A stretch of DNA of 64,000 nucleotides from a bacterium (GTDB lineage: Bacteria > AUK180), in assembly GCA_023144005.1 (NCBI GenBank), contig JAGLGN010000017.1, forward strand, positions 1 through 64,000, in the 5' to 3' direction. The notes beneath the pieces were generated by a model. It was not told where the DNA came from. It did not search any database and worked only from the letters and a program-made list of their open reading frames with translations. Below are positions 1-64,000 of the stretch, piece after piece. Numbering within the stretch: the first letter of the stretch is position 1; each line of letters starts with the position of its first letter. The position numbers were made by a program, and so were the translations under genes.

Positions 1-10
1 TGAAAAGACG

Positions 11-65
11 GATCAAAACTCCATTAAATAATCTTTATTCAATTGTCAATTTCACATTGACAATT
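11..65. repeat. Dispersed repeat ending in a perfect hairpin, copy 1
   Basis: This 55-bp stretch recurs almost exactly at 19411-19465 (one visible mismatch). It ends in a perfect 10-bp inverted repeat, aattgtcaat (41-50) and attgacaatt (56-65), around a 5-base loop. Both copies lie just past the 3' end of a minus-strand gene, so a transcript-end or mRNA-stability role is plausible. There is no run of U after the stem, so I do not call a standard terminator. Confidence 0.75.
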
Positions 66-145
66 ATAAGATAGGCTACAAATAAATTCTTATCTCAACC
101 TTGAACTTTTGAACATTTCAACTTTTGAACAATCTTTTTTCGTTA

Positions 146-844
146 CTACTCTACAAAGATATCAGCTCGTCTATTCTGGGCTCTTCCTTCTTCGGTCTCA
201 TTGTCCGCGACAGGATCCGATTCACCGAATCCTTTAATTGTGATATTCTCAACCGGGACACCCAGACCGATCAGGTAATTCATCACCGACTTGGCTCTCT
301 TAACTGAAAGTTTTTGATTATACTCATCGGTGAAAATGCTGTCCGCATGTCCGTTGATAGTATATTTAGCGGCGCTGGGATCCATAAGCGAAAAAACGCT
401 GTCTTCGATATTCATCTTCTCATCATCGCTAAGATCGGATTTATTCAGCGCATATGTCGGAGTATAGAGAATATAAGGATCGACGGGAGTATTATCTTCA
501 ACGTATACGGGCTCTTCAGCCACAACGTCTTCTTCTTCACCTTCAAGCCGGCCGAAAATTTCATTTGCTTCACTGTAGTTCTCTTCAGCTTTCACGAATG
601 TACTTGATGCTTCTTCAAAATCCTCTGAAGCGTCATCTATCTCCCTAAGAGAAACATCCTCTTCTTCTTCAACCCTTTCCATCACACCGTTAGCGGAAGT
701 ATAGAGTCCTTGGGCCTCATCAAATTCGTGTCCGGCCGTGTCAAAAAGGTCAGCGGCATGGTCAAGTTCTTCCAGAGTAGGCTCTTCCGCGAATACCGCG
801 GTCATGCAGAAAACAAGTAAAACGATCAACAATAATTTCTTCAT
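146..844 (-). CDS. OmpA-domain envelope protein
   Basis: Predicted exported protein of 232 residues that should hold peptidoglycan through a C-terminal OmpA-like domain. The N-terminus is a clear signal peptide (MKKLLLIVLLVFC then a likely AFA cleavage site). Residues about 25-110 are acidic and helix-rich, with repeated DDA/EEA patterns that suggest coiled coil. The last 85 residues carry the OmpA pattern, with TINGHAD, a central RAKSVMNYL helix, GFGESDP and the closing NRRADIF. The start chosen is the ATG at 844 after GAGGA; a TTG one codon upstream is less likely. It is the last gene of the long minus-strand run but has its own 73-nt gap with a promoter-like sequence and a CRP-like box. 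It is smaller than true OmpA and has no N-terminal beta-barrel, so it is closer to Pal or OmpA-like accessory proteins. Confidence 0.85.
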   Translation of the reverse strand: MKKLLLIVLLVFCMTAVFAEEPTLEELDHAADLFDTAGHEFDEAQGLYTSANGVMERVEEEEDVSLREIDDASEDFEEASSTFVKAEENYSEANEIFGRLEGEEEDVVAEEPVYVEDNTPVDPYILYTPTYALNKSDLSDDEKMNIEDSVFSLMDPSAAKYTINGHADSIFTDEYNQKLSVKRAKSVMNYLIGLGVPVENITIKGFGESDPVADNETEEGRAQNRRADIFVE

Positions 845-867
845 CAAATCCTCTTCATTTTGAAGAT

Positions 868-896
868 AGTATATTGATAATTCTGGATTAAATCAA
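868..896 (-). promoter_or_regulatory. Sigma-70-type promoter for the OmpA-domain gene
   Basis: On the minus strand TTGATT (891-896) and TATACT (868-873) are separated by exactly 17 bases. The predicted leader to the ATG at 844 is about 17 bases and includes the GAGGA ribosome site. It is supported by position in the only sizeable gap of this gene run, not by experiment. Confidence 0.45.
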
Positions 897-903
897 GGGG
901 AAA

Positions 904-919
904 TGTGATAAATATCACT
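904..919. promoter_or_regulatory. CRP-like operator upstream of the OmpA-domain gene
   Basis: TGTGATAAATATCACT matches the CRP/FNR-family layout TGTGA-N6-TCACA at all but the last base. Its core GTGATA-AA-TATCAC is a perfect palindrome. It is centred near -50 relative to the predicted transcription start of the OmpA-domain gene and touches the stop codon of lnt. No CRP gene is in this window; a class III nucleotide cyclase is present at 39.5-41.4 kb. Confidence 0.4.
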
Positions 920-2390
920 AAAGATAGTAGATTTTTTTCTTTCTTCTGAATATCAAAGAAAATAGAGAGATGAGGAAAATGAAATATACGGGGAAATATC
1001 CCCAAATATTGTATAGCGTTCTGCCGCTGTGTATGAATGAATTCACATAGTAGGTACCTTCCTCATCCAGAGGGCTTTCAAATCCGATCTTGCCGTTTCG
1101 GGAAACATGAGCGGATCTCCCGGCATTGGAAACCTTTATCAGGTCTCTTCTGTTCTCGATCGCCCGGTAAGCCGATACCGCGAGAAGATCCCTCGAAGTG
1201 GCGCTTTTTTCGAACCACGCTTCATTTGAGAGATTGATCAGTAGTCCGGCGCCCTCCTTTACAGAGTGCTGGACATAATGAGGGAATATGGCTTCATAAC
1301 AAATGCTTATGCCAAGCTCGCCGTTTTTCGTTTGAATACAATAAGAGCCGGGAAAGGTCTGTATCCCCTTACCGAGTATCAACTTTTCCGCGCCGGGTAT
1401 GGGAGAATACTCGGCGAACGGGGACAGTTTCTTCTTGATATATATACCTTTGATCTTACCTTCTTCCAGGTAGAAAGCGGTGTTGAACTTCTTTGATGCC
1501 GGATAATCATAATAATACTGTTCATCGTAATAAGGATTCCCCATGAGAATAGGGATGGTATTCGCCCCGGCGATGCTGGAAAGGTAGAGCGGGCTCTTTG
1601 TGATATCAAAACCGTAGGCGGTTTCCGGCAGAATTATCAGCTCTATCCCCTTTTTAACTCCGCGAATCATAGCATTGATGCTTTTTCTCGTTTCTTCGAG
1701 ATATGTAGCATTCCATTTTTTATCCGGAGAGACTGCGGGCTGGATGATGGCGGTCCTGAGCAATATCCCGTCATCATTGCACCTCAACATCGTTACTCCG
1801 CCGTATACGAGATTAATGGCAAAGAGCAATAATATGAATACCGTAAGCTTGGGTTTATCGCTCTGCTTCTCAAAAAAGAAACTGAAAAGAGCTAGGTTCA
1901 CGGCGATGATGAATATGGAGATCAGATACATCGACCCGATGTCAGCGGCCTGTATCAGCGGTAAATACCTGTATAGGGCGGCGGCGAAAGTAGTTCCTGT
2001 AAATCCTCCCAGAATAGTACCCCTTACGAGTTCCAATACCGCGAATATAGATGCCGAAAGAAGGATTCCCCTGATGCCTGAAACAGTTTTGAAAAACAGC
2101 TTCAAGAACAGGCCCCAGATGCCGTAGTAGAGGGAAATGTACAGCATCAGAACAAGGGCGACCTTCCATGACCAGATCATAGCGATCCACTGATACTGTA
2201 ATACGTGAAAGCCGAATGCGGCGACAGAAAACATCAGAAAGGTTCCGAACGGCCCGCATTTTCTTGTACCCGCGAGGATGGGGATCAGAGCGACAAAGGA
2301 AATGATCCCGAAATTCCATGAGGTATTGAAGGATATCCTCAATAGTAATATAGTGAATAGGACGGCTAAGAACCTACTTAAGAACTTCAT
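918..2390 (-). CDS. lnt: Apolipoprotein N-acyltransferase
   Basis: Adds the third acyl chain to the N-terminal cysteine of outer-membrane lipoproteins, acting in the inner membrane with its active site facing the periplasm. The first about 200 residues are a series of hydrophobic segments and the C-terminal half is a nitrilase-type domain. The catalytic Glu-Lys-Cys triad is visible: E256 in ILPETAYG, K321 in KKKLSPFAEYSP, and C364 in ISICYEAIFP. The length of 490 residues is normal for the family. The start overlaps the end of the upstream lipoprotein gene by 17 bases. Its presence, with the Lol-type transporter in the same gene run, indicates a full three-acyl lipoprotein pathway to the outer membrane. 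Confidence 0.95.
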   Translation of the reverse strand: MKFLSRFLAVLFTILLLRISFNTSWNFGIISFVALIPILAGTRKCGPFGTFLMFSVAAFGFHVLQYQWIAMIWSWKVALVLMLYISLYYGIWGLFLKLFFKTVSGIRGILLSASIFAVLELVRGTILGGFTGTTFAAALYRYLPLIQAADIGSMYLISIFIIAVNLALFSFFFEKQSDKPKLTVFILLLFAINLVYGGVTMLRCNDDGILLRTAIIQPAVSPDKKWNATYLEETRKSINAMIRGVKKGIELIILPETAYGFDITKSPLYLSSIAGANTIPILMGNPYYDEQYYYDYPASKKFNTAFYLEEGKIKGIYIKKKLSPFAEYSPIPGAEKLILGKGIQTFPGSYCIQTKNGELGISICYEAIFPHYVQHSVKEGAGLLINLSNEAWFEKSATSRDLLAVSAYRAIENRRDLIKVSNAGRSAHVSRNGKIGFESPLDEEGTYYVNSFIHSGRTLYNIWGYFPVYFIFLISLFSLIFRRKKKIYYL

Positions 2391-3774
2391 TTTTCACCAC
2401 AAAGATATTTCTGTACAACTCGCAAACAATGGATTCATTCGTGAAATCACAATTCATACCGGGAATTGAGAGCGGGGTCTTGATGAATTTACCGCCATGC
2501 AGTCGGTATATCCCCTTTTCATAGATGCTTACAAAAATACTTTCCGTATCAATTCTTATATCAGTTGTAAGCCCGATGGCCTGAAGCTTTTCAAAGGCAC
2601 CGGCTTTATATGTATAAAGGCCTTCATCCGAAAGTATATATACGGTACCGTCTTCAAGTTCAATCATCTTCGATATGCCCCTGAACGGCGCCTTGACGGA
2701 TGTAAGGCCCTCTTCTGACAGCGTGTACAAGCCTGAGCGGTAGGATGACACCAGCCCTCTTTTAAAGAGCATATCGGAGAAATAGAACTCCTCCTCCAGC
2801 AAGAAAGGCTTCTTCTCCATATCATATATCCCGTTCACGCCGAAGATATAATGTTCGCTTGCCCTCAATATCTCATCACCGGAAAAATCTTCTCCGTCCA
2901 TGTTCCTGAATATCGCTTTTCCATCTATGAATGCGCTGACCAGGCCATCTCCCCATCTGGACCATTTATTGTCAGAATAGGAAAATACGCCGTTTTCAAA
3001 GGTCGAGACAATGAGGCCGCTGCCGTTTGAAAAGGTAGCGTAGATCTGCCCGTGTACATAGTTTTTATGCGGGGTGGAGATCAGATCTCCGGAAATATCA
3101 AATACGCCGTCACCTAAAAAGACGATTTGCTCTGCCGATATATTTACAATAGACCTCACATTTCTGTCTTCAAGAAATAGTCGGCTGTTCAAATATACAT
3201 CTCCGTTTATATCCAGGGCGTAACGCCGGTCGCCGAAAAAATAATTAATACTGAATTCATTTTCGTCTGCACATGAATTCAAAAGAGCGGGAACAATATC
3301 CTTCTTTTCGGCCTGGTACAATTTCCCGTCACAGCGGAATACCTTTCTATCTCCCAGACACAACGGTATGTATTCTCCCTTGAAAACAGTCTGCTCATTG
3401 CTTTTCAGATCGTACAATACCAATTTATCGGCGTATATGAGCCATGCTTCGGGTGAATTGATATCAGGTATCACATCAATGATACTGCCTTCGAACACTA
3501 TGCGTTTTTTCAATTGAAGATCTTCATCGAAGATCAATAAGCCCTTACGGTGAATTACATATATTGAATCATCAAGATATCTCGCGTCTAAAAAGCCGCC
3601 GAGCCCTAGCTCGAGAACCCCCACAGATCTGCTGTCTTTGTAAATATTAAGCGCATCCATGACCAGACCGGCCTCGGGTATATACGCCCTGACGGCCAAA
3701 CAGCCGGCAGAAGAAACAGCGGAAATTGTTCCAATGATCAGAACTAAGAGAAAAGCTATTTTACTGCGATACAA
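2374..3774 (-). CDS. Putative lipoprotein, beta-propeller-like
   Basis: Protein of 466 residues that I cannot assign to a named family. The N-terminus is a hydrophobic signal with a lipobox-like end (VSSAGC), so it is likely a lipoprotein. The rest is a regular run of short beta-strand repeats of the type GLYTLSEEGL, DEGLYTYKAGAF and KGIYRLHGGKF, which suggests a beta-propeller of the WD/PQQ or two-component-regulator-propeller kind. The only start keeping the signal peptide is a TTG at 3774, which overlaps the end of the upstream gene by 19 bases. It lies directly before lnt, which would acylate it. Function unknown; surface or periplasmic binding is a guess. Confidence 0.7.
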   Translation of the reverse strand: MYRSKIAFLLVLIIGTISAVSSAGCLAVRAYIPEAGLVMDALNIYKDSRSVGVLELGLGGFLDARYLDDSIYVIHRKGLLIFDEDLQLKKRIVFEGSIIDVIPDINSPEAWLIYADKLVLYDLKSNEQTVFKGEYIPLCLGDRKVFRCDGKLYQAEKKDIVPALLNSCADENEFSINYFFGDRRYALDINGDVYLNSRLFLEDRNVRSIVNISAEQIVFLGDGVFDISGDLISTPHKNYVHGQIYATFSNGSGLIVSTFENGVFSYSDNKWSRWGDGLVSAFIDGKAIFRNMDGEDFSGDEILRASEHYIFGVNGIYDMEKKPFLLEEEFYFSDMLFKRGLVSSYRSGLYTLSEEGLTSVKAPFRGISKMIELEDGTVYILSDEGLYTYKAGAFEKLQAIGLTTDIRIDTESIFVSIYEKGIYRLHGGKFIKTPLSIPGMNCDFTNESIVCELYRNIFVVKNEVLK

Positions 3775-3986
3775 GTTACGGTACGCGTAATCCCCTGGAT
3801 CTTCCTGATCCTGTTTATCATGAAGGAGGTTAATTTTTCAATATTCTCTTCCTGAACGAAAACAATAATATCATGAAGTCCGGTAACTATATGCGCATTG
3901 GATACCTCAGGAAATCGGTTCAATTCCTCAAGTACGCGCTCATCTGCTTTTCCATCAGTGTTGATCAATAGATATGCTCCGATCAT
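3756..3986 (-). CDS. Stand-alone Lrp/AsnC ligand-binding (RAM) domain protein
   Basis: A 76-residue protein matching only the effector-binding alpha-beta domain of Lrp/AsnC regulators (GAYLLINTDGKADERVLEEL, then VTGLHDIIVFV). No DNA-binding helix-turn-helix is present and there is no room for one, since the upstream stop is 10 bases away. It starts at an ATG with GGAG five bases before. Such stand-alone domains form dimers or octamers and bind amino acids or modulate full-length Lrp proteins. It sits between a diguanylate cyclase and a lipoprotein in a tight operon, so its target is not evident. Confidence 0.8.
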   Translation of the reverse strand: MIGAYLLINTDGKADERVLEELNRFPEVSNAHIVTGLHDIIVFVQEENIEKLTSFMINRIRKIQGITRTVTCIAVK

Positions 3987-3996
3987 ATATTCTCCT

Positions 3997-6180
3997 TTAG
4001 GCTAGTTCAACCCTATTTTTTCCGTTCTTTTTGGCTCTGTACAAGGCATTATCCACCGCTTGTATAAGTTCCTCGTCCTCGGTGGCATCCTCAGGGAATG
4101 TCGCGACACCCGAAGAAATGGTAATGGAAATAAATTTGCCCGGGGAGTTCAGCATCGGCACCTGATTGGCTTCGACTGCCTTCAGAAGCCTTTCAGCGCT
4201 TTCTATTGTCTGTTTTTTCTTCGTTTCAGGAAGAATTATAATGAATTCCTCTCCGCCGTATCGGGCTAAAATATCCGTATCCCTCATTTCCTTGCGCATT
4301 ATCCTTGCCAGCTCCTTCAACACCTCATCACCTTGCGGATGGCCGTATGTGTCGTTGACGCTTTTAAAATTGTCAATATCTATCATGATAACTGAGAAGG
4401 GGTGATTGTACCGTCTTGCTCTGGAAAGTTCTCTTTGAAGCGATTCCCTGAAAATACGGTAATTATAGAGTTTCGTCATCTCATCGGTTTTCGCCAGCTT
4501 GGCCGTCTGCTGGAAAAGCTGATTATTCTTGATGGCGATACCCAATTGATTGGCGACCAGGCTGAGAAGCTCGATATCATGCGATGTAAAAGCGTTCTTT
4601 CTTCCGGATTCAACATCAAGCACACCCAGTATATTATCTTTACCGAATCGGATAGCAACCGCCAATTCACTCATAGCGCTGCTGACGCCTTTAACATATC
4701 TGGGGTCCTGCGCGACATCATTCACGATCTGGGATATTCCCGTTTTCGCGACCCATCCGGTGATGCCGTCCCTGCCTATCTTCAGTTTTACATCGGAGGA
4801 AATATTGACATCATAACCGATACTCGCGGATATCTTAAGGTGGTCCTCCTCTCTTAAGAGAATGGCGACATTCAAATATCCCAAAGAATTTTTAATAATA
4901 TTGGCAACTGTATTCAGATAGCCCTCTTCTCCGCTCAGTTTCGTAATGACCTCATTAACGGCATAGACCATTCTGATCCTCTTGTAGAGATTATTCAACT
5001 CCTGATAATTGGTAATATTTTGTATAGCGAAACCAGCGGTATTAATAAAAACCAGAAGCTCGTTCAGCACATCTTCAACAGGTATCCTTCTATTCTCCGG
5101 CCGGTCAACCGTGAAGTATCCGAGTATATCGCCCTCTCTTCCGTGAATAGGAAAGAGGATAATATCACTGGGGCTCCAATTTCCGTCCCGTAGGGTTTGA
5201 AGCTCTTCCTTGTCTTCCAGTGTCAAAGTATAACTGGAAGTTGAAACTCTTTCTATATAAGCTCCCGGTATGTAATATCCGCCGGTGATCTTGAATTCCT
5301 CTCTGAGAAGCTTATCGACATCGCCCATGGGAACCTTCTGAGGACGAACAACATCCCATTCCGAGGTGGTAAGACCGGCGTACGCCGCGCGCTTGAAAAC
5401 ATTCTCCCCTTTGTCGAATGTGGAAAGCAGAACCACATCACAATTCAACACATTCTTGACGCCCTCCACGATAAAAGTAAGAATATTTCCAACATCCTTT
5501 GAATAAACTATCTCGGAGGTTATCTCATGGAGTTGCTCCAATTGCTGCTTCTTTCTTTTCAGGCGATTTATGCCCTTCTTTGCCTTATCCAGTTCAATGA
5601 TCTCCCGATTCGTAACATAGAGAGGTGTCAGCAATGTCTTGGTCATAAACGGTATCATTGTAAGAACAAGTCCGTATAAGAGCAATTCAAAAATATATTC
5701 GAAGCTGAAACTATTTCCGAATATAATAAAAATCAACTGTATCATAAAGAACATGGTTATCTCTAAGAGGACAACCTTATTGGGGAAAAGGAATGTAACA
5801 GCTATTATCTCCATAATAAGTATAAGAGTAAAGGGAGAAGTTATCCCTCCGATAAACGGAGTGAAAAAGGAAAGAAAGAGAATATCCATCGTATTGTTTA
5901 ACAAATGAGTGCGATAAAGCATCTTATTGATCTTTTCAGGAAGAGAGTTCTTTTTCAGCATTCCCCTTGCGTACACATTGGAGATCGTGTTAAAGATAAA
6001 TGACAAACTCAGCGGAATACCAAGCCATATGGGGTGCAGATATCCCGCGTCCCGATTGTAATTGTAATACAGCAGGTACATGAAAAAGATTATCGGATTA
6101 ACAAAATACCGGACATAGTAATTATTGTAAAATGTCCTGTTTATAAGTTTTTTATGTTCCTCTACGGAAGTGGTATCCAA
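3997..6180 (-). CDS. Membrane GAF-GAF-GGDEF diguanylate cyclase
   Basis: Predicted to make cyclic di-GMP from two GTP. Residues about 20-190 contain around six hydrophobic segments, followed by a short coiled coil and two GAF-type sensor domains (about 215-385 and 400-545). The C-terminal GGDEF domain has the active-site signature GGEEF, and RDTD five residues upstream forms the product-inhibition I-site (RxxD). The start is a TTG at 6180, supported by AGAGGAT eight bases upstream; it overlaps the end of the urocanate hydratase gene by 19 bases. The next in-frame ATG would cut into the first membrane segment. An HD-GYP protein at 36.4-37.4 kb could be an opposing phosphodiesterase. Confidence 0.9.
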
Positions 6181-7811
6181 ATTTTATCCTCTTTTGCTCT
6201 CTCGATCGCCAGTTCATATCCCGCGTCGGCATGTCTTACAACGCCCAGTCCGGGATCATTATTGAGAGCTCTTTCAATTTTTTCATCGGCTAGATCTGTG
6301 CCGTCGGCGACTAGAACTAAACCGGAATGTATGGAATATCCTATTCCCACACCGCCGCCATGGTGGACGGAAACCCAGGTCGCGCCTGATGAAGCCGCCA
6401 GCAGAGCATTCAATATCGGCCAATCAGCGATAGCGTCGGAGCCGTCCTTCATTGCTTCTGTCTCTCTATTGGGGCTGGCGACGGAGCCCGTATCATGATG
6501 ATCCCTTCCGATCACGATGGGCGCTTTTACCTTGCCCGTTCTGACCAGGTCATTTATTACATGCGCCATCTTCGCCCTCTCTCCATGTTCAAGCCAGCAG
6601 ATTCTCGCGGGCAGGCCCTGAAAAGCAACCTTTTCCTTTGCCAGGCCTATCCATCTTTTCAGATGCTCTTTCTCTGGAAAGGTCTTCAGCAGAGCGTCAT
6701 CCGTTATATAAATATCTTCCGGATCACCTGATAGCGCCGCCCAGCGGAAAGGCCCGCTGCCTATTGAAAAGAATTTCCTTATATATTTGGGCACATAGCC
6801 GACGATATCAAAGGCGTTCTCTATCCCCGCTTCCTGAGCCCGTGCGCGAATATTGTTGCCGTAATCGAAGACCGAAGCACCGAGTTCCTGCAGGTCAAGC
6901 ATCGCCTGAACATGAACAGCAACCGTTTCATAAGATCTTTTTAAATATAATTCGGGGTCTTTTTCTCTGAGAGCGACCGCCTGCTCGTAAGTATATCCGG
7001 TGGGATAATATCCGTTCATCATGTCATGCGCTGAGGTCTGGTCCGTAACGATATCAGGCACGATATTCCTCTTGACTAGCTCCGAAAATATATCCGCCGC
7101 ATTCGCGTGCAGCCCTATGGAGATGGCTTTTCCTTCTTTGATCGCGTCATCCTTCATCTTCAACGCTTCATCCAGGGAATCTGTCCAAGTATCCAGATAT
7201 CTGTCTTTGATCCTTCGGTCGATAGCCCATTTATTTATCTCAACAAGTATGGCTACACCGGCGTTCATTGTAACGGCAAGCGGCTGAGCACCGCCCATCT
7301 CGCCCAATCCGGCGCTGAGCACCCATTTCCCTTTAAGCGTACCACCGTAGGATTCAGCGACCGCTCTGAGCGTTTCGAAGGTACCCTGTAAAATGCCTTG
7401 TGTTCCAATGTATATCCAGGACCCGGCGGTCATCTGGCCGTACATAATAAGTCCCTTATCTTCCAATTCCTTGAAATATTCGTCCGTCGCCCATTTGGGA
7501 ACAAGCAGTGAATTCGCGATCAGTACACGGGGAGCCCAGATATTGGTCCTGAAAACCGCGACGGGCTTACCCGATTGAACCAGAAGTGTCTGGTCGGCAT
7601 CCATGTCTTGAAGGGTCTTTACTATCGCGTCGAAAGATTCCCAGTTTCTCGCCGCTTTACCGGTTCCTCCGTACACTATCAGATTATCAGGATCCTTGGC
7701 CACATCAGGGTCAAGATTGTTCATCAACATCCTCAAAGGTGCTTCAAGCTGCCAGTTTTTACAGGATATTGCCGTGCCTGTGGGTGATTTAATAACTCTT
7801 CTACCGGGCAT
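6162..7811 (-). CDS. hutU: Urocanate hydratase
   Basis: Cytoplasmic NAD+-dependent enzyme of histidine breakdown that turns urocanate into 4-imidazolone-5-propionate. The 549-residue length matches the family. Recognisable segments include [15 protein letters not shown], the [17 protein letters not shown] block, and the late [17 protein letters not shown] and [11 protein letters not shown] motifs. The ATG at 7811 follows GGAGG by four bases. No other histidine-utilisation gene (hutH, hutI, hutG) is nearby, and it lies between a lipopolysaccharide permease and a diguanylate cyclase, so the rest of the pathway must be elsewhere or absent. Confidence 0.95.
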
Positions 7812-7832
7812 AATACCTCCAACCGATTGTCA

Positions 7833-8924
7833 TTATATCATTTTCCTCCGTATTTTCAAAAATAAATATATCCCGAAAAAGCATAAATTCGGTGCCCAGG
7901 CGGATAAGACGGGAGAAAGGGCGCCGCCGGTGCCGAGGGTATAGGAAAACCTGAACAATGATATATAAACCGCGATTATGATCAGGCCGTAACTCAGGAT
8001 ACTTCCGGTATTTCCACGCCTCATTCGAAAGCCCAGCGGGATACCGAATAAACTAATAATAAATATAAATACGGGATAAGCATTCCTTTCGTGGAGTTCA
8101 ACAAGAAATTTCACCGGCTCCTTGCCCATCGCGCGTATCGAAATTATGACCTTCCGCAACTCCTTGGAAGTAAATGTGGGCGGACGGACATTCCTGGTCG
8201 TAAAAAGTTCCGGCGAGATAGCGAGCTCCATCGGGAGAGATTCTACTTCCTGATAAGCCATGATATTGCCGTCTTTATCAAAGTCCCTGATCCTGACCTT
8301 AGTGAACGCCCATTTCCCGCTGCCCTGAAATAAGGCACTGCCGGCATCATAGCGCTTCAAGAGGCGAAGATCATCATCGAGTATGATCAATACCGGCCTG
8401 GACATCTGCTTTTTGAGAGAATTGTAATAATCAGAAAAAAGATACATATTCCCCCGTGCCTTTGAGATAATTCCAAGGTCCTTCCTCCCAAGCTCAGAAA
8501 AGTAATTGGCCTGCCCCATCAGCTCCACCTTGTATATGTGATATGCCTTGGCCTTGTATCTGGGAACGAATGTATTCACATTGAACCAGGTAGTCACGGA
8601 TAATAAGAAGATAAAGAGATAAACGGGGAAAAGTATTTTATTGGGATCGATGCCGGAGATCTCCATAACTATAAGTTCGCTGTCGCGTCCGAGCATACCC
8701 AACGCAAGCAGTATCGAAAAGAAAAGAATGAACGGCAGAAGGTCATTGAATATCTCAGGGAATTCATATATGTAGTACATGAATAATCTTCCTAGTAAAA
8801 AATTCTTCAATGAACCGATCTTTTCAATAAAATCTCCGATAATGAAAATGAAGTAGAAGGTAGATGTCATGATCAGGAAGTATTTCAGAAATTCCTTAAA
8901 GACATATCGCTGCAGTATCTTCAT
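7833..8924 (-). CDS. LptF/LptG-family permease
   Basis: Inner-membrane subunit of the LptB2FG type that extracts lipopolysaccharide toward the outer membrane. The 363 residues have the expected plan: two or three hydrophobic segments at the N-terminus, a periplasmic beta-rich middle (about 130-260), and three hydrophobic segments at the C-terminus. The FFSILLALGMLGRDSELIVM stretch is characteristic of the family. The ATG overlaps the stop of the LolD-like gene by four bases, so the two are probably translationally coupled. I cannot decide between LptF and LptG; a second copy is expected elsewhere. Confidence 0.85.
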   Translation of the reverse strand: MKILQRYVFKEFLKYFLIMTSTFYFIFIIGDFIEKIGSLKNFLLGRLFMYYIYEFPEIFNDLLPFILFFSILLALGMLGRDSELIVMEISGIDPNKILFPVYLFIFLLSVTTWFNVNTFVPRYKAKAYHIYKVELMGQANYFSELGRKDLGIISKARGNMYLFSDYYNSLKKQMSRPVLIILDDDLRLLKRYDAGSALFQGSGKWAFTKVRIRDFDKDGNIMAYQEVESLPMELAISPELFTTRNVRPPTFTSKELRKVIISIRAMGKEPVKFLVELHERNAYPVFIFIISLFGIPLGFRMRRGNTGSILSYGLIIIAVYISLFRFSYTLGTGGALSPVLSAWAPNLCFFGIYLFLKIRRKMI

Positions 8925-9595
8925 ATTTGTTCAAGTTTTCCGAAATTAAGGGCGTATTTTTTCTCTGTCCGGGAGGCAAATCCGCTGTTATGAGTGACCA
9001 GTACAAGTGTAGCGCCGAATTTATCGACGATATCGACCATGAGGGAGAATATCTTCTCACCGTTCTCATTGTCCAGCTCGCCAGTCGGTTCATCCGCGAA
9101 AAGTATCGTAGGAGAGTTGACCAGGGCCCGCGCGATCGCTATACGCTGCAGTTCGCCGCCCGATAATTCATTCGGATAATGATCCTTTCTGGGAAGCATG
9201 CCCACTTCATCAAGAAGATACTTCACCCTTTCCCGGTCCTCACTGCCGCCGATCATGGAAGGCAGAAGGACATTCTCAAATGCGGTCAATTCCTTCAAAA
9301 GATAATGAAATTGAAATACGAAGCCGAATTCACGGTTCCTGATATTTGAAAGCTCCTTATCCTTGTACCCGTAGAGGTCAATGCCCTTGTACATGACATT
9401 GCCCGATGTGGGATGGTCCAGACTGGCAAGTATGTGAAGCAAAGTGGATTTCCCCGACCCTGACACACCCACTATCCCGATGGTCTCATTCGATTTTATC
9501 TCCAGGTCTATGCCCTGAAGTACCTTGAGTTCATCATCAGCTCCGCTATTGTATGTTTTGTGAAGGTCTTTCACCTGAAGAATATTATTATTCAT
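8921..9595 (-). CDS. lolD: LolD-like ABC transporter ATPase
   Basis: ATP-binding subunit that would drive release of outer-membrane lipoproteins from the inner membrane. It has Walker A GVSGSGKST, the ABC signature LSGGELQR, Walker B ILFADEPTGELD and the switch histidine in VLVTHN. At 224 residues it is typical of the LolD/MacB/FtsE group. It overlaps the permease gene upstream by eight bases and the LptF/G gene downstream by four. Assignment to Lol rather than MacB rests on the LolC/E-type partner and on lnt in the same gene run. Confidence 0.88.
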   Translation of the reverse strand: MNNNILQVKDLHKTYNSGADDELKVLQGIDLEIKSNETIGIVGVSGSGKSTLLHILASLDHPTSGNVMYKGIDLYGYKDKELSNIRNREFGFVFQFHYLLKELTAFENVLLPSMIGGSEDRERVKYLLDEVGMLPRKDHYPNELSGGELQRIAIARALVNSPTILFADEPTGELDNENGEKIFSLMVDIVDKFGATLVLVTHNSGFASRTEKKYALNFGKLEQI

Positions 9596-10808
9596 GCCGT
9601 ATCGCCTTTATCGGGTCTATCTTGCCCGCCCATTTCGCGGGAATATAGGAAAATATCACACTTATCACCATAGCAAAAACAATGGTCAGTATAAAATCTG
9701 GAAAAAATCTGAATTCAACGGGAAGAACATCAATATAATACACGGAGCCGCCGCCGGGTATACGGATCCCGAGATATTTTATCAGGGCGCACGCGATCAC
9801 GCCCAGCACCGCGCCCAGAGATGTGCCGAGGCCGCCGATATACACGCCCTGCAGGAGAAAGACCCTTATGATCCCCTCTTCCCTGACTCCGAGAGAGCGT
9901 AGAATACCGATCTCACGGCGCTTCTCCTGTACCAGCATGATTATCGTATTTATCACATTGATGCCCGCGACAAGTATGATCATGAAAAGGATCAAGCCCA
10001 GAACGAATTTTTCTGTTTTCAAAGCCGTAAAAAGATTGTGATTCATATCGATCCAATCCCTGGCATAGAGGGTGGAAGGCAGTACGGGAACGATTTGCTC
10101 TATATAATTCTTCGTATCGTAAATATCCTTTACCTTGACATATATCGAGGTGCATGAATTTTCAGCCATATCAAAAAGGCCGGAGAAATCTTCGAGCGTT
10201 GTATAGAGAAAGCTCTTGTCAAAGTCGTACATCCCTGTTTTTATGATGCCTACCACATTCAGTTTAACCGTCTTCGGTATCAGCGATCCATTGGGAGCGA
10301 CCTTAACATTCGGAGATATCACGGTCAGCGACCCTCCGATCGTCATCGAGAGATTGAAAGCCAATTCACTCCCGATTATAACATCGCCCCTTTTCAGATG
10401 TGTCAGATCGCCGGCGAGTACATGCTTGCTCAGATCGGTGACCTGATCGATGGTGGAGGGGTCGATGCCGAAGATGATGCCGCCGGTTACCGATTCCCCC
10501 GATTTGATCATGATCTCACTGGAAGATACTGGAGATACACCGGTAATACCGGGTATCGCGCTGACATCGCTGACTACCGCATTTCTGTCACGGATATCGC
10601 CGAACATCGAGCCGATGGTAATATGCGCCCGTGTTCCGAGTATCTTCTCTCTGAGGTCGGTCGAAAAGCCGTTCATCACCGACAGCACAACTATCAAAGC
10701 GAATACGCCTACAGTTATCCCTATTACTGAAATAGTGGAGATGAATGAGAGGAAGCCCTTTTTCTTGCTTTTGAAAAAGCGCTCCGCCAAAAAATATTGA
10801 AATTTCAT
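9588..10808 (-). CDS. lolC: LolC/LolE-type lipoprotein-releasing permease
   Basis: Inner-membrane permease of 406 residues with the FtsX/MacB fold. It has one membrane segment near residues 20-45 after FFKSKKKGFLSFISTISVIG, a large periplasmic domain to about 270, and three C-terminal membrane segments (the first at FVLGLILFMIILVAGINVIN, the last before the closing WAGKIDPIKAIRHE). That layout and ending are typical of LolC/LolE. Only one such permease gene is present, so the complex may use a homodimer (LolF-like) as in many bacteria outside the gamma-proteobacteria. It starts with an ATG overlapping the upstream stop by four bases. Confidence 0.87.
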   Translation of the reverse strand: MKFQYFLAERFFKSKKKGFLSFISTISVIGITVGVFALIVVLSVMNGFSTDLREKILGTRAHITIGSMFGDIRDRNAVVSDVSAIPGITGVSPVSSSEIMIKSGESVTGGIIFGIDPSTIDQVTDLSKHVLAGDLTHLKRGDVIIGSELAFNLSMTIGGSLTVISPNVKVAPNGSLIPKTVKLNVVGIIKTGMYDFDKSFLYTTLEDFSGLFDMAENSCTSIYVKVKDIYDTKNYIEQIVPVLPSTLYARDWIDMNHNLFTALKTEKFVLGLILFMIILVAGINVINTIIMLVQEKRREIGILRSLGVREEGIIRVFLLQGVYIGGLGTSLGAVLGVIACALIKYLGIRIPGGGSVYYIDVLPVEFRFFPDFILTIVFAMVISVIFSYIPAKWAGKIDPIKAIRHE

Positions 10809-11353
10809 ATGTAAACCTTCATTAAGATATTTAATATAAGAACAAGAAAGACCGGTGAAATGATCGACACCGCGGAAAATCGGACAGGGGCAAGATCAAA
10901 TCCCGTAATAAAATATTTTTGCTTGAATATGCTGAATTCCTTCTTGAAGGAAGCCAGATAAGCGGAGGGAGAAGAGAGTTTAAGCTCGAATAAACTGCTT
11001 TCTGAAAAGAAAGCGAAGCACAATCCGAGCAGTGTCATCGGCCTTGATCCGGGAAAGGAAAAGAGAAATCTTCTGATATTCTCCCTGCCGTTATATGTAT
11101 AGATCAAAGCGCCGGTAACAATTGAACATATCAAAAGAGCGCTCTTTTCCAGGGCGGTCTCGGAAACTCCGTAAAGAAGCAGCAGGGCGATGCCGATAAA
11201 AGCGGCGCCGGGCAGGATCTTCAGCAATACGCCGGGAGAGGATAGGAGTAAGCAGAAAACAAGCACGGCAAGCGCGAGATATGATACATAAGGCCCGTAG
11301 AAGAATATACTTATCAGCTCAGCCAATAAGAACAGATTCAGAAATGCTCTCAC
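10805..11353 (-). CDS. Hypothetical polytopic membrane protein
   Basis: Protein of 182 residues with about five hydrophobic segments, including short N-terminal helices, YGPYVSYLALAVLVFCLLL, a central ALLLLYGVSE segment, and a C-terminal FSAVSIISPVFLVLILNILM. I do not recognise a family with certainty; the general look resembles small cobalt/energy-coupling permease-like or CbiQ-like fragments, but no motif supports that. It starts with GTG at 11353, preceded by AGGAGG, and overlaps asd upstream and the LolC-like gene downstream by four bases each. Confidence 0.6.
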   Translation of the reverse strand: MRAFLNLFLLAELISIFFYGPYVSYLALAVLVFCLLLSSPGVLLKILPGAAFIGIALLLLYGVSETALEKSALLICSIVTGALIYTYNGRENIRRFLFSFPGSRPMTLLGLCFAFFSESSLFELKLSSPSAYLASFKKEFSIFKQKYFITGFDLAPVRFSAVSIISPVFLVLILNILMKVYI

Positions 11354-12354
11354 AAATACCCCTCCTGCGAGATCTTCGCGAGTATCCTGACCGCATTGGT
11401 CGCGGCGCCTATTCTTAAATTGTCAGCGGAGATCACCATTGAGAGCTCATGCGGGTCAAATTGCGATATCCTCAATCTGCCGACCTCTACCAGATCTGTA
11501 CCGGTGGAACTGAGAGGAGTGGGATAAAGATTGCCAGATGGGTCTTCCATGAGCTTCAAATACGGATCGTTCATGATCAATGATCTGACCTCCGGCATCT
11601 TCAGGGGCTTGCTGCAGCTCAGGGTAATGCTCTCAAAATGCGAGAAGAATGTCGGGACGCGCAATGTTGTCGCAAGTACCTGAATATCATTATTTTGAAA
11701 GATCTTCACCGTCTCCTTATACATCTTCTCTTCCTCGGTGCAGGATCCGTCAGCAAGGAGATCGCCTATCTGGGGGATCACATTAAAAGATATCGGGACA
11801 TCGTAGAATTTGGCGTCCAACTCGCCTTTTTGCAGATAAGCGAGCGTTTCATTCGACAGGGCGTCGACCGCCGCGTTCCCTGAACCCGAAACGGATTGCA
11901 GTGTCGTCACAATGATCTTCTTCAGTCCGTATTTCTGTCTGATCGGAAATAATGCGAGCAGCATCTCTATCGTCGAGCAATTCGGATTTGAAATAAAGCC
12001 CGGCTTTGACGGTATACTGTCACCGTTAATAGAAGGAATCACGAGCGGAGTATCGTCATCCATGCGGAATGCCGAAGAATTATCGATAAAGTATTTTCCA
12101 CTGCTTTTGTATTTTTTTCTGATATTCTTTGATATCGCGGGGTCGACAGCGAGGAGCACCGCGTCGCCTAAGATCTCTGAGCTCAGGTCTTGGACGGGAA
12201 TATCACCGCCCCTGAAGAGAATGATTTTGCCCCGGGAACTTCCGGATGCGTATAGATTCAATTTTGAGACCTGCAGGCCGGATTTTTCAAGTACTTCCAC
12301 CATTGTCCTGCCAACGGCGCCTGTTGCGCCGACTATTGAAAGCTCAAATGCCAT
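11350..12354 (-). CDS. asd: Aspartate-semialdehyde dehydrogenase
   Basis: NADPH-dependent enzyme converting aspartyl phosphate to aspartate semialdehyde, the branch point to lysine, diaminopimelate, methionine and threonine. It has the N-terminal nucleotide-binding glycine pattern GATGAVGRTM and the catalytic cysteine C126 in FISNPNCSTIEM. Later conserved pieces are FNVIPQIGD and RVPTFFSHFESI. The 334-residue length is normal. The ATG overlaps the pgi stop codon by one base (TAATG). It needs aspartate kinase (not in this window) to function in the pathway. Confidence 0.95.
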   Translation of the reverse strand: MAFELSIVGATGAVGRTMVEVLEKSGLQVSKLNLYASGSSRGKIILFRGGDIPVQDLSSEILGDAVLLAVDPAISKNIRKKYKSSGKYFIDNSSAFRMDDDTPLVIPSINGDSIPSKPGFISNPNCSTIEMLLALFPIRQKYGLKKIIVTTLQSVSGSGNAAVDALSNETLAYLQKGELDAKFYDVPISFNVIPQIGDLLADGSCTEEEKMYKETVKIFQNNDIQVLATTLRVPTFFSHFESITLSCSKPLKMPEVRSLIMNDPYLKLMEDPSGNLYPTPLSSTGTDLVEVGRLRISQFDPHELSMVISADNLRIGAATNAVRILAKISQEGYL

Positions 12355-13589
12355 TATTCCCTACCGAGTAATTTGAACATTATCTTTTTGCCGCCCTCTA
12401 CTCCCGGTTGATCAAATGGGTCAACGCCCAGCAGCTGTGCTGTATAAACGGTGAATATATATGAGAATATGATCAATTCGCCTATGCGCTCCTCAGTGAG
12501 CTCTTCCATCGTCAGGAGCGCTGTCGCCACACCCAGCTGATCCAGATTCTCACGGGTGCCTTTCAGCTCAGCGTCGATCAATTGAGAAAAGGTCTTGCCC
12601 CTGAGGTATGAGAAAGAATTGTACGGAAGGTCCAGTGATATGTCCTGATCCGTTCCCCTGTTCTCGATGTCGAGAAAGAGGACGAACTTATCATTTGGGC
12701 CTTGCGTAAATAATTGAATAATGGAATGCTGATCCGTGGGGCCTACCGCGACTATTGGTGTCTGCCCGACATTTATCCCCTTTCGGTCGATCTTACCGAG
12801 GGATTCGCCCCAGAGCTGTATGAACCACTCGCCCCATAATTTCATTTTGCCGGAATAGGGAAAAAGCGCCAGTATGTTCTTTCCTTTCAGATAATGCTCC
12901 AGATTGCAGCCGGCGAGCGTAAACGGAGTTATGTCTTTATCGTCCTTGATCTTTTTCAGATACCGCCTTGCTCCCGATAAAATGGCCTTGATATCGATAC
13001 CGGCGAGATAAAGTGGAAAGAGCCCCACATTTGAAAGAACGGAGTACCTGCCTCCCAATTCTGTCGGTATGTGCAATGAATGCAGTGAATTATCCTCAAC
13101 ATATCTGCGCAGATCGCCGGAAAGCGGATCTGTAATGAATATCATCCTGTTCTTCCAGACCTCACCGAAGACATTCTGAAGATGCTCGATGAAATAAAGC
13201 GTCAAGGCGGCGGTCTCCATCGTAGCGCCGGATTTGGAAATGGAGACAAATACGGTATCTTCTATGATCATCTCCGAAAGGGCCTCTTCTATGATCATCG
13301 GATCGGTTGTATCCAGGATAATCAATTCCTTATCCGTCTTTGACTTGAAGAGGCGGTATATCATCCTTGTACCTAATGCCGAACCCCCGATACCGAGTAC
13401 CACTACTTTCTGATAATAAGGGAGTATCGCCTTGATCTCCTTAAAAATATCTTCATCAAAACTCAGATGCCTCGAAAAAGGAAAGCCTTCAACATTTAAT
13501 TTCAAAAGGAATTCACCTCTCATATTGCGGCAATTCTCCTTATCCTTACCGATCATCTTTTCAAGAGCCTTAGAAAATTCTATTTTCAC
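12354..13589 (-). CDS. pgi: Glucose-6-phosphate isomerase
   Basis: Interconverts glucose 6-phosphate and fructose 6-phosphate in glycolysis. The two family signatures are visible: the GGRYSVLSNVGLFPLYLAGI block near residue 180 and the C-terminal DQPGVEGGKKIMFKLL segment; the sugar-phosphate site SKSGATMETAA is also present. At 411 residues it is shorter than the E. coli enzyme and resembles the compact form seen in many Gram-positive and thermophilic bacteria. The start is a GTG at 13589 with AGGAGG five bases before it, overlapping the lexA stop by one base. Confidence 0.93.
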   Translation of the reverse strand: MKIEFSKALEKMIGKDKENCRNMRGEFLLKLNVEGFPFSRHLSFDEDIFKEIKAILPYYQKVVVLGIGGSALGTRMIYRLFKSKTDKELIILDTTDPMIIEEALSEMIIEDTVFVSISKSGATMETAALTLYFIEHLQNVFGEVWKNRMIFITDPLSGDLRRYVEDNSLHSLHIPTELGGRYSVLSNVGLFPLYLAGIDIKAILSGARRYLKKIKDDKDITPFTLAGCNLEHYLKGKNILALFPYSGKMKLWGEWFIQLWGESLGKIDRKGINVGQTPIVAVGPTDQHSIIQLFTQGPNDKFVLFLDIENRGTDQDISLDLPYNSFSYLRGKTFSQLIDAELKGTRENLDQLGVATALLTMEELTEERIGELIIFSYIFTVYTAQLLGVDPFDQPGVEGGKKIMFKLLGRE

Positions 13590-14185
13590 TAATACCTCCT
13601 TATCAATCCTTCGACCTTTCCCAAGATCGAAACATACCTTTTTATCATTCTCTCGTATTCCGGGTTCTCCGGCTGCAAGACCACCATTTTGTTCTCAAAA
13701 AATATACGCTTTACCGTGGTCTCTCCCTCGAACATAGCGACAACGATCTCTCCGTTCTGAGCATAATTCTGCTGACGGACGACGAGGATATCCCCTTCGA
13801 TGATGCCGGCGTTTATCATAGAATCACCGATTACCTTGAGCGAGAAATATTCTCCCGCGGGGAAATACTCTTTTCTGATGGGAATATAGGTTTCTATATT
13901 CTCTTCCGCCATTAGCGGTATGCCTGCGCTGATCTTGCCCAGAAGCGGTATATGAGATTCGCTGTCCAGGTCAAGCTCCAGGATCTTGATGGTCCTCGCC
14001 CCCTTCTCTCTCTCAATATAGCCCTTCCTGATAAGCGCGTTAACACGGTCATACGCCGCCCGGATGCTGATGCCGAAGTTTTTCGCTATCTCGGTCAATG
14101 TAGGAGTGTAGCTTTTCTTCCGGTAGAACTTTATAATAAAATCCAGGGTGTCCCTTTGGATCTTGGTCAATTGATAACTGCTCAT
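13589..14185 (-). CDS. lexA: LexA-type SOS repressor
   Basis: Represses DNA-damage genes and cleaves itself when RecA filaments form. The N-terminus is a winged helix (PTLTEIAKNFGISIRAAYDR then ALIRKGYIEREKGA). The C-terminal S24 peptidase domain has the Ala87-Gly88 cleavage pair in KISAGIPL, nucleophile Ser122 in GDSMINAG, and Lys159 in ETTVKRIFF. The length of 198 residues is standard. It is unusually placed in the middle of a metabolic operon, overlapping the upstream gene by four bases and pgi by one, so its own SOS control from an adjacent operator is not apparent. A second S24 domain occurs in the fusion protein at 55.5-57.8 kb. Confidence 0.93.
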   Translation of the reverse strand: MSSYQLTKIQRDTLDFIIKFYRKKSYTPTLTEIAKNFGISIRAAYDRVNALIRKGYIEREKGARTIKILELDLDSESHIPLLGKISAGIPLMAEENIETYIPIRKEYFPAGEYFSLKVIGDSMINAGIIEGDILVVRQQNYAQNGEIVVAMFEGETTVKRIFFENKMVVLQPENPEYERMIKRYVSILGKVEGLIRRY

Positions 14186-15618
14186 AATTCCCCCTTTAAT
14201 GAGAAGTAAAATACAACAGGCGAATCATAAGTACTGCTGTCTCTGTAAAATTTGGCGGCGCCCAGTCCTATAATGAAGGCATTGTCAAATGGATAATGAA
14301 CATTCAGATCGTATGTGATCCCGCCGGGTATCACGCCAGCGTCGCCGATGCCGGAGGTGCCTTTTACCATATCGGAATAGGATAAAAGCGCGGCAAAAGT
14401 AAGGCCGCGAATTGTCTTTTCACATTTGAAATTCAGCCATCCCGCGGGTACAAGCCCCTTGTCCTCTGTGAGTTCATAACCCCCTTCAATAGAAAGGCCG
14501 TTGATATGTATATTGACGAATAATGCTGATGACTCCCTTGATTTTGAAGAAGATCCCAGTATATATCCGTCACTGTTGAAAGAAAGAGTTCCGGGGAAAG
14601 ACCTGTCATGCAGATACCAGCCCCCGGTCACGCTCAATTCCTTTCTGGAATATGATATGAAAACATTGTGCTTGACGAATTGATCGTGCATATCCCGAAA
14701 ATACGCGAATATCGGAATAAGGTCTTCGGGAATGAAGCGTTCTTCAAAACCGATCTTATTGCTGATCTCAAGATAGAGGCCTTTTCCGAGATAATGCCTG
14801 AAGAGATAAAGCGGCTCAATGCCCTTGCCATTGTATTGTCTCGAAGCGACGCCTCCGCTGAAAAGCGAGTCGACAGCGCGGAACTTCGCGAGCATAGACA
14901 AATAATATCCGGGTTTCAGGCCCTTTGCCGCGAGAATGCCGAGCTCTGTCCTGAAAGAAAGCGAGGACGAGAGAAAGAGTTCCATCTCCGCGTTCTGAAG
15001 CAGGTTTTGGCCCTCAAACTTATTTATGAAAGAATCCATCAGCAGGTATTTTATACGGGTACTGCTCTTCCATCTGCCCATCGTACCCAGATCAGAACCC
15101 AGAAGGAAGCCGGCACTGTAGTATTTGGACGAGGCGAGGGAGTCCTTGACCAATTGCAGGATATCACCCTTGAAATCGGTTTGAACGGCGAAATCCAATA
15201 CATTCTTAAAGGAAGAGGAAAACTCCGTCCCGAGCTGCCACTTCTCAAAGTAATCCGTCTGCTCATATGGATTGAGATGAAAATACACAAAGGAGGCTGA
15301 TATCCCCCAGGTCTTTTTTACCAGATCGGCCGAGGTACTCAGCTCCGCCAGCAGCTCCGTTCCCAGCCGCATGCCGTAACGGTATTTATCGCGGAATTTC
15401 TCCATAGCCTCCGGATCTTTCAAACTACTGTCAAAAGAGGCCTTGTCTTTTTCCTCATCCGGGATCAGAACCTCGATCTCGCTTGATGGAGTATCACTGA
15501 TGTCCGTATTTTCTATTTCACTGCCTTCGATGAGTATCTCAGGAAGATCAAGCTCATCCGCGAATGCGGCAGCTGCGCTAAACAATACGATTATCATTAA
15601 AAATATCAGTTTTTTCAT
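14182..15618 (-). CDS. Putative outer-membrane beta-barrel protein
   Basis: Protein of 478 residues with a signal peptide (KKLIFLMIIVLFSAAAAFA), an acidic linker rich in Asp and Glu to about residue 75, then a long region of alternating hydrophobic residues such as LLSYSDMVKG and VVFYFSLKGEL ending in a hydrophobic C-terminus. This is the look of an outer-membrane beta-barrel; no named family is evident. The start codon shares one base with the NTPase stop upstream and the stop overlaps lexA by four bases, so it belongs to the same transcription unit. Confidence 0.65.
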   Translation of the reverse strand: MKKLIFLMIIVLFSAAAAFADELDLPEILIEGSEIENTDISDTPSSEIEVLIPDEEKDKASFDSSLKDPEAMEKFRDKYRYGMRLGTELLAELSTSADLVKKTWGISASFVYFHLNPYEQTDYFEKWQLGTEFSSSFKNVLDFAVQTDFKGDILQLVKDSLASSKYYSAGFLLGSDLGTMGRWKSSTRIKYLLMDSFINKFEGQNLLQNAEMELFLSSSLSFRTELGILAAKGLKPGYYLSMLAKFRAVDSLFSGGVASRQYNGKGIEPLYLFRHYLGKGLYLEISNKIGFEERFIPEDLIPIFAYFRDMHDQFVKHNVFISYSRKELSVTGGWYLHDRSFPGTLSFNSDGYILGSSSKSRESSALFVNIHINGLSIEGGYELTEDKGLVPAGWLNFKCEKTIRGLTFAALLSYSDMVKGTSGIGDAGVIPGGITYDLNVHYPFDNAFIIGLGAAKFYRDSSTYDSPVVFYFSLKGEL

Positions 15619-16094
15619 CAGACCTGCTCCATGATGGCTTGAATGATCTCTTTTCCGGAGATCTTTGAGGCATCCAGCATCAATACCTTCTCTCCCATGC
15701 CGCTGAACATATCCCAGAAGCGGTTAGGGCGATAGTCCTGCAGTACAGCGATAAGAGGCAGGGATGTTTGCAGGAAATTAGTGACCGCCTGTGTAAAGAG
15801 CTCCGCTTTTGATTCCAGAAAGCCCAATTCGTCAATGATCAGCAAACGCTGATCCTCTTCGGTGTCGATAAGAGCCTCCACACCGAATGAATTGAAGATA
15901 GAAGCTATCTGTCTCGGAGGGTCGTCCACATTGAAATGTATCTTCTCCCCGGTCATAATATTCTGAATACTTATTCCCATGCCATCCAGTTTTTCCGTGA
16001 TCAGTCCGCCTATGGGCCTTGTCAGAAGCTTGATCGCCCCCCCAACAGCTGAACTCTTACCGGAGCCCTTGGGCCCGTGGATAAATACATGCAT
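15618..16094 (-). CDS. THEP1-like nucleoside-triphosphatase
   Basis: Small P-loop NTPase of 158 residues with Walker A GPKGSGKSS at residues 7-15, GGLITEKLD following it, and Walker B RLLIIDELGFLE. This pattern and size match the THEP1/DUF2478 group of NTPases. It lies one base after the FAD subunit gene of a molybdenum hydroxylase, and related NTPases are often found beside molybdenum-enzyme genes, which suggests but does not prove a role in cofactor handling. Start is the ATG at 16094. Confidence 0.8.
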   Translation of the reverse strand: MHVFIHGPKGSGKSSAVGGAIKLLTRPIGGLITEKLDGMGISIQNIMTGEKIHFNVDDPPRQIASIFNSFGVEALIDTEEDQRLLIIDELGFLESKAELFTQAVTNFLQTSLPLIAVLQDYRPNRFWDMFSGMGEKVLMLDASKISGKEIIQAIMEQV

Positions 16095-16095
16095 A

Positions 16096-16899
16096 TCAGT
16101 TCAAGGCCTCCATCATCGAATTTACGAGATTCAGGATCACTTGTTCTCTATATCCTTTGGACGCTCTCAGATCAGAGATCGGAGAGATCGCATTCAATAC
16201 CTTCTTTTTTAATTCCGCCGCGCTGCAGTCCTTACGGATCTCCGCCACCGTTACAATGGGAGCCGCGCCGCCGAAGGCGAGCGTAAGCTTATCATCTTTC
16301 AGGCTCCAGCCTACCGATACCACAGCGATCGAAAGGGCTTTTCTCAATCCCGCTTTTATGAAACCGGAATTCTTTTTATTGAAGCCCGCGGGTACGATCA
16401 CCGAATGAACGATCTCATCATCCGCCATAACGGTTTTGCCGGGGCCTTTGAAAAATTCATCTACGGGAACAAGCCGCTCTTTTGATCTGGACATGAGCTT
16501 GATCTTCGCGCCCATTACCATCAGCGGCGCTATGGTATCGCCCGATGGGGACGCATTGGCTATATTTCCCCCGAGTGTACCCATATTCCTTATCTGTGGC
16601 GAGCCGATTTCATATACTCCCTGATAAAGCGGATAATGCTGCTTTCTGATCAAAGCATTCTCCTCTATGGAGGTATGAGAGGTCAGAGCGCCTATGACGG
16701 TGCCGTCCTTCCCCTTGATAATACCCTTCATCTCATCTATATTTCTTATGGAAAGAATGGTATCGGGATCTATCATGTCTGTCTTCATCCTTACGACAAG
16801 ATCGGTACCGCCCGCCAATATCTTACATTTGGAGCCGTATTCCGATTTCGCTTTCAAGAGTGATTCAAGATCGGAAATATTTAGAAATCTCTTAATCAT
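16096..16899 (-). CDS. Molybdenum hydroxylase FAD subunit
   Basis: FAD-binding medium subunit of the xanthine dehydrogenase / CO dehydrogenase family, passing electrons from the Fe-S clusters to FAD. The FAD motifs are clear: KILAGGTDLVVRMK near residue 25 and GSPQIRNMGTLGGNIANASP near residue 105. At 267 residues it is normal for a separate subunit. It overlaps the Fe-S subunit gene by eight bases. The large molybdopterin subunit is not encoded anywhere in the window. Confidence 0.92.
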   Translation of the reverse strand: MIKRFLNISDLESLLKAKSEYGSKCKILAGGTDLVVRMKTDMIDPDTILSIRNIDEMKGIIKGKDGTVIGALTSHTSIEENALIRKQHYPLYQGVYEIGSPQIRNMGTLGGNIANASPSGDTIAPLMVMGAKIKLMSRSKERLVPVDEFFKGPGKTVMADDEIVHSVIVPAGFNKKNSGFIKAGLRKALSIAVVSVGWSLKDDKLTLAFGGAAPIVTVAEIRKDCSAAELKKKVLNAISPISDLRASKGYREQVILNLVNSMMEALN

Positions 16900-17371
16900 T
16901 TTCGATCTCCTTACCCATTATTTCGGCGCCGGCGACAACACCTTCAACGATCTTCTTATAACCGGTACATCTGCAAAGATTCCCCGAAAGGGCTCTTTTC
17001 AGCTCGTCCATCGTAAAGGATTCCCTCTTTGAAAGAAAATCATATGCGGATACAACGAAGCCGGGTGTGCAGAATCCGCATTGGACTCCGCCATTAGCTA
17101 CGAGTCCTTCCTGTATCGGATGAAGCCCTCTCTGAGGAGAGATCCCCTCAATGGTCGTAATGCTGGATCCGTCCACCGAAGCTGCAAGAACAAGGCAGGA
17201 TGTAACGGTTTCTCCGTCAAGAATAACCGTACAGGCGCCGCATTCCCCGTTGCCGCAGCCGCGCTTTGTGCCCGTGAGGCGTAATTCATCCCGCAAAACA
17301 TGGAGCAATGTATCGTCATTGCTTATTTCAAATTCTCGCCATGAACCGTTCAATTTCAATCTTATCTTCAC
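16892..17371 (-). CDS. Molybdenum hydroxylase 2Fe-2S subunit
   Basis: Small subunit of the xanthine dehydrogenase family, 159 residues, carrying two [2Fe-2S] clusters. The plant-ferredoxin-like cluster ligands are in RGCGNGECGACTVILDGE with the fourth cysteine in VTSCLVLA. The second cluster is bound by QCGFCTPG and NLCRCTGY. The start is GTG at 17371, whose bases form a GTGA overlap with the stop of the XdhC-type gene upstream. It should form a complex with the FAD subunit encoded next. Confidence 0.93.
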   Translation of the reverse strand: MKIRLKLNGSWREFEISNDDTLLHVLRDELRLTGTKRGCGNGECGACTVILDGETVTSCLVLAASVDGSSITTIEGISPQRGLHPIQEGLVANGGVQCGFCTPGFVVSAYDFLSKRESFTMDELKRALSGNLCRCTGYKKIVEGVVAGAEIMGKEIEND

Positions 17372-18147
17372 TTTTTCACATCCTTTAGATCCAGTCCACC
17401 CTTTTGGTAGAAGATCTTTTCTATCTGCGCGGCTATCGACAAGGCCACTTCAAAGGGCTCATTGCCGTTGAGGTCCAAGCCGGCGGGAGCATAAATATTT
17501 TCCGGAAATTCTATCCCTTCATCCCGTATCTCTTTGCTGATCTGTACGAATTTCTTTTTGCTTGAGACCACCGCGAGATATTCGGTTTTGATTCCCGACT
17601 TCAGCAGTATCTTCAAGGCCTCTTTATCTTCATCATGATCATGACAGGCGATCACTATATACGAGGAATCCTCACAATTGCCGAATGCGCTCTCATATTC
17701 TTTAATGTTCGTGTAATTATCCCAGGGAAGTCCGGGTCTTTTGTCATAAAGAGTGACACCGTAACCCAATTTCTCCAAAAGGCCGGCAAGCGCTTGATTA
17801 ACATGCCCGGCTCCGATCAAGGCTACCCGTCTTTTTCCGGATACGGATATCAGAAGAAGAGAGACCTTACCACCACATATGCCATCGGCATTGGCGACAC
17901 CGGAAAGGTCGATATCAAGTGTATCGGTCTTTTGACCGCTTTTTATCATCGCACGGCCTGCGTCGATCGTTTTCTTTTCGGTCACACCGCCGCCTACGCT
18001 TCCTTCAATGGAATCGGGTGTGATGAAGATCATCCTTCCGACCGAAGCGGGGGTAGAGCCGGAAGTAAAAGTAATGATCCCAAGTACACCGGCCGAGCCG
18101 GATGCACAATTATCTGCCGCTTCTTGCAGTATCTTTTTCATACTCAT
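17368..18147 (-). CDS. XdhC/CoxI-family molybdenum-enzyme maturation factor
   Basis: Likely helps insert sulfurated molybdenum cofactor into the hydroxylase. The N-terminal domain has GIITFTSGSTPASVGRMIF and SVGGGVTEK; the C-terminal half is a Rossmann-type domain with RVALIGAGHVNQALAGLLEK, as in XdhC/CoxI. I place the start at the ATG at 18147 after AGGAG, giving a 38-base overlap with the nucleotidyltransferase gene; an ATG two codons later is the alternative. The order MocA-like, XdhC-like, Fe-S, FAD is typical of molybdenum hydroxylase accessory clusters. Confidence 0.85.
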   Translation of the reverse strand: MSMKKILQEAADNCASGSAGVLGIITFTSGSTPASVGRMIFITPDSIEGSVGGGVTEKKTIDAGRAMIKSGQKTDTLDIDLSGVANADGICGGKVSLLLISVSGKRRVALIGAGHVNQALAGLLEKLGYGVTLYDKRPGLPWDNYTNIKEYESAFGNCEDSSYIVIACHDHDEDKEALKILLKSGIKTEYLAVVSSKKKFVQISKEIRDEGIEFPENIYAPAGLDLNGNEPFEVALSIAAQIEKIFYQKGGLDLKDVKK

Positions 18148-18706
18148 CAAGATATCTCCTAAAATGTTGCTTTGTATTCACGCCGATCTTGGTAAAAAGG
18201 TCGCCCGAGTCATATGAGACGGTTCTATCGGAATGAACGAGTGTATGTGCGCCCCTCTCCAGATCATAGAAAAGTTCTGCAAAATACTTCCGGGGAAAGA
18301 GCGCCGGATGGCCCAAAGATCCCTTGAACGAAGGGGCGATTATATTATGCGGATTCTCCGCCGCCGTGATCAGCATCTTCTTCACGGTCTGTAATTTGAT
18401 CAGAGGCATGTCTGCCGGCCAGAGGACAAAGCCATCGCAATTATCCGGCAATGCCTTTACTCCCGCTCTTATGGAGTCCAATTGCCCTGTTTCCGGATGC
18501 GGATTGTGAACCGTTCTGATCTCTGTCCCCACTGCATCACGGATCTCCGGATAATGATATATAACAATGGGTTCTACATTCATTTTGCGCAGCTTGCGTA
18601 AAATGATATCCAGAAAGGTTTCACCCTCAATGGTCAGAAGGATCTTATTTCCCCCAAAACGCTCGGAGCGGCCCGCGGCAAGTATGATACAGCAGATGTT
18701 TTCCAT
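18110..18706 (-). CDS. MobA/MocA-like molybdenum cofactor nucleotidyltransferase
   Basis: Predicted to transfer CMP or GMP to molybdopterin. It has the nucleotidyltransferase signature ILAAGRSERFGGNK at the N-terminus, the metal-binding WPADMPL motif near residue 95, and PSFKGSLGHPALF. With 198 residues it matches MocA-like proteins associated with xanthine dehydrogenases. It is the first gene of the long minus-strand run. The promoter-like sequence just upstream leaves nearly no leader and I see no ribosome site before the ATG at 18706. Confidence 0.85.
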   Translation of the reverse strand: MENICCIILAAGRSERFGGNKILLTIEGETFLDIILRKLRKMNVEPIVIYHYPEIRDAVGTEIRTVHNPHPETGQLDSIRAGVKALPDNCDGFVLWPADMPLIKLQTVKKMLITAAENPHNIIAPSFKGSLGHPALFPRKYFAELFYDLERGAHTLVHSDRTVSYDSGDLFTKIGVNTKQHFRRYLDEYEKDTARSGR

Positions 18707-18714
18707 ATAAGGAT

Positions 18715-18743
18715 ATTTTACTACAAAATCTTGTCTAATGCAA
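18715..18743 (-). promoter_or_regulatory. Sigma-70-type promoter for the long minus-strand operon
   Basis: TTGCAT (18738-18743) and TAAAAT (18715-18720) on the minus strand are 17 bases apart, directly ahead of the first gene of the run. The expected start of transcription is about 18708, two bases from the ATG, which would give a leaderless message. No Shine-Dalgarno sequence is present, which fits. Confidence 0.45.
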
Positions 18744-18766
18744 TGTATTTTTAGTATGTTTTCTAT

Positions 18767-18794
18767 TGTTCTGATTCATAAATACGATAACAAT
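18767..18794. repeat. 28-bp direct repeat, copy 1
   Basis: Begins tgttctgattcataaata and ends gataacaat; pairs with 19015-19042 with a single base difference. The two copies are 248 bp apart in the same orientation. Confidence 0.8.
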
Positions 18795-19014
18795 CGTTCA
18801 CGAGTGAACGAGGTACGAAGTTTAAATGAAAACAATATCTACATCCGTAACCGGAGAATCGTTATATCGCTTGCCACATTAAATAATCCGTTAAAATAAT
18901 AGAACGCCGGAGCTATCAGCCTACGGGACGGCAGGTTGAATATTTCAACTAATACATTCAATTTAGACAAATAAGCGGGTTGAAAAATTCACCACCTCCG
19001 TCCCTGGAGAATGG

Positions 19015-19042
19015 TGTTCTGATTCATAAATAAGATAACAAT
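19015..19042. repeat. 28-bp direct repeat, copy 2
   Basis: Second copy of the 18767-18794 repeat, same orientation, one mismatch (aag instead of acg before ataacaat). Confidence 0.8.
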
Positions 19043-19129
19043 GGATTACTTAGATTTGAGCCAATTCCAACGATAAATGCAGTCTGAAGTGTGAAGTGTG
19101 AGGTGTAAAGTGGGAGTCAGGATGAAATA

Positions 19130-19168
19130 AAACTGGATCCCACGGTCACAAGTTCCCTCTGGATGACA
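19130..19168. repeat. 39-bp dispersed repeat, copy 1
   Basis: Starts aaactggatcccacggtc and ends ccctctggatgaca; recurs at 61261-61299 with a few mismatches in the middle. The ctggat...ggatgaca layout resembles the short intergenic palindromic repeats common in many bacterial genomes. Confidence 0.7.
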
Positions 19169-19410
19169 TTCTCCTCTTTCTAATTTCCTTCCCGCATCCG
19201 CTCAACGGGAGCCCGGTAGCACCGGGCGACCAACCCAAAAGAGTTTTGAACCATTTAAGCGACATTGACATTTTTAACGGCAGGAATGAATGGTGGCGAA
19301 GCCGAAAATATCCAATTGTCTGAGTGAGCGAAAGCTAACGAGTTTTGGGATTTTAATGAATGACGGCAGTGGTGAGTATCGTCGCAAAAAATGACATGAG
19401 AGCAAAGATG

Positions 19411-19465
19411 GATCAAAACTCCATTAAATAATCTTTATTGAATTGTCAATTTCACATTGACAATT
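19411..19465. repeat. Dispersed repeat ending in a perfect hairpin, copy 2
   Basis: Second copy of the 11-65 repeat. The 10-bp inverted repeat is at 19441-19450 and 19456-19465. It ends 12 bases from the stop of the C11 protease gene, the same relation to a minus-strand gene as copy 1. Confidence 0.75.
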
Positions 19466-19476
19466 CAAAGATAATA

Positions 19477-21966
19477 CTATTTGATGAGTCCGAGCTTTCT
19501 GGTGATGGGGTCGCCGTCAGCGGGAATTATTACAAGAATATAAATGCCGGATGATACCTTTTCACCCGTGGTATTGCTCATTTCCCATTGGAGAATATCG
19601 CGGTCCGCGGTGAATGAAAGCCCGGAATTGAGCTTTGCGATCTCATTGCCGGCTATTGAATACAGTATCACATCCGTGATATTTGAAGGAGCGCCAAGGC
19701 CAGATATCAATACAGCATCATCCTCGGATACCCTTGCCGGATTAGGATATACATTGATTGATTCCTCGCTGATATCCCCGGGCAGGCATTCCTTGTCAGA
19801 GATCAGCCAGTCCACGACCCTCTTGAAAAGGTCGCCTCTATTGACTGCGGACTCAACTCCCGGCAGTGGAAAGGCATTGAAGACCAGGCGATAAACTCTC
19901 GCATATGCCAGGCCTGTAACGGTTGATGAATTGTTCGAGTACATATAGCCGTGAGCGGTGGACAAGGGAAAGATCCAGTCAATATAATTATACATCCCGA
20001 GGGGGAAGTCCAATTCTGAATAGAAATTCTCGCCTATTGAAGAAGGCCATGCGCCTACCAGATTAGACGGAGCGTGATCGTTAACAAAACTGCTTACTTT
20101 CAAATACTCATTGTAGAACATAGACTTACTCGCCCGGTCATACAAATAATCCTGAGAGGAGAAGAATAAACGCCCGCCGCCGTCCAGGAATGACTCAAGG
20201 AGTGCCTCTCCTGTATCGCCAAGTATATTGAAGATATCATTTCCGGTGAACCATACCACACAATCATAACGGTCCATTTCCGTTTTCGTCGGATATCCCG
20301 AATCCGCCACACGCCATATGGCATAAGTATATTTCGCGCTATCAGCAGCGGCTGTGAAATAATCTCCCCAGTCCCCGTCATTGTCATCATTCACTATGAG
20401 TATCTGAGGACGGCCGATCACCATTTGAAAGGTATCGGTATCAGAGCCCGACGATGCGGTTATTGTCATTTCAACGGTGATATTGCGCGGGACCGGACAG
20501 TCGCCGGCGACCGAGAAGGTAAAGGGCGCGGAGTTGACCGCAGAGCCGGAAGCAGCTACATCTCCGTAAGGCACCGAATTTTCAGTAAAAGTGATATAAG
20601 GGTCGGATACCGTAAGAGTGACCGTAACGCCTTCAGCATTGCTAATACCATCATTTCCGATATCAACAAAAAGATCGATCGACTCACCGGGATCGGCATC
20701 GCCATCAGCATTACCGGCGGTATCATCAATGGTATGATTCAGATATTTCAGATCCCTTTCAAGAGGAAAGCTCTCGCCTCTGATAAAATTGTCCCAGAAA
20801 TAGTCCTTGGAAACATCCAGTTCGTCATAAAGGTATGAATAACTCGAGACATTGGTGGGATAATAGATCGCTGTCCCGTATGTATGTATCGAGGCGGTAT
20901 CGGCAAAATTATTTATAACGGCATCATCTAAAAGTGTGCGGAGCTCGGTGGCATTCGTTTTCACCGTGGCGGGCAGTGTCGAAGATTCAATATTCAGGCA
21001 GAAATCGTAGAGATCCATGTGATTGGGAAAGGATACATTATAAGAAATGCCACGCACCGTGACGATCTCGGAGTCATGCCCGTCATCCCTGGCATTCATA
21101 AGAGAAAGCGCCAGAGAATTCACGCGGGTATCGATCTGCGGGGTATAGCTCAGTCGGATAGCGGATTGCGTATCGCCCGACATACCGCCTTCGCCTGCCG
21201 CGTATGCGTCAACAACAGATGAAGCCAGAGAGTCCGAACTAAGATCACCCGTAGCGCTGACAAGGTCATTCAAGAACAGGTCATAAGTCCACCCGTCAAG
21301 CCATTCGTTCTGCTCGGAAGCGACCATGACATCAAAATAGGGTGCGCATGCGGAATTATTCTCCCACATCTGATTCAGGCATACATCAAATCCTATGATA
21401 TCCCATTTGATCCGGCCGGAATATGTATTGATCTGCGAGAAAGCGTCCTGTATCTCGCCATTGGTAAAATTAAGATAATACGGGTCCAGCGGGTCATCGG
21501 GATCCGCAGGGCCGTGTGCGTCCTGACATGCCCCTCTCGCATCCGTATCTGTTACAGCGGAAGTCCGCCATCCGTCCCCATGATCCCAGATGACCAGCAT
21601 ATAGCTGTCGGCGGGATAATTGTCATACACCCATTTTCCGAAATCTATGAGCTCATCGGGATCACCCATATTGATCTCGCCGAGGTCCATCAAAGCGGAA
21701 GCGGTATCGGGTATGCTGCCCTTTTCTACATAGAATCTCTTACATGTGGACCATTTATAGATATTTGTGTCATCATAGGCATCCATTTGCACTACAATAT
21801 TCACTTCGGTATCAGAACCGATCTGCGCCATCTCAAGAAAATCGTCAAATCCGCAATCCCGAAGAGTAGAATCATCCGAGCATATGTACACCGCAACGGT
21901 CCACTTGTCCGGATGTGCAATAATCGAAAGGATCAGGATCAGGATTACCACTAACAATTTCTTCAT
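19477..21966 (-). CDS. Secreted C11 (clostripain-family) cysteine protease with sorting domain
   Basis: Predicted exported peptidase of 829 residues that should cleave after basic residues. A signal peptide (KKLLVVILILILSIIAH) leads into the C11 domain, with catalytic His129 in VIWDHGDGW and Cys196 in IIGFDVCLNQ. A CARDB/beta-sandwich-like part follows at about 400-510 (GDADPGESIDLFVDIGNDG), then an alpha-beta domain around 515-720 resembling a type-1 glutamine-amidotransferase-like fold. The C-terminal 85 residues (INVYPNPARVS, VSSGIYIL, TRKLGLIK) look like a type A sorting domain of the type IX secretion system. That implies export across the outer membrane. It is a single-gene unit with its own promoter-like sequence. 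Confidence 0.88.
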   Translation of the reverse strand: MKKLLVVILILILSIIAHPDKWTVAVYICSDDSTLRDCGFDDFLEMAQIGSDTEVNIVVQMDAYDDTNIYKWSTCKRFYVEKGSIPDTASALMDLGEINMGDPDELIDFGKWVYDNYPADSYMLVIWDHGDGWRTSAVTDTDARGACQDAHGPADPDDPLDPYYLNFTNGEIQDAFSQINTYSGRIKWDIIGFDVCLNQMWENNSACAPYFDVMVASEQNEWLDGWTYDLFLNDLVSATGDLSSDSLASSVVDAYAAGEGGMSGDTQSAIRLSYTPQIDTRVNSLALSLMNARDDGHDSEIVTVRGISYNVSFPNHMDLYDFCLNIESSTLPATVKTNATELRTLLDDAVINNFADTASIHTYGTAIYYPTNVSSYSYLYDELDVSKDYFWDNFIRGESFPLERDLKYLNHTIDDTAGNADGDADPGESIDLFVDIGNDGISNAEGVTVTLTVSDPYITFTENSVPYGDVAASGSAVNSAPFTFSVAGDCPVPRNITVEMTITASSGSDTDTFQMVIGRPQILIVNDDNDGDWGDYFTAAADSAKYTYAIWRVADSGYPTKTEMDRYDCVVWFTGNDIFNILGDTGEALLESFLDGGGRLFFSSQDYLYDRASKSMFYNEYLKVSSFVNDHAPSNLVGAWPSSIGENFYSELDFPLGMYNYIDWIFPLSTAHGYMYSNNSSTVTGLAYARVYRLVFNAFPLPGVESAVNRGDLFKRVVDWLISDKECLPGDISEESINVYPNPARVSEDDAVLISGLGAPSNITDVILYSIAGNEIAKLNSGLSFTADRDILQWEMSNTTGEKVSSGIYILVIIPADGDPITRKLGLIK

Positions 21967-21991
21967 CTTATATTTTAATCTAAATTCTGAG

Positions 21992-22019
21992 AATAATCAA
22001 ATTTTCTTGACGAGTGTCA
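21992..22019 (-). promoter_or_regulatory. Promoter-like sequence for the C11 protease gene
   Basis: A perfect TTGACA (22014-22019, minus strand) lies 16 bases from GATTAT (21992-21997). The -35 overlaps an inverted repeat TCTTGAC-GAGT-GTCAAGA (22004-22021), which could be an operator. The leader to the ATG at 21966 is about 20 bases. Confidence 0.4.
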
Positions 22020-22025
22020 AGATAA

Positions 22026-22069
22026 TGGAGGTTGGAGGCTAGAGGTTGGAGGCTAGAGGTTGGAGGTTA
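22026..22069. repeat. Tandem GGAGGTTGGAGGCTAGAGGTT-type repeat
   Basis: About three head-to-tail units built from ggaggttggaggctaga. The reverse complement of the same text occurs at 38051-38090. Confidence 0.8.
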
Positions 22070-22125
22070 GTGCAGAAAAAAGGAGTCACATCCGTCTCGC
22101 TTTCGCTCCCCATTTCTTTATCCCC

Positions 22126-22210
22126 ACTTGTGCACTTGTCACCTGTGCTCTTGTGCTCTGCGTAGCGTGTCCCTTGTGCACTTGTCACTTGTGCTCTGCG
22201 AAGCGTGTTC
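22126..22210. repeat. Degenerate intergenic repeat, CTTGTGCACTTGTCAC...TGCGNAGCGTGT family
   Basis: Two imperfect units of about 45 bp, each running from cacttgtgcacttgtcac to ctctgcgnagcgtgt. The same family appears near 37.98, 39.00, 41.80, 42.35, 42.43 and 43.73 kb, and reversed near 61.19 and 62.75 kb. Confidence 0.75.
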
Positions 22211-22254
22211 AAAGTAAAAAGTGAAGATCCGATACCCTTTCCGTCACCCTATTT

Positions 22255-25200
22255 TTAACCGTCCAGAACATCACGAATAAGATAGAGAAACATTTCGAGG
22301 TTAAAAGGTTTTTGAATAAAATTGACATTCTCTTCAATAATTCCCTGCTTTGTTATAATGTCTTCGGTAAAACCGGACATGAATAGTACTTTAATATCCG
22401 GCCGCTTTTTTTTGATATATTCAGATATTTGTTTCCCGTTGAGACGATTAGGGAGAACCATGTCAGAAACAAGCAAATGTATATCGTCTTCATATTTCTT
22501 CTCTTGCATTTTTGCTTTCTCTCCATCTGATGCTTCGAGAACCGTATAACCATGTGATACAAGCGCCCTTGCTATTGCGCGTCTCAACATCTTCTCATCT
22601 TCAACTAAGAGGATTGTTTCTTCCCCGTCAAGGGTTTTTCCGCTATTTTTCTCTATGTTTAAATCAACCGGGAAGGCATCGCTTTGCGGAATGAAAATAT
22701 TGAATGTCGTTCCGACTTCAAGTTCGCTGTGGACAAATATCTCTCCTTTATTCTGCTTAACTATTCCATAAACCGTAGGCAATCCCAAACCTGTCCCTAT
22801 TTCCCCTTTTGTGGTAAAGAACGGATCAAATATCTTCTCCAGAATTTCATCACTGATCCCCTTCCCCGTGTCGCTTATCAGGAGATGAACATACTTTCCG
22901 GGGCTAAGATAATAATCTTTGGCGGCATCGTCCACACCGACTTCAATGTTTGAAGTCTCGATCGACAATTTGCCTCCGGCCGGCATTGCTTCCAAAGCAT
23001 TCGAAACAAGGTTCAAGAGGATCTGTTTGACCTGAGTCGGATCCATTTTTACTGCATTAAGCGCCTCTTCAAGATGTATCTCAAGGGAGATCTGCTCGCC
23101 GATGATTCGGGAGAGCATCTCTTTCATCCCAGAAACGATTGAGTTTAAATTGAGAGACCGGGGCTGAATGATCTGTTTGCGGCTGAATGCCATCAGTTGC
23201 GATGTCAACCCCCGCGCATGATCGATACCCATTCTTATTTCATCCAGATATTCATGTATCTTACTACTCTCAGATGGCTCCAGCGCACAAAGATCTCTAA
23301 ATATAAGTATAGAATTCAGGAGATTGTTGAAATCATGAACGATCCCTCCGACAAAGGTTCCGAGGGCATCCATTTTCTGCGATTGCAGGAATTGTTCCTG
23401 AAGCTTTCTTTGGGTTGTAATATCCTGAAATATGCAGAAAATATTGTCTTCCTTCGGTAAATGCTGAAGTACGGATGCTATAGCGTAAATGTTGTCATTC
23501 CCGTCAGTTCCCTCAAATGCAACACTGTCCGGATTTCCTTTACTCAGCGGACAGAATTCACAAGGCTCATCTATTCGGAAAAAATGAGAATAACACTTTT
23601 TCCCGATTGAAGGGAATCTTTCCTGAAGAAATTGGCTTTGAAATGTTATTTTATAGTTCTCATCAATAATGGCGATCCCGATCCCGGCAGAGTTTAAACT
23701 GCTGACAATATTCAGGCGGACCTGATATTCCTGAATGGCTTTCTCCTGTATTTTCTGTATTTCAGTAACATCTTTTCCTGAGCATAGAAGACTGGAATAA
23801 TTTCCCGAATTGTCTTCTATCAGCATATCCTGCCATTGGACGGCCCTGATATTGCCCTTCGCGGTAACAATTTCGTTTTCATATACCTCATTTCTATCTT
23901 TCTTTTTGTCAAAAGAATGCTTGAAAACGGCCTTGATCGAATCCTTGATATCTTTCGGAATAAAATTATCGAACCAGTTCTTCCCCAGCAGATCTTCCCT
24001 TTTTGCTTCCAGAACCTGGCATGCTGTGTCGTTGATCATGACAATTCGAGCATCCGGATCGAGTACCAGTAACATGACCTGAGCCATATTGAAATATTTT
24101 TCACTTCTCTCCTTTTCATTTCTCAAATCGCTTTGCCGCTTGATATCTTCGGAAATATCATCTACCAACGAAGCGGTTCCTGTAACATTTCCCTTTTCAT
24201 CGGTCAAGACAACATTATACCATTCACATGTGATGCGCTCTTTGTTTTTGGTAATATTAACGTTTCTGGACCGGTCGCCTCCAGTTTGAGATAATAATCT
24301 CTTGTTAATATCTTCGATCGTATCGCGGAGCTCTTCAGGAACAATGAGTTCATCTGTAAAGCATCCCAGCGCTTCGCTACGGGAAAATCCAAATATTGAT
24401 TCCGCGGCTTGATTCCATCCTGTAATTCTTTGATCAAGGGCAAATGTGATCGCGGCGAGAGGATTATTATGTAAATGACTTTTAAGCTGCTGCATAACTC
24501 TGTGCAATTCAATTTCTGCCATTTTACGATCTGTGATATCCTGAAGAGTCCCGTAAACGTTAACAATATCTCCCTTCTCATTACAATTTAGCTTTGTTTG
24601 GGCATGTATATACTTGATATCACCGTTTCTCATCACAAGACGGTATTCAAGCTCTCCGGAAGTCCTTTCTCTTCTTGATCTTTCCCGAAGTTCTAAAAGC
24701 GCGTCCTTGTCATCCGGATGGATGAATGTTAAGATCGGGTCATCGGTTTCAAGATCGATATCCTCGGGTTTGACTCCGTAGATATTGTACATTTCATTGG
24801 ACCAGGTAACTGCTGTCGAAGCTGCCGACCAGGTCCAGCTGCCGATGCGGGCGACCTTTTCGGCTTCATTCAATAGTAACCTATTTTTTTCGAGAGATTC
24901 TTCGATCTGCTTCAATACTGTTATATCCTGAATGGTTCCCGTCGATTTGAGCGCTTCTCCGTTTTCATTACATTCGATGCTACCGATCTCGTTGACAAAT
25001 TTGATCGAACCGTCCTTCAGGAGCAAACGGTAAATGATCTCATACATTTCTCCGGTTTCGATAGCTTTCTCCAAGGTCTCCTCAACGAAGCTCCGGTCCT
25101 GTGGGTGGATACTTAAGAGAAAGGTTTCGTGAACATCCTCAATTTCGTCAGGTTTGACCTCAAAGATCGCGTAAACCTCATCCGACCAGAACATTTTCCC

Positions 25201-26448
25201 CGAGGAGTGGTCAAAGGTTAATTGTCCCAGTCTGGCAATTCTTTGAGATTCTCTTAAACTATTTTCACTGTTTCGCAATTTCTCTTCTGCTATAAAGGCT
25301 TCGGTTACATCAATATCAACCCCTCTGTAGCCGAGAAATTTCCCGCCTTTGTCGAAAAATGGACTCCCATTCGTTTTCAGATAAACAATATCGCCGTTCT
25401 TGTGTAAATAACGTGTTGAAAAAGAAATGATATCTTCTCTGCTCTTGAATTTCTCCCGGAAAAATGCGACATATTCTTCTTTTACTTCAGGATGAAAGAA
25501 ATCATAAAAGTGCTTTTTACCGATGATATCCTCCGGAAGATAACCGAGGATTTGAAAAACGGTTTCATTTGAATACACATACAGCCCTTCTGGATCAGTT
25601 TCCCAAATCCATTCCTCGGCTCTCTCGGCAATCTGATGAAACCTCAGGCTGCTTTCCAACAATTGCTGCATCAATGTTTTTTGGAAAGTAACATCTATGA
25701 AGGTTTCAATAACCGATGTAGGGCGGCCGTCATTCCAACTCACCGCGGCAACAGTTATTAAATACCATTTTTGCTCTTTTTCAAAATACCTCTCCGCGGT
25801 GTAACTGTTTGGATTATCGGGATTTCTCTGGATTTCCGAACAACAAGAGGTTTTCAATTCATCAAAGGGCAGATCATCAAGTATTTGATCAGCGAGCGTT
25901 CCTTCCCTGTTTTCAAAGAATATCCGCCAGTGATCGCTTGTTCCAAGCATTTCCTCGGCGGACAACCCGGTCAACAAGACACACGCGCTATTCCAATGTG
26001 TGATACGGTGGTCTTCGTTGAGGATGAATACCGCCACAGGCATTCCTTCCAATATCTCCTTCTGATACCTTGCCAGTTCTTCCAGTTTTTGATTAATAAG
26101 CTTATTATCCCTATTAGCCTTCACAAGTTTGTCGGAGTACCTTCTTGATTTTCGCAATATCACATTCATCACGATTGTCAATACGAGCAGAGCAAGATAT
26201 CTTTCGTAATCCAATAGATGCAATCCTTGCCTGAAAACGAAAACATGACTGATGCTGTTCAGCGCCACTATATACGTTAATACATAGAAGGATTTTTGTC
26301 CATACCACAAGGCGCAGAGAACAAGAACAAAATAGTAGAAATTACTGATGAGTTCGTGGCTGTGACCCCGATAGTGAAGTATTATTGTAAGAACGGTGAT
26401 ACATACAAGTGATATCAGTATAATATTAAATCTGCTTTTGCTATTCAT
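22255..26448 (-). CDS. Multi-PAS hybrid histidine kinase
   Basis: A 1397-residue membrane sensor kinase. The first about 115 residues hold several hydrophobic segments. Seven PAS/PAC domains follow from about residue 130 to 1020, many ending in the typical DIT motif. The kinase core has the H-box [10 protein letters not shown], an N-box in [36 protein letters not shown] and the [11 protein letters not shown] motif. A C-terminal receiver ([20 protein letters not shown], phospho-Asp in LLVSDMVLP, Lys in FIQKPF) makes it hybrid. The seventh PAS has a cysteine cluster, [20 protein letters not shown]. It follows the sigma-54 regulator gene by 47 bases in the same direction, so the two are a likely pair. 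What it senses is unknown. Confidence 0.92.
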
Positions 26449-26495
26449 GTTTCATTCCTTTGATCTTCAATCGGCATTACCGGATGTGCCCCGGT

Positions 26496-27890
26496 CTATT
26501 TCTTGTACCGGTTCGGATTTATTTCCAAAGCGTTGAGTTTATTGTAAAAGGTTTTACGATTGATCTGAGATCTTTTCGCGGCTTGAGATACATTCCCCTC
26601 ACATTTAATCAGCATATCGATAAGGAAGCTCCTTTCAAATTTATTTATTGTGTCCTGACGCCTCAGATGAAAGTTTTCGGATTCCTCCTTTGAGGGAAAG
26701 CGGTCATCTTTCACGATCTCAATAGGTAATTCGTCCACAGTGATCTCACCTGATACATTGAGAAGCACGAGAGTTTCTAAAGCGCCCTTTAATTGCCTTA
26801 CATTTCCGGGCCATGAGTATTTCATCAATCTATCCTCAGCTTTTTTTGAAAAGAATACCTTTTTTTCAAATTTGTTATTGTAAAAGGAGAGAAAGTATGC
26901 CAGTAATTCAGAAATATCTTCCCGACGGTCTTTGATGGGCGGAATTAAAATTTGAATAATCTTTAATCTATAATACAGATCCTCTTTAAACTTCTCATTT
27001 TTGATCAATGTTTCAATACATTTATTTGAAGATGATATTATCCTGACATCACTATGAATGATCTTACTTCCGCCGACACGGAGAAATTCGCCGCGGTCCA
27101 GAAATCTCAAAAGACTATTTTGAAAAGTCATTGATGCGCTATTTATCTCATCAAGATATATCGTTCCGCCTTTTGCGATCTCAAATATTCCGTACTTCCT
27201 TTTGTCTGCACCCGTGAAAGCCCCCTTTTCATAGCCGAAGAGTTCCGCGTTCAAGAGGTTTTCAGAAAACGCGGCGCAATTCAAGGGAATGAACGGCTTG
27301 TCTGATCGAATGCTTCTTTGATGAAGAAGTCTCGCAACAACTTCTTTGCCTGTCCCGGTTTCACCCTCGATCAATACAGGAGTATTGAAACCCCGCACCT
27401 TGTTTATAATGCTTTTTATATCACGGATCTCTTTAGAATTTCCAAGTAACTCCAGCACAGGTTCTCTTTTGCGCAAATATTGTATCTGACGTGTCAATTG
27501 CTGCTTATTCTGCAAGCGCTTTACACGAAAGACAAGATCATCAGAGTTGAACGGCTTGGGGATATAATCATAAAACCCCATACTTAGGGCCTTAATGCCC
27601 TTTTCGATATCTCCGTGGCCGGTAATTAAAATGAACTCCGAATTTCCGCATGTCTTCGAGCTCATTATTTCATTGTACAGATCGAAACCGTTCGAATCGG
27701 GCAGGGAGTAGTCCAGGATAACAATATTGTAATCATTGTCATCGATCATTTTACGGGCTGCCTGCGCGCAGTGGGCCAGATGGCATTCTAAGCCCAGAAG
27801 CTTCTGCAGCAGCAGAGCAAGAGCATCGCATAATTTCCTGTCATCATCAACGATCAGAACCTCGATAGAGTTATTCCGCTTTGTTATCAT
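26496..27890 (-). CDS. Sigma-54-dependent response regulator (NtrC family)
   Basis: A 464-residue activator with a receiver domain (VLIVDDDRKLCDALALLLQK, phospho-Asp in IVILDYSLP, Lys in YIPKPF), a central AAA+ domain with Walker A EGETGTGKEVV, the sigma-54-contacting GAFTGA loop in EKGAFTGADKR, Walker B GGTIYLDEI, and a C-terminal Fis-type helix-turn-helix (EGNVSQAAKRSQINRKTFYN). It needs sigma-54 RNA polymerase. Transcribed first in an operon with the hybrid kinase, and divergent from the chemosensory operon with 166 bases between the start codons, so it may regulate that operon, its own, or both. Confidence 0.93.
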   Translation of the reverse strand: MITKRNNSIEVLIVDDDRKLCDALALLLQKLLGLECHLAHCAQAARKMIDDNDYNIVILDYSLPDSNGFDLYNEIMSSKTCGNSEFILITGHGDIEKGIKALSMGFYDYIPKPFNSDDLVFRVKRLQNKQQLTRQIQYLRKREPVLELLGNSKEIRDIKSIINKVRGFNTPVLIEGETGTGKEVVARLLHQRSIRSDKPFIPLNCAAFSENLLNAELFGYEKGAFTGADKRKYGIFEIAKGGTIYLDEINSASMTFQNSLLRFLDRGEFLRVGGSKIIHSDVRIISSSNKCIETLIKNEKFKEDLYYRLKIIQILIPPIKDRREDISELLAYFLSFYNNKFEKKVFFSKKAEDRLMKYSWPGNVRQLKGALETLVLLNVSGEITVDELPIEIVKDDRFPSKEESENFHLRRQDTINKFERSFLIDMLIKCEGNVSQAAKRSQINRKTFYNKLNALEINPNRYKK

Positions 27891-28056
27891 AAAGTGATTT
27901 TACAATTTTTGGGCTACATTTTCAACTGTGCAATTTACCCGTCATTTGTATAATCCCTTACACACACCAGTATGGGCAGTGGCGGCGATTTCGCCCTTGA
28001 TATGTAGATTTACAACTTGGCATAGATATTGGAAAGAGCTATTCACAGGAGGCCAT

Positions 28057-28566
28057 ATGAGCGATATTGACAATTTCCTTGGAAGTGCGGCTAACGATAG
28101 TGTTCAAATAGTCAGCTTCAATGTAGATGAAGAGGAATACGGGATTCCCATTGAAGATATTCAAAGGGTGATCAGGTTGCCGGAGATAACACGTCTTCCA
28201 CAGACACCGGATTTTATTAAAGGCGTCATTAATCTGGAGGGTGAGGTGGTTCCCATCATAGATATGCATGAGAGATTCGGGCTCGAAAAACGGGAATACG
28301 GGACTTCCACCAGAGTCATCATAGTCAAATTAATGGAGAAAGACGTAGGAATGATAGTGGACAGTGTATCTCAGGTGCGCGTTGTAATGAACAAAGAGAT
28401 CGAAAAGGTCACCGAAGTAATCAGCGGTATCTCAAAAGAGTATATCGCGGGGATCGCCAAGATAAGTGACTCGATGGTCATTCTTCTGAAGATAGAGAAA
28501 ATCCTTACTTCAAAAGAATTTACCGTGGTATCAAAGGCCGGCAAAGGCAAAAAAACTAAGAAATAG
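28057..28566 (+). CDS. cheW: CheW adaptor
   Basis: Links the chemoreceptor to the CheA kinase. The CheW fold is recognised from [40 protein letters not shown] and [17 protein letters not shown]. The start is the ATG at 28057 with AGGAGG four bases before; an open frame extends upstream but has no CheW sequence. The encoded protein is 169 residues with a lysine-rich tail. It is the first gene of a nine-gene chemosensory operon and is nine bases from the receptor gene. Confidence 0.93.
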
Positions 28567-28574
28567 GAGTTTAT

Positions 28575-30827
28575 ATGAAAAAAAGAAGAAAAAAAGGAAG
28601 AATCACAGAGAGAAGCTTTTTCAGCAATCTCGCGGATATGGCTTTCATGGTTGACAAGGATCTGATCGTTCAAAAAGTGAACGCGTCGCTTTTACAGGAT
28701 ATGGGCTACTCCCGTGAAGAGGTTGTTGGCCAGATGACATGCGGTCAACTCTGCAAAACACCTTTGTGCGGAACTGAGAACTGCACAATAAAGAGAGCCT
28801 GGAGGGAAAAGACAACGGTTGTCGGTTCCACCGTAGCTGAAACAAAATATGGCAAGAAGATTCCGATCAGGGCAAGCTGCGGAATTCTCACTGACGATAA
28901 AGGCAATATTACCGGCGGTTTTGAAATCATCTCAAAAATACCGGAACTTGATGAAGGATTCCTTTCAAATATGGCTGACGCTGCGTTCAGGGTTGATAAG
29001 AACCTCATGGTTCAGCATATTAATGATACTGCCTTGAAACTGCTCGGTTATCAAAAGGCTGAGGTTATCGGGCAAATGACATGTGCGGAACTTTGTAAGA
29101 CCCCTTTATGCGGAACGACGAACTGTACAGTGAAAAATGCAATGTCTGACAGGAGCACCGTTATCGGAACAACCGTGGCCAAAAGTAAAAGCGGGCAGCT
29201 TCTCCCTGTCCGTGCCAGTTGCGGATTTACGGCAGATACCGACGGAAACATCACCGGCGGTTTTGAAGTTCTTTCTCTTGTCAAAGAGATTGACGAGGGC
29301 TTTCTTTCCAATATGGCCGATGCGGCTTTCAGAACCGATAAAAATCTGATCATTCAGAATATTAACGATGCAGCCCTCTCCCAACTCGGATATTCAAGGG
29401 AAGAGGTCGTTGGAAAGCTTTCCTGTGCGGTCTTGTGCAAAACCCCGTATTGCGGAACAGATCAATGCACCATAAAGCGATGCATGAACTCAAAAACAAC
29501 GATCGTCGCTGAAACAGAAGCTCAAAATAAGTCTGGAGCAAAAATACCGATCCGGGCAAGTTGCGGAGTCCTGACAGATGTCTACGGAAATCCTACAGGC
29601 GGATTCGAAATACTTACCGATAACAGTAACCTCGTAGAAATGATCGAGAATGTCAGTAAGCTCGCGATGGACGGAAATCTTTCCGTTAAGGTGAGTGATG
29701 AGATCACGGCCAGAAACGATACGATCGGAAAACTTGGCAAATCCATGAATGAAATGGTGAAGAGCTTGAATGATACCGCAAAAGCCGCCGGCCGGATTGC
29801 AGCCAAAGACCTTACGGTAGCTATCACTCCGAGATCCAAAGATGATAAATTGAATTTAGCGTTCAAGAAAATGGTTGAAGACCTTAGAAATATGATCAAA
29901 GAGGTTATGGAAGCGTCAGATCAGGTGGCCGCTTCAGCCGAAGAGCTTTCAAATACTTCCCAAAATCTTTCCGACGGTTCACAGAAACAGGCAGCCGCCC
30001 TCGAACAGGCATCTTCTTCCATGGAAGAAATGACTACTTCGGTAGAGCAGGTGTCTGATAAGGCGCAGAATCAAGCTTCATCAGTGGAAGAAGTGTCATC
30101 TTCGATAAATGACCTGAACAAATTAATAAAAGATGTCGCGGAAGGAGCTGATAAAGTTAAAACGAATTCCGGAGGCTCGGTTACTCAAGCGGTTGAGGCG
30201 GCAGAAGCTTCGGTAAAGGCAAATGAGGGAATGAAAAAGATCGAAGAAAGTTCCAATAATATAAAGAATATCATCAATGTGATCAACGATATCGCGGATC
30301 AGACCAACCTTCTGGCTTTGAACGCTTCCATTGAAGCAGCCCGTGCCGGAGACGCAGGCCGGGGATTTGCGGTTGTCGCAAAAGAGATCTCAAAACTGGC
30401 CGAGAAAAGTTCGGAAGCAACAAAAGAGATTGCAATGCTGATCAATGAGACCGGCGCGAATGTCGTTGTAGGTTCGGAAATGGTGCTGAAAGTTGATGAA
30501 TCCATTTCTAAAATGAAGGAACTGGCTGAATCGGTCTCCGGTTCTGGACAGACCATGTCGGATTCAGCCAAGGAGCAATTGGAAGGTTTCTCTCAAATCG
30601 CAATTGCAGTCGAGAATATTAACGATATGGCTCAGGGAATCGCGTCATCCGCCGAGGAACAAAGCAGTACATCTGAAGAAATGTCCAAAACGATCGAAGG
30701 TGTAAACGATATCACTCAGCAAGCCGCTTCCAGCTCGGAAGAGATGGCATCTTCTACAGAAGAACTGTCAACTCAGGCGGAGAGCTTGAAGAAATTGGTA
30801 GCTCAATTCAAACTCGATGATAAATAA
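28575..30827 (+). CDS. Soluble chemoreceptor with three cysteine-rich PAS domains
   Basis: A methyl-accepting chemotaxis protein of 750 residues with no membrane segment, so it should sense inside the cell. The N-terminal third is three tandem PAS domains of about 113 residues (about 12-125, 126-240, 241-350). Each has the same cysteine pattern, C-x3-C-x4-C-x4-C in TCxxLCKTPxCGTxxCT, plus a fifth cysteine in RASCG. A HAMP-like linker (about 355-440) precedes the signalling coiled coil, whose tip has [18 protein letters not shown]. Glu/Gln-rich helices around [19 protein letters not shown] are likely methylation or deamidation sites for CheR, CheB and CheD. There is no CheR-binding pentapeptide at the C-terminus. 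The cysteines suggest metal, heme or redox sensing, which is inference. Confidence 0.92.
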
Positions 30828-30837
30828 ACACTCCGCA

Positions 30838-30860
30838 GGAGGGGGTTTTGCGCCCCCTCC
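30838..30860. promoter_or_regulatory. Strong hairpin between receptor and cheR
   Basis: A perfect 8-bp G/C-rich stem, ggaggggg (30838-30845) and ccccctcc (30853-30860), around a 7-base loop. No T-run follows, so it is more likely an mRNA-processing or partial-attenuation element than a full terminator; it could lower expression of cheR-cheA relative to the abundant receptor and CheW. Confidence 0.55.
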
Positions 30861-30878
30861 AACCATTCAGGTAAGAAG

Positions 30879-31709
30879 ATGATAGAACCCGAAGACACAA
30901 TGACTGATTCCAATTTTCGTCTGTTCAGCAAACTGATTTATCGTGAAACAGGGATCTTCATGGATGTGAAAAAAAAGGCACTATTAATTAATCGTCTTAA
31001 AAAGCGCTTGAAATATATGAATATCCCTTCCTTCTATAAATATTACAGATATGTGAAGAAATCAGGGGATAAGGACGAACTGGCGAGATTCATTGATGAA
31101 GTAACGACAAATGTTACAAGCTTCTTCCGAGATCCCAAGCAATTTGAACGGGTCAAGAAATTGATATTCACCAAAATTATCCCGACGCGGCGGAAGAAAA
31201 CTCTCGATATTCTCAGTGCCGGTTGTTCGACAGGACAAGAGCCCTATTCTATTGCGCTTCTGGCAAGAGAAGAGCTTCTTCCCAGGCTTCCGGATTGGCG
31301 AATATCCGTTTCAGGTGTTGATATTTGTGAAAGCGCGATTGTAACCGCAAATAATGGAGAGTATGAAAAGGATGACATCGAATCACTTCCTAAGAAATAC
31401 TTGCTCAAGTATTTTACACAGAATCAGGATAAATACACTATTTCCAATGACATCAAGGAGATGGTCGAGTTGAATCGGCGAAACCTTATCACGCAAACAA
31501 TAGTGGGCAAATATGATATTATCTATTGCCGGAATGTGGTAATTTATTTCGACAAACACAGTAAAAATATCGTATATAATAAATTTCATCATGCCCTTAA
31601 GAAGGACGGCTATCTTATCGTCGGGCATTCCGAAGGATTGATGGGCGATCCGCGTTTTAAATTTCACACTCCGGGAATCTACAGGAAGGTACTTAATGAA
31701 GGAGATTAA
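30879..31709 (+). CDS. cheR: CheR chemoreceptor methyltransferase
   Basis: Methylates receptor glutamates using S-adenosylmethionine. The N-terminal helical part (FSKLIYRETGIFMDVKKKAL) precedes the conserved TTNVTSFFRDPKQF segment, the SAM site SAGCSTGQEPYSIA, and the later YCRNVVIYFD motif. With 276 residues it is standard length. Start is the ATG at 30879; an ATG seven codons later is also possible. It overlaps cheA by 14 bases. Confidence 0.93.
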   Translation: MIEPEDTMTDSNFRLFSKLIYRETGIFMDVKKKALLINRLKKRLKYMNIPSFYKYYRYVKKSGDKDELARFIDEVTTNVTSFFRDPKQFERVKKLIFTKIIPTRRKKTLDILSAGCSTGQEPYSIALLAREELLPRLPDWRISVSGVDICESAIVTANNGEYEKDDIESLPKKYLLKYFTQNQDKYTISNDIKEMVELNRRNLITQTIVGKYDIIYCRNVVIYFDKHSKNIVYNKFHHALKKDGYLIVGHSEGLMGDPRFKFHTPGIYRKVLNEGD

Positions 31710-34482
31710 TTTCAAAGAATTCCAAACATATTTCCGTGAGGAATTAAAGGAATTTGTGGTAACTCTGAACAAAAATCTGGTAAAATATGAGAAAGAGCCC
31801 GAAAACCAGAGACTCATTCAAAAGATCTTCCGTATATTCCACACGATCAAAAGTTCTGCGGCTTCCGTAGGGTTTTTCAACCTGAGCACTCTCGCGCACA
31901 AAGCCGAAGACATTCTGCACCTTCTCAGGGCGGGGGAAATAGTGATCTCGGGAGAGATCATTTCACTTCTCTTGTCAGTGGTCGATCGATTTCAGGATCT
32001 CGCCGGTGAAACGGCGATTTCTTCAGAAGACATTGAACAACTGATCAAGGATCTCGAAAATTACTCCAAGGAAACAACAACTCCTGCAAATACCGCTGTG
32101 ACAACTGACAAGGCGCCTGCTATCTCTGAATTCATCACACATCTATCAGAATATGAAAGATCGATCGTCGATGATCATGCCAAGGGTCACAAATATCATT
32201 ATTGCCTGACAGTAACCGTATTCAATGATGAGGAACTTAAGGGTTTAAGAGCAGAACTTGTGTTCACAACGCTTGAGAAAGAATGTATATTGGTAAAGAC
32301 ATTTCCTGAAAGAGATGGGATTTCAACTTCTTCCGGTACTCATAATTTTTACGCACTGCTGCTTTCCAATCTTTCAGATTCGGAATTAGAGTCAATAATT
32401 TCTATTGATGGAATAGAGAAGGTCGAATTCGAAGAATTGAATTTCAACAAAGGCGCATTTCAATTAAAAGATGAGGGTGGCGAAAAGCATTCGGAAGGAA
32501 CTCAGAATTACGGAAATAACCTCGTTACAAACTCTTCTGAAGCTGAAAATTCGAATATCATCCAGACTTCGAACACCATAAGAGTTTCAATTGATAAACT
32601 TGACAAATTATTCAATCTTGTCGGAGAACTCATCATTGCATCGACCGGTTTCAATGAATTGGAAATGAATTTGAGAGCCAAATCAGAGTATAAACAGATC
32701 AGAGAGGATTTTTCATTTGTTTCAAATAAAGTTATGGATATTTCATCTAAGCTTCAATATAACATTATGCGAACCAGAATGCTTCCGATCTCAATTTTAT
32801 TTAATCAATTCCCCCGAGTAGTAAGAGACCTCAGTCAAGAACATGGGAAAGATATTGAACTTGAACTTATCGGGACTGAAACCGAACTGGACAAGAAGGT
32901 CATTGATGAGATTGGCGATGCACTCTTACATATTCTGAGAAATGCGATCGATCATGGAATTGAATCTCCAGAACAGCGATTAAAAAACGGAAAAGAGCGC
33001 ACGGGAAATATAACGATTGAAGCGATCCAGGTCGGTAATCATATAGTAATCTCTATCCGTGATGATGGTAGCGGCATTGATCTCGAAGAGGTCCGCAAGA
33101 AGGCCGTCGGTATGGGTTACTTCCCAAAGACATCTCCTGAAAAGATTACCGAAAAGGAACTTCTGAAAATTATATTTGAACCGGGATTCAGCACTTCTTC
33201 AAAGATAACAACAATATCGGGCAGAGGCGTTGGGTTGGACGCCGTGAGAAGCGTAGTAGCTACTCTTGGCGGGTCGGTCACCATTCACAATCAACCCTCA
33301 GCCGGCTGCGAGTTCAAGATCGTCCTTCCGCTTACGGTTGCAACAACAACTGTGATTTTTGTCAGGGCAGGAGATTATACCTGCGGCATTCCGGTTGGGT
33401 ATGTTGATCAGATCGTAAAATTCGATGTTAAGAAACTTAGGACTTTCCAGGGGAATTGGCTGGCGGAACTGAATGGCAAACCTGTTCCTTTGACATTTCT
33501 GGAAAGTATTCTGGATACTCATTCCCACAAGCAAATTTCAGAGAAGGAGATCAAAGTAGTGGTCGCGAAATTCAACAATGAACGCTTAGGTTTCATCGTT
33601 GATGATGTGATCGGTGATCAAGAGATCGTTGTTAAGCCGCTGGAAAAGAATTTCCGGGCGATCAAAGGACTGTCTGGGGCAGCTATTCTTGGCAACGGCA
33701 AAATTATCTTTATCTTGGATATCCTTGAAATATTCAATTTACACAAAAACACATTGAATCTGGCCGCAAATGAATATAAGAAGCAATTAGAAACGGAAAT
33801 GACATTGGAGGACGAAGCGATGGATGAAAATAGTAGCATTACAGAAGAAAATGCTCATTCGGATGAGAAAAAAGCATTAACGACATTCACAACAGACGAC
33901 ATTTCGGATATCAATAGATGTCTGAATAAATTCTATAGCGAAGCAAGTGATTCCCTTTCTGGTCTATTAAACCGGAAAGTTACCATCGGAAGCAACAGCG
34001 ATCCGATTTTCATAAACGGCCTGGAATTGATCAATCAGATGCTTGTGAATTTCGAGGACCTTTACTTCGCTTCAATACTTAAAATGTCAAAAAGCATTAA
34101 TATTAATACCATTCTGCTTCTAAATGAGGAGTCCGGCAGAAAGCTCTTCGAGATATTCATGACCAGCTATCAAGAATCGCCCGACCCGGAAAATGCCGAC
34201 ATTATTGAAGGCCTGGGTGAAATCAATAATATACTCGGGAGTATTTTCATCAACAATCTGGCAAATTATCTTAAAGTTGAAATTCATCCTTCCCCACCAA
34301 TCAATGTCTTTGATATGCTTGGGGCCATTGTTCAAGGAGTAGTATCACAGGACGAATTTTTGGACAAAACGATTCTTTATTCTGATACCGAATTCCATAT
34401 TGATTCAGAAAATTCACTTCATGCGCAATTAATGACAGTTCTCGATTCAAAGGAACTAGCCACTCTGAAGGGGACGCTATGA
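31696..34482 (+). CDS. cheA: CheA histidine kinase fused to a CheC-like phosphatase domain
   Basis: Receives signals from the receptor and phosphorylates CheY and CheB. The 928 residues contain an HPt domain with phospho-His49 (FHTIKSSAASVG), a small P2-like domain (about 150-255), the dimerisation region (RVSIDKLDKLFNLVGELIIA), an ATPase domain with ILRNAIDHGIE, DDGSGID and SGRGVGLDAV, and a CheW-like domain (about 540-680). Beyond the normal end there is an acidic linker and then about 195 residues with a CheC/FliY-type motif: E842 and N845 in EGLGEINNILGS with a proline 23 residues later, matching E-x2-N-x22-P. The earlier equivalent position (DINRCL) is degenerate, so one active site remains. 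The stop overlaps the next gene by four bases. Confidence 0.93.
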   Translation: MKEINFKEFQTYFREELKEFVVTLNKNLVKYEKEPENQRLIQKIFRIFHTIKSSAASVGFFNLSTLAHKAEDILHLLRAGEIVISGEIISLLLSVVDRFQDLAGETAISSEDIEQLIKDLENYSKETTTPANTAVTTDKAPAISEFITHLSEYERSIVDDHAKGHKYHYCLTVTVFNDEELKGLRAELVFTTLEKECILVKTFPERDGISTSSGTHNFYALLLSNLSDSELESIISIDGIEKVEFEELNFNKGAFQLKDEGGEKHSEGTQNYGNNLVTNSSEAENSNIIQTSNTIRVSIDKLDKLFNLVGELIIASTGFNELEMNLRAKSEYKQIREDFSFVSNKVMDISSKLQYNIMRTRMLPISILFNQFPRVVRDLSQEHGKDIELELIGTETELDKKVIDEIGDALLHILRNAIDHGIESPEQRLKNGKERTGNITIEAIQVGNHIVISIRDDGSGIDLEEVRKKAVGMGYFPKTSPEKITEKELLKIIFEPGFSTSSKITTISGRGVGLDAVRSVVATLGGSVTIHNQPSAGCEFKIVLPLTVATTTVIFVRAGDYTCGIPVGYVDQIVKFDVKKLRTFQGNWLAELNGKPVPLTFLESILDTHSHKQISEKEIKVVVAKFNNERLGFIVDDVIGDQEIVVKPLEKNFRAIKGLSGAAILGNGKIIFILDILEIFNLHKNTLNLAANEYKKQLETEMTLEDEAMDENSSITEENAHSDEKKALTTFTTDDISDINRCLNKFYSEASDSLSGLLNRKVTIGSNSDPIFINGLELINQMLVNFEDLYFASILKMSKSININTILLLNEESGRKLFEIFMTSYQESPDPENADIIEGLGEINNILGSIFINNLANYLKVEIHPSPPINVFDMLGAIVQGVVSQDEFLDKTILYSDTEFHIDSENSLHAQLMTVLDSKELATLKGTL

Positions 34483-34964
34483 GCGCTGCAAGGGCAAAGA
34501 ATTACATCAATGTTTCGGAGATAAGAATATCACAGGATGATTTAACTCTGGAAACCGTTTTAGGGTCTTCGATTGCAGTATGCTTGTGGGATGGAAAGAG
34601 TTTGACCGGTGGGATAATTCATATATTACTGCCAAAAGGCCCCGAAGGGAAAGTTAAAGAACAAGGGAAATATGCGGATACGGGTTTACCTTGCCTGGTA
34701 AGTAAAATGATCGAATCCGGATGTGATCATAAGGTTTTGGTCGCCAAGATACTTGGAGGGTCTTCTGCATTCAGTGATGACTGGGATAATTCCCTGGGTG
34801 CCAGAAATTATCACACCACGAAAAAGACTTTGGAGCAAATGAAAATTCCGATAGTTTTTGAAGATATTGGAGGAAAGACCGGAAGACACATTTTCTTCTC
34901 CACGATAAATGGCGAGGTTGAGGTGGTTTGCTTGTCAAAACGGAGGACAAATTGCAACGCGTAG
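34479..34964 (+). CDS. cheD: CheD-like protein lacking the catalytic cysteine
   Basis: CheD proteins deamidate receptor glutamines and bind CheC. This 161-residue protein has the fold, with LETVLGSSIAVCLWDG, the conserved His in GGIIHILLP and Thr in YADTGLP, then KILGGSSAF and FEDIGGKTGRHIFF. The catalytic cysteine, which should follow LGS, is replaced by Ser (LGSS); the Cys four residues later is not in the usual position. It is therefore probably inactive as a deamidase but may still bind a CheC domain. It starts inside the end of the CheA-CheC gene (ATGA overlap), which fits a binding partner role. The second CheD at 37.4 kb has the intact triad. Confidence 0.85.
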   Translation: MSAARAKNYINVSEIRISQDDLTLETVLGSSIAVCLWDGKSLTGGIIHILLPKGPEGKVKEQGKYADTGLPCLVSKMIESGCDHKVLVAKILGGSSAFSDDWDNSLGARNYHTTKKTLEQMKIPIVFEDIGGKTGRHIFFSTINGEVEVVCLSKRRTNCNA

Positions 34965-36043
34965 AAGGTAAGATCAATGTTTTGATAGTTGACGACTCTC
35001 CCATGATGAGAAAAATGTTGAAGGAAATACTTTTGACCGACAAGAAAATCCATGTAATGGGAAGTGCTCCGAATGGAAAAATCGCTCTGGCAAAACTTGC
35101 ACTGCATACGCCGGATGTTATTACGTTAGACCTTGAAATGCCCCATGTTGACGGATTGACCACATTAAAGGAGATCATGTCCAACAATCCTATCCCTGTT
35201 CTGATTGTGAGTTCTCACACTACACACGGAGCGAAAAAAACTCTTCTGGCATTATCATACGGAGCCGTGGATTTTGTGACCAAACCCGATGCCAAGTTAA
35301 GCAGGACCGTAATGGATGTTGCAGATGAAATAGTGATGAAGATCAAAGCAGTAAATAAAGCTAAGATCAAGCGCCTGGATATAAAGAAAGTTACGGATTT
35401 TCACTCAATTGAACAGCAAGCGGTAAGTCCTCAGAAGCGAAAAGCAATTCTTGATAAAAATATTTCGGTGATCGCGATCGGGATCTCAACAGGTGGTCCG
35501 GAAGCTCTTGCAGCGATATTACCGACGATTCCCCCGGATATTAAGGCAGGAATTCTCATTGTTCAGCATATGCCGATCGGTTTTACCAAGGTATTTGCGG
35601 AAAGGATGAACAAGATATCTGAAATTGAAGTTCTTGAAGCTGCCAATGGCACCATTATAGCTCCAGGAAGAGTAATAATTGCAAAAGGCGGATTTCATAT
35701 GGTAGTCAAGGAGCAGAAATTCGCTCATATAATAAGATTGAATCAGAATGCACGGGTTTCCCTGTTCCGTCCATCAATTGATGTAATGATGGAATCAGTT
35801 GCAGAAAATTTCGGAAACAATTCAATCGGTGTGATTATGACCGGAATGGGATATGACGGATGTGAAGGAATTGCTAAAATACAATCTGCGGGAGGTTTTT
35901 CTATCGCTCAAGATAAGTCATCTTCAGTAGTATTCGGAATGAACAAGACTGCGATCGCGAAAGGATATATTGAGAAAGTTGTTCCTCTAAAGAGGGTTGT
36001 ACCGCTTATTTTAGAACGATTAGAAGTTATGGAGGTAGCATGA
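34952..36043 (+). CDS. cheB: CheB methylesterase/deamidase
   Basis: Removes receptor methyl groups when phosphorylated. A receiver domain (VLIVDDSPMMRKMLKEILL, phospho-Asp in VITLDLEMP, Lys in FVTKPD) is joined to the esterase with Ser in GISTGGPEAL, His in IVQHMPIGFT and Asp in MTGMGYDG. I place the start at a TTG at 34952, five bases after GGAGG, giving 363 residues; a TTG at 34928 lacks a ribosome site and would add eight residues. It overlaps cheD by 13 bases and cheY by four. Confidence 0.93.
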   Translation: MQRVEGKINVLIVDDSPMMRKMLKEILLTDKKIHVMGSAPNGKIALAKLALHTPDVITLDLEMPHVDGLTTLKEIMSNNPIPVLIVSSHTTHGAKKTLLALSYGAVDFVTKPDAKLSRTVMDVADEIVMKIKAVNKAKIKRLDIKKVTDFHSIEQQAVSPQKRKAILDKNISVIAIGISTGGPEALAAILPTIPPDIKAGILIVQHMPIGFTKVFAERMNKISEIEVLEAANGTIIAPGRVIIAKGGFHMVVKEQKFAHIIRLNQNARVSLFRPSIDVMMESVAENFGNNSIGVIMTGMGYDGCEGIAKIQSAGGFSIAQDKSSSVVFGMNKTAIAKGYIEKVVPLKRVVPLILERLEVMEVA

Positions 36044-36405
36044 AAACTCTTTTAATAGTTGATGATGCAAAATTGATGAGAATGATGATAAGAAAGTCCA
36101 TAAGTGAGGAAAGCTTCAATATTATCGAAGCAGCTAACGGGAAAGAAGCTCTGGCACTCTATAAGGAACACTCCCCTGATGTGGTTACTATGGATATTAC
36201 GATGAAGATCATGAATGGTTTCGAAGCTACGAAACATATACTGGCATATAACAATGAGGCCAAGATCATAATAATTACTGCACTTGGGCAGGAAGTTCTT
36301 CTACAGAAATGTATTAAAGAGGGAATTTCGGATTTCTTGCTCAAGCCATTCTCCAAAGAACGGCTGGTGAAAGTAATTGAAAAACATATGAATGAAAAAA
36401 ACTGA
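36040..36405 (+). CDS. cheY: CheY response regulator
   Basis: Single receiver domain of 121 residues with the acidic pair in LLIVDDAKLM, phospho-Asp in VVTMDITMKIMNG, Thr in IIITALG and Lys in FLLKPF. It would be phosphorylated by CheA and dephosphorylated by the CheC-like domain. No flagellar gene is in the window, so the output could be flagella or another system. It overlaps cheB by four bases and the HD-GYP gene by 14. Confidence 0.92.
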   Translation: MKTLLIVDDAKLMRMMIRKSISEESFNIIEAANGKEALALYKEHSPDVVTMDITMKIMNGFEATKHILAYNNEAKIIIITALGQEVLLQKCIKEGISDFLLKPFSKERLVKVIEKHMNEKN

Positions 36406-37384
36406 ATATAGAACCCTTGTACTCGTCCCTGATGTTGAGCAGGATAAGGTTTTAAGCAATCTGTACGGAGTGGATTTTAATATCACTCTGAGGACGGACT
36501 TTGAGCAGGACATGAATACTAAATACGACATTCTCCTTACAAACACACCAGAATCCCACGAAGGAAAGCATGATTTTTTGGAAGAGCAGGCTATGATCAT
36601 TTATTACTCGATTGAGGATCTTCCTTTCATCACTTCCACTCATTTTTTACATGACAAGTCGTACACAAAGGTTTTCAGGGTCGAGCTGCTGGAAAGATTT
36701 ATCACTAATTTTTTTAACAATGTCCTCATCCCTCAAATTGACAACATCCCATTTGAAACCTATCATGCCAGGGGGCGAGTACTCTCTTTTCTATACAACA
36801 TAGTAAATTCCTTCTCGAATATGATCGAAGCGAAAAGCTATTACACATGGGTTCATAGCAAGCGGGTTGGTCGTATCTCGTATAAAATCGGAGTGGAGCT
36901 CGGATTGCCGGAGGAGAAGCTTGAAGAACTTATTATAGGGGCATTGATACATGACCTCGGAAAGGTTGCGATTTCTGAAAAAATATTGATTAAGCCGGAT
37001 AATCTGGATATGCAGGAATTTAACCAGATTAAGGAACACCCTCTGATCGGTTATTACATGGTCAACAGCTTCAAATGTTTGACGGAGTTGACCCCGTATA
37101 TACTATATCATCACGAGAGATATGATGGATGCGGTTATCCTTTTGGGTTGAAAGGCACTCGTATACCTTTTGAAAGCCGTATTACTTCTATAGCAGATGC
37201 GATAGAATCCATGGTCAGTTCTCGACCATATCGTAGTGGAATGTCTCTTCAGAAAATTAAGAATGAATTGGAGAACAATTCCGGGACACAATTCGATCCG
37301 GACATTGTCAAGAGTACCCTTTCGTTGATAAAGGAAAATGTTTTTGATGATGTGTTTTTACAAAACCTAAATTATCACTTTTGA
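36392..37384 (+). CDS. HD-GYP domain protein, predicted cyclic di-GMP phosphodiesterase
   Basis: A 330-residue protein. Residues about 1-110 look like a receiver fold that has lost its acidic pocket (TLVLVPDVEQDKVLSNLYGV, no DD pair or phospho-Asp). The C-terminal HD-GYP domain is complete: GALIHDLGKVAI, KEHPLIGYYM, HHERYDGCGYP and IADAIESMVSSRPYR. It should cleave cyclic di-GMP. Being inside the chemosensory operon between cheY and the second cheD, it suggests that this pathway and cyclic di-GMP are linked. It starts with an ATG overlapping cheY and is followed 12 bases later by cheD. Confidence 0.88.
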   Translation: MKKTEYRTLVLVPDVEQDKVLSNLYGVDFNITLRTDFEQDMNTKYDILLTNTPESHEGKHDFLEEQAMIIYYSIEDLPFITSTHFLHDKSYTKVFRVELLERFITNFFNNVLIPQIDNIPFETYHARGRVLSFLYNIVNSFSNMIEAKSYYTWVHSKRVGRISYKIGVELGLPEEKLEELIIGALIHDLGKVAISEKILIKPDNLDMQEFNQIKEHPLIGYYMVNSFKCLTELTPYILYHHERYDGCGYPFGLKGTRIPFESRITSIADAIESMVSSRPYRSGMSLQKIKNELENNSGTQFDPDIVKSTLSLIKENVFDDVFLQNLNYHF

Positions 37385-37396
37385 TGTGATAGAAGC

Positions 37397-37867
37397 ATGG
37401 TAGTCGATACAAATCTATTTGTCAAGGCAGGAGAACTTAAAACGGCACAAGCGCCGTCAGTGCTAAAATCTGTCTTAGGTTCATGTGTGGGTCTCACAAT
37501 TTGGGATCCGGTTAAAAAAATCGCGGGATTAGCACATATTTTCATGCCCAAAAGTGATGGAAAAATAGTTTCTGATAATCTACGAGCCAAATTTGCTGAT
37601 ACAGCCGTTCACGAATTGGTCAATGAGATTTTGGCAGCGGGAAGTCGGAAATATAATCTTGAAGCGAAGTTGATAGGCGGGTGCAATATGCTTGGAAAAG
37701 ATGGTGCTTTGTCAGTAGGGAAACGAAACGCGATGATGGTTAAAGAGAAATTACGGGAACTCCATATCCATCTTATATACGAAGATGTAGGAGGCAAGTA
37801 CGGGAGATATATCGCCCTTGATTGTGAGTCCGGTGAACTTACAGTGAAAACGCTCGGACAAGAATAG
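37397..37867 (+). CDS. cheD: CheD receptor glutamine deamidase
   Basis: A 156-residue CheD with the full catalytic set: Cys in VLGSCVGLTIWD, His in GLAHIFMP and Thr in FADTAV. It should deamidate glutamines on the receptor and may be regulated by binding CheC-type proteins, here the C-terminal domain of CheA. It closes the operon. The first CheD at 34.5 kb is a diverged paralogue without the cysteine, and the two are not close in sequence. Confidence 0.92.
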   Translation: MVVDTNLFVKAGELKTAQAPSVLKSVLGSCVGLTIWDPVKKIAGLAHIFMPKSDGKIVSDNLRAKFADTAVHELVNEILAAGSRKYNLEAKLIGGCNMLGKDGALSVGKRNAMMVKEKLRELHIHLIYEDVGGKYGRYIALDCESGELTVKTLGQE

Positions 37868-37941
37868 GTCTCTGCTAATTCTCTTGGCTCTTTACTCTAT
37901 TGTGATCAAATATCCATTCTATACTCTCTTCCCGCTTTCTC

Positions 37942-38090
37942 AACTTGCGGACTTGCTAACGCTTCGGCACTGCGAAGCTTAACTTGTGCTCGTGTGCACT
38001 TGTCGCTTGTGCTCCGCGCAGCGTGTCCATTGTCAATTGTATTTATCCCCCTCTGCCCTAACCTCTAACCTCCAGCCTCTAACCTCTACG
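37942..38090. repeat. Degenerate intergenic repeats
   Basis: The first part (37942-38040) is the ACTTGTGCTC...GCGCAGCGTGTCC family seen at 22.1 kb. The second (38051-38090) is a tandem of CCTCTAACCTC units, the reverse complement of 22026-22069. The last unit contains the stop codon of the small basic protein gene that follows. Confidence 0.7.
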
Positions 38091-38280
38091 AATCGTTTTC
38101 CTCGATTCGTTTCTCTTTCTTCCTGTCGTATTTCGACATGTCTTTGAATTTTTTGGTGGGCGGGACCGGCCCGATCGTCTCTCTCGCTCCCTTCTTCAGC
38201 TTCTTTGAAAGCTTCTTTTTCTCATCAACCTTCTTCTTTCTTCTCTTTTTAGATCTCTTCTTCTTATTTTTCTTATTCAT
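38086..38280 (-). CDS. Small lysine-rich protein
   Basis: A 64-residue, strongly basic protein beginning MNKKNKKKRSKKRRKKK, with a more ordered tail (TIGPVPPTKKFKDMSKYDRK). The ATG at 38280 follows AAGGGAT. I do not recognise a family. The composition suggests nucleic-acid or ribosome binding. Its stop codon is the first base triplet of a tandem intergenic repeat. It could be translationally coupled to the kinase-like gene 40 bases upstream. Confidence 0.5.
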   Translation of the reverse strand: MNKKNKKKRSKKRRKKKVDEKKKLSKKLKKGARETIGPVPPTKKFKDMSKYDRKKEKRIEENDS

Positions 38281-38320
38281 AATTATCCCTTTCTCTCTTT
38301 CCTTCTTCACCGTTCATTGT

Positions 38321-38851
38321 TCATTGTTCACTGTTCAGTTGCGCAGCATTTTCCAGAAATTCGGCTTTTTCCTCGTGTGAATGCAGCATGAAAACATTGT
38401 TTATATTGCTATGGTTCAAGAGTTTTTCCAGAACCAAGGGACGAGTCTTTCTTCTGAAATTTAATACCCATTTCAGAAACGGCAGGTCAAATCGCTCACG
38501 GCACCCCTCAGCCATGTCGGGGCGGTTGTTCTGCCCTGTGATCCAGCGCTTCAATACATTGTACATGCATCGCGCGGTTGAGAAATCCAGATAGATTACC
38601 GTATCCGCCAGATCCAGTCTGATGTCAATGGTGGAATTGAAATTCCCATCGATTATCCACTTCTCGCCTTTAATGAGATCACGGACCTTCTTCTCCCACT
38701 CCTCAGTCGGGGTCTCTACCCAGCCGGGATTCCAGTAATGCTTGTCCAGATGTATTACCGGAAGATCCATGATATCTCCAAGCGCTCTTGAAAGTGTTGA
38801 CTTTCCGGCTCCACTTGAGCCGAGGATCATTACTTTTTTTATGTTCTTCAT
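38321..38851 (-). CDS. P-loop kinase-like protein (FlaR/topology-modulation type)
   Basis: An adenylate-kinase-like NTPase of 176 residues with Walker A GSSGAGKST near residue 12, LDKHYWNPGW, the WIIDGNFNST strand and a lid region rich in Arg. This matches proteins annotated as AAA ATPases or 'DNA topology modulation protein FlaR'; the real substrate is unknown. The last residues, LNSEQ, and the stop codon are encoded by the first units of a TTCACTG/TTCATTG repeat, so the C-terminus has probably been changed by that repeat. Confidence 0.8.
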   Translation of the reverse strand: MKNIKKVMILGSSGAGKSTLSRALGDIMDLPVIHLDKHYWNPGWVETPTEEWEKKVRDLIKGEKWIIDGNFNSTIDIRLDLADTVIYLDFSTARCMYNVLKRWITGQNNRPDMAEGCRERFDLPFLKWVLNFRRKTRPLVLEKLLNHSNINNVFMLHSHEEKAEFLENAAQLNSEQ

Positions 38852-38945
38852 AGTGAAATATTATACCGTTTCGGACAGATTTTATTTCATCCCAACTATC
38901 TGCGCATGCCTTCAAGCGACAGTATTATTGTTCTCATCCAATTTC

Positions 38946-38968
38946 TAAGGTGACAAATTGGCACCTTA
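38946..38968. repeat. Inverted repeat downstream of the small membrane protein gene
   Basis: TAAGGTG (38946-38952) and CACCTTA (38962-38968) form a 7-bp stem with a 9-base loop. A similar GTAGGT/ACCTAC stem with the same spacing is at 52978-52998. Role unknown. Confidence 0.4.
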
Positions 38969-39000
38969 ATCTCTCTTCCATTCTTCATCCTTCATTTCCC

Positions 39001-39074
39001 CACTTGTCACTTGTGCTCTTGTCACTTGTGCTCTGCGAAGCGTCACTGTTCATTGTTCACTGTTCACTGTTCAC
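39001..39074. repeat. Degenerate intergenic repeats
   Basis: CACTTGTCACTTGTGCTC units, a TGCGAAGCG core and a run of TTCACTG/TTCATTG heptamers. The run overlaps the last codons and stop of the small membrane protein gene. Confidence 0.7.
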
Positions 39075-39299
39075 TTCCTTTTGCACCTTGCCTTTACTCT
39101 CTTTCAGCTTCTTGATCTGTATGCCAATAGGTGCCCAGATGAAAAGCACATGCGCAACAGAGCCGCCGATGAGAATATTCGAAATTTTCCCATACATACC
39201 CGTCCCTTTCAGAACAAATGCACATCCGGTAATGACGGCAGCCCAAATAGTGGCACTGGCAATTATACTTGACCCGAGCAAGTTCTCATATTTTTTCAA
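39057..39299 (-). CDS. Small two-helix membrane protein
   Basis: About 80 residues with two hydrophobic segments (SSIIASATIWAAVITGCAFVL and ISNILIGGSVAHVLFIWAPI) and charged ends. The start is a TTG at 39299 after a strong AAGGAGGA site; an upstream TTG would place the ribosome site inside the gene. The C-terminus EVNSEQ and the stop codon are made of intergenic heptamer repeat. No family recognised. Confidence 0.55.
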   Translation of the reverse strand: MKKYENLLGSSIIASATIWAAVITGCAFVLKGTGMYGKISNILIGGSVAHVLFIWAPIGIQIKKLKESKGKVQKEVNSEQ

Positions 39300-39404
39300 A
39301 TTCTCCTCCTTTATCGATAGCAAATAGCTTTGCTAACGCAGTATCTCAGGTGAACATGTGATTATACGGAAATGAACTCTGATTATTTCGAGACCGGTTT
39401 TGGC

Positions 39405-39460
39405 CATTTTCTGTTGGCAGAATATGCAACAAATGCAACGACCGTCCCCTGAGTTTCAAC
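39405..39460. repeat. Fragment of the array element (left end)
   Basis: Contains cattttctgttggcagaat and then gcaacaaatgcaac-gaccgtcccc, the left end of the element that recurs between accessory genes up to 53.3 kb. It lies 40 bases after the cyclase stop codon. Confidence 0.6.
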
Positions 39461-39497
39461 TAGGTAAAAAGTAAAGATACGATACCCCATTATTTCC

Positions 39498-41441
39498 TTA
39501 TTTTGTTTTAAATTCATATATACCTTTCCAATGATTAACATCAAAAAGACCGGCATCCTTTTGCCTAATTATATTCTCACAGCGGTCTATATAAAAGTGA
39601 AGTGGTGGATCAGCACAAATATCTTCTAAATATCCATGCTCTCCTATTTCTTTCCTCATTTCTTCATAAATCCTTAAAGCAGCACCAAACGCACCTTTTT
39701 GATAATTCTCAAAGGCTTCTTTAAACTTTTCTAAATGTTTATATTTCTTTTCTTTTATTTTATCAGGCTCAAAATCAAATACCTCATATATTTTTATAGG
39801 TTTCTTTTTTCCCTTTACTAACACATTATCCAAAAATCTAGTATCGAATCCTTCATCAAGTTGTGCTTTGACATTTTCACAGATTATAATTCCTACCCCA
39901 TAATATCTGGTTAAACCTTCCAATCTGGCTGTCAGATTAACCACATCTCCAATTAATGTATAATCCAGCTTATCTGTTGATCCTATATTTCCTATTACAC
40001 ATGGGCCATGAGCAATTCCAACACCATTACTTACTTCAAAGTAATCAACGCTTTGATCTGTCACTCCATTTTTCTGATATTCTTTTTTTCTTTCCCTGTT
40101 ATAAATTTTCAGCTGTCTTTTTATATCTATTGCTGTACGGACAGCATTATCAACTGACTTTGAAGGATTTAATTCATCATAAAAAAAGGCCATTATGCAA
40201 TCCCCCATTAACTTATCGATTTCTCCATTCCATTTTTTTATTGGTGCATTCATCTTATCGAAATAACTATTAAGAAATCTCACCAGTTTATCCGAATCCA
40301 TTATTTCTGAAATATTTGTCATATCCTTAATATCCGAAAACAATATTGTCGTATCTAATCTTTTTGATTTCTCCATTCTTGGATCCTGACCATTATCTAC
40401 TCGCTCAACAAGTGATTTCTGAGTATAGGACTGGAATATTTCAGATTTTCTTTTTGATTCTGTATATGCTATTTGCAGATTATCTTTTGCTTTTTCCAAC
40501 TCAAAATAGAGCTTTCTTTGAATTGCCAATTCATCTTCCAAAGCTTCCAAATTTGATTTATCTCCGGCGATTAACCTTTTCACTTGATTGATAATACTCC
40601 TTATTACTGATTTATTTTCTCTCCATGATAATTTCTTAATGAAATATGGTGCGTTATATATCTGACCTTTTCTAAGAATATTTTGATTATCCAATACAAG
40701 TTCTTTGGTTATTAAAATTCCCTTAACTTCCTCGGCTCCATATATTCCCTCATTATCTAATTCACAATATTTCCCCTGATAAATCATTTTCCCGTCAATT
40801 ATTTCTTTTTCTAGTAAAACTTCTTGCCCGTATATTTGTCCGTCGATATAAAATTTATTTTGTTTGTTCTCTGTTTCCAAGTTATATTTCGAATATTTCT
40901 TATCCAGCAACTCTTTCAAATCATATTCTATAAGCGTTGTCTCTATTCTTCCTTCAGGTAAATTCCATATTAAAGGGATGCCTGCCAATATTCCATCAAT
41001 AAATAACTCGCCATCAGCATCTTCCGTTGGATTCACATCATCTTTAAATCTAATTTTTATTATACAGCTGCTTTTTGTAAGCCCAAAAACCTCCCAATCG
41101 TTAGTGTCGTTAAACTGCGGATTATACTTAGCAGCTTTTTTAAGAATTGCTCCGGGGGAGGTTACCATAGATACAATATTTTTGAATATCCCCAAGGATT
41201 CTAAACTTCCTGAAGATAATCCACATTTATATAGGGCATCAGGATCATTTAATATTTCTTTAGTTTTTTTAGTTAATGTGACCCAAGTTCTAAGTGAAAT
41301 CCAATTATGTGTATTGGTAAGAAAAGACTCCGAATATTCCAAACCATTTAATAGCTCATCGATATTTTTGTTTTGTGCTTTGAGATATTTGATAAGAATG
41401 TTAGTGCATTTACAATTTACGTTCTTTTTTTCTGTTTGCAT
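39498..41441 (-). CDS. Class III adenylate/guanylate cyclase
   Basis: Soluble protein of 647 residues expected to make cAMP or cGMP. The catalytic domain (about 365-560) has the first metal-binding aspartate in TTILFSDIKDMT, the second in DKLMGDCIMAFF, and the transition-state region in DYTLIGDVVNLTARLEG. A coiled coil from about 290 precedes it. The N-terminal about 280 residues look like a sensory domain (NTHNWISLRTWVTLTKKTKE) that I cannot name with certainty, and the C-terminal tail is helical (EKKYKHLEKFKEAFENYQKG). It is the first member, from the left, of the co-oriented accessory array. Base composition is A+T-rich compared with the operon at 1-18 kb. Confidence 0.85.
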   Translation of the reverse strand: MQTEKKNVNCKCTNILIKYLKAQNKNIDELLNGLEYSESFLTNTHNWISLRTWVTLTKKTKEILNDPDALYKCGLSSGSLESLGIFKNIVSMVTSPGAILKKAAKYNPQFNDTNDWEVFGLTKSSCIIKIRFKDDVNPTEDADGELFIDGILAGIPLIWNLPEGRIETTLIEYDLKELLDKKYSKYNLETENKQNKFYIDGQIYGQEVLLEKEIIDGKMIYQGKYCELDNEGIYGAEEVKGILITKELVLDNQNILRKGQIYNAPYFIKKLSWRENKSVIRSIINQVKRLIAGDKSNLEALEDELAIQRKLYFELEKAKDNLQIAYTESKRKSEIFQSYTQKSLVERVDNGQDPRMEKSKRLDTTILFSDIKDMTNISEIMDSDKLVRFLNSYFDKMNAPIKKWNGEIDKLMGDCIMAFFYDELNPSKSVDNAVRTAIDIKRQLKIYNRERKKEYQKNGVTDQSVDYFEVSNGVGIAHGPCVIGNIGSTDKLDYTLIGDVVNLTARLEGLTRYYGVGIIICENVKAQLDEGFDTRFLDNVLVKGKKKPIKIYEVFDFEPDKIKEKKYKHLEKFKEAFENYQKGAFGAALRIYEEMRKEIGEHGYLEDICADPPLHFYIDRCENIIRQKDAGLFDVNHWKGIYEFKTK

Positions 41442-41550
41442 AATTATATTACTGTTTATGTATGCAGAAAGATTCCGCCTTCAAAAAGTACATATCACTT
41501 ACACCTGCATTCTCTTCTCATTTACTTCCCTGATCCCTAATAATCGCCAC

Positions 41551-41692
41551 AACATAACATCGTAACACCTTTCATACCTATTTCATTATATAACTATTTT
41601 GGAATTTCTACAAATTCTGTATCGGACATTTCCATTCTTTTTCAAAATCTTCCTACTATCGTTCAACTACTTTGCAAAAACATTTTCAACTA
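41551..41692. repeat. Array element, right-half copy 1
   Basis: Read on the minus strand it runs from TTGAAAATGTTTTTGCAAAG through the hairpin-forming CAGAATTT-GTAG-AAATTCC (slightly broken here) to ATGAAAGGTGTTACGATG. It stands directly upstream of the cyclase gene. The short ORF seen in other copies is interrupted after about 12 codons. Confidence 0.75.
41585..41613 (-). promoter_or_regulatory. Array-element promoter, copy 1
   Basis: TTGTAG (41608-41613) and TATAAT (41585-41590), 17 bases apart, upstream of the cyclase gene. The same pair and spacing is conserved in four other copies of the element. Confidence 0.5.
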
Positions 41693-41743
41693 ATTGGAGT
41701 TTGGACCTGAGAAACTGGGACACTGGGTTGCTTACTTCGCATT

Positions 41744-41815
41744 GTTCATTGTCAATTATATTTTGTGCCTTGTACCTTGTGCCTTGTACCTTGTGCCTGG
41801 GTCCACTGCGAAGCG
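41744..41815. repeat. 72-bp perfect direct repeat, copy 1
   Basis: Identical to 42367-42438. It begins gttcattgtcaattatat, contains alternating cttgtgc/cttgtac units and ends gggtccactgcgaagcg. Confidence 0.85.
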
Positions 41816-41964
41816 CCATTCTTCATTGTATTCTGTCATTCCCGGCTTAACCTGGAATCTAGTTTTATTTCATCCCGTCTTTTTCTCTACTTGACACTTC
41901 ACACTTCAGACTTCACACTTGCTGAGCAAGCTCAGCATTGCTTGTCCATTGGTTGAAGCAACCG

Positions 41965-42213
41965 TCCCGTAGTTACTTGTAAGCATACCCTATCTTCGTA
42001 TCTTCGTATATACGAAGATACGAAGATGCCATTTTTCATTTACTCTTCTGTCCTGGGGTGTTGATCTACTTCACTAAGCACTGCTTGCATATGCTCTTGT
42101 ATTGGCAGTTATGACATTTGCCGTAATTGCGATGATTGCGCTTTATTGATCTTGGAGCGGAAGTTCGAGAGATTATTTCAAGATTTTGCAACAAATGCAA
42201 CAACCGTCCCCGA
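41965..42213. repeat. 249-bp near-identical repeat, copy A
   Basis: Matches 43766-44013 at all but about five positions, one of them a one-base indel. Starts tcccgtagttacttgtaagc, ends accgtccccga. It contains a perfect 36-bp palindrome at 41992-42027 whose arm is atcttcgtatcttcgtat. On the minus strand it encodes a cysteine-rich stretch (YGKCHNCQYKSICKQCL, C-x2-C-x5-C-x2-C) reminiscent of the end of a radical-SAM SPASM domain. Copies A and B flank the TPR gene in the same orientation. Confidence 0.85.
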
Positions 42214-42366
42214 TTCTGATTGCCAATCGCTGGGAATGGGAAAGAAGAGAAAGAGAAGATGAGAGGAAGAGAATTCATCCGGATTTCGGACCTGAAAGGT
42301 TGGGTCACTGGGCTACTTTCTGCTGTTCCACTGGGTCCACTTGTGCCTGGGTCCACTGCGAAGCGT

Positions 42367-42438
42367 GTTCATTGTCAATTATATTTTGTGCCTTGTACCT
42401 TGTGCCTTGTACCTTGTGCCTGGGTCCACTGCGAAGCG
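42367..42438. repeat. 72-bp perfect direct repeat, copy 2
   Basis: Identical to 41744-41815, 623 bp away in the same orientation; lies in the gap downstream of the TPR gene. Confidence 0.85.
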
Positions 42439-42463
42439 TGTTCATTGTTCACTTCTTAATTGT

Positions 42464-43609
42464 TCATTGTTCACTGTCAATTTCCGCAATTAGCTTTTTT
42501 CGCATATCAAGATCTTCTATTTTCTCAAGTTCCTTTCTTATCGCAGTGATTATTTCATTGCGAGAGTTCTCTTCAGTTTCTGCAGCAGGTAATCTCTCAA
42601 TTTTGTCAATCACTTTTTGTATCTCATTGAATCGCTTAAGTGAATTGAAAATTCGAATTGCTCCAAGAATGTATTCGATAGCTTCTGTGAGCTTTCCAAT
42701 ATTAAAACAACAGTCAAAGAGGTCTTTATACAATATACCTATCGAATGACGGTCGCCACATTTTTTAAACAGTTCCAGTGAATTAATAAAATCCTTCAAT
42801 GCACTCCGGTAATTATTATTTTTTCTAAGATGTACCTTTCCAAGACCATAGACCGCTTTTGCCTGCCCCTGCACGCTTTGATTTTCCACGGCAAGCTTTC
42901 TGGATAAGTTAAAATAACGGCGGGCATTACTCCACTCTTTCTGTTCCAGGTATAGAAATGCCATGTTGCCGTAATTAGCCATAAGAAGGTACTTATCCCC
43001 TGTGATCTTCAACATCTTATTTGAACTTTTGAAGTACTTGAGCGACTCAGCAAACTTATGAAGTTGCCTGTTTAATACAGCCAGATTTGCACTTAGATAA
43101 GATATGGACTCGGGATCTTTAATTTTCTTGGCAATAGCAAGACCATCTTTAAAATATTTGGAGGCATCATCCATTTTTCCAGACATCATAAAAACTATCC
43201 CTATATTACTCATTGTTTTTGATTGTTCAAGCAACCTTTTGTTCTTTTTCCATATACCCAGAACCCTGTGATAGTAATCCAATGACTTATCATATTTTCC
43301 TATATTGCGGTGACCGATGGCAAGATTCGATATGAGCAGTGCTTCTGTTTCTTCATACCCGTGTTTAGTAGCGATCTTCAATCCTTTGAGACCATCTCCA
43401 ATGCTCTCCTTGAATCTGCCGGTAGACAAATGCATATCGGAAGATAAAAGGTAGGCTGCCGCTAGAAATTCCTGGTTGTCAAGTTTTTCAGCATAATCGA
43501 ATATCCGTTTTATTTCTCTTAAAGTATCTTCTGCACGACCCTGGCTCCTGAGTATATAAGCTCTGCTCATTAAAGCCCGCTTTAGGAGTTTTACATGGTC
43601 AATTGTCAA
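42464..43609 (-). CDS. TPR-repeat protein
   Basis: 381 residues of tetratricopeptide-like helices in about 40-residue steps, for example LLISNLAIGHRNIGKYDKSL and SKTMSNIGIVFMMSGKMDDA. It should act as a protein-protein scaffold. The frame opens at a TTG at 43609 without a ribosome site, and the protein starts mid-repeat, so an N-terminal domain may be missing. A second protein of the same type is at 61.5 kb. The last codons (EIDSEQ-stop) are intergenic heptamer repeat. Copies A and B of the 249-bp repeat flank it. Confidence 0.75.
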   Translation of the reverse strand: MTIDHVKLLKRALMSRAYILRSQGRAEDTLREIKRIFDYAEKLDNQEFLAAAYLLSSDMHLSTGRFKESIGDGLKGLKIATKHGYEETEALLISNLAIGHRNIGKYDKSLDYYHRVLGIWKKNKRLLEQSKTMSNIGIVFMMSGKMDDASKYFKDGLAIAKKIKDPESISYLSANLAVLNRQLHKFAESLKYFKSSNKMLKITGDKYLLMANYGNMAFLYLEQKEWSNARRYFNLSRKLAVENQSVQGQAKAVYGLGKVHLRKNNNYRSALKDFINSLELFKKCGDRHSIGILYKDLFDCCFNIGKLTEAIEYILGAIRIFNSLKRFNEIQKVIDKIERLPAAETEENSRNEIITAIRKELEKIEDLDMRKKLIAEIDSEQ

Positions 43610-43765
43610 AGAATCCCTCGCTTTTAGAATATTTTACTTGATTTACTGTTATTATTCAAATGACAAGGATGATGCTTTTCCTACCGGTACTCTGGGTCTA
43701 CTGGTGCACTTGTTCCTTGTGCTCTTGTGCTCTGCGAAGCGTCATTTTGCTACAAATGCAATTTA

Positions 43766-44013
43766 TCCCGTAGTTACTTGTAAGCTTACCCTATCTTCGT
43801 ATCTTCGTATATACGAAGATACGAAGATGCCATTTTTCATTTACTCTTCTGTCCTGGGGTGTTGATCTATTCACTAAGCACTGCTTGCATATGCTCTTGT
43901 ATTGGCAGTTATGACATTTGCCGTAATTGCAATGATTGCGCTTTATTGATCTTGGAGCGGAAGTTCGAGAGATTATTCCAAGATTTTGCAACAAATGCAA
44001 CTACCGTCCCCGA
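43766..44013. repeat. 249-bp near-identical repeat, copy B
   Basis: Second copy of 41965-42213, with its 36-bp palindrome at 43793-43828. A one-base deletion relative to A (ctatt for ctactt) removes the stop after the CKQCLV motif, so the frame runs on. That argues against a conserved small gene. Confidence 0.85.
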
Positions 44014-44081
44014 GTTTCGCGGTACCCTATCGGCACCCTATTCTCCGATTCCCGCTCATTGTTAAAACGAAATGCACTGGA

Positions 44082-45149
44082 TCAGCTTTTATCATCATTT
44101 TCGTTCTCATTTGGATCAGCTCCACCATCATCTATATTATCTAGATTATTTACATCTTCCAATGGTTCTTTTTCAGTAATACTCTCTGATTCATCCTGAT
44201 GTAGTTCAGGTCCTTCTTTTTGTTCAGTTTTCTCTTCAACCTTTTCAGGAACTTTCTCTGCTTCAGTTCCTTCTGTTTGGTCAGCTTTCTCTTCAATTAC
44301 CTCTTCAGGGACTTTCTCCGCTTCAGCGTCTTCTGTTTGGTCAGCTTTCTCTTCAATTACCTCTTCAGGGACTTTCTCCGTTTCAGCTCCTTCTGTTTGG
44401 TCAGCTTTCTCTTCAATTACCTCTTCAGGGGCTTTCTCCGCTTCTACTCCTTCTGTTTGGTCAGCTTTCTCTTCAATTACCTCTTCAGGAACTTTTTCCG
44501 CTTCAGCTCCTTCTGTTTGGTCAGGAATCTTACTAGTTTCCTTCTCTTTACTTCTTATCGTCAAGAATTGAAATATTAAACATATGATAAATGAAAATAC
44601 AAATACATAATGAATGAAATGTATTGAATACATAAGGGCCGCTGCTCCATCTTCCAGAATGGACATAAAGAGCCAATCCAAATTGAAAAGGAAATTCCCG
44701 ATACTCCCGGAAGATATTGCAGAAATCGCTAATGTCAGACAAAATGATCCTACGATAGAGGTATTACATATTGTTGCAATCCTACCCCCTTTGGCACCCC
44801 AGATGGAAAGACCTATAATCCCGGCAATACTTAATAATACAAGCATGGCATTGGCAGTTGCAAGTTCCATTTCAGGATTGATATGTATCATAATAAGAGT
44901 AATACTGGTTGCTAAGAATCCTCCGGCGACCATACCAATAACTATCCGGGTTATCTTATGAAGAAGAAAGCTTAGTCCGACTCCGATTACTATGAAGATC
45001 AAAACGATAATTGTTCCTTGCTCACTATTATGAAACAAAGCAGCTCCCAGGAACATGAATACAAATCCCCAGATCAAGGCATTAGTAAGCTTGAATACTT
45101 TGTATCCAAAAAGTCCAAGCATGACACCAAGGAATAGTAAATAAATCAT
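44082..45149 (-). CDS. Polytopic membrane protein with 20-residue acidic repeats
   Basis: 355 residues. The first about 205 hold around seven hydrophobic segments with small-residue motifs (IVIGMVAGGFLATSITLIMI, LSIAGIIGLSIWGAKGG), resembling DUF4203-type membrane proteins. The cytoplasmic or periplasmic tail contains five copies of a 20-residue unit (DQTEGAEAEKVPEEVIEEKA) and an acidic end. The ATG follows GGGGGC. Function unknown; the tail could be a flexible spacer or binding array. Confidence 0.7.
   Translation of the reverse strand: MIYLLFLGVMLGLFGYKVFKLTNALIWGFVFMFLGAALFHNSEQGTIIVLIFIVIGVGLSFLLHKITRIVIGMVAGGFLATSITLIMIHINPEMELATANAMLVLLSIAGIIGLSIWGAKGGRIATICNTSIVGSFCLTLAISAISSGSIGNFLFNLDWLFMSILEDGAAALMYSIHFIHYVFVFSFIICLIFQFLTIRSKEKETSKIPDQTEGAEAEKVPEEVIEEKADQTEGVEAEKAPEEVIEEKADQTEGAETEKVPEEVIEEKADQTEDAEAEKVPEEVIEEKADQTEGTEAEKVPEKVEEKTEQKEGPELHQDESESITEKEPLEDVNNLDNIDDGGADPNENENDDKS
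44221..44520. repeat. Five in-frame 60-bp tandem repeats
   Basis: Units at 44281-44340, 44341-44400, 44401-44460 and 44461-44520 differ at few positions; 44221-44280 is a diverged fifth. The period is exactly 60 bp, so copy-number change keeps the reading frame of the membrane protein. Confidence 0.9.
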
Positions 45150-45281
45150 AATAGCCCCCTAATCTTATTTATTGTAAGTATATCACTAAATACAAATAAT
45201 CCTAAATATGAATTCCATAATATCACTATCATCATTTTTTGCGCATCGGTGAAAGAAGTGAAACACCGTCCCCATATCGGT

Positions 45282-45369
45282 TTAAACAACATTTGGGATA
45301 CATTTTCAAATTAAACAAATAACTTTGAGAATTTCAGAGGCATTTTGCAGATTTTACACCACCTCTACG
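45282..45369. repeat. Array element, left-half copy
   Basis: Contains acattttcaaatt, aactttgagaatttcagagg and cattttgca. It shares tttaaacaacatttggga with the 45952 copy, a variant junction not seen in the full elements. It fills the gap between two membrane-protein genes. Confidence 0.65.
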
Positions 45370-45378
45370 TAGTCTCTA

Positions 45379-45834
45379 TCATTGTTTCCGTTTAAGCTTT
45401 TTCATAAATTTATTGACTTTGACCTCATTAAGAATTAAAGCCAGCAAGCTAATGAAGCAAGAAATTATAAATACGTATCCTGCTGCTTTTGAAAAGTGAA
45501 AAAAGACCCCTCCCAAACCAATTATAGCAATTATTGGAGAGAGCAGCAGTAATGAAAGAGAACAGAAAGTATCCAAATCATCTGAAGTAACCCCTCTTAA
45601 GGATTCATAATAGAAAATATACATTGTCGCACTTAATCCTGGTATTGCAACCGTAAAACAATACAATGAAAACACTAGATTTCTATCTAATTGGCTCAAT
45701 CCTAATAATTGAATAACAATACAGGTAGAAATCGCAATTAAACCACCATAAGCAAACAATACCGTTTTGTTTGCGATTTGGTTTACTTTTTCAGCTTTCA
45801 TAATTCCTCCCTTTTCCTTTGTGTTTTTTTTCAT
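45379..45834 (-). CDS. Four-helix membrane protein
   Basis: 151 residues with four hydrophobic segments (TVLFAYGGLIAISTCIVIQL, a segment at LVFSLYCFTVAIPGLSATMY, SLSLLLLSPIIAIIGLGGVF, AAGYVFIISCFISLLALIL) and a basic C-terminus. Two in-frame ATG codons both have good ribosome sites: 45834 (AGGAGG, five bases away) and 45801 (GGGAGG, four bases away), so two N-termini are possible. No family recognised; small membrane proteins of this type occur as effectors in defence islands. Confidence 0.6.
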   Translation of the reverse strand: MKKNTKEKGGIMKAEKVNQIANKTVLFAYGGLIAISTCIVIQLLGLSQLDRNLVFSLYCFTVAIPGLSATMYIFYYESLRGVTSDDLDTFCSLSLLLLSPIIAIIGLGGVFFHFSKAAGYVFIISCFISLLALILNEVKVNKFMKKLKRKQ

Positions 45835-45951
45835 CTGAGCCTCCTTTAGTACTTAATGATTACTTAGCATTTTGTATGCCATTTTAAGGCTCGCGATAGA
45901 ATATTTGGCGATTGAAAACCCGATTGATTTACGCTTGACTGGTAGTAACAC

Positions 45952-46037
45952 TTAAACAACATTTGGGACAGATTTTCAAATTGAACTGGTAACTTCGAGA
46001 ATTTCAGAGTCATTTTGCAACTTTCGCAACTACATCC
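45952..46037. repeat. Array element, left-half copy
   Basis: Runs cttaaacaacatttgggaca, ttttcaaattgaactgg, cgagaatttcagagtcat, and ttgcaactttcgcaacta-catccc. It ends at the stop codon of the KAP-like NTPase gene, so the element begins at the gene end. Confidence 0.7.
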
Positions 46038-48308
46038 CTATTGTCCTTGAAAATATTTTCGAACTTCTTTTAAAGAATCGATAAGTGATTGCTCAAATTT
46101 TTCATCAACAATAATTTCAGATAACTTATGGCCATATTTTGTCCCACCTTTCTTCTCTTTGATAACAACAATCATATAATTGCCTAAGGATTTTAATGCA
46201 TTGCTAGTTTCCTTTGATAGATTTCCGTCATCATATAGCAACATTAGCTGGTCTTCTGAATTGCCAAATTCTAGTAAATGCATGTTATGTGCACTCATTT
46301 CTGCACATATATCGGGAGATAAGCTGGAAATGCTGATTGTTTTCGATACATAGATATTCCTTTTGGAGTGAATTTTTTTAATAATCTCAGAAATTAACCT
46401 TGGAAGTCGCATTATATAATTCCTTCTTTGCGTATTAATTTCATCTATTTTTTTAGTAATTTCTTCATCAGTGAAGTATTGACGCTTTCTTGTAATTCCT
46501 AATTCTTGATCCGCGTCAATATGTGAGCTAATTAGTGATAAGTCATATCCTATATTTCTGTAGAAATCCCTCTTATTTTTGAATTTTTCTTTAATAGTGC
46601 TTCTATCTATATCAAAGCCCATTAGATTAGCATAAGCATTATAAAGTGCTATTATTTTATTCGCGTAAACGTTTACATATGTCCTGTATCTAACTTGCTT
46701 TTCTGTTAAATCAAATATAGAAGAAGGAATAGTATTTTTATATTGCTGATTGTAGACATATCGCCTAATTGGAATATTAATCGTATTAATTACTAAATTC
46801 TTCTCTATCCTCGACAAGGAAAATATTTCCAGTTTGTATAGGAAGTTGTAAAATTCCCTCTTGATAGATGATTTTAGAGAAGAATCTTCAGGATCAAGAA
46901 AGTTTGCACCAGGGGGAGAGACAGTAATTTCATCGGTTATTTTAAAGAGTAACCTCATAATATCCTCATTGCCACTTTGCTTCAAATAATCATTCACATA
47001 ATAGATATTTTCAAACAATGTAATAATCCGATGCAAATATGATTTCATATGAATTTCCTCATCACTCGATATATTGATATATGGGTGTCCAGAGTTATCA
47101 AATCCCGAAATAAGAGATTTTATCATCGATTTCAAATCAAAAAAATCATTTTTTGCATTATAACAAGCATATCTTAAAATCTTCTCCTTTAGTTTTCTAT
47201 CCCCTGAAAAAGATTCTGTTATCTCCTCGAAATAGTGTTGAAGATCTTTCCAAGAAGGCCTTGGTAAATAGTATCTTGATGAGAAATATGTATAAGCTCT
47301 ATCTCTATAATACCCTACTTCTTGATTAATATTTCCATCATCTTGATAACCTTTCTTTTCCCTTCCCATTTTATAAGTATCTTCATCTCCAATGAAAATA
47401 AATATTGCATTGGACAAGGTAAAAAAGTTTTTGAAGAATCTTAGAAGGTCTAGTGCTTGGTTATTAGCCAATTTGTCAAGTTCATCAATAATGTATATTA
47501 TTTTCCTTTTTGTTTTTGCGTTTATGTGGATTTGTTCCAAGTCGTATTCCAAATTCCCTATACAATTATCCAGATTATAATATTCGCTTATGCTTGATTC
47601 CCTTTTTTTAGTCTTTACCTGAGTTTTGCTTTTATGTTTTTTAAAGGTCCAGATATTTGGAAATACTATAGCAACCAGTAACGAGACAATTCGCCACATT
47701 TGATTCAACGCTGACTCAGATTGCGTAAATAGGTGTACAATAAATGCAAATAGAAATGATCCTAGTATTATCAACCACTTAATATTTGCACTATTCAGTA
47801 GAATTGTCGTTCTATTTACTTCTTCATCTTGCTGGCTCTTTTCCGAAAGTTCCCCTTGAGAAACATCAACACTATATTCCTTGGCAACAGCTTTTATATA
47901 CAGCTTTTTTATCCTCTTTTTTATCGAAGTGATTCCTTCAATATTTCGCGAAGCCGAATATAGTCTTCTAATTAAATTCTCCAGTATTATTTTGGGATGT
48001 ATTTTCTCTCCTGTCACCTCTGTTTCTGCCACTAATTGAGCAGAATTGAGTAGCACAATGATATTCTTCTTATCATCAAGTTTATGGAGAGCCTTATAAA
48101 CGAAAGAAGTTTTTCCGACACCTCTATATCCACTCACCAATATTGAACCACTTGAATTCCTATTAATTTCATTAACAAGAAGTTCTACTTCAAAGTCTCT
48201 TCCCAGAAATATTCCAGATTTTCGCGCAGATGGTGGCTTTTCTCGTGGTGGATAAATAGGAGAATCCCAATTCTTTTTTAATACTAATTTCAAGCTAACT
48301 TTACTCAT
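46038..48308 (-). CDS. KAP-like P-loop NTPase with internal membrane segments
   Basis: A 756-residue AAA-type NTPase. Walker A is GYRGVGKTS near residue 60 and Walker B is IIYIIDELDKLANN near 270. Two adjacent hydrophobic segments (WLIILGSFLFAFIVHLF and IVSLLVAIVFPNIW, about 175-220) interrupt the ATPase domain, as in KAP NTPases. The C-terminal 300 residues are helical with a final alpha-beta stretch (MHLLEFGNSEDQLMLLYDDG). KAP proteins are linked to membrane complexes and to defence islands. The ATG overlaps a short element-encoded ORF by four bases. It is probably expressed from the element promoter at 48395-48423. Confidence 0.8.
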   Translation of the reverse strand: MSKVSLKLVLKKNWDSPIYPPREKPPSARKSGIFLGRDFEVELLVNEINRNSSGSILVSGYRGVGKTSFVYKALHKLDDKKNIIVLLNSAQLVAETEVTGEKIHPKIILENLIRRLYSASRNIEGITSIKKRIKKLYIKAVAKEYSVDVSQGELSEKSQQDEEVNRTTILLNSANIKWLIILGSFLFAFIVHLFTQSESALNQMWRIVSLLVAIVFPNIWTFKKHKSKTQVKTKKRESSISEYYNLDNCIGNLEYDLEQIHINAKTKRKIIYIIDELDKLANNQALDLLRFFKNFFTLSNAIFIFIGDEDTYKMGREKKGYQDDGNINQEVGYYRDRAYTYFSSRYYLPRPSWKDLQHYFEEITESFSGDRKLKEKILRYACYNAKNDFFDLKSMIKSLISGFDNSGHPYINISSDEEIHMKSYLHRIITLFENIYYVNDYLKQSGNEDIMRLLFKITDEITVSPPGANFLDPEDSSLKSSIKREFYNFLYKLEIFSLSRIEKNLVINTINIPIRRYVYNQQYKNTIPSSIFDLTEKQVRYRTYVNVYANKIIALYNAYANLMGFDIDRSTIKEKFKNKRDFYRNIGYDLSLISSHIDADQELGITRKRQYFTDEEITKKIDEINTQRRNYIMRLPRLISEIIKKIHSKRNIYVSKTISISSLSPDICAEMSAHNMHLLEFGNSEDQLMLLYDDGNLSKETSNALKSLGNYMIVVIKEKKGGTKYGHKLSEIIVDEKFEQSLIDSLKEVRKYFQGQ

Positions 48309-48385
48309 TTACTCCCTCCACACCTCATTAATTCGATTTTTGATTTTTGTTCAAGATTATTGCATAACATCGTAACAGCTTTCAT
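48305..48385 (-). CDS. Element-encoded short ORF, copy 4
   Basis: 26 codons beginning MKAVTMLCNNLEQK. Compared with other copies it has lost one base after CAAAAA and is frameshifted downstream, ending in an ATGA overlap with the KAP NTPase gene. It may be a leader peptide that couples translation, or just residual sequence. Confidence 0.3.
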   Translation of the reverse strand: MKAVTMLCNNLEQKSKIELMRCGGSK

Positions 48386-48459
48386 TCCTGTTCTATTGTA
48401 TAGTTATTTCAGAATTTCTACAAATTCTGTATAGTTTATTTCCATTCTTTCACAAAATC
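48306..48459. repeat. Array element, right-half copy
   Basis: Right half of the element (hairpin CAGAATTT-GTAG-AAATTCTG on the minus strand, promoter, short ORF), directly before the KAP NTPase gene. The left half is absent; the neighbouring sequence reads differently (ctgggattgctgattttgtg). Confidence 0.75.
48395..48423 (-). promoter_or_regulatory. Array-element promoter, copy 4
   Basis: TTGTAG (48418-48423), 17-base spacer, TACAAT (48395-48400), ahead of the short ORF and the KAP NTPase gene. Confidence 0.5.
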
Positions 48460-48563
48460 AGCAATCCCAGACAATTTTCTGTTCCGCAAAATATTCTCAA
48501 ATTCTAAATTTCGACAAACGCAAATATAGTGTCTGTACTTTATTGATTTTATTAGATCATATT

Positions 48564-49511
48564 TCAGAATAGATTACCTATTATAATAGGAAGGATAATG
48601 GAAGCTGGAATAAATATTAGTACTATGTTTATCCATACTTTATAGAATTTCGCAATCCTCTCTTTTTTCCCTAATCCTATCGTAGTTCTTGGCTTTATAC
48701 TCAATAATATGACAATAAAGATAAGTATTAACGATACTTTGACAAAAGTTTTGTCTATTTTCACTTCTGGCTTGAACGATTTGGGAACATGACCTGACTC
48801 AAGTTCTAAAATTACTTCAAGGGCCTCACAAACTTCAGTGTTGCTAATCCCGTTATTTAATAGGGCTTCCGACTTTTTTAAAAGCTCTGCTTTGTATAAA
48901 CTTCGATCTGGCATTATCACACTAGAAATTGAAATAAGGAGAAGGATAATAAATACGCTTGATACAAATCCTAAATCAAAGGAACTCCATATTTGATGCA
49001 CTCGTTTAGGTTTATATTGTTTTATCCACTTCTTTAATGCATAATTGATATCATCTGCAATATTTTCATTATCCATTTTCAGATTTACTTCTAGGACACC
49101 ATCATATTGAGAAGAGATGTTAAGGGAAAATTCAAATGGACCACGAATAATCTCAATTTGTAATTTAGTTGGTGAAAAATCATTTAAATACTTATCCTTT
49201 AGCAGGCTTAATAAAGATTCGTCTGTAATTTTTTTTCCATCTTGTGATCCCAATACTACAGATTTACTTGCTTTGTTTAAAGGATAGCTTCCTTTTATTT
49301 CTTCTCTAATCTCATCTAAACTAAGCTCGTTATTTTCTTTCCCGCTTTCAAGCATTACTTCTGAAGCCTTTTGATTAACTAACTCCTCATAAGCATCATA
49401 TATTTTCCCTTCAATTTTTACCAATACTTCATTAAGTTCTTCCAATTCCTTATCTTGTACAAGCCATGGTCCCTTTATTTCATATTTACTAGGTGCAATT
49501 AATTTTGCCAT
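48564..49511 (-). CDS. Membrane protein of unknown function in the accessory array
   Basis: 315 residues: a soluble N-terminal part of about 175 residues (with helical ELEELNEVLVKIEGKIYDAY and a beta-rich FEFSLNISSQYDGVLEVNL), a membrane segment (SSVFIILLLISISSVIM), then two more near the C-terminus (LILIFIVILLSIK and IVLIFIPASIILPIIIGNLF). It starts with an ATG after GGAGGAAAATCT. Next to the KAP-like NTPase it may form part of the same membrane unit; this rests only on position. Confidence 0.65.
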   Translation of the reverse strand: MAKLIAPSKYEIKGPWLVQDKELEELNEVLVKIEGKIYDAYEELVNQKASEVMLESGKENNELSLDEIREEIKGSYPLNKASKSVVLGSQDGKKITDESLLSLLKDKYLNDFSPTKLQIEIIRGPFEFSLNISSQYDGVLEVNLKMDNENIADDINYALKKWIKQYKPKRVHQIWSSFDLGFVSSVFIILLLISISSVIMPDRSLYKAELLKKSEALLNNGISNTEVCEALEVILELESGHVPKSFKPEVKIDKTFVKVSLILIFIVILLSIKPRTTIGLGKKERIAKFYKVWINIVLIFIPASIILPIIIGNLF

Positions 49512-49544
49512 AGATTTTCCTCCAGGATGTTATACCCACTCATA

Positions 49545-49628
49545 TCATTTCCCCCACACCTCATCAATTCGATCTTTTATTTTTTGTTTAAGATTATTGC
49601 ATAAGATCATAACACACCTCAGCCTCAA
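49545..49628 (-). CDS. Element-encoded short ORF, copy 5
   Basis: 27 codons from a TTG, ending CNNLKQKIKDRIDEVWGK. The equivalent of the usual ATG start is changed, so translation is less certain than in other copies. Confidence 0.25.
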   Translation of the reverse strand: MRLRCVMILCNNLKQKIKDRIDEVWGK

Positions 49629-49631
49629 TTC

Positions 49632-49660
49632 ATTATATAGTTATTTTAGAATTTCTACAA
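49632..49660 (-). promoter_or_regulatory. Array-element promoter, copy 5
   Basis: TTGTAG (49655-49660), 17-base spacer, TATAAT (49632-49637), upstream of the 315-residue membrane protein gene. Confidence 0.5.
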
Positions 49661-49815
49661 ATTCAGCATAGTCTATTTCCAGTCTTTTCAAAATCTTCCC
49701 TATTATCGTTCAACTGCTTGCAGAAACATTTTCAAATTAAGCTAATACTTAGAGAACTTCAGAGGGATTTTGCACCAAATGCAATAACCGTCCCAGATTC
49801 CTCTCGGAGTGAATC

Positions 49816-50073
49816 CTACTTCTCCTCTCTAATCTTCCTGACTTTTCGTGAAATATCGTTACGCTTATTTTTATTAAAAATAACAATTCGAGTCCATCGG
49901 TACTTGTCATTCTTCTTCACCCATCGAAGCCACTCCATCACGGGCTTATTACCCTTGCTGGTATTGCATTTCTTGCACGAAGGGACAGTAGTCACCCCAC
50001 CTTTTGATTTTGCTCGAACATGATCTTCTTGAATCTCCCTGTTACTTCCACAATAAATACATACTTTCGTCAT
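49816..50073 (-). CDS. Small HNH endonuclease
   Basis: An 85-residue protein that is little more than the HNH fold: CIYCGSN (first zinc pair), QEDHVRAKSKGG (metal-binding His), CKKCNTSKGN (second zinc pair and Asn), followed by a basic tail. The ATG follows GGAGGTGACTT. It is the third gene, on the same strand, after Dam and an OLD-like ATPase, an arrangement that recalls Septu (PtuA ATPase with PtuB HNH), although PtuB proteins are larger. Confidence 0.85.
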   Translation of the reverse strand: MTKVCIYCGSNREIQEDHVRAKSKGGVTTVPSCKKCNTSKGNKPVMEWLRWVKKNDKYRWTRIVIFNKNKRNDISRKVRKIREEK

Positions 50074-50250
50074 AAGTCACCTCCATTTATAACGTAATAT
50101 TCTTATCAAGTTTAATGCCAGATATCTATTTATTGATGTGCTCGAAGATCTGATCTTTAGATTGCCCTTTACTTATTTGATTCGCTCATTCATCTGGGTT
50201 ACATCCTTCAGTTTGTAATATATAACTATACTGAGAAGTTCTTGATTAAG

Positions 50251-50325
50251 CACCATTTTCAAATTGAACTAATAACTCCGAGAATTTCAGAGGCATTTTG
50301 TAACAAATACAATTTAATCCCCCAC
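50251..50325. repeat. Array element, left-half copy
   Basis: Contains caccattttcaaattgaact, aataactccgagaatttcag and cattttgtaacaaatac. Lies between the HNH gene and the OLD-like ATPase gene. Confidence 0.65.
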
Positions 50326-50368
50326 CTTCCGAATGATGCTGGAAGACACGGGACCCTATTCTTTGTTT

Positions 50369-52093
50369 TCACTTACTGTATTTGCTTTTCACAAAATCAG
50401 TAATTTCCTTAGGAATCTGCTCTGGTGATAATGATCTTAATATATCAACAAACTGCTTGCAGAACTCATTGGATATATCTTTATTATCTTTCAACCATTT
50501 CTTAAATGCAATGTTGCTTGCATTTCCCCAATATGGAAGTTGCTCTTTAAACCACTTCTTATACCATTTCTTTGCTGCTTGTGGATCAGAAGGAGTTGGA
50601 TTTCCTGAAGTATACCTAACTATAGCAACTTGCTTTGTGTAAGTACCTCTTGGTGATATACACTTTTTCCAAAATGGATTATTATCATCGGTGGAATGTA
50701 GATTAATAAAAACTAATTCTTCTGGACATTTATCACCAGGAAGAAACATAATATTCTTTTCACTTTGATAAGCCTGAAAGTCTTTCTCCATATCTCCATC
50801 TGGAATAATTACGATTTTCTTCAATTCATGAACTTGTTTTGAAAGTTTACATAGTGTTAAAAGACTACCTGCACTTAAGCTAGAACTATCGTGTACTTTT
50901 ATGTATTTTTTAAGTTTTGGCCCAATAATATTCCAGAACATGCTCTTTGAAACACCATCTTCCAAAAAGACAGAAATCTTTTTCGTTCTAGTTCTAGAAG
51001 TTTGAGTTGACTTCACCTTTAAATCATCTTCAATGGCTTCATAAGTATCATAATTACTATCTACAATATCATTCCCATACTTGATTAAATAGAGGACTTT
51101 AGTACTTTGCCTGCATTCAGACTTAAAAACATGATGCAACAATCCCATAGAGTGTGTAGTTGCAATTATTTGGAGATTCAACTCTTTGGAAACCTCAATT
51201 AAAGTTTTCAGCAATCGAAATTGAGCTATTGCATGGAAAGATGCATCAAGCTCATCAACTAGTAATAAACCGCCCTGATATTTACTTCCCAAAGTCTTTT
51301 TCAAGTTTCGAAAGGAAATAATTGAAGTTAGTATCTGACCTAAATTATCCTGGCCTGCTGAACAACTTTCACTGTTATAATCCTTGCTTGCAGGTCCAAT
51401 GAAATCTTGTTTAAATCCTTTATCCGATTGCAATAATTCCGTATCATTCTCACTCTCATCTAAAACAAGGATTTCATTATATTTTTTAACATACCATTTT
51501 TGATCTACTTCGCTAGTTGACTTAGTTTTTCCAACATTAACTCTTTTTAACATGGCCAATGGCCAGAGCCTATTCAATCCCAAATAAATTACTGGATGAG
51601 GGAAATTCCCTTCTCCCGCTTCGTGGCTTCCGCCTGGTCCCGCTACAAAACGAATCCGATCGTTTCTTTTTTTCGCTTCTACCTGAAGACCATTACTTTC
51701 AATTGCAGAGTTTGAATCCAGGCATGTTCCTTGTAAAAATATCTTGTATTTATACTTTTTCTCAAGAGTATCATGACGATTGGATAATCTAAACACCTCA
51801 TCAGAATCATATGAAAATTTAGAGCCATTAATCCCGGTAAATTCGTTGAGTTTTAATCCATGATAATTCTTCGTATACATTGAATTATCATCAGCACCGG
51901 ATTTTGGACCTCTAATATTGCCAAAAGAGAAGGGTTGACAAAGCATTCCAAGTAATGTTGATTTTGAAGTTCCATTTTGACCTGCTATTAATGTTATATT
52001 CCCACTAAGAACAAATTCAACATTATTAAATCTTCTGAACTTGTCTATATAAATTTTGTCAATTATTATAGGGCTTTCTTCTACTGCTGGCAT
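50369..52093 (-). CDS. OLD-like ATPase with TOPRIM-like C-terminal domain
   Basis: 574 residues. The ATPase half has Walker A AGQNGTSKST at about 37-46, the ABC-type signature SAGQDNLGQI, Walker B GGLLLVDELDAS and the switch histidine in ATTHSMGLLHH. The second half has TOPRIM-type acidic motifs, the first in VFLEDGVSKSMFW (Glu) and the DGD-type in IVIIPDGDMEKDF. Together this is the class of ATP-driven nucleases that includes GajA and other OLD proteins used against phage. The ATG overlaps the Dam gene by 35 bases, so the two are coupled; the HNH gene follows 295 bases later. Confidence 0.85.
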   Translation of the reverse strand: MPAVEESPIIIDKIYIDKFRRFNNVEFVLSGNITLIAGQNGTSKSTLLGMLCQPFSFGNIRGPKSGADDNSMYTKNYHGLKLNEFTGINGSKFSYDSDEVFRLSNRHDTLEKKYKYKIFLQGTCLDSNSAIESNGLQVEAKKRNDRIRFVAGPGGSHEAGEGNFPHPVIYLGLNRLWPLAMLKRVNVGKTKSTSEVDQKWYVKKYNEILVLDESENDTELLQSDKGFKQDFIGPASKDYNSESCSAGQDNLGQILTSIISFRNLKKTLGSKYQGGLLLVDELDASFHAIAQFRLLKTLIEVSKELNLQIIATTHSMGLLHHVFKSECRQSTKVLYLIKYGNDIVDSNYDTYEAIEDDLKVKSTQTSRTRTKKISVFLEDGVSKSMFWNIIGPKLKKYIKVHDSSSLSAGSLLTLCKLSKQVHELKKIVIIPDGDMEKDFQAYQSEKNIMFLPGDKCPEELVFINLHSTDDNNPFWKKCISPRGTYTKQVAIVRYTSGNPTPSDPQAAKKWYKKWFKEQLPYWGNASNIAFKKWLKDNKDISNEFCKQFVDILRSLSPEQIPKEITDFVKSKYSK

Positions 52094-52949
52094 AATTACC
52101 TTGCCTCCTTTCTCTTACATTGGAATCCTCAGGTATCTTGAGATTACTAATAATAAGTTCTTCAGCCACACGCGGTTTTGATAATGAATAATTTAAACTC
52201 TTTGTACGAATTTTATGTTCCTTATAAATTCGAAAAATCAAAGGGTGAGAATCATACGATAGTACCCAAGGAAAAGGGCACTGAGAAATTGTCGCTCTGA
52301 GATCAATATGGTTTTTCTCATTGTAATGATTGTAGTATAATAATTTCCCTTTGCGAATATATGGAGGATCCAAATATATTAACAATTCTCTTCCAGAGTA
52401 ATTTGATTTTAGGTCGTTCATAAAATCTAATGCGTCTTTGTTGAAGAGAGTGATGCTTTCTTTTAAATCTATTATTCTACGAATTTTCCTTTCCAAGTTA
52501 GGCTTATTAAATCTGGCAGATATCATATACTTACTATTTTGATTTATCCCACCAATAGGATTTGCAGCCAATATCCCGCCTCTGTTGCACCTGTTAAGAT
52601 AAAAAGTTGCAAATCCAAGTTCTAAGATTGATTCAGAACTATTGAATTTTCTTTTTTGTTTACGCCACTCAGGTACTGAAATTGGAGTGGTTCGCAAAAG
52701 TTCTAAGAATTCGGCAGAATTGTTTAAAAGGGAGTACCAAAACGCATAAATCTTTGGGTCAATATCATTTAATATAACTTCTCTTACTATTCCTTCGAGT
52801 AATAAGGTCATTGCTGCGCCTGCACCACCAGCAAAGGGTTCAACAAATATCATATTATCAAAATTATTTAATTCGATTATCTTTTCAAAGAATTTCGCAT
52901 ATTTTGCTTTACCACCAGGAAATCTTAGTGGACTTGCGGTTACTGGCAT
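52059..52949 (-). CDS. dam: DNA adenine methyltransferase (Dam/D12 class)
   Basis: N6-adenine methyltransferase of 296 residues. Motifs in order: PLRFPGGKAKYAKFF (Dam-class N-terminus), VEPFAGGAGAAMTLL (SAM binding), and LIYLDPPYIRKGKLL (catalytic DPPY). The target sequence cannot be read from the gene; GATC would be typical of this class. The ATG follows GGAGAAGTAA. It overlaps the ATPase gene by 35 bases, suggesting that methylation protects host DNA from the ATPase and HNH proteins. Confidence 0.9.
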   Translation of the reverse strand: MPVTASPLRFPGGKAKYAKFFEKIIELNNFDNMIFVEPFAGGAGAAMTLLLEGIVREVILNDIDPKIYAFWYSLLNNSAEFLELLRTTPISVPEWRKQKRKFNSSESILELGFATFYLNRCNRGGILAANPIGGINQNSKYMISARFNKPNLERKIRRIIDLKESITLFNKDALDFMNDLKSNYSGRELLIYLDPPYIRKGKLLYYNHYNEKNHIDLRATISQCPFPWVLSYDSHPLIFRIYKEHKIRTKSLNYSLSKPRVAEELIISNLKIPEDSNVRERRQGNYASSRRKPYNN

Positions 52950-52977
52950 TTACTTCTCCAACTCATTTTCAAACTAA

Positions 52978-52998
52978 GTAGGTCCATTTGGCACCTAC
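52978..52998. repeat. Inverted repeat upstream of the Dam gene
   Basis: GTAGGT (52978-52983) and ACCTAC (52993-52998) with a 9-base spacer, 29 bases before the Dam start; could be an operator or hairpin in the leader. Confidence 0.35.
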
Positions 52999-53072
52999 AT
53001 TGATTATAAAACATTTTCTTCACAATATCAATTATCTACATAACCTCATAGTATCATATTTGATGGCTAGCT

Positions 53073-53150
53073 TCATTTCCCCCACGCCTCATCAATTTGA
53101 TCTTGGATTTTTCGTTTAAGATTATTGCATAACATCGTAACATATTTCAT
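53073..53150 (-). CDS. Element-encoded short ORF, copy 7
   Basis: 25 codons, MKYVTMLCNNLKRKIQD then DEAWGK. Same length as the 55.4-kb copy with six amino-acid differences. Most base changes between the copies alter the amino acid, so I see no sign of protein-level selection. Confidence 0.35.
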   Translation of the reverse strand: MKYVTMLCNNLKRKIQDQIDEAWGK

Positions 53151-53159
53151 TCTTGCCTT

Positions 53160-53188
53160 ATTATATAGTTATTTCAGAATTTCTACAA
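53160..53188 (-). promoter_or_regulatory. Array-element promoter, copy 7
   Basis: TTGTAG (53183-53188), 17-base spacer, TATAAT (53160-53165). Drives the short ORF and, after about 120 bases, probably the Dam / ATPase / HNH genes. Confidence 0.5.
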
Positions 53189-53350
53189 ATTCTGTATCGG
53201 GTATTATTCTTCTTTTTCTAAATCATCCCTAGTATCATTCTACAGCTTTGCAGAAACATTTTCAGATTGAACTAGTAACTTTGAGAATTTCAGCGTCATT
53301 TTGCAACTTTCGCAACTACCGTCCCCGAGTTCCTGCGTATAGACTGCATA

Positions 53351-55270
53351 TTATTTTTGCTCTTTTTTTGGTTTATGAAATCGAAATTTCACTGTTTCAT
53401 AGTCCAATCCGAAATAGCCAAGTATCCCTAAAATAAGACCTGGACCACTTAGAAGTGATAGAACAATTCGTAAAGCTGTGGAAAATATTGGCCAGATCAA
53501 ATATAGTAAAAGACCCCACAATCCCACCGCAAAAACAGAAACGACAATCCTACAAGTGTTCTTTTTCCTTTTTTCCTTTTGTCTCTCTTTTTCTTCATAC
53601 TTCTCCAATTTATTTTCCGATTCTCTATTTTTCTTCTCAGCATTCTTTCTTGCATTGGACTCAATTAAATATTTATTTTCAAGCTCGATATTCTTGTCTT
53701 TTTCTCTTAATAAATTCCGCGTTGTAAAGTCGTTTTCTTTTTGATATTGCTCAATTTCTCTTTCGTGTATTGAAGCTAAAACACTTTCTACTTCATCCTG
53801 ATTAATATTCTCCGGATCGATAGCTTTTTTTCGTAATTCTACAATTGCGGCGATTGCCTGGTCTTTAGTGATCTCACTTGATTCATACTTACTCTTTAAT
53901 ATTTCATACTGCTCAGCTATTGATTGATTTAACTTAGATGATAGTACTACTTGCGCTTTTGCTATAACGTTAAAAGTTTTGGGAAAATTGTTTGTTCCAA
54001 AACCCTTATTGGATTTAAACCATAAAGCATTTGTCATAAAATCTAAACTTACTGCCAGTGGTATCTCTCCAGAGATGCCAATTTTCTCTCTAGATAATCT
54101 CAAAGTATTAATTGTCCCTGTAATAAATAGATATTTTATTGATTCCAGTGGCGACGAATTTTTACCTTTCCTTAAGATATTTATATAGTTTAGATATTTC
54201 AAATTTTCTGTTATATCTTCATCTAGTTGCTCAGAGAATTGTAGTTTTTCGCCTATGCTAGTAGTGTTATATTGATGATTCTCTTCATTATAATAGTTTG
54301 TATAGCTATCCTCCAAAATATTATTAGTTTGGAGTAACATAAAGATATTCACTTTCTTCTGAACTACATCTGCCTCAGTATGACAGCCATTAATAATCCT
54401 AGTCATAGCACCCCTTGCAGGATTAAGTTTATCCTTGCCGCTAACAATATATTCAGCTTTTTTATAGTAATTTTCTATTTCAACTTTGGTTTCTCTAAAG
54501 TATTTCAGATGGATTAGGTCCTTTTTATTTTTCTCTCTATTCCTTTCATTAATTTCTTTTACAATCAAAATAAAGTCATTAAATAGAGTTCTATATAACT
54601 CTCCAGTTAATCCCGCAAAGTAAAAGAGAATTTCAGTATCAAGAACTATAGTCAATTCTTCTTTCCATCTCGAAATTTTATCCAATTCAGGGTAAAATTT
54701 TAATCCACTGTATACAATTACACCTTCCTTTATTGTATTTAATTGTTTTGTAAAATTCGCGTCTCTGCTTCTTTGAAGAATATAAGCACTAATATAATCC
54801 GAGTACTGACGAGGTAAATTCTCATCAATAAAAAATTGAGTAAAAGCTTGCTCAATTTTATATACTTCCTTTGAATCAAGTTTCCGGGCAAACTTATTTT
54901 CAATATATATAATTAGCCCTTTCAGTATTGATGCATTGTTCTCATGTATTTGATTGAATCTTGATTTTAAAACGTTCTGAGTCTTTAATTGCGAAAAATT
55001 GAGAATAGTATAATTCCCATGAGTTATTGTAAAATATTCTTTAAGCATTTTAAGGGATCGCTTAATCACCGCCTCAGGGATAGTAAAATCATAAGTGTCA
55101 TTGAATGATTGAGTAATTAATGATAAAGAAAACTGATGAAGAGAATTTTCTAGTATTACCTGCATCAGGAATTCTGAAATTATTTTATAAACATCTTTTT
55201 GCTTGTCATACATTTCTCTAAATACCGCCAACGAAGCAAGACATTTGCATTCTTCAAAATTCTTTTTCAC
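53351..55270 (-). CDS. Putative PIN-like, C-terminally membrane-anchored protein
   Basis: 639 residues. A helical, winged-helix-like N-terminus (FTIPEAVIKRSLKMLKEYFT) is followed by a region that resembles a PIN nuclease: D211 in LTIVLDTEILFYFAG, acidic VEIENYYKKAEYI, then LFITGTINTLRLSR and LAVSLDFMTNALWF. A long charged coiled coil (about 480-570) leads to hydrophobic segments (IVVSVFAVGLWGLLLYLI and IVLSLLSGPGLILGILGYFG) near the C-terminus. The start is GTG at 55270 after GGAG. If the PIN assignment holds it would be an RNase tethered to the membrane, a plausible abortive-infection effector. The family is not one I can name. Confidence 0.6.
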   Translation of the reverse strand: MKKNFEECKCLASLAVFREMYDKQKDVYKIISEFLMQVILENSLHQFSLSLITQSFNDTYDFTIPEAVIKRSLKMLKEYFTITHGNYTILNFSQLKTQNVLKSRFNQIHENNASILKGLIIYIENKFARKLDSKEVYKIEQAFTQFFIDENLPRQYSDYISAYILQRSRDANFTKQLNTIKEGVIVYSGLKFYPELDKISRWKEELTIVLDTEILFYFAGLTGELYRTLFNDFILIVKEINERNREKNKKDLIHLKYFRETKVEIENYYKKAEYIVSGKDKLNPARGAMTRIINGCHTEADVVQKKVNIFMLLQTNNILEDSYTNYYNEENHQYNTTSIGEKLQFSEQLDEDITENLKYLNYINILRKGKNSSPLESIKYLFITGTINTLRLSREKIGISGEIPLAVSLDFMTNALWFKSNKGFGTNNFPKTFNVIAKAQVVLSSKLNQSIAEQYEILKSKYESSEITKDQAIAAIVELRKKAIDPENINQDEVESVLASIHEREIEQYQKENDFTTRNLLREKDKNIELENKYLIESNARKNAEKKNRESENKLEKYEEKERQKEKRKKNTCRIVVSVFAVGLWGLLLYLIWPIFSTALRIVLSLLSGPGLILGILGYFGLDYETVKFRFHKPKKEQK

Positions 55271-55372
55271 TACATAACTCCATAAAATATTTATACATTT
55301 AATTCATCTATCTCCCTCATAATCCTATGTGTCCCTAGGAGGGAGACGATGATTTTTTGTGGATTTCAATTT

Positions 55373-55450
55373 TCATTTCCCCCACACCTCATCAAACATA
55401 TCTTTGATTTTTTGTTCAAGATTATTGCATAACATCGTAACATATTTCAT
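55373..55450 (-). CDS. Element-encoded short ORF, copy 8
   Basis: 25 codons, MKYVTMLCNNLEQKIKD then DEVWGK. Intact start and stop. It lies between the fusion gene (55.5-57.8 kb) and the PIN-like gene, 12 bases downstream of a TATAAT box, too close for a ribosome site if transcription starts at the usual distance. Confidence 0.35.
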   Translation of the reverse strand: MKYVTMLCNNLEQKIKDMFDEVWGK

Positions 55451-55459
55451 TCTTGATTT

Positions 55460-55488
55460 ATTATATAGTTATTTCAGGATTTCTACAA
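55460..55488 (-). promoter_or_regulatory. Array-element promoter, copy 8
   Basis: TTGTAG (55483-55488) lies in the coding sequence of the fusion gene; TATAAT (55460-55465) is just past its stop. Spacer of 17 bases. Would drive the PIN-like gene. Confidence 0.5.
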
Positions 55489-57835
55489 ATTCAGCAATCA
55501 CTTTGAATCGGGAATTGAAATCTTCATCAATTTCGTCCCTAATCCAGGTGTAACCGTCATAGTCAGGATTGAGTGCAAGTAGCTGGATTTTCTTATGTCT
55601 CCAATTTCCTTCGTATTCTTCCTTTTCACTATGATACTTCTTTAAGGTGAATCCAAGCTCTTTATCTGCGCCATACAGTTTATCGTGTTGGCAAAGCACA
55701 ATCTTACCTTCTCGGGAGCCCTTCGGATGAAGGCGAAATATACAATAAGCTCCATCAGGTATCTTCGGTTCCATTGAATGTCCTTGCACTTGAGCGATAA
55801 ACATATCTTCCGAGAGCTTCTTATCGAGAACTTCAGCCCAGCCCAATTTATCTCCTGTTTCCCCTTCAATGAATGCACCGCAAGCAATTTTCATCTCATA
55901 AACAGGAAGAAGCTCACTATATTCCCTATCCTTAGGATCTTGGATAATTGATATCGTTTCTCTTTCAGAATTCCCTTTAGATAAGGAACGTTCTAAATGT
56001 TGCTTAAAATATTTTTCAATCTCCTTGTTTGTGAAATGAACATAACACCCTCTAATACCCCTGGTAAATAATATTTTATAGATATTCCTGATAAGCTTGG
56101 ATAGTTCTTCTGGCTTGTCTTTGAGGCCTGACTTACCTACGGAATCAAAATATGACGTCCAGTTTGCACCTAGCTTCATGTCCGAAATGTTAATTTTCAG
56201 ATCATCTCCAACTAAAATGCCAACATAGTCAAACTCCAGACCTTGTGAGGTGTGTATGCATCCTACCTGCTCTATTCCTGAATCCTCAATTGCCCAAGTG
56301 GTTCTTAGCTTCCTTGAATTCCAAGGCATCGAAAACTTCCACTTGCTTATACTCACATCATTGATCTCACCGTTTTTGTTACCATTCCTTTCACTGGTCC
56401 ATTCCCAGGCATAACCGGCGAGCATTCTGGCATTAAATCCATTCTCATTCTTTTCCTTGATATTACGATAAAGCTCATTAGGATCATCAAATATCTTAAA
56501 ATCAAAGTCATCGTACTCCCAGCCATCATAATTGCCGGTTTCCTTCAACTGAAAAACATCAGAAAGCCAATTAATATACCCATCTGATCCTGAACACCTA
56601 AATTGAGTTACTAGTTCCATTTCGTGGATATCAGCTCCGAACTTTCTGGCAACTCTCTTTATTTCTGAACTTGATCCTATATCCTCCGGCCTGATCACTT
56701 GGTCATCATCAACAAAAAATACGATTGTTCTGGCAGCTTTGCAAATATCCTCAATCTGATTCTCACCAAAATACTGGTAAGCTTGACTATTTTTCAGTCT
56801 ATGAGCTTCATCGCAGATTATTACATCGAAAACATCTTCTTCTGCTTTGTAAAATCCAGATGAGCCTTTGAATAGATTTCGCAATCGAGTTTTTTTCTCG
56901 TTTTGAGCAAGTTTACTTATCATAACATTTCTGAAAGATGCGTTTGGAGCTACAAATACGGTATTTCGACTTGATTTCAGCAAGCCTCCCAATAAATTCA
57001 CCGAAATGATTGACTTTCCAGTCCCGGGGCCTCCTTTTATTATGATAACTGTTTTCTTCCTATTTGCTCTCTTTGCAATATGAAAAGCATTTTCATACGC
57101 CACTTTTTGATCATCAATAAGAATGAAGTCACTATTTCCCTGAAATAAACTGCCCACATGATCAACAAGTTTTTTACTGGGCCTAATTTTTCCCGATTCG
57201 ATTTGAAAAAGGATATCAGCCCCATTGCCATATCGGACATACTTCTTTAGAAATTCCTCAAGTTTTTCATTATCCTCTTTGAAATAAATCGGCGCTTGAC
57301 TCACTACCTCACAGTATATTGGAGCCTTTAGAGGTTCCGGAGTTTTCTGAGAATAATTATGTAAATAAGCACAAGCAAAGGGTGAAATTATACCTTTGTC
57401 CACATTTTCATTAAAATCCTTAAGAAATTGTTTATAGGAATTCACTTGATACGAAGGATGTGTAGTATCGCGAATATCTCCTCCCAAGTATGTGGAAACA
57501 ATGCCATCCTTCTCTGTTTTCTCAGCACTTTCCCACTGTTTTAACTCAACGATGATGAAGTTTTTATTCTTCTTCTCATCCTCTCCAGAAATAAGAAAGT
57601 CTATCCGTTTGCTTGTTAATGGGAGCATATATTCCAACATGACTCCGCAGGAATCATCTAATTCAGCCCTGCGGACACGGGACCCCATGAATTGCATTGA
57701 ATTTGAAATAGATCTTTTTTCATTTGGCGCAAGATGCCTACCTACTCGGATAAATGATTGTTCAACAATATCAGCTATTTTGCTACTATCAACATCGGCC
57801 TTGAAATTCCTAAGGTTATTCTTGTAAAGTATCAT
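55469..57835 (-). CDS. Nuclease - SF1 helicase (DUF2075) - S24 peptidase fusion
   Basis: 788 residues with three parts. N-terminal PD-(D/E)xK-type nuclease: D79 in RIDFLISGED and E97/K99 in FIIVELKQW. Central DUF2075/SF1 helicase-like ATPase: Walker A GGPGTGKSI, DEAH-type box VIICDEAHRLKN, VDDDQVIRPEDI, QFRCSGSDGYI and the late TSQGLEFDYVGIL. C-terminal LexA-like S24 peptidase (about 670-788): nucleophile Ser in VQGHSMEPKIPDG and Lys in FTLKKYHSE. No A-G cleavage pair like LexA's is evident, so self-cleavage is uncertain. It overlaps the MazG gene by four bases. Related DUF2075 proteins with MazG partners occur in defence islands. Confidence 0.85.
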   Translation of the reverse strand: MILYKNNLRNFKADVDSSKIADIVEQSFIRVGRHLAPNEKRSISNSMQFMGSRVRRAELDDSCGVMLEYMLPLTSKRIDFLISGEDEKKNKNFIIVELKQWESAEKTEKDGIVSTYLGGDIRDTTHPSYQVNSYKQFLKDFNENVDKGIISPFACAYLHNYSQKTPEPLKAPIYCEVVSQAPIYFKEDNEKLEEFLKKYVRYGNGADILFQIESGKIRPSKKLVDHVGSLFQGNSDFILIDDQKVAYENAFHIAKRANRKKTVIIIKGGPGTGKSIISVNLLGGLLKSSRNTVFVAPNASFRNVMISKLAQNEKKTRLRNLFKGSSGFYKAEEDVFDVIICDEAHRLKNSQAYQYFGENQIEDICKAARTIVFFVDDDQVIRPEDIGSSSEIKRVARKFGADIHEMELVTQFRCSGSDGYINWLSDVFQLKETGNYDGWEYDDFDFKIFDDPNELYRNIKEKNENGFNARMLAGYAWEWTSERNGNKNGEINDVSISKWKFSMPWNSRKLRTTWAIEDSGIEQVGCIHTSQGLEFDYVGILVGDDLKINISDMKLGANWTSYFDSVGKSGLKDKPEELSKLIRNIYKILFTRGIRGCYVHFTNKEIEKYFKQHLERSLSKGNSERETISIIQDPKDREYSELLPVYEMKIACGAFIEGETGDKLGWAEVLDKKLSEDMFIAQVQGHSMEPKIPDGAYCIFRLHPKGSREGKIVLCQHDKLYGADKELGFTLKKYHSEKEEYEGNWRHKKIQLLALNPDYDGYTWIRDEIDEDFNSRFKVIAEFVEILK

Positions 57836-58209
57836 AGTTCTTTGTATTTTTTCGCAGTTCCCTTTGATTTCTCTATGGGATACTTGTTGCTATTCTGTTT
57901 CAATTTCTTTTCGATTGCTCGAGAAATATCCAAATCTGTCACATTCGAAAAACTTAAACAATAGATGATGATATCAGCAAGCTCGCTTGCGATTTCCTTC
58001 TTATTATCAACAACTTTTAGGAGAGTTTCTGAATCCTTTTGCGATTTCCAGAGGAAGTGCTCCAGAAGTTCACCTGATTCAATTGATATTGCCTCCGCGA
58101 GATCTTTTGGATTATGAAATTGTTTCCAATCTCTTTCATCTCTAAATTTTTCAACAAGTTGCTTCAAATCTTGAATGGTTGTATCTTTATCGCTTCTCAC
58201 CTTACTCAT
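57832..58209 (-). CDS. MazG-like nucleotide pyrophosphohydrolase
   Basis: 125-residue all-helical NTP pyrophosphatase. The metal-binding motif is SIESGELLEHFLW with the second acidic pair in ELADIIIYCL, and RDERDWKQFHNPKDLAEAIS precedes it. It should hydrolyse (d)NTPs to monophosphates, possibly altered nucleotides or, in a defence setting, the cell's dNTP pool. ATG follows GGAG; stop overlaps the fusion gene by four bases; the cyclase gene ends 11 bases upstream. The three genes make a tight operon. Confidence 0.88.
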   Translation of the reverse strand: MSKVRSDKDTTIQDLKQLVEKFRDERDWKQFHNPKDLAEAISIESGELLEHFLWKSQKDSETLLKVVDNKKEIASELADIIIYCLSFSNVTDLDISRAIEKKLKQNSNKYPIEKSKGTAKKYKEL

Positions 58210-58220
58210 TACAGCTCCAC

Positions 58221-59069
58221 TTAAACATCATATATTCCTGGCATATCTTTCTCTAATATCTTTAAAACATCGAAAATATTCATATTTTTATTCCCTCTAA
58301 TTTTTTTACTCTGCAATTCCACAATATTATTGTGATAATTTGCTAACCAAAGATATTTGTCCAGCACCCTTGTATTGTTTTCAAATTTGATTGCATTTCT
58401 TATGATTAGTTTTTTGTGTGCTACTAGAGTTTCCAGATCTGGAAACTTTTCCTTGATGTCTTCATGCAAATAATTCACAAAACATGTACCATTCTCTGAT
58501 TTTGCGATAAGCCCCTTTACTACGAACTGCCCAGTAATTCGCTCAAAAGGCGTACATTTAGATTTATGCTCGTGCAGTAGCTTCATAATTCTTTGGTCAA
58601 TAACTATCCTAGGGTTAACCGCGCGTTCAGATTCAAGCTTGTATGCATCAACGAGACCAGTTCCAAATACATACTTGTCTGAGTGAAAGATATCCCCAAT
58701 TGTAATTCCCCCTCGAATAACAATGTCTTTTTTCATAAGTTCAAGCTGAATGTGCTTAATCTCGTTCAGTTCTTTTTTGATAATAGAAGCCATAGATTTC
58801 TCATCCTGAATAGCATAGCTTCTAATAATCAAATCAGAGAAGGATGTAACTTCTAAATTCAAATCCCAAAGACCTTTTTTTCTGCCAGTTTTCGTTATAG
58901 AATGGAGCGTATCGAGGGTTTTTTTAACTGTATTTGCATTTCTACAATTGTCTTCAATGAAATTTTGGAACCCCATAATATCAATATAGGTAATTAGGGA
59001 TTCTTTATAGGAAGTAGTTCTCTTGGAAGATGCCTTTTTTCTAATGGGTTGTTTTATTTTCGAATTCAA
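58221..59069 (-). CDS. Nucleotide cyclase-like protein (Pycsar-type candidate)
   Basis: 282 residues with the general layout of a divergent class III nucleotide cyclase: first metal-binding Asp30 in YIDIMGFQNFI, second candidate Asp79 in VTSFSDLIIRS, then RGGITIGDIFHSD and GTGLVDAYKLESE. The last two motifs are also seen in Pycsar cyclases (PycC), which make cCMP or cUMP on phage infection. The start is TTG at 59069, five bases after GAGGTGA. No typical Pycsar effector is adjacent; the MazG and nuclease-helicase genes follow in the same operon. The assignment is by motif pattern only. Confidence 0.6.
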   Translation of the reverse strand: MNSKIKQPIRKKASSKRTTSYKESLITYIDIMGFQNFIEDNCRNANTVKKTLDTLHSITKTGRKKGLWDLNLEVTSFSDLIIRSYAIQDEKSMASIIKKELNEIKHIQLELMKKDIVIRGGITIGDIFHSDKYVFGTGLVDAYKLESERAVNPRIVIDQRIMKLLHEHKSKCTPFERITGQFVVKGLIAKSENGTCFVNYLHEDIKEKFPDLETLVAHKKLIIRNAIKFENNTRVLDKYLWLANYHNNIVELQSKKIRGNKNMNIFDVLKILEKDMPGIYDV

Positions 59070-59232
59070 TTAATCACCTCAACCATGAGAATGTAATCCC
59101 ACCCATGTTTTTTCTAGGAGTCGATTGATCTTGATTCGTGCTTGCGCCTCTTTAATCATCTAATCCCCACATGTGGAATTATACAATATTCAGGTGCGAT
59201 TTGCAAAGGAGAACCTGAAGCGCACAAGCCCA

Positions 59233-59262
59233 CAATGGACACGCTGCGCAGCGTGTCCATTG
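59233..59262. promoter_or_regulatory. Perfect 30-bp palindrome downstream of the KEKE protein gene
   Basis: Arm CAATGGACACGCTGC followed at once by its reverse complement. It lies 14 bases past the stop of the KEKE gene. As RNA it would form a very stable hairpin with almost no loop; no T-run follows. It is a symmetric form of the TGCGNAGCG intergenic repeat family. Confidence 0.6.
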
Positions 59263-59276
59263 CCAATTCTATTCCG

Positions 59277-60974
59277 CTAGAACGTCAAATTCAGTGTCAG
59301 GTAATGATTATTTCTCTCGTCCATCTTTATTGAGAGATAGGGGTCATTCCAGTCAAAGAATGCGGCGTCTATCATATTGTATGACCAGAAGAGAATGTGT
59401 GCCGCCAGAACATAGTAGTAATCCATCTCAGCCTGCTCGTAAGCTGATTTCAGATCCGGATCATCGTTGCTGGCTTCATAGAGGTCCTTCTTATCGAGAT
59501 AGATTATCAGATTGTGTATATTGGCACCATCGAAGATCAGTGTGGCTGTAATAAATGTCCACCCCTTCATTGTTTTGCCTTTGTAGAGCTGTCCCCATCC
59601 GGGAAGTAGCGCTGAGCGCCATACAGCTCCAAACCTGGTGGCTCTTCCGATCTGTGTGTTTGGGACGATCTCACCTGAGAAGCCTCTCAGATTGGATTTG
59701 CGGCGATATTCATCTTTGTACTTTCTGCCGGCTTCATAATCTCTGACACCCTCTATATGACCGCCTTTATCCCGGTCCTTATCTTTCTCGTGGCCGTAGT
59801 GATTACCCTTGTCACCTTTGTCCTTATCCTTGCCGTATTGGTTTCCGTTATTTTCTTTGTCACTCTTGTCTTTCTTGTCTTTTTGATCCTTGTCTTTCTT
59901 ATCCTTCTTTTCCTTTTCCCAGCCGTACTCTTTATCTTCTTTGTCTTTTTTGTCCTTCTTTTCCTTATCCCAGCCGTGGTCTTTATCTTCTTTATCTTTC
60001 TTATCCTTCTTCTCCTTATCTTTACCCTGCTCTTTGTCTTTCTTATCTTTCTTGTCTTTATCCTCTTTATCCTTCTTTTCCTTGTCTTTACCCTGCTCTT
60101 TGTCTTCCTTATCTTTCTTGTCTTTATCCTCTTTATCCTTCTTTTCCTTATCCTTGCCCTGTTCTTTGTCTTCCTTCTCTTTCTTATCCTTGTCCTCTTT
60201 ATCCTTCTTTTCCTTTTCTTCTTTTGCTTTCTTGTCCTTCTCTTCCTTTTCTTTCTTTTCCTTTTCTTCTTTTGCTTTCTTGTCCTTCTCTTCCTTTTCT
60301 TTCTTTTCCTTTTCTTTCTTTTCCTTATCTTCTTTATCTTTCTTGTCCTTATCTTCTTTTGCCTTCTTGTCCTTTTCTTCTTTTGCTTTCTTATCCTGCT
60401 CTTCCTTTTCTTTCTTTTCTTTTTCTTCTTTTGCCTTCTTATCCTGCTCTTCCTTCTCTTTCTTTTCTTTTTCCTCTTTTGCTTTCCTGTCCTTCTCTTC
60501 TTTTTCTTTCTTTTCCTTTTCTTCTTTTGCTTTCCTGTCCTTCTCTTCCTTCTCTTTCTTTTCCTTTTCTTCTTTCTCCTTCTTTTCCTTTTCTTCTTTT
60601 GCCTTCTTATCTTTTTCTTCCTTCTCTTTCTTTTCCTTTTCTTCTTTTGCTTTCTTATCTTTTTCTTCTTTCTCTTTCTTTTCTTCTTTATCTTTCTTTT
60701 CTTCCTTGTCTTTTTTATCTTCCTTGTCTTTCTTATCTTCCTTGTCTTCCTTATCCTTTTTGTCTTCCTTATCCTTCTTGTCCTCCTTTTCTTTCTTTTC
60801 CTCCTCTTCTTTATCCTTCTTGGAGGAATCGTCCTCTTTTTTCGAATCGGATTCCTGAGCAAGCAGTATATAATCTCCGCTGAAGAGATCCTCACCATTA
60901 CCGGTAGCAGACATCTCTGTCCAAACACTTGTTACTGCAAATAAAATAATTACAATCCCTATAAGCTTCTTCAT
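59277..60974 (-). CDS. Exported KEKE-repeat protein with DUF5683-like C-terminus
   Basis: 565 residues. Signal peptide KKLIGIVIILFAVTSVWTE, then from about residue 45 to 385 an almost pure Lys/Glu/Asp repeat of units such as KEKKEKEEKDKKAKEE, changing to KDKEDKDHGWDKEKK-type units. The C-terminal about 130 residues resemble DUF5683: WRSALLPGWGQLYKGKTMKG and hydrophobic WTFITATLIFDG and YVLAAHILFWSYNMIDAAFF. The ATG at 60974 follows GGAGG. The charged part should be an extended helix or coiled coil reaching through the periplasm. Long open frames on the other strand and frames are by-products of the repeat. Confidence 0.75.
   Translation of the reverse strand: MKKLIGIVIILFAVTSVWTEMSATGNGEDLFSGDYILLAQESDSKKEDDSSKKDKEEEEKKEKEDKKDKEDKKDKEDKEDKKDKEDKKDKEEKKDKEEKKEKEEKDKKAKEEKEKKEKEEKDKKAKEEKEKKEKEEKEKKEKEEKDRKAKEEKEKKEKEEKDRKAKEEKEKKEKEEQDKKAKEEKEKKEKEEQDKKAKEEKDKKAKEDKDKKDKEDKEKKEKEKKEKEEKDKKAKEEKEKKEKEEKDKKAKEEKEKKDKEDKDKKEKEDKEQGKDKEKKDKEDKDKKDKEDKEQGKDKEKKDKEDKDKKDKKDKEQGKDKEKKDKKDKEDKDHGWDKEKKDKKDKEDKEYGWEKEKKDKKDKDQKDKKDKSDKENNGNQYGKDKDKGDKGNHYGHEKDKDRDKGGHIEGVRDYEAGRKYKDEYRRKSNLRGFSGEIVPNTQIGRATRFGAVWRSALLPGWGQLYKGKTMKGWTFITATLIFDGANIHNLIIYLDKKDLYEASNDDPDLKSAYEQAEMDYYYVLAAHILFWSYNMIDAAFFDWNDPYLSIKMDERNNHYLTLNLTF
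59830..60840. repeat. Purine-rich in-frame low-complexity repeat
   Basis: The coding strand is almost all A and G with units based on AAAGAAGAAAAGGA. Mixed 12-, 15- and 21-base periods keep the KEKE frame open. Prone to length variation. Confidence 0.85.
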
Positions 60975-60986
60975 AATAGCCTCCAA

Positions 60987-61536
60987 TTTTATATATTATG
61001 GCAATATTGGTGCCAATTTGCAAGCTCTGCTGAGCTTGCTGCAAGTGTGAAGTCTGAAGTGTGAAGTGTAAAGTGGATAAGGACAATGAACAAGCGCAGG
61101 GAAAGTGTGAAGTGTAAAGTGGATAAGGACAATGAACAAGTGCAAAAGCAAGTGTGAAGTCTGAAGTGTGAAGTGTAAAGTGACGCTACGCAGAAACCCA
61201 GTAGCCCAGTGTCCCAGTCTCCCAGTGGGTACAGGGAAATGAATAAGGAATAGTGAAACAAAACTGGATCCCACGGTCGCCAACTCCCTCTGGATGACAG
61301 TCGTTCACGAGTGAAAAGTGAACAGTGGAGAAATGGGTGATAGGATGATAAGGTGATAGGTTTAAGTATAGTGAACAGTGAATAGTGAACAATGAATAAT
61401 GAGGAAAACACAAGAAGCAAATACCTGATGGATCTTTCGTTTCACTCAAGATGACAAATGCTGAAATAAACCCAGGTTCCCACTCCCCGATGAATCGGGG
61501 CAGGCTAAGTTCGACAGTGACGGAATATGGCAGGGA
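60987..61536. repeat. Repeat-rich interval without genes
   Basis: Tandem GTGTGAAGTCTGAAGTGT units (61030-61180), a TACGCAG core at 61190, cccagtgtcccagt text near 61207, the 39-bp dispersed repeat at 61261-61299 directly followed by tcgttcacgagtga (also at 18794), and AGTGAACAATGAATAAT heptamer runs near 61370-61400. No gene is supported. Confidence 0.7.
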
Positions 61537-62580
61537 TCACAGCTGGGAATCTTGGCGGTGTTTTTCGATTGAAGCGCGAATAGTCTTTTCAAGGTACTTG
61601 TTCTTGGTTTTTATGCTCAAGCTCAAAGCGGTTGAAAAGTGTTTTTCCGCGGATGTGGTTTTTCCCTTTAATATAAGAGCAGCACCCAGATTAAGATTGC
61701 AGACGATCTCACCGTAGATCTCGCGGGTATCTTCACATATCTTCAGGGCTTTTCGGAAATACGGTAGAGCTTTGTCATACTTTTCTATAGTCTGATATGT
61801 CATACCGACATTATTCAGGGAATTTGCCACCATGGGCAGGTTTCCGATCTGCTCACGGATCTCCAGGGATTCCTTCTGATATTTCAGGGCCTTTTCATAT
61901 TTTTTCAAATGGGCGTATGTGGTGCCTATATTTACCAATGTGGTGGCTTGCCCTCTTTTATCACCGGTCCTGATTCGGATCTTCAGGGCTCGCTTATAAT
62001 ATTCAAGGGCCTCTTCGTGACGGCCGTGTTCATGGTAGAGGGTTCCTATATTGTTCAGTGTTATGGCCTGCTCTCTAAACATACCTAATTGCTCGTCGAG
62101 GTCAAGGGATTTCAGAAAGTAGGAAAGCGAGGGCTTAAACTTGTGAAGCTTACGGTATATGCTGCCAATATCGTCATATGCTGCATTCAATCCTTGGAGA
62201 TCATTTTCGCTGACTTGTATTTTTCTGGCCTCTCCATAGTATTTAAGGGCCTTTTCATATTCTTCATTGACAGATGCGAGCCTGCCGAACTGCAATAGAC
62301 AATCAGCTTCGCCTTTCTTATCATTTATTTTCCTTAAGAGTTTTAATGCAGGTTCTATTGCTTCATGTGAGGAAGAACGATCCCCAATATCGAAATAAAC
62401 TCTTGACATCCCTAAATAACAATGTGCACAGGTTTTAAGCTCGTTTTCTTCCCCCGCCATGCGCGCACCCTGTTTATAATCTGAGAGCGCTTTTTGGGTC
62501 TTCCCCATAAGATGAAGAACCTGGCCGCGGAGGTAATACGCATTAAGGGCTAGATTGAGACTTTCCTTATCCGACCTCAT
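61537..62580 (-). CDS. TPR-repeat protein
   Basis: 347 residues of canonical tetratricopeptide repeats of 34-40 residues, for example ITLNNIGTLYHEHGRHEEAL, TTLVNIGTTYAHLKKYEKAL and NSLNNVGMTYQTIEKYDKAL. A protein-interaction scaffold of the kind often attached to kinases or adenylate cyclases. The ATG at 62580 has no ribosome site and the protein starts in mid-repeat, so, like the TPR protein at 42.5 kb, it may have lost an N-terminal domain. Confidence 0.8.
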   Translation of the reverse strand: MRSDKESLNLALNAYYLRGQVLHLMGKTQKALSDYKQGARMAGEENELKTCAHCYLGMSRVYFDIGDRSSSHEAIEPALKLLRKINDKKGEADCLLQFGRLASVNEEYEKALKYYGEARKIQVSENDLQGLNAAYDDIGSIYRKLHKFKPSLSYFLKSLDLDEQLGMFREQAITLNNIGTLYHEHGRHEEALEYYKRALKIRIRTGDKRGQATTLVNIGTTYAHLKKYEKALKYQKESLEIREQIGNLPMVANSLNNVGMTYQTIEKYDKALPYFRKALKICEDTREIYGEIVCNLNLGAALILKGKTTSAEKHFSTALSLSIKTKNKYLEKTIRASIEKHRQDSQL

Positions 62581-62930
62581 TTACAATTAGAACTCGTTGA
62601 CATTGATTGAAAATGATACTGTAATTTGAAAAATAAATATTCGCCAATCCCCAGTTCTTCTCCATATGATCATTATAATGGATTTTGTATTTGGGTTCAA
62701 GCAGTGTGGTAGAGAAATGAAGAATGAACAATGTCGCGGCGCAGAAACGCAGCGGCACGCTACGCAGAGCCTATAGAGAAATTGACAATGGACACTCTAC
62801 GCAGTGGACCCAGGTACAAGTGGACCCAGTGGAACAGGGAGGAAGGGACAAGTGACAAGTGCACAAGGCGCAGAATGCAATGAACAATTAAGAAATGGAC
62901 AATTGACAATTATGAAAGAGGGAAAGATGG
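62581..62930. other. Gap with degenerate repeats
   Basis: No gene seen. From about 62715 there are reversed copies of the intergenic family (cacgctacgcagagcc, gacactctacgcagtgg, gtggacccaggtacaag, gacaagtgacaagtgcac) and aatggacaattgacaatt. Confidence 0.6.
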
Positions 62931-62944
62931 ATTTATTAGACAAA

Positions 62945-63067
62945 AGTGTTATTAAGATAAATTTCTATTAACACATAATGAGATTAGCGTTAATAAGAGC
63001 GGTGGTATTAACGATTTTCATACCTTGCGCTAATATAAGTGTTAATAAGCGGCATTGCTATTAACAC
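62945..63067. promoter_or_regulatory. Cluster of TATTAAC / GTTAATA operator-like motifs
   Basis: Five 9-bp motifs alternate in direction: TATTAACAC 62966-62974, GCGTTAATA 62987-62995, TATTAACGA 63006-63014, GTGTTAATA 63039-63047, TATTAACAC 63059-63067. Centre spacings are 21, 19, 33 and 20 bp, close to two helical turns for three of the four. A weaker sixth, GTGTTATTA, is at 62945. This looks like a multi-site binding region upstream of the beta-barrel gene. Confidence 0.55.
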
Positions 63068-63178
63068 TTTTAAGGTTAAGTATTGACAAGTAAATAGAGT
63101 ATCGGCTCTTTACCTTTTACTTTTTCTAAGTACTGCAATTTGAAAAACGATCATAAATCAAGTAAAATGATACTAGAA

Positions 63179-63240
63179 GCCGGTTTCGAATGAAACCGGC
63201 GATAGATTTTGATTTGCCGGCAAACCGCGCTTTCCGGCAA
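63179..63240 (+). promoter_or_regulatory. Two hairpins in the leader of the beta-barrel gene
   Basis: First stem GCCGGTTTC-GAAT-GAAACCGGC (63179-63200), a perfect 9-bp stem. Second stem TTGCCGG (63214-63220) with CCGGCAA (63234-63240), directly against the GGAGG ribosome site at 63241. The second stem could control access of the ribosome. I do not recognise a known riboswitch. Confidence 0.55.
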
Positions 63241-63249
63241 GGAGGAAAA

Positions 63250-64000
63250 ATGAAAAAATTATTAATGCTCTTACTTTTGACCGTCCTGATACCCTTTAGT
63301 ACAGATTCAGCAGAATTCAACTACGGAGTAAACATAGATCTCGGCGGCAGTGCTCTTACCTGCGGCAACCTTAAGGACGCTTTGGAATTCTCTCAACTTG
63401 CTGATCCAGATATAAAAAAATACACGGCAAAAGGCACGCCTGGATTTGGGTTTGAACTTGGAGGATATTTTGAATATATTATTTCCGAAGTTATGGATCT
63501 TCGCCTTTCAATCAACTTCCAGTCCATCAGGTCCACCATTTCCATCGACAAGATCGAAGATGACTCCCATACTGTCCTCACCTGGAAAAATGATATCCAA
63601 TCACAAGCTGATTTCAACCTCAGGTTCATAAGTGTACCCATAGTGTGTAAATTTAAGCTCGGAGAGACAGGAAAGGTTTTTCTTCTCGGAGGATTAGAAT
63701 TCAAATTCCCCACCAGTGCTGAAATGTCTTCGGAAGAGACAGTAGTGGAAGAAACCTATACTTTGGGAGAACTCACCGATTCCCAGAGCGTTACTCTCAA
63801 ATATGATGCGATTATTGATTCTCTCAATACTACTATGACGGATCTGATATTGGGAGCAGGGATGGAATTCCCCTTTGGTAAGTCTGTGATGGAAATCTTG
63901 ATCAGTATTAATGTACCCCTCTCTAAGAAAGATTTGTACACTTTTAATCCCTGGTTCCACGATATCGCAGAGAACAATGAGGTATTTACATATTACGGAA
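63250..64000 (+). CDS. Outer-membrane beta-barrel protein (partial)
   Basis: The 5' 250 codons of a gene that runs off the window. Signal peptide KKLLMLLLLTVLIPFSTDSA, then alternating beta-strand sequence with GFGFELGGYFEYIISEVMDL, LRFISVPIVCKFKLGETGK and VFLLGGLEFKFPTSAE, the pattern of PorT-like/outer-membrane beta-barrel domain proteins. ATG at 63250 four bases after GGAGG. It is the only plus-strand gene after the chemosensory operon. Confidence 0.8.
   Translation, partial: MKKLLMLLLLTVLIPFSTDSAEFNYGVNIDLGGSALTCGNLKDALEFSQLADPDIKKYTAKGTPGFGFELGGYFEYIISEVMDLRLSINFQSIRSTISIDKIEDDSHTVLTWKNDIQSQADFNLRFISVPIVCKFKLGETGKVFLLGGLEFKFPTSAEMSSEETVVEETYTLGELTDSQSVTLKYDAIIDSLNTTMTDLILGAGMEFPFGKSVMEILISINVPLSKKDLYTFNPWFHDIAENNEVFTYYG

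Follow-up and report, generated by a model that had tools for sequence, protein, structure and literature searches.

A CheA kinase fused to a C-terminal CheC domain, beside an altered CheD pair, in a bacterium of the AUK180 lineage

The window analyzed here, the whole of a 64,000-nucleotide stretch of contig JAGLGN010000017.1, contains a chemotaxis operon in which one gene encodes both a CheA kinase and a CheC-type domain. We found the following genes at this locus.

Positions 27928 to 28566, + strand: cheW (Pfam CheW 1.7e-39), with its true start probably further in.
Positions 28575 to 30827, + strand: soluble chemoreceptor with three PAS domains, then an MCP signaling domain (Pfam).
Positions 30879 to 31709, + strand: cheR (Pfam CheR 1.1e-57).
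Positions 31696 to 34482, + strand: cheA-cheC fusion gene, one open frame of 928 amino acids with P1 to P5 all over the Pfam cut-offs.
Positions 34479 to 34964, + strand: cheD1 (Pfam CheD 1e-23), which overlaps the stop codon of the fusion gene (ATGA, 4-nt overlap).
Positions 34928 to 36043, + strand: cheB (Pfam CheB_methylest 3.9e-60, plus a receiver).
Positions 36040 to 36405, + strand: cheY, a single receiver domain (Pfam Response_reg 1.3e-29) with the active-site Asp, Thr, and Lys motifs.
Positions 36392 to 37384, + strand: HD-GYP-like protein of the same operon, a possible output (Pfam HD_5 1.7e-28).
Positions 37397 to 37867, + strand: cheD2, of the same operon (Pfam CheD 6.6e-28), with its catalytic Cys30 kept in the alignment.

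We detected no transmembrane stretch in the chemoreceptor at 28575 to 30827 (maximum 19-residue hydropathy of 1.09), and each of its PAS domains has a C-x3-C-x4-C-x4-C motif (residues 56, 170, and 284); these three Cys-rich PAS domains are possibly a metal or redox sensor. Searches of this genome, which is 96% complete and in which the search controls were positive, found neither FliG nor FliM/FliN domains. Thus, with no flagellar switch proteins found, a soluble receptor, and an HD-GYP-like gene in the operon, the output of the pathway is probably not the flagellar motor; c-di-GMP or pili are our guesses at alternative outputs. Just upstream of the che operon lie a divergent multi-PAS hybrid histidine kinase and a sigma-54 activator (22255 to 26448 and 26496 to 27890, - strand), and just past it is a gene for a 647-amino-acid protein with an adenylate/guanylate cyclase catalytic domain (39498 to 41441, - strand). 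A low-GC arm of the window (46038 to 57835) carries defense-like genes: a D12 methyltransferase that matches PD-Lambda-5_B (2e-99), an AAA ATPase, a KAP NTPase, and a Schlafen-group-3 helicase with an S24-peptidase-like end.

The product of the fusion gene is laid out as a complete CheA (P1 to P5), followed by a 54-residue acidic linker and a full CheC domain (approximately residues 736 to 928), with the following parts.

Positions 31726 to 31995, + strand: P1/Hpt, residues 11 to 100 (Pfam PF01627 7e-13), with the phosphorylatable His49 placed by its motif (HTIK).
Positions 32200 to 32436, + strand: P2, response-regulator binding, residues 169 to 247 (Pfam PF07194 3.5e-9).
Positions 32569 to 33336, + strand: P3 dimerization and P4 kinase, residues 292 to 547 (Pfam PF02895, PF02518).
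Positions 33352 to 33738, + strand: P5, CheW-like, residues 553 to 681 (Pfam PF01584 1.2e-20).
Positions 33739 to 33900, + strand: acidic linker, residues 682 to 735 (Asp or Glu at 14 of the 46 residues from 690 to 735).
Positions 33807 to 33822, + strand: candidate internal start, with GGAGG (33807 to 33811), 8 nt, and an in-frame ATG (33820 to 33822, Met709).
Positions 33901 to 34479, + strand: CheC domain, residues 736 to 928 (NCBIfam NF041093, Pfam PF04509, and Foldseek match to 1xkr).
Positions 33916 to 33927, + strand: site 1, degenerate in alignments, with R741 for the catalytic Glu and N744 kept.
Positions 34219 to 34299, + strand: site 2, with E842, N845, and P868 kept (E, N, and P in 93 of 93 homologs) and Glu838 where homologs have Ser.
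Positions 34312 to 34314, + strand: Asp873 (Asp in 92 of 93 homologs), aligned with the CheD-contact residue Asp149 of Bacillus subtilis CheC.

The fusion protein has P1, P3, P4, and P5 of CheA, as well as the phosphorylatable His and the ATP-site motifs; Pfam places H-kinase_dim of P3 at residues 292 to 359 and HATPase_c of P4 at residues 408 to 547, and P4 contains ILRNAIDHG, DDGSGID, and GRGVGLD. With both His49 and these motifs present, the kinase part looks active, and to judge from its sequence it is apparently an ordinary CheA. A survey of CheA lengths, as proposed in a first-pass annotation made from the DNA letters, revealed that 81 of 84 aligned homologs end at residues 680 to 682 of this protein, whereas the fusion protein runs on for a further 247 residues (682 to 928), comprising about 54 of linker and about 193 of CheC domain. 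The annotation had the open frame, its length, and the residue numbers right; its figure of about 195 residues after the CheW-like domain fits the CheC domain alone but not the whole extension, and it placed the feature at 33830 to 34482, while the domain proper occupies 33901 to 34479. We have very little doubt that the frame from 31696 to 34482 is a CheA-CheC fusion.

That a CheC-type domain is joined to the kinase, as first proposed, is borne out by profiles, by the sequences of solved structures, and by the predicted fold. In the profile search, the tail matched the NCBIfam CheC model at 2.7e-19 over 175 residues (tail residues 21 to 195), although its score did not reach the strict 250-bit equivalog cut-off of this model; it matched Pfam CheC at 24.3 bits (cut-off of 22) when used alone, and the full-length protein scored slightly under that cut-off, at 19.5 bits. 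Moreover, a phmmer search of the PDB with the tail sequence matched the CheC chains 2F9Z and 1XKR (4e-4). The match of the tail to CheC is far above chance. Structure prediction, also called for by the annotation, gave an AlphaFold model with a CheC fold (mean pLDDT of 83.4; input alignment with 22 CheC relatives), for which the best Foldseek match was Thermotoga maritima CheC (1XKR, 4.4e-15, TM 0.82), then 2F9Z (1.4e-14), followed by FliY and FliM, and CheX structures lower still. Since the rows of the input alignment were CheCs, the fold result depends in part on the sequence result. Both the CheC-family profile and the fold extend across the whole domain, which is 17% to 24% identical to other CheCs. 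We rejected CheX as its identity (CheX profile of 18.2 bits compared to a cut-off of 27; TM of 0.50 to 0.56 for CheX compared to 0.82 for CheC), as well as FliY, because Pfam found no FliMN_C domain in the protein or the genome and the fold is closer to CheC.

One of the two active sites of this domain is degenerate. In site 1, which the first-pass annotation had described in these terms, an ungapped alignment puts Arg741 in place of Glu with Asn744 retained, and the E-x2-N of the CheC family is thereby broken. In site 2, the reported E842-x2-N845-x22-P868 spacing is confirmed exactly, and all 93 CheC homologs have the same three residues at these positions. The CheC family motif calls for D/S four residues before the catalytic Glu; this -4 position of site 2 is Ser in all 93 homologs and Glu838 here, outside the motif. 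The CheC/CheX/FliY class needs both an acidic residue, which forms a salt bridge to the CheY Lys, and an Asn that orients water (PMC3035606); thus, site 1 is expected to be inactive, and site 2 may be functional. It is plausible from these residues that the domain is a working CheY-P phosphatase by way of its intact site 2, and the operon CheY would be its likely substrate. Asp873 lies in FDMLGAI, and its equivalence to D149 of B. subtilis CheC was placed by this motif, not by aligning the B. subtilis sequence. The D149K mutant of B. subtilis CheC loses CheD binding and chemotaxis but retains phosphatase activity, and the enzymatic activity of that CheC is considered minor, with CheD binding being what matters (PMC3513319).

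The CheD encoded immediately after the fusion is itself altered. In CheD1, Ser31 (codon TCG, 34569 to 34571) stands in place of the catalytic Cys; the 90 CheDs used for comparison, each taken from a locus with CheC, all have Cys here. Thus, CheD1 lacks the Cys of an active deamidase, with the His retained. Since TCG is at least two base changes from any Cys codon, Ser31 is not one misread base. The CheC-contact pair, which we aligned in both CheDs to B. subtilis Met101-Phe102 and which is Met-Phe in 89 of 90 CheDs, is Ala97-Phe98 in CheD1 and Met98-Leu99 in CheD2. In B. subtilis CheD, changes of Met101 abolish deamidase activity, Phe102 is needed for CheC binding such that F102E loses CheC binding but keeps deamidation, and the Met-Phe pair is found only in species with CheC (PMC3513319). 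Because B. subtilis CheD-F102A still binds CheC fairly well, CheD2 may be able to bind it despite the Leu. The simplest reading, drawn from few residues, is a split in roles in which CheD1 would be the partner of CheC and CheD2 would carry out deamidation.

In the mechanism that we favor, to which we give an even chance, CheC is tethered to the array, where it docks CheD1 and uses site 2 to act on CheY-P. The acidic, flexible linker would hold the CheC domain behind the array-binding P5, beside the receptors; CheY-P would bind the domain at its single intact site, site 2, and would probably be hydrolyzed there; and CheD1 would dock on the domain, with CheD captured or released near the receptors according to kinase output. 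The result would be local feedback and adaptation as with CheC, CheD, and CheY-P in B. subtilis, except that here CheC would act in cis with the kinase. CheD1 would serve as a non-enzymatic partner of CheC, CheD2 would keep the receptor deamidase role, and translation from Met709 may supply some free CheC as well. The docking of CheD1, the phosphatase activity, the role in adaptation, and the internal start are steps that we infer. Counting against this mechanism, the domain could have little or no phosphatase activity, given that site 1 is lost and Ser838 has become Glu. The full combination, in which CheC is tethered, a dead CheD1 acts only as its partner, CheD2 acts only in deamidation, and free CheC comes from the internal start, we put forward tentatively and regard as doubtful.

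The first-pass annotation had gone on to suggest that joining kinase and phosphatase would give a steep local CheY-P gradient. We reject this reading because co-located kinase and phosphatase flatten gradients and because the genome searches turned up no flagellar switch proteins. In models of Escherichia coli chemotaxis, co-localization yields spatially uniform CheY-P, and gradients arise when the two are apart (PMC2673030).

We considered that the domain might mainly hydrolyze CheY-P at the array, making the protein a bifunctional kinase-phosphatase with fast, uniform turnover, like CheZ on CheA-short. Retention of E842, N845, and P868, the presence of a single CheY with active-site Asp and Lys in the operon, and the lack in this genome of a separate CheX gene over the cut-off or of a FliMN/FliY domain all fit this idea, as does the sharper response that co-localization of CheZ gives E. 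coli (PMC2673030). Nevertheless, we consider it rather unlikely: One of the two sites is lost and the other has Glu for an invariant Ser at -4, CheC ranks last in activity among phosphatases of its class, at 6% of the FliY level in B. subtilis (PMC3513319), the genome holds three further CheC genes, and the altered CheD1 is left unexplained.

We think it less likely again that the CheC domain is non-catalytic and only docks or sequesters CheD1 or senses CheY-P. The lost site 1 and the Glu at 838 in site 2, the general divergence of the domain, and a partner CheD1 that is enzymatically dead by sequence would all be expected if this were so; however, the Glu, Asn, and Pro of site 2 are kept in an otherwise strongly diverged domain, which suggests selection on the site.

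The signals at Met709 bear on a further alternative, that free CheC is the main product and the fused form arises incidentally because the cheA stop codon was lost. Met709 is unique among 578 in-frame internal ATGs (in ~105 kb of genome) in having GGAGG 5 to 10 nt upstream; its anti-SD energy of -9.3 kcal/mol ranks within the top 2.1% for internal ATGs and surpasses that of ~85% of 79 ORF starts; and the product predicted from this start is a free 220-amino-acid CheC. Moreover, given where CheA homologs end, the start of a separate cheC would be expected in the region that contains Met709. Thus, this start may be a relic of a former cheC start and could yield free CheC. However, GGAGG can come from the Leu-Glu-Asp codons of the acidic linker, with a chance of about 2% for such a GGAGG-ATG in a gene with 12 internal ATGs, and a start at Met709 would put 27 residues ahead of the domain, more than CheC N-termini usually have; we consider it highly improbable that the free form is the main product. 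Least probable of all is an assembly or base-call error that erased a stop codon separating cheA from cheC, since, even though this is a single metagenome-type assembly (38 contigs), the fusion was seen in no second genome, and cheA and cheC are usually adjacent, the 54 linker codons are open in frame (third-position GC of 0.36 compared to 0.42 in the flanking domains), no start codon is closer to the domain than Met709, and the contig is genuine, belonging to this genome as its urocanase shares 99% identity with that of the sister species.

With respect to the origin of the gene, cheA and cheC are separate and adjacent in relatives from several phyla, commonly in the order cheA-(cheW)-cheC-cheD. 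Thus, the fused domain sits where a cheC gene is expected, and cheD follows it as in the related loci; this fits a fusion by loss of the stop codon between neighboring cheA and cheC genes. All 80 named CheC loci, which came from a search with a 4-row alignment and are mostly from Paenibacillus, were unfused (0 of 80 CheA-CheC fusions), and a contig profile search with the tail alone gave no match. Among the matches listed, a second frame of CheA length that includes a CheC domain was absent from 386 genomes selected around the source genome, and likewise from 103 Thermotogota-like genomes (phylum name inferred), from three genomes of the phylum of G052, and from 400 genomes around a Paenibacillus-like one. 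The source phylum has seven genomes in the comparison set, and six are without the fusion; in these comparisons it was carried by one genome only. Several candidates were rejected as CheA-CheC fusions: G181 has a separate CheC in an overlapping frame, G086 encodes a PAS-GGDEF-EAL-CheC protein, and the frames in G035, G055, G335, G047, and G372 are not CheA.

In a CheA tree, the fusion CheA forms a long branch of uncertain place, apart from the second CheA of the genome (on contig C19). This second CheA has its own separate cheC and follows the phylum in the tree; it is vertically inherited within the phylum. No close relative of the fusion CheA was found in these comparisons, and the sister species is without it. 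One stand-alone CheC of the same genome (L062:7393-8001, contig C3) has no che genes nearby and is flanked by peptidylprolyl isomerase-like and AmmeMemoRadiSam-like genes.

A survey of 13,673 CheAs reported that class F1 CheAs of Leptospirae include CheC/CheX fusions, for which it suggested a dual kinase/phosphatase role (PMC10782961); thus, the architecture and the core idea of the first-pass annotation were already published. The Leptospirae proteins likewise have a C-terminal CheC/CheX-type domain after a complete CheA, but that survey mentions the fusion only in Leptospirae (PMC10782961), whereas the fusion described here is in an apparently non-Spirochaetota phylum. Compared to Leptospirae by description only, the system here also differs in having a CheC-type domain with the CheD-contact Asp, an adjoining pair of altered CheDs, and a genome in which we detected no flagellar switch genes. 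Since seven genomes are too few for Spirochaetota as the source phylum, we infer that this is a second, apparently independent, lineage of CheA-CheC fusions, to be added to those so far noted only in Leptospirae.

The domain shares its fold (TM 0.82), site 2, the CheD-contact Asp, and a cheD neighbor with CheC of T. maritima (1XKR; 2F9Z with CheD) and B. subtilis, but these CheCs are separate proteins with two active sites, whereas the domain here is tethered and has one intact site. E. coli CheZ, which is brought to the array through CheA-short, similarly places a phosphatase at the kinase (PMC2673030), but it has an unrelated fold, is held non-covalently, and works without CheD. Among the long frames with CheC or CheX matches that we checked, only that in G228 encodes a CheA-like kinase with CheX. 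This single 794-amino-acid frame (L182:1524-3905) has Hpt and a CheA-type ATPase and then a CheX-type domain; it differs from the fusion in that no CheW-like P5 was seen by eye, the domain is CheX-type rather than CheC, and the CheA is non-canonical.

The fusion unites on one protein the on-switch of the pathway, CheA, and a feedback part that is normally separate, CheC. From B. subtilis mutants it was argued that CheC and CheD matter for their mutual binding rather than for their enzyme activities (PMC3513319). If our reading is true, a CheC joined to the kinase together with a Cys-less CheD1 that keeps its CheC contact would be independent evolutionary support for this binding role, and CheD1 and CheD2 would be a natural separation-of-function pair for testing it. 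CheC is also linked to c-di-GMP enzymes: In G086 (L065:2242-4518), a CheC-type domain lies behind PAS-GGDEF-EAL, with a second CheC gene overlapping.

Follow-up and report, generated by a model that had tools for sequence, protein, structure and literature searches.

The window, by which we mean the whole 64,000-nt stretch of DNA analysed here, lies on contig C9 of a draft genome (2.67 Mb, 96% complete) that belongs to a phylum with seven genomes in the set that we searched. From 27928 to 37867 it carries tightly spaced genes on a single strand, encoding, in order, CheW, a chemoreceptor, CheR, a CheA with a C-terminal CheC domain (CheA-CheC), a first CheD (CheD1), CheB, CheY, an HD_5 protein and a second CheD (CheD2), which together form one chemotaxis operon (Table 1). 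The ATG of CheD1 overlaps the CheA stop codon by four bases (ATGA), and CheD2 follows 2.4 kb downstream in the same operon; the placement of CheD1 right after a CheA-CheC fusion, made in a first-pass annotation of this DNA, is borne out by this overlap and by the CheC domain described below. The chemoreceptor has four sites that fit what we take to be the CheD consensus, one of them with a Gln (AALEQASS, residue 474), which makes it a possible target for a Cys-bearing CheD. An Rfam search gave no match.

Table 1. Features of the chemotaxis operon and the block that contains it, in positions of the window.
Feature	Position	Strand	Remarks
Accessory block, about 16 kb	22027..38085	.	PAS hybrid kinase, NtrC-like regulator, che operon; about 4.9 kb instead in the same-genus genome G001
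CheW	27928..28566	+	First operon gene
Chemoreceptor	28575..30827	+	Three PAS domains
CheR methyltransferase	30879..31709	+	
CheA with C-terminal CheC domain, 928 aa	31696..34482	+	Hpt, P2, dimerisation, ATPase and CheW domains
Fused CheC domain, CheA residues 729-928	33880..34479	+	Complete second phosphatase site E842-N845-P868, Arg for Glu in the first, helix VFDMLGAIVQG with D873
CheD1, Cys-less CheD, 161 aa	34479..34964	+	Ser31 for Cys, His48 kept, Ala97-Phe98 at B. subtilis Met101-Phe102
TCG codon of Ser31, catalytic Cys column	34569..34571	+	
Ala97-Phe98 codons (B. subtilis Met101-Phe102 columns)	34767..34772	+	Coordinates computed from residue numbers
CheB	34928..36043	+	Listed TTG start overlaps CheD1 end
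CheY	36040..36405	+	Single receiver domain
HD_5 protein	36392..37384	+	HD-GYP type
CheD2, 156 aa	37397..37867	+	Cys30, His47, Met-Leu at 101-102 columns, Ser at Thr position

Genome comparison indicates that the operon belongs to an accessory block that was recently gained or lost. The window aligns with the same-genus genome G001 at 97% over 8000-18756, at 93% over 19483-22026 and at up to 95% from 38086 onward, and no long match to 22027-38085 was found in that genome; it is this combination of aligned flanks and missing middle that marks the block as accessory. The replacement in G001 holds one large gene, which from its sequence reads as cyclase/TPR-like. Contamination of the contig is ruled out by the alignment of both flanks and by a neighbouring gene, which has a copy of 95% identity in the same-genus genome and copies of 47-52% identity in three further genomes within the family.

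The kinase part of the fusion gives five Pfam matches above their cut-offs (Hpt, P2, dimerisation, ATPase and CheW). For the C-terminal part, PF04509 scores 24.5 bits when the domain is searched by itself (cut-off 22) and 19.5 bits, under that cut-off, within the whole protein, and the CheC_Thtogales model scores 66 bits over residues 749-923, short of the 250 bits set as its equivalog cut-off. The predicted structure (pLDDT 86.5) matches T. maritima CheC with Z 24.5 (1xkr) and 24.0 (2F9Z chain B), versus 14.3 for the best CheX-type entry (3h4y) and 13.9 for the next (3hm4), which rules out that the domain is a CheX. Judging from this model, the C-terminus of CheA is a true and complete CheC domain. 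Among the two E-x2-N...P phosphatase sites of CheC, the second is complete and the first has lost its Glu to an Arg. D873 is the equivalent of B. subtilis CheC D149, the Asp that binds CheD, and an equivalent of D149 is present in all 26 CheCs with a cheD in the locus and in 8 of the 12 without one. The docking helix (A-I-V-Q-G-V-V-S) also has a Gln beside a position occupied by Glu in the CheCs of T. maritima and Bacillus.

Domain searches found a CheC domain in a CheA-sized frame in the window's genome only (1 of 7, 1 of 386, 0 of 74 and 0 of 103 genomes, in sets that overlap), the other listed matches lying in frames of at most 413 aa. A search of viral contigs found no relative of the fused domain, and the titles and abstract beginnings returned by a PMC full-text search named neither a Cys-less CheD nor a CheA-CheC fusion.

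CheD1 matches the Pfam CheD family (PF03975) with 84 bits against a curated cut-off of 25. Its alignment with T. maritima CheD (2F9Z_C; E 1.3e-19), a comparison that the first-pass annotation had proposed, places Ser31 in the column of Cys27 and His48 in that of His44, so that CheD1 lacks the catalytic Cys of the CheD receptor deamidases and has their catalytic His. The change from LGSC to LGSS noticed at the outset is therefore real. Since the Ser31 codon, TCG, is two substitutions away from either Cys codon (TGC or TGT), it cannot be explained by one miscalled base, and a single-base sequencing error is ruled out as its source. The AlphaFold model of CheD1 (pLDDT 93.3) has T. maritima CheD 2F9Z_C as its closest structure, with an rmsd of 1.5 over 151 columns, and it retains Gly, Ser and His wherever our CheD alignment shows them to be invariant. 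The observation is thus real and not an artefact. A Cys-to-Ser replacement is, moreover, the change used to inactivate enzymes of the CheD fold: BLF1 C94S is described as inactive and still able to bind its substrate (PMC8960835), and the titles of structure-search entries with the same fold include NTAN1 C75S and inactive CNF1 C866S. One inactive form of this kind has been crystallised in complex with its substrate.

It had also been suggested that CheD1 keeps both His and Thr and that CheD2 has Cys, His and Thr intact. This holds for His48 of CheD1 and for Cys30 and His47 of CheD2, but the claim of a Thr is wrong for CheD2. Thr26 of CheD1 falls in the T. maritima Thr21 column only with a one-residue gap introduced by HMMER, which brings Ser25 of CheD2 to the same place, and an ungapped reading puts Glu there in CheD1 and Lys in CheD2. 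The column varies widely among Cys-bearing CheDs, so that Thr says little about activity. Besides CheD2, the genome encodes two further Cys-bearing CheDs (L001, on contig C19, and L004), and hence CheD2 need not be the sole enzyme. Neither CheD1 nor CheD2 falls in a well-supported clade of the CheD tree, and a related-locus search of genome contigs found no ortholog of CheD1.

Two neighbouring residues allow binding and catalysis to be considered separately. In B. subtilis (PMC3513319), little deamidase activity is left in the CheD variants M101A and M101E; F102E still deamidates, with CheC binding at about 10% and receptor binding at about one third of wild type; and CheC D149K binds CheD poorly. 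The same source states that CheD binds the receptor and CheC via similar sites, that its binding to receptors raises CheA activity, and that its binding counts for more than its deamidation. We anchored the numbering on B. velezensis CheD (C33, M101, F102) and CheC (D149), which has identical numbers. At these columns CheD1 has Ala97-Phe98, that is, Ala in place of the Met of the deamidase and the Phe of a CheC-binding CheD, and CheD2 has the reverse pattern, Met-Leu. Ala at column 101 occurs in CheD1 alone among the 102 rows of our CheD set (116 matches, of which 97 rows were left once short, identical and nested ones had been removed, and five references). Read against the B. subtilis mutants, CheD1 has lost two residues linked to deamidation and kept the Phe that grips CheC, and CheD2 shows the opposite.

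The association of Phe102 with CheC extends beyond this operon. In an unselected family search, Phe102 is present in 13 of 15 CheDs with a cheC within about 1.5 kb, as compared with 1 of 14 without (Fisher p 2e-5, a value that is too small because the rows are related by descent). All 29 CheDs in this comparison carry Cys; they remain from 33 family matches after removal of CheD1 and CheD2, of L013 (identical to L001) and of one fragment without a locus. Phe102 can occur with no CheC in the locus, as in L011. Among loci retrieved with a CheC query, 15 of 16 CheDs have Phe102. The two columns differ in weight. Met101 is missing from 40 of the 70 Cys-bearing rows, and it is therefore the loss of Cys, not of Met, that bears most of the argument. 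Since F102E also lowers receptor binding, Phe102 does not mark CheC binding alone. Given the similar sites for receptor and CheC, the role of CheD1 as a binding subunit may include binding to the receptor. The Leu of CheD2 is common in many other Cys-bearing CheDs and is no proof that CheD2 is unable to bind CheC. The division of labour put forward in the first-pass annotation, with CheD1 for binding and CheD2 as the enzyme, is strengthened by the Met101/Phe102 pattern and is, as far as sequence comparison goes, partly supported.

CheDs with Ser in place of Cys are also found elsewhere. His is invariant in the 102 rows, with Cys in 70 and Ser in 32, although 31 of these 32 Ser rows came from a pattern that required Ser. 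This DNA pattern (LGS-Ser...GG..H..LP), run against one genome per species for 84,980 species, matched 31 stretches, the scan being limited to TCN codons at a fixed spacing and so missing AGY codons; the same pattern with a Cys codon gave 25 matches within the loci gathered by then, some of them overlapping copies. Twenty-eight of the 31 Ser-CheDs form a single 28-row clade (97% SH-aLRT) of Desulfobacteraceae and other Deltaproteobacteria records, and the other three come from Nitrospinota, Phycisphaerales and Hydrogenedentota records. The Desulfobacteraceae-centred proteins are well conserved and resemble CheD1 in having LGSS for LGSC and in retaining the His, but they stand in a separate clade, have a GGMNHFLFP-type motif and account for 28 of the 31 loci (L038-L068). 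In these 31 loci, Phe102 is found once and cheC never. Where the genomes with a Ser-CheD were searched, 14 of 15 had more than one CheD match, the non-Ser copies that were read all having Cys, and 2 of 15 had a full-length CheC match. On the grounds of Phe102, cheC and the separate clade, we rejected the Ser-CheDs of the scan as orthologs of CheD1. Because the Desulfobacteraceae-centred clade is separate, the Cys of CheD must have been lost more than once. The combination of a missing Cys, a retained Phe and an adjoining fused CheC was encountered once.

We consider it moderately probable that CheD1 is a non-catalytic binder of the CheC domain carried by CheA, deamidation being left to the Cys-bearing CheDs. 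In our proposal for how this could work, CheD1 would dock on the CheC domain of the CheA encoded next to it. It would probably bind the receptor too, where free CheD1 would raise CheA activity. CheA would make CheY-P, which would bind the fused CheC and increase its affinity for CheD1; CheD1 would then be drawn off the receptor and kinase output would drop. The whole would amount to the B. subtilis CheC/CheD/CheY-P feedback, the steps of which are described for separate proteins in PMC3513319, tethered to the kinase and running without deamidation. Receptor Gln deamidation would fall to CheD2 or to the CheD encoded on contig C19. Binding at this locus, the inactivity of CheD1 and the direction of the feedback are what we infer here, and the roles of the residues and the loop itself are taken from B. 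subtilis.

Alternatively, a catalytically dead CheD1 might act on receptors alone, occupying CheD sites, activating CheA and shielding the sites from CheD2, with no special partnership with the fused CheC. Receptor binding by CheD does raise CheA activity (PMC3513319), and Cys-less CheDs without a CheC partner exist, as the well-conserved Ser-CheDs demonstrate (30 of their 31 loci without Phe102, all 31 without cheC). CheD1, however, keeps Phe102, its gene overlaps that of the CheA-CheC fusion, and the fusion keeps the CheD-binding helix, and we therefore regard action on receptors alone as rather unlikely.

CheD1 might instead be a redundant copy on its way to becoming a pseudogene, in which case the loss of Cys would mean nothing, but we judge this distinctly unlikely. 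CheD1 does have the longest end branch in the 102-row tree, the genome still has three Cys-bearing CheDs, and the operon sits in a block that is absent from a genome of the same genus. Yet the open reading frame is intact and overlaps its neighbours, the invariant Gly, Ser and His are kept, the CheD fold is predicted with confidence, and the losses hit residues of the deamidase while the CheC-binding Phe stays. The length of the branch, 1.63, fits fast change after a loss of catalysis, and it fits drift too. With a branch of that length the retained Phe could also be residual, and the picture of CheD1 as a binder comes from one genome alone. That CheD1 has retained enzyme activity, through Ser31 acting as the nucleophile or of a methylesterase-like kind, is very improbable: His48 is kept, serine is in principle able to attack amides or esters, and T. 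maritima CheD has also been credited with methylesterase activity (PMC3579733), but Cys-to-Ser inactivates enzymes of this fold, as in BLF1 C94S (PMC8960835), and a change from Met101 to Ala removed most of the deamidase activity of B. subtilis CheD (PMC3513319).

The system has a good deal in common with that of B. subtilis: in both, CheD has the Phe for binding CheC, CheC has the Asp for binding CheD, and CheY, CheA and a receptor are present. It differs in that CheC is fused to CheA, that CheD1 is without Cys and Met101, and that the operon encodes another CheD with the reverse pattern. The folds also match those of the T. maritima CheC-CheD complex (2F9Z), with TM 0.86-0.90 for CheD1 and Z 24.0 to chain B for the fused CheC, but in T. 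maritima CheC is a separate protein and CheD carries Cys27 and Met-Phe. What would be new relative to B. subtilis is that the loop is tethered to CheA and runs without deamidation, and we propose the arrangement as a variant of the CheC/CheD/CheY-P feedback.

A more ambitious reading, which we put forward tentatively as somewhat short of probable, is that the operon encodes a self-contained module, a kinase with its own CheC and a dedicated dead CheD. CheY-P would be sensed on the same polypeptide that produces it, CheD1 would be captured there, and the kinase would be retuned without modification of the receptor, deamidation having moved to CheD2. The Gln in the docking helix adds a further twist, as a Cys-bearing CheD might modify it in the CheC helix of the kinase, and CheD1 could hold the helix unmodified.

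The paradox that binding by CheD outweighs its enzyme activity has been stated, and approached by mutants, in B. subtilis (PMC3513319). Here a natural CheD that lacks Cys and Met101 but retains Phe occurs together with a CheD in which the pattern is reversed, so that binding versus enzyme activity becomes a directly testable question, and the locus offers a small, clear system for asking why a CheC would fuse to a kinase. Should the reading as a self-contained module prove true, CheD1 and CheD2 would constitute a natural separation-of-function pair for CheD.

The che operon of the window lies within a 16-kb accessory block (22027-38085), together with a PAS hybrid kinase and an NtrC-like regulator, and about 4.9 kb stands in its place in a genome of the same genus. 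Short repeats at ~37970-39090 and ~41850-42480, which have matches at many places in that genome, adjoin the right border of the block. A dispersed repeat of roughly 0.7 kb (~18800-19480) is found on many contigs of the same genome, frequently at their ends; it gave no Rfam match and contains no tandem repeat. The chemoreceptor of the operon (28575-30827) has three PAS domains with a similar cysteine run, of a 13-letter type, in each, possibly forming a metal or redox site.

CheDs fused, or apparently fused, to other domains were seen in other genomes. In a Nitrospinota genome (loci L047 and L080), the gene directly downstream of CheA encodes a CheD with Ser at the catalytic Cys column (Ser-CheD) joined to a receiver domain, and a second CheD (331-aa frame) has Cys. 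LGTC CheDs from the same group of genomes as the Ser-CheDs (L089, L091, L093) lie within open frames of 446-457 aa and are apparently fused to another domain.

Among the 31 Ser-CheD loci of our DNA pattern scan (L038-L068), 28 form one well-conserved clade, mostly from Desulfobacteraceae, with the motif STVLGSS...GGMNHFLFP. Its genes are often apart from other che genes, and most of the genomes also encode Cys-CheDs. This clade is a second loss of the CheD cysteine, separate from that in CheD1, the Ser-CheD of the window.

Coordinates of Ser-CheDs in other genomes
Feature	Locus	Position	Strand
Ser-CheD, 28-member clade (example)	L063	6479-6955	
Ser-CheD, 28-member clade (example)	L042	3214-3690	
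Ser-CheD-receiver fusion, Nitrospinota	L047	4754-5686	-
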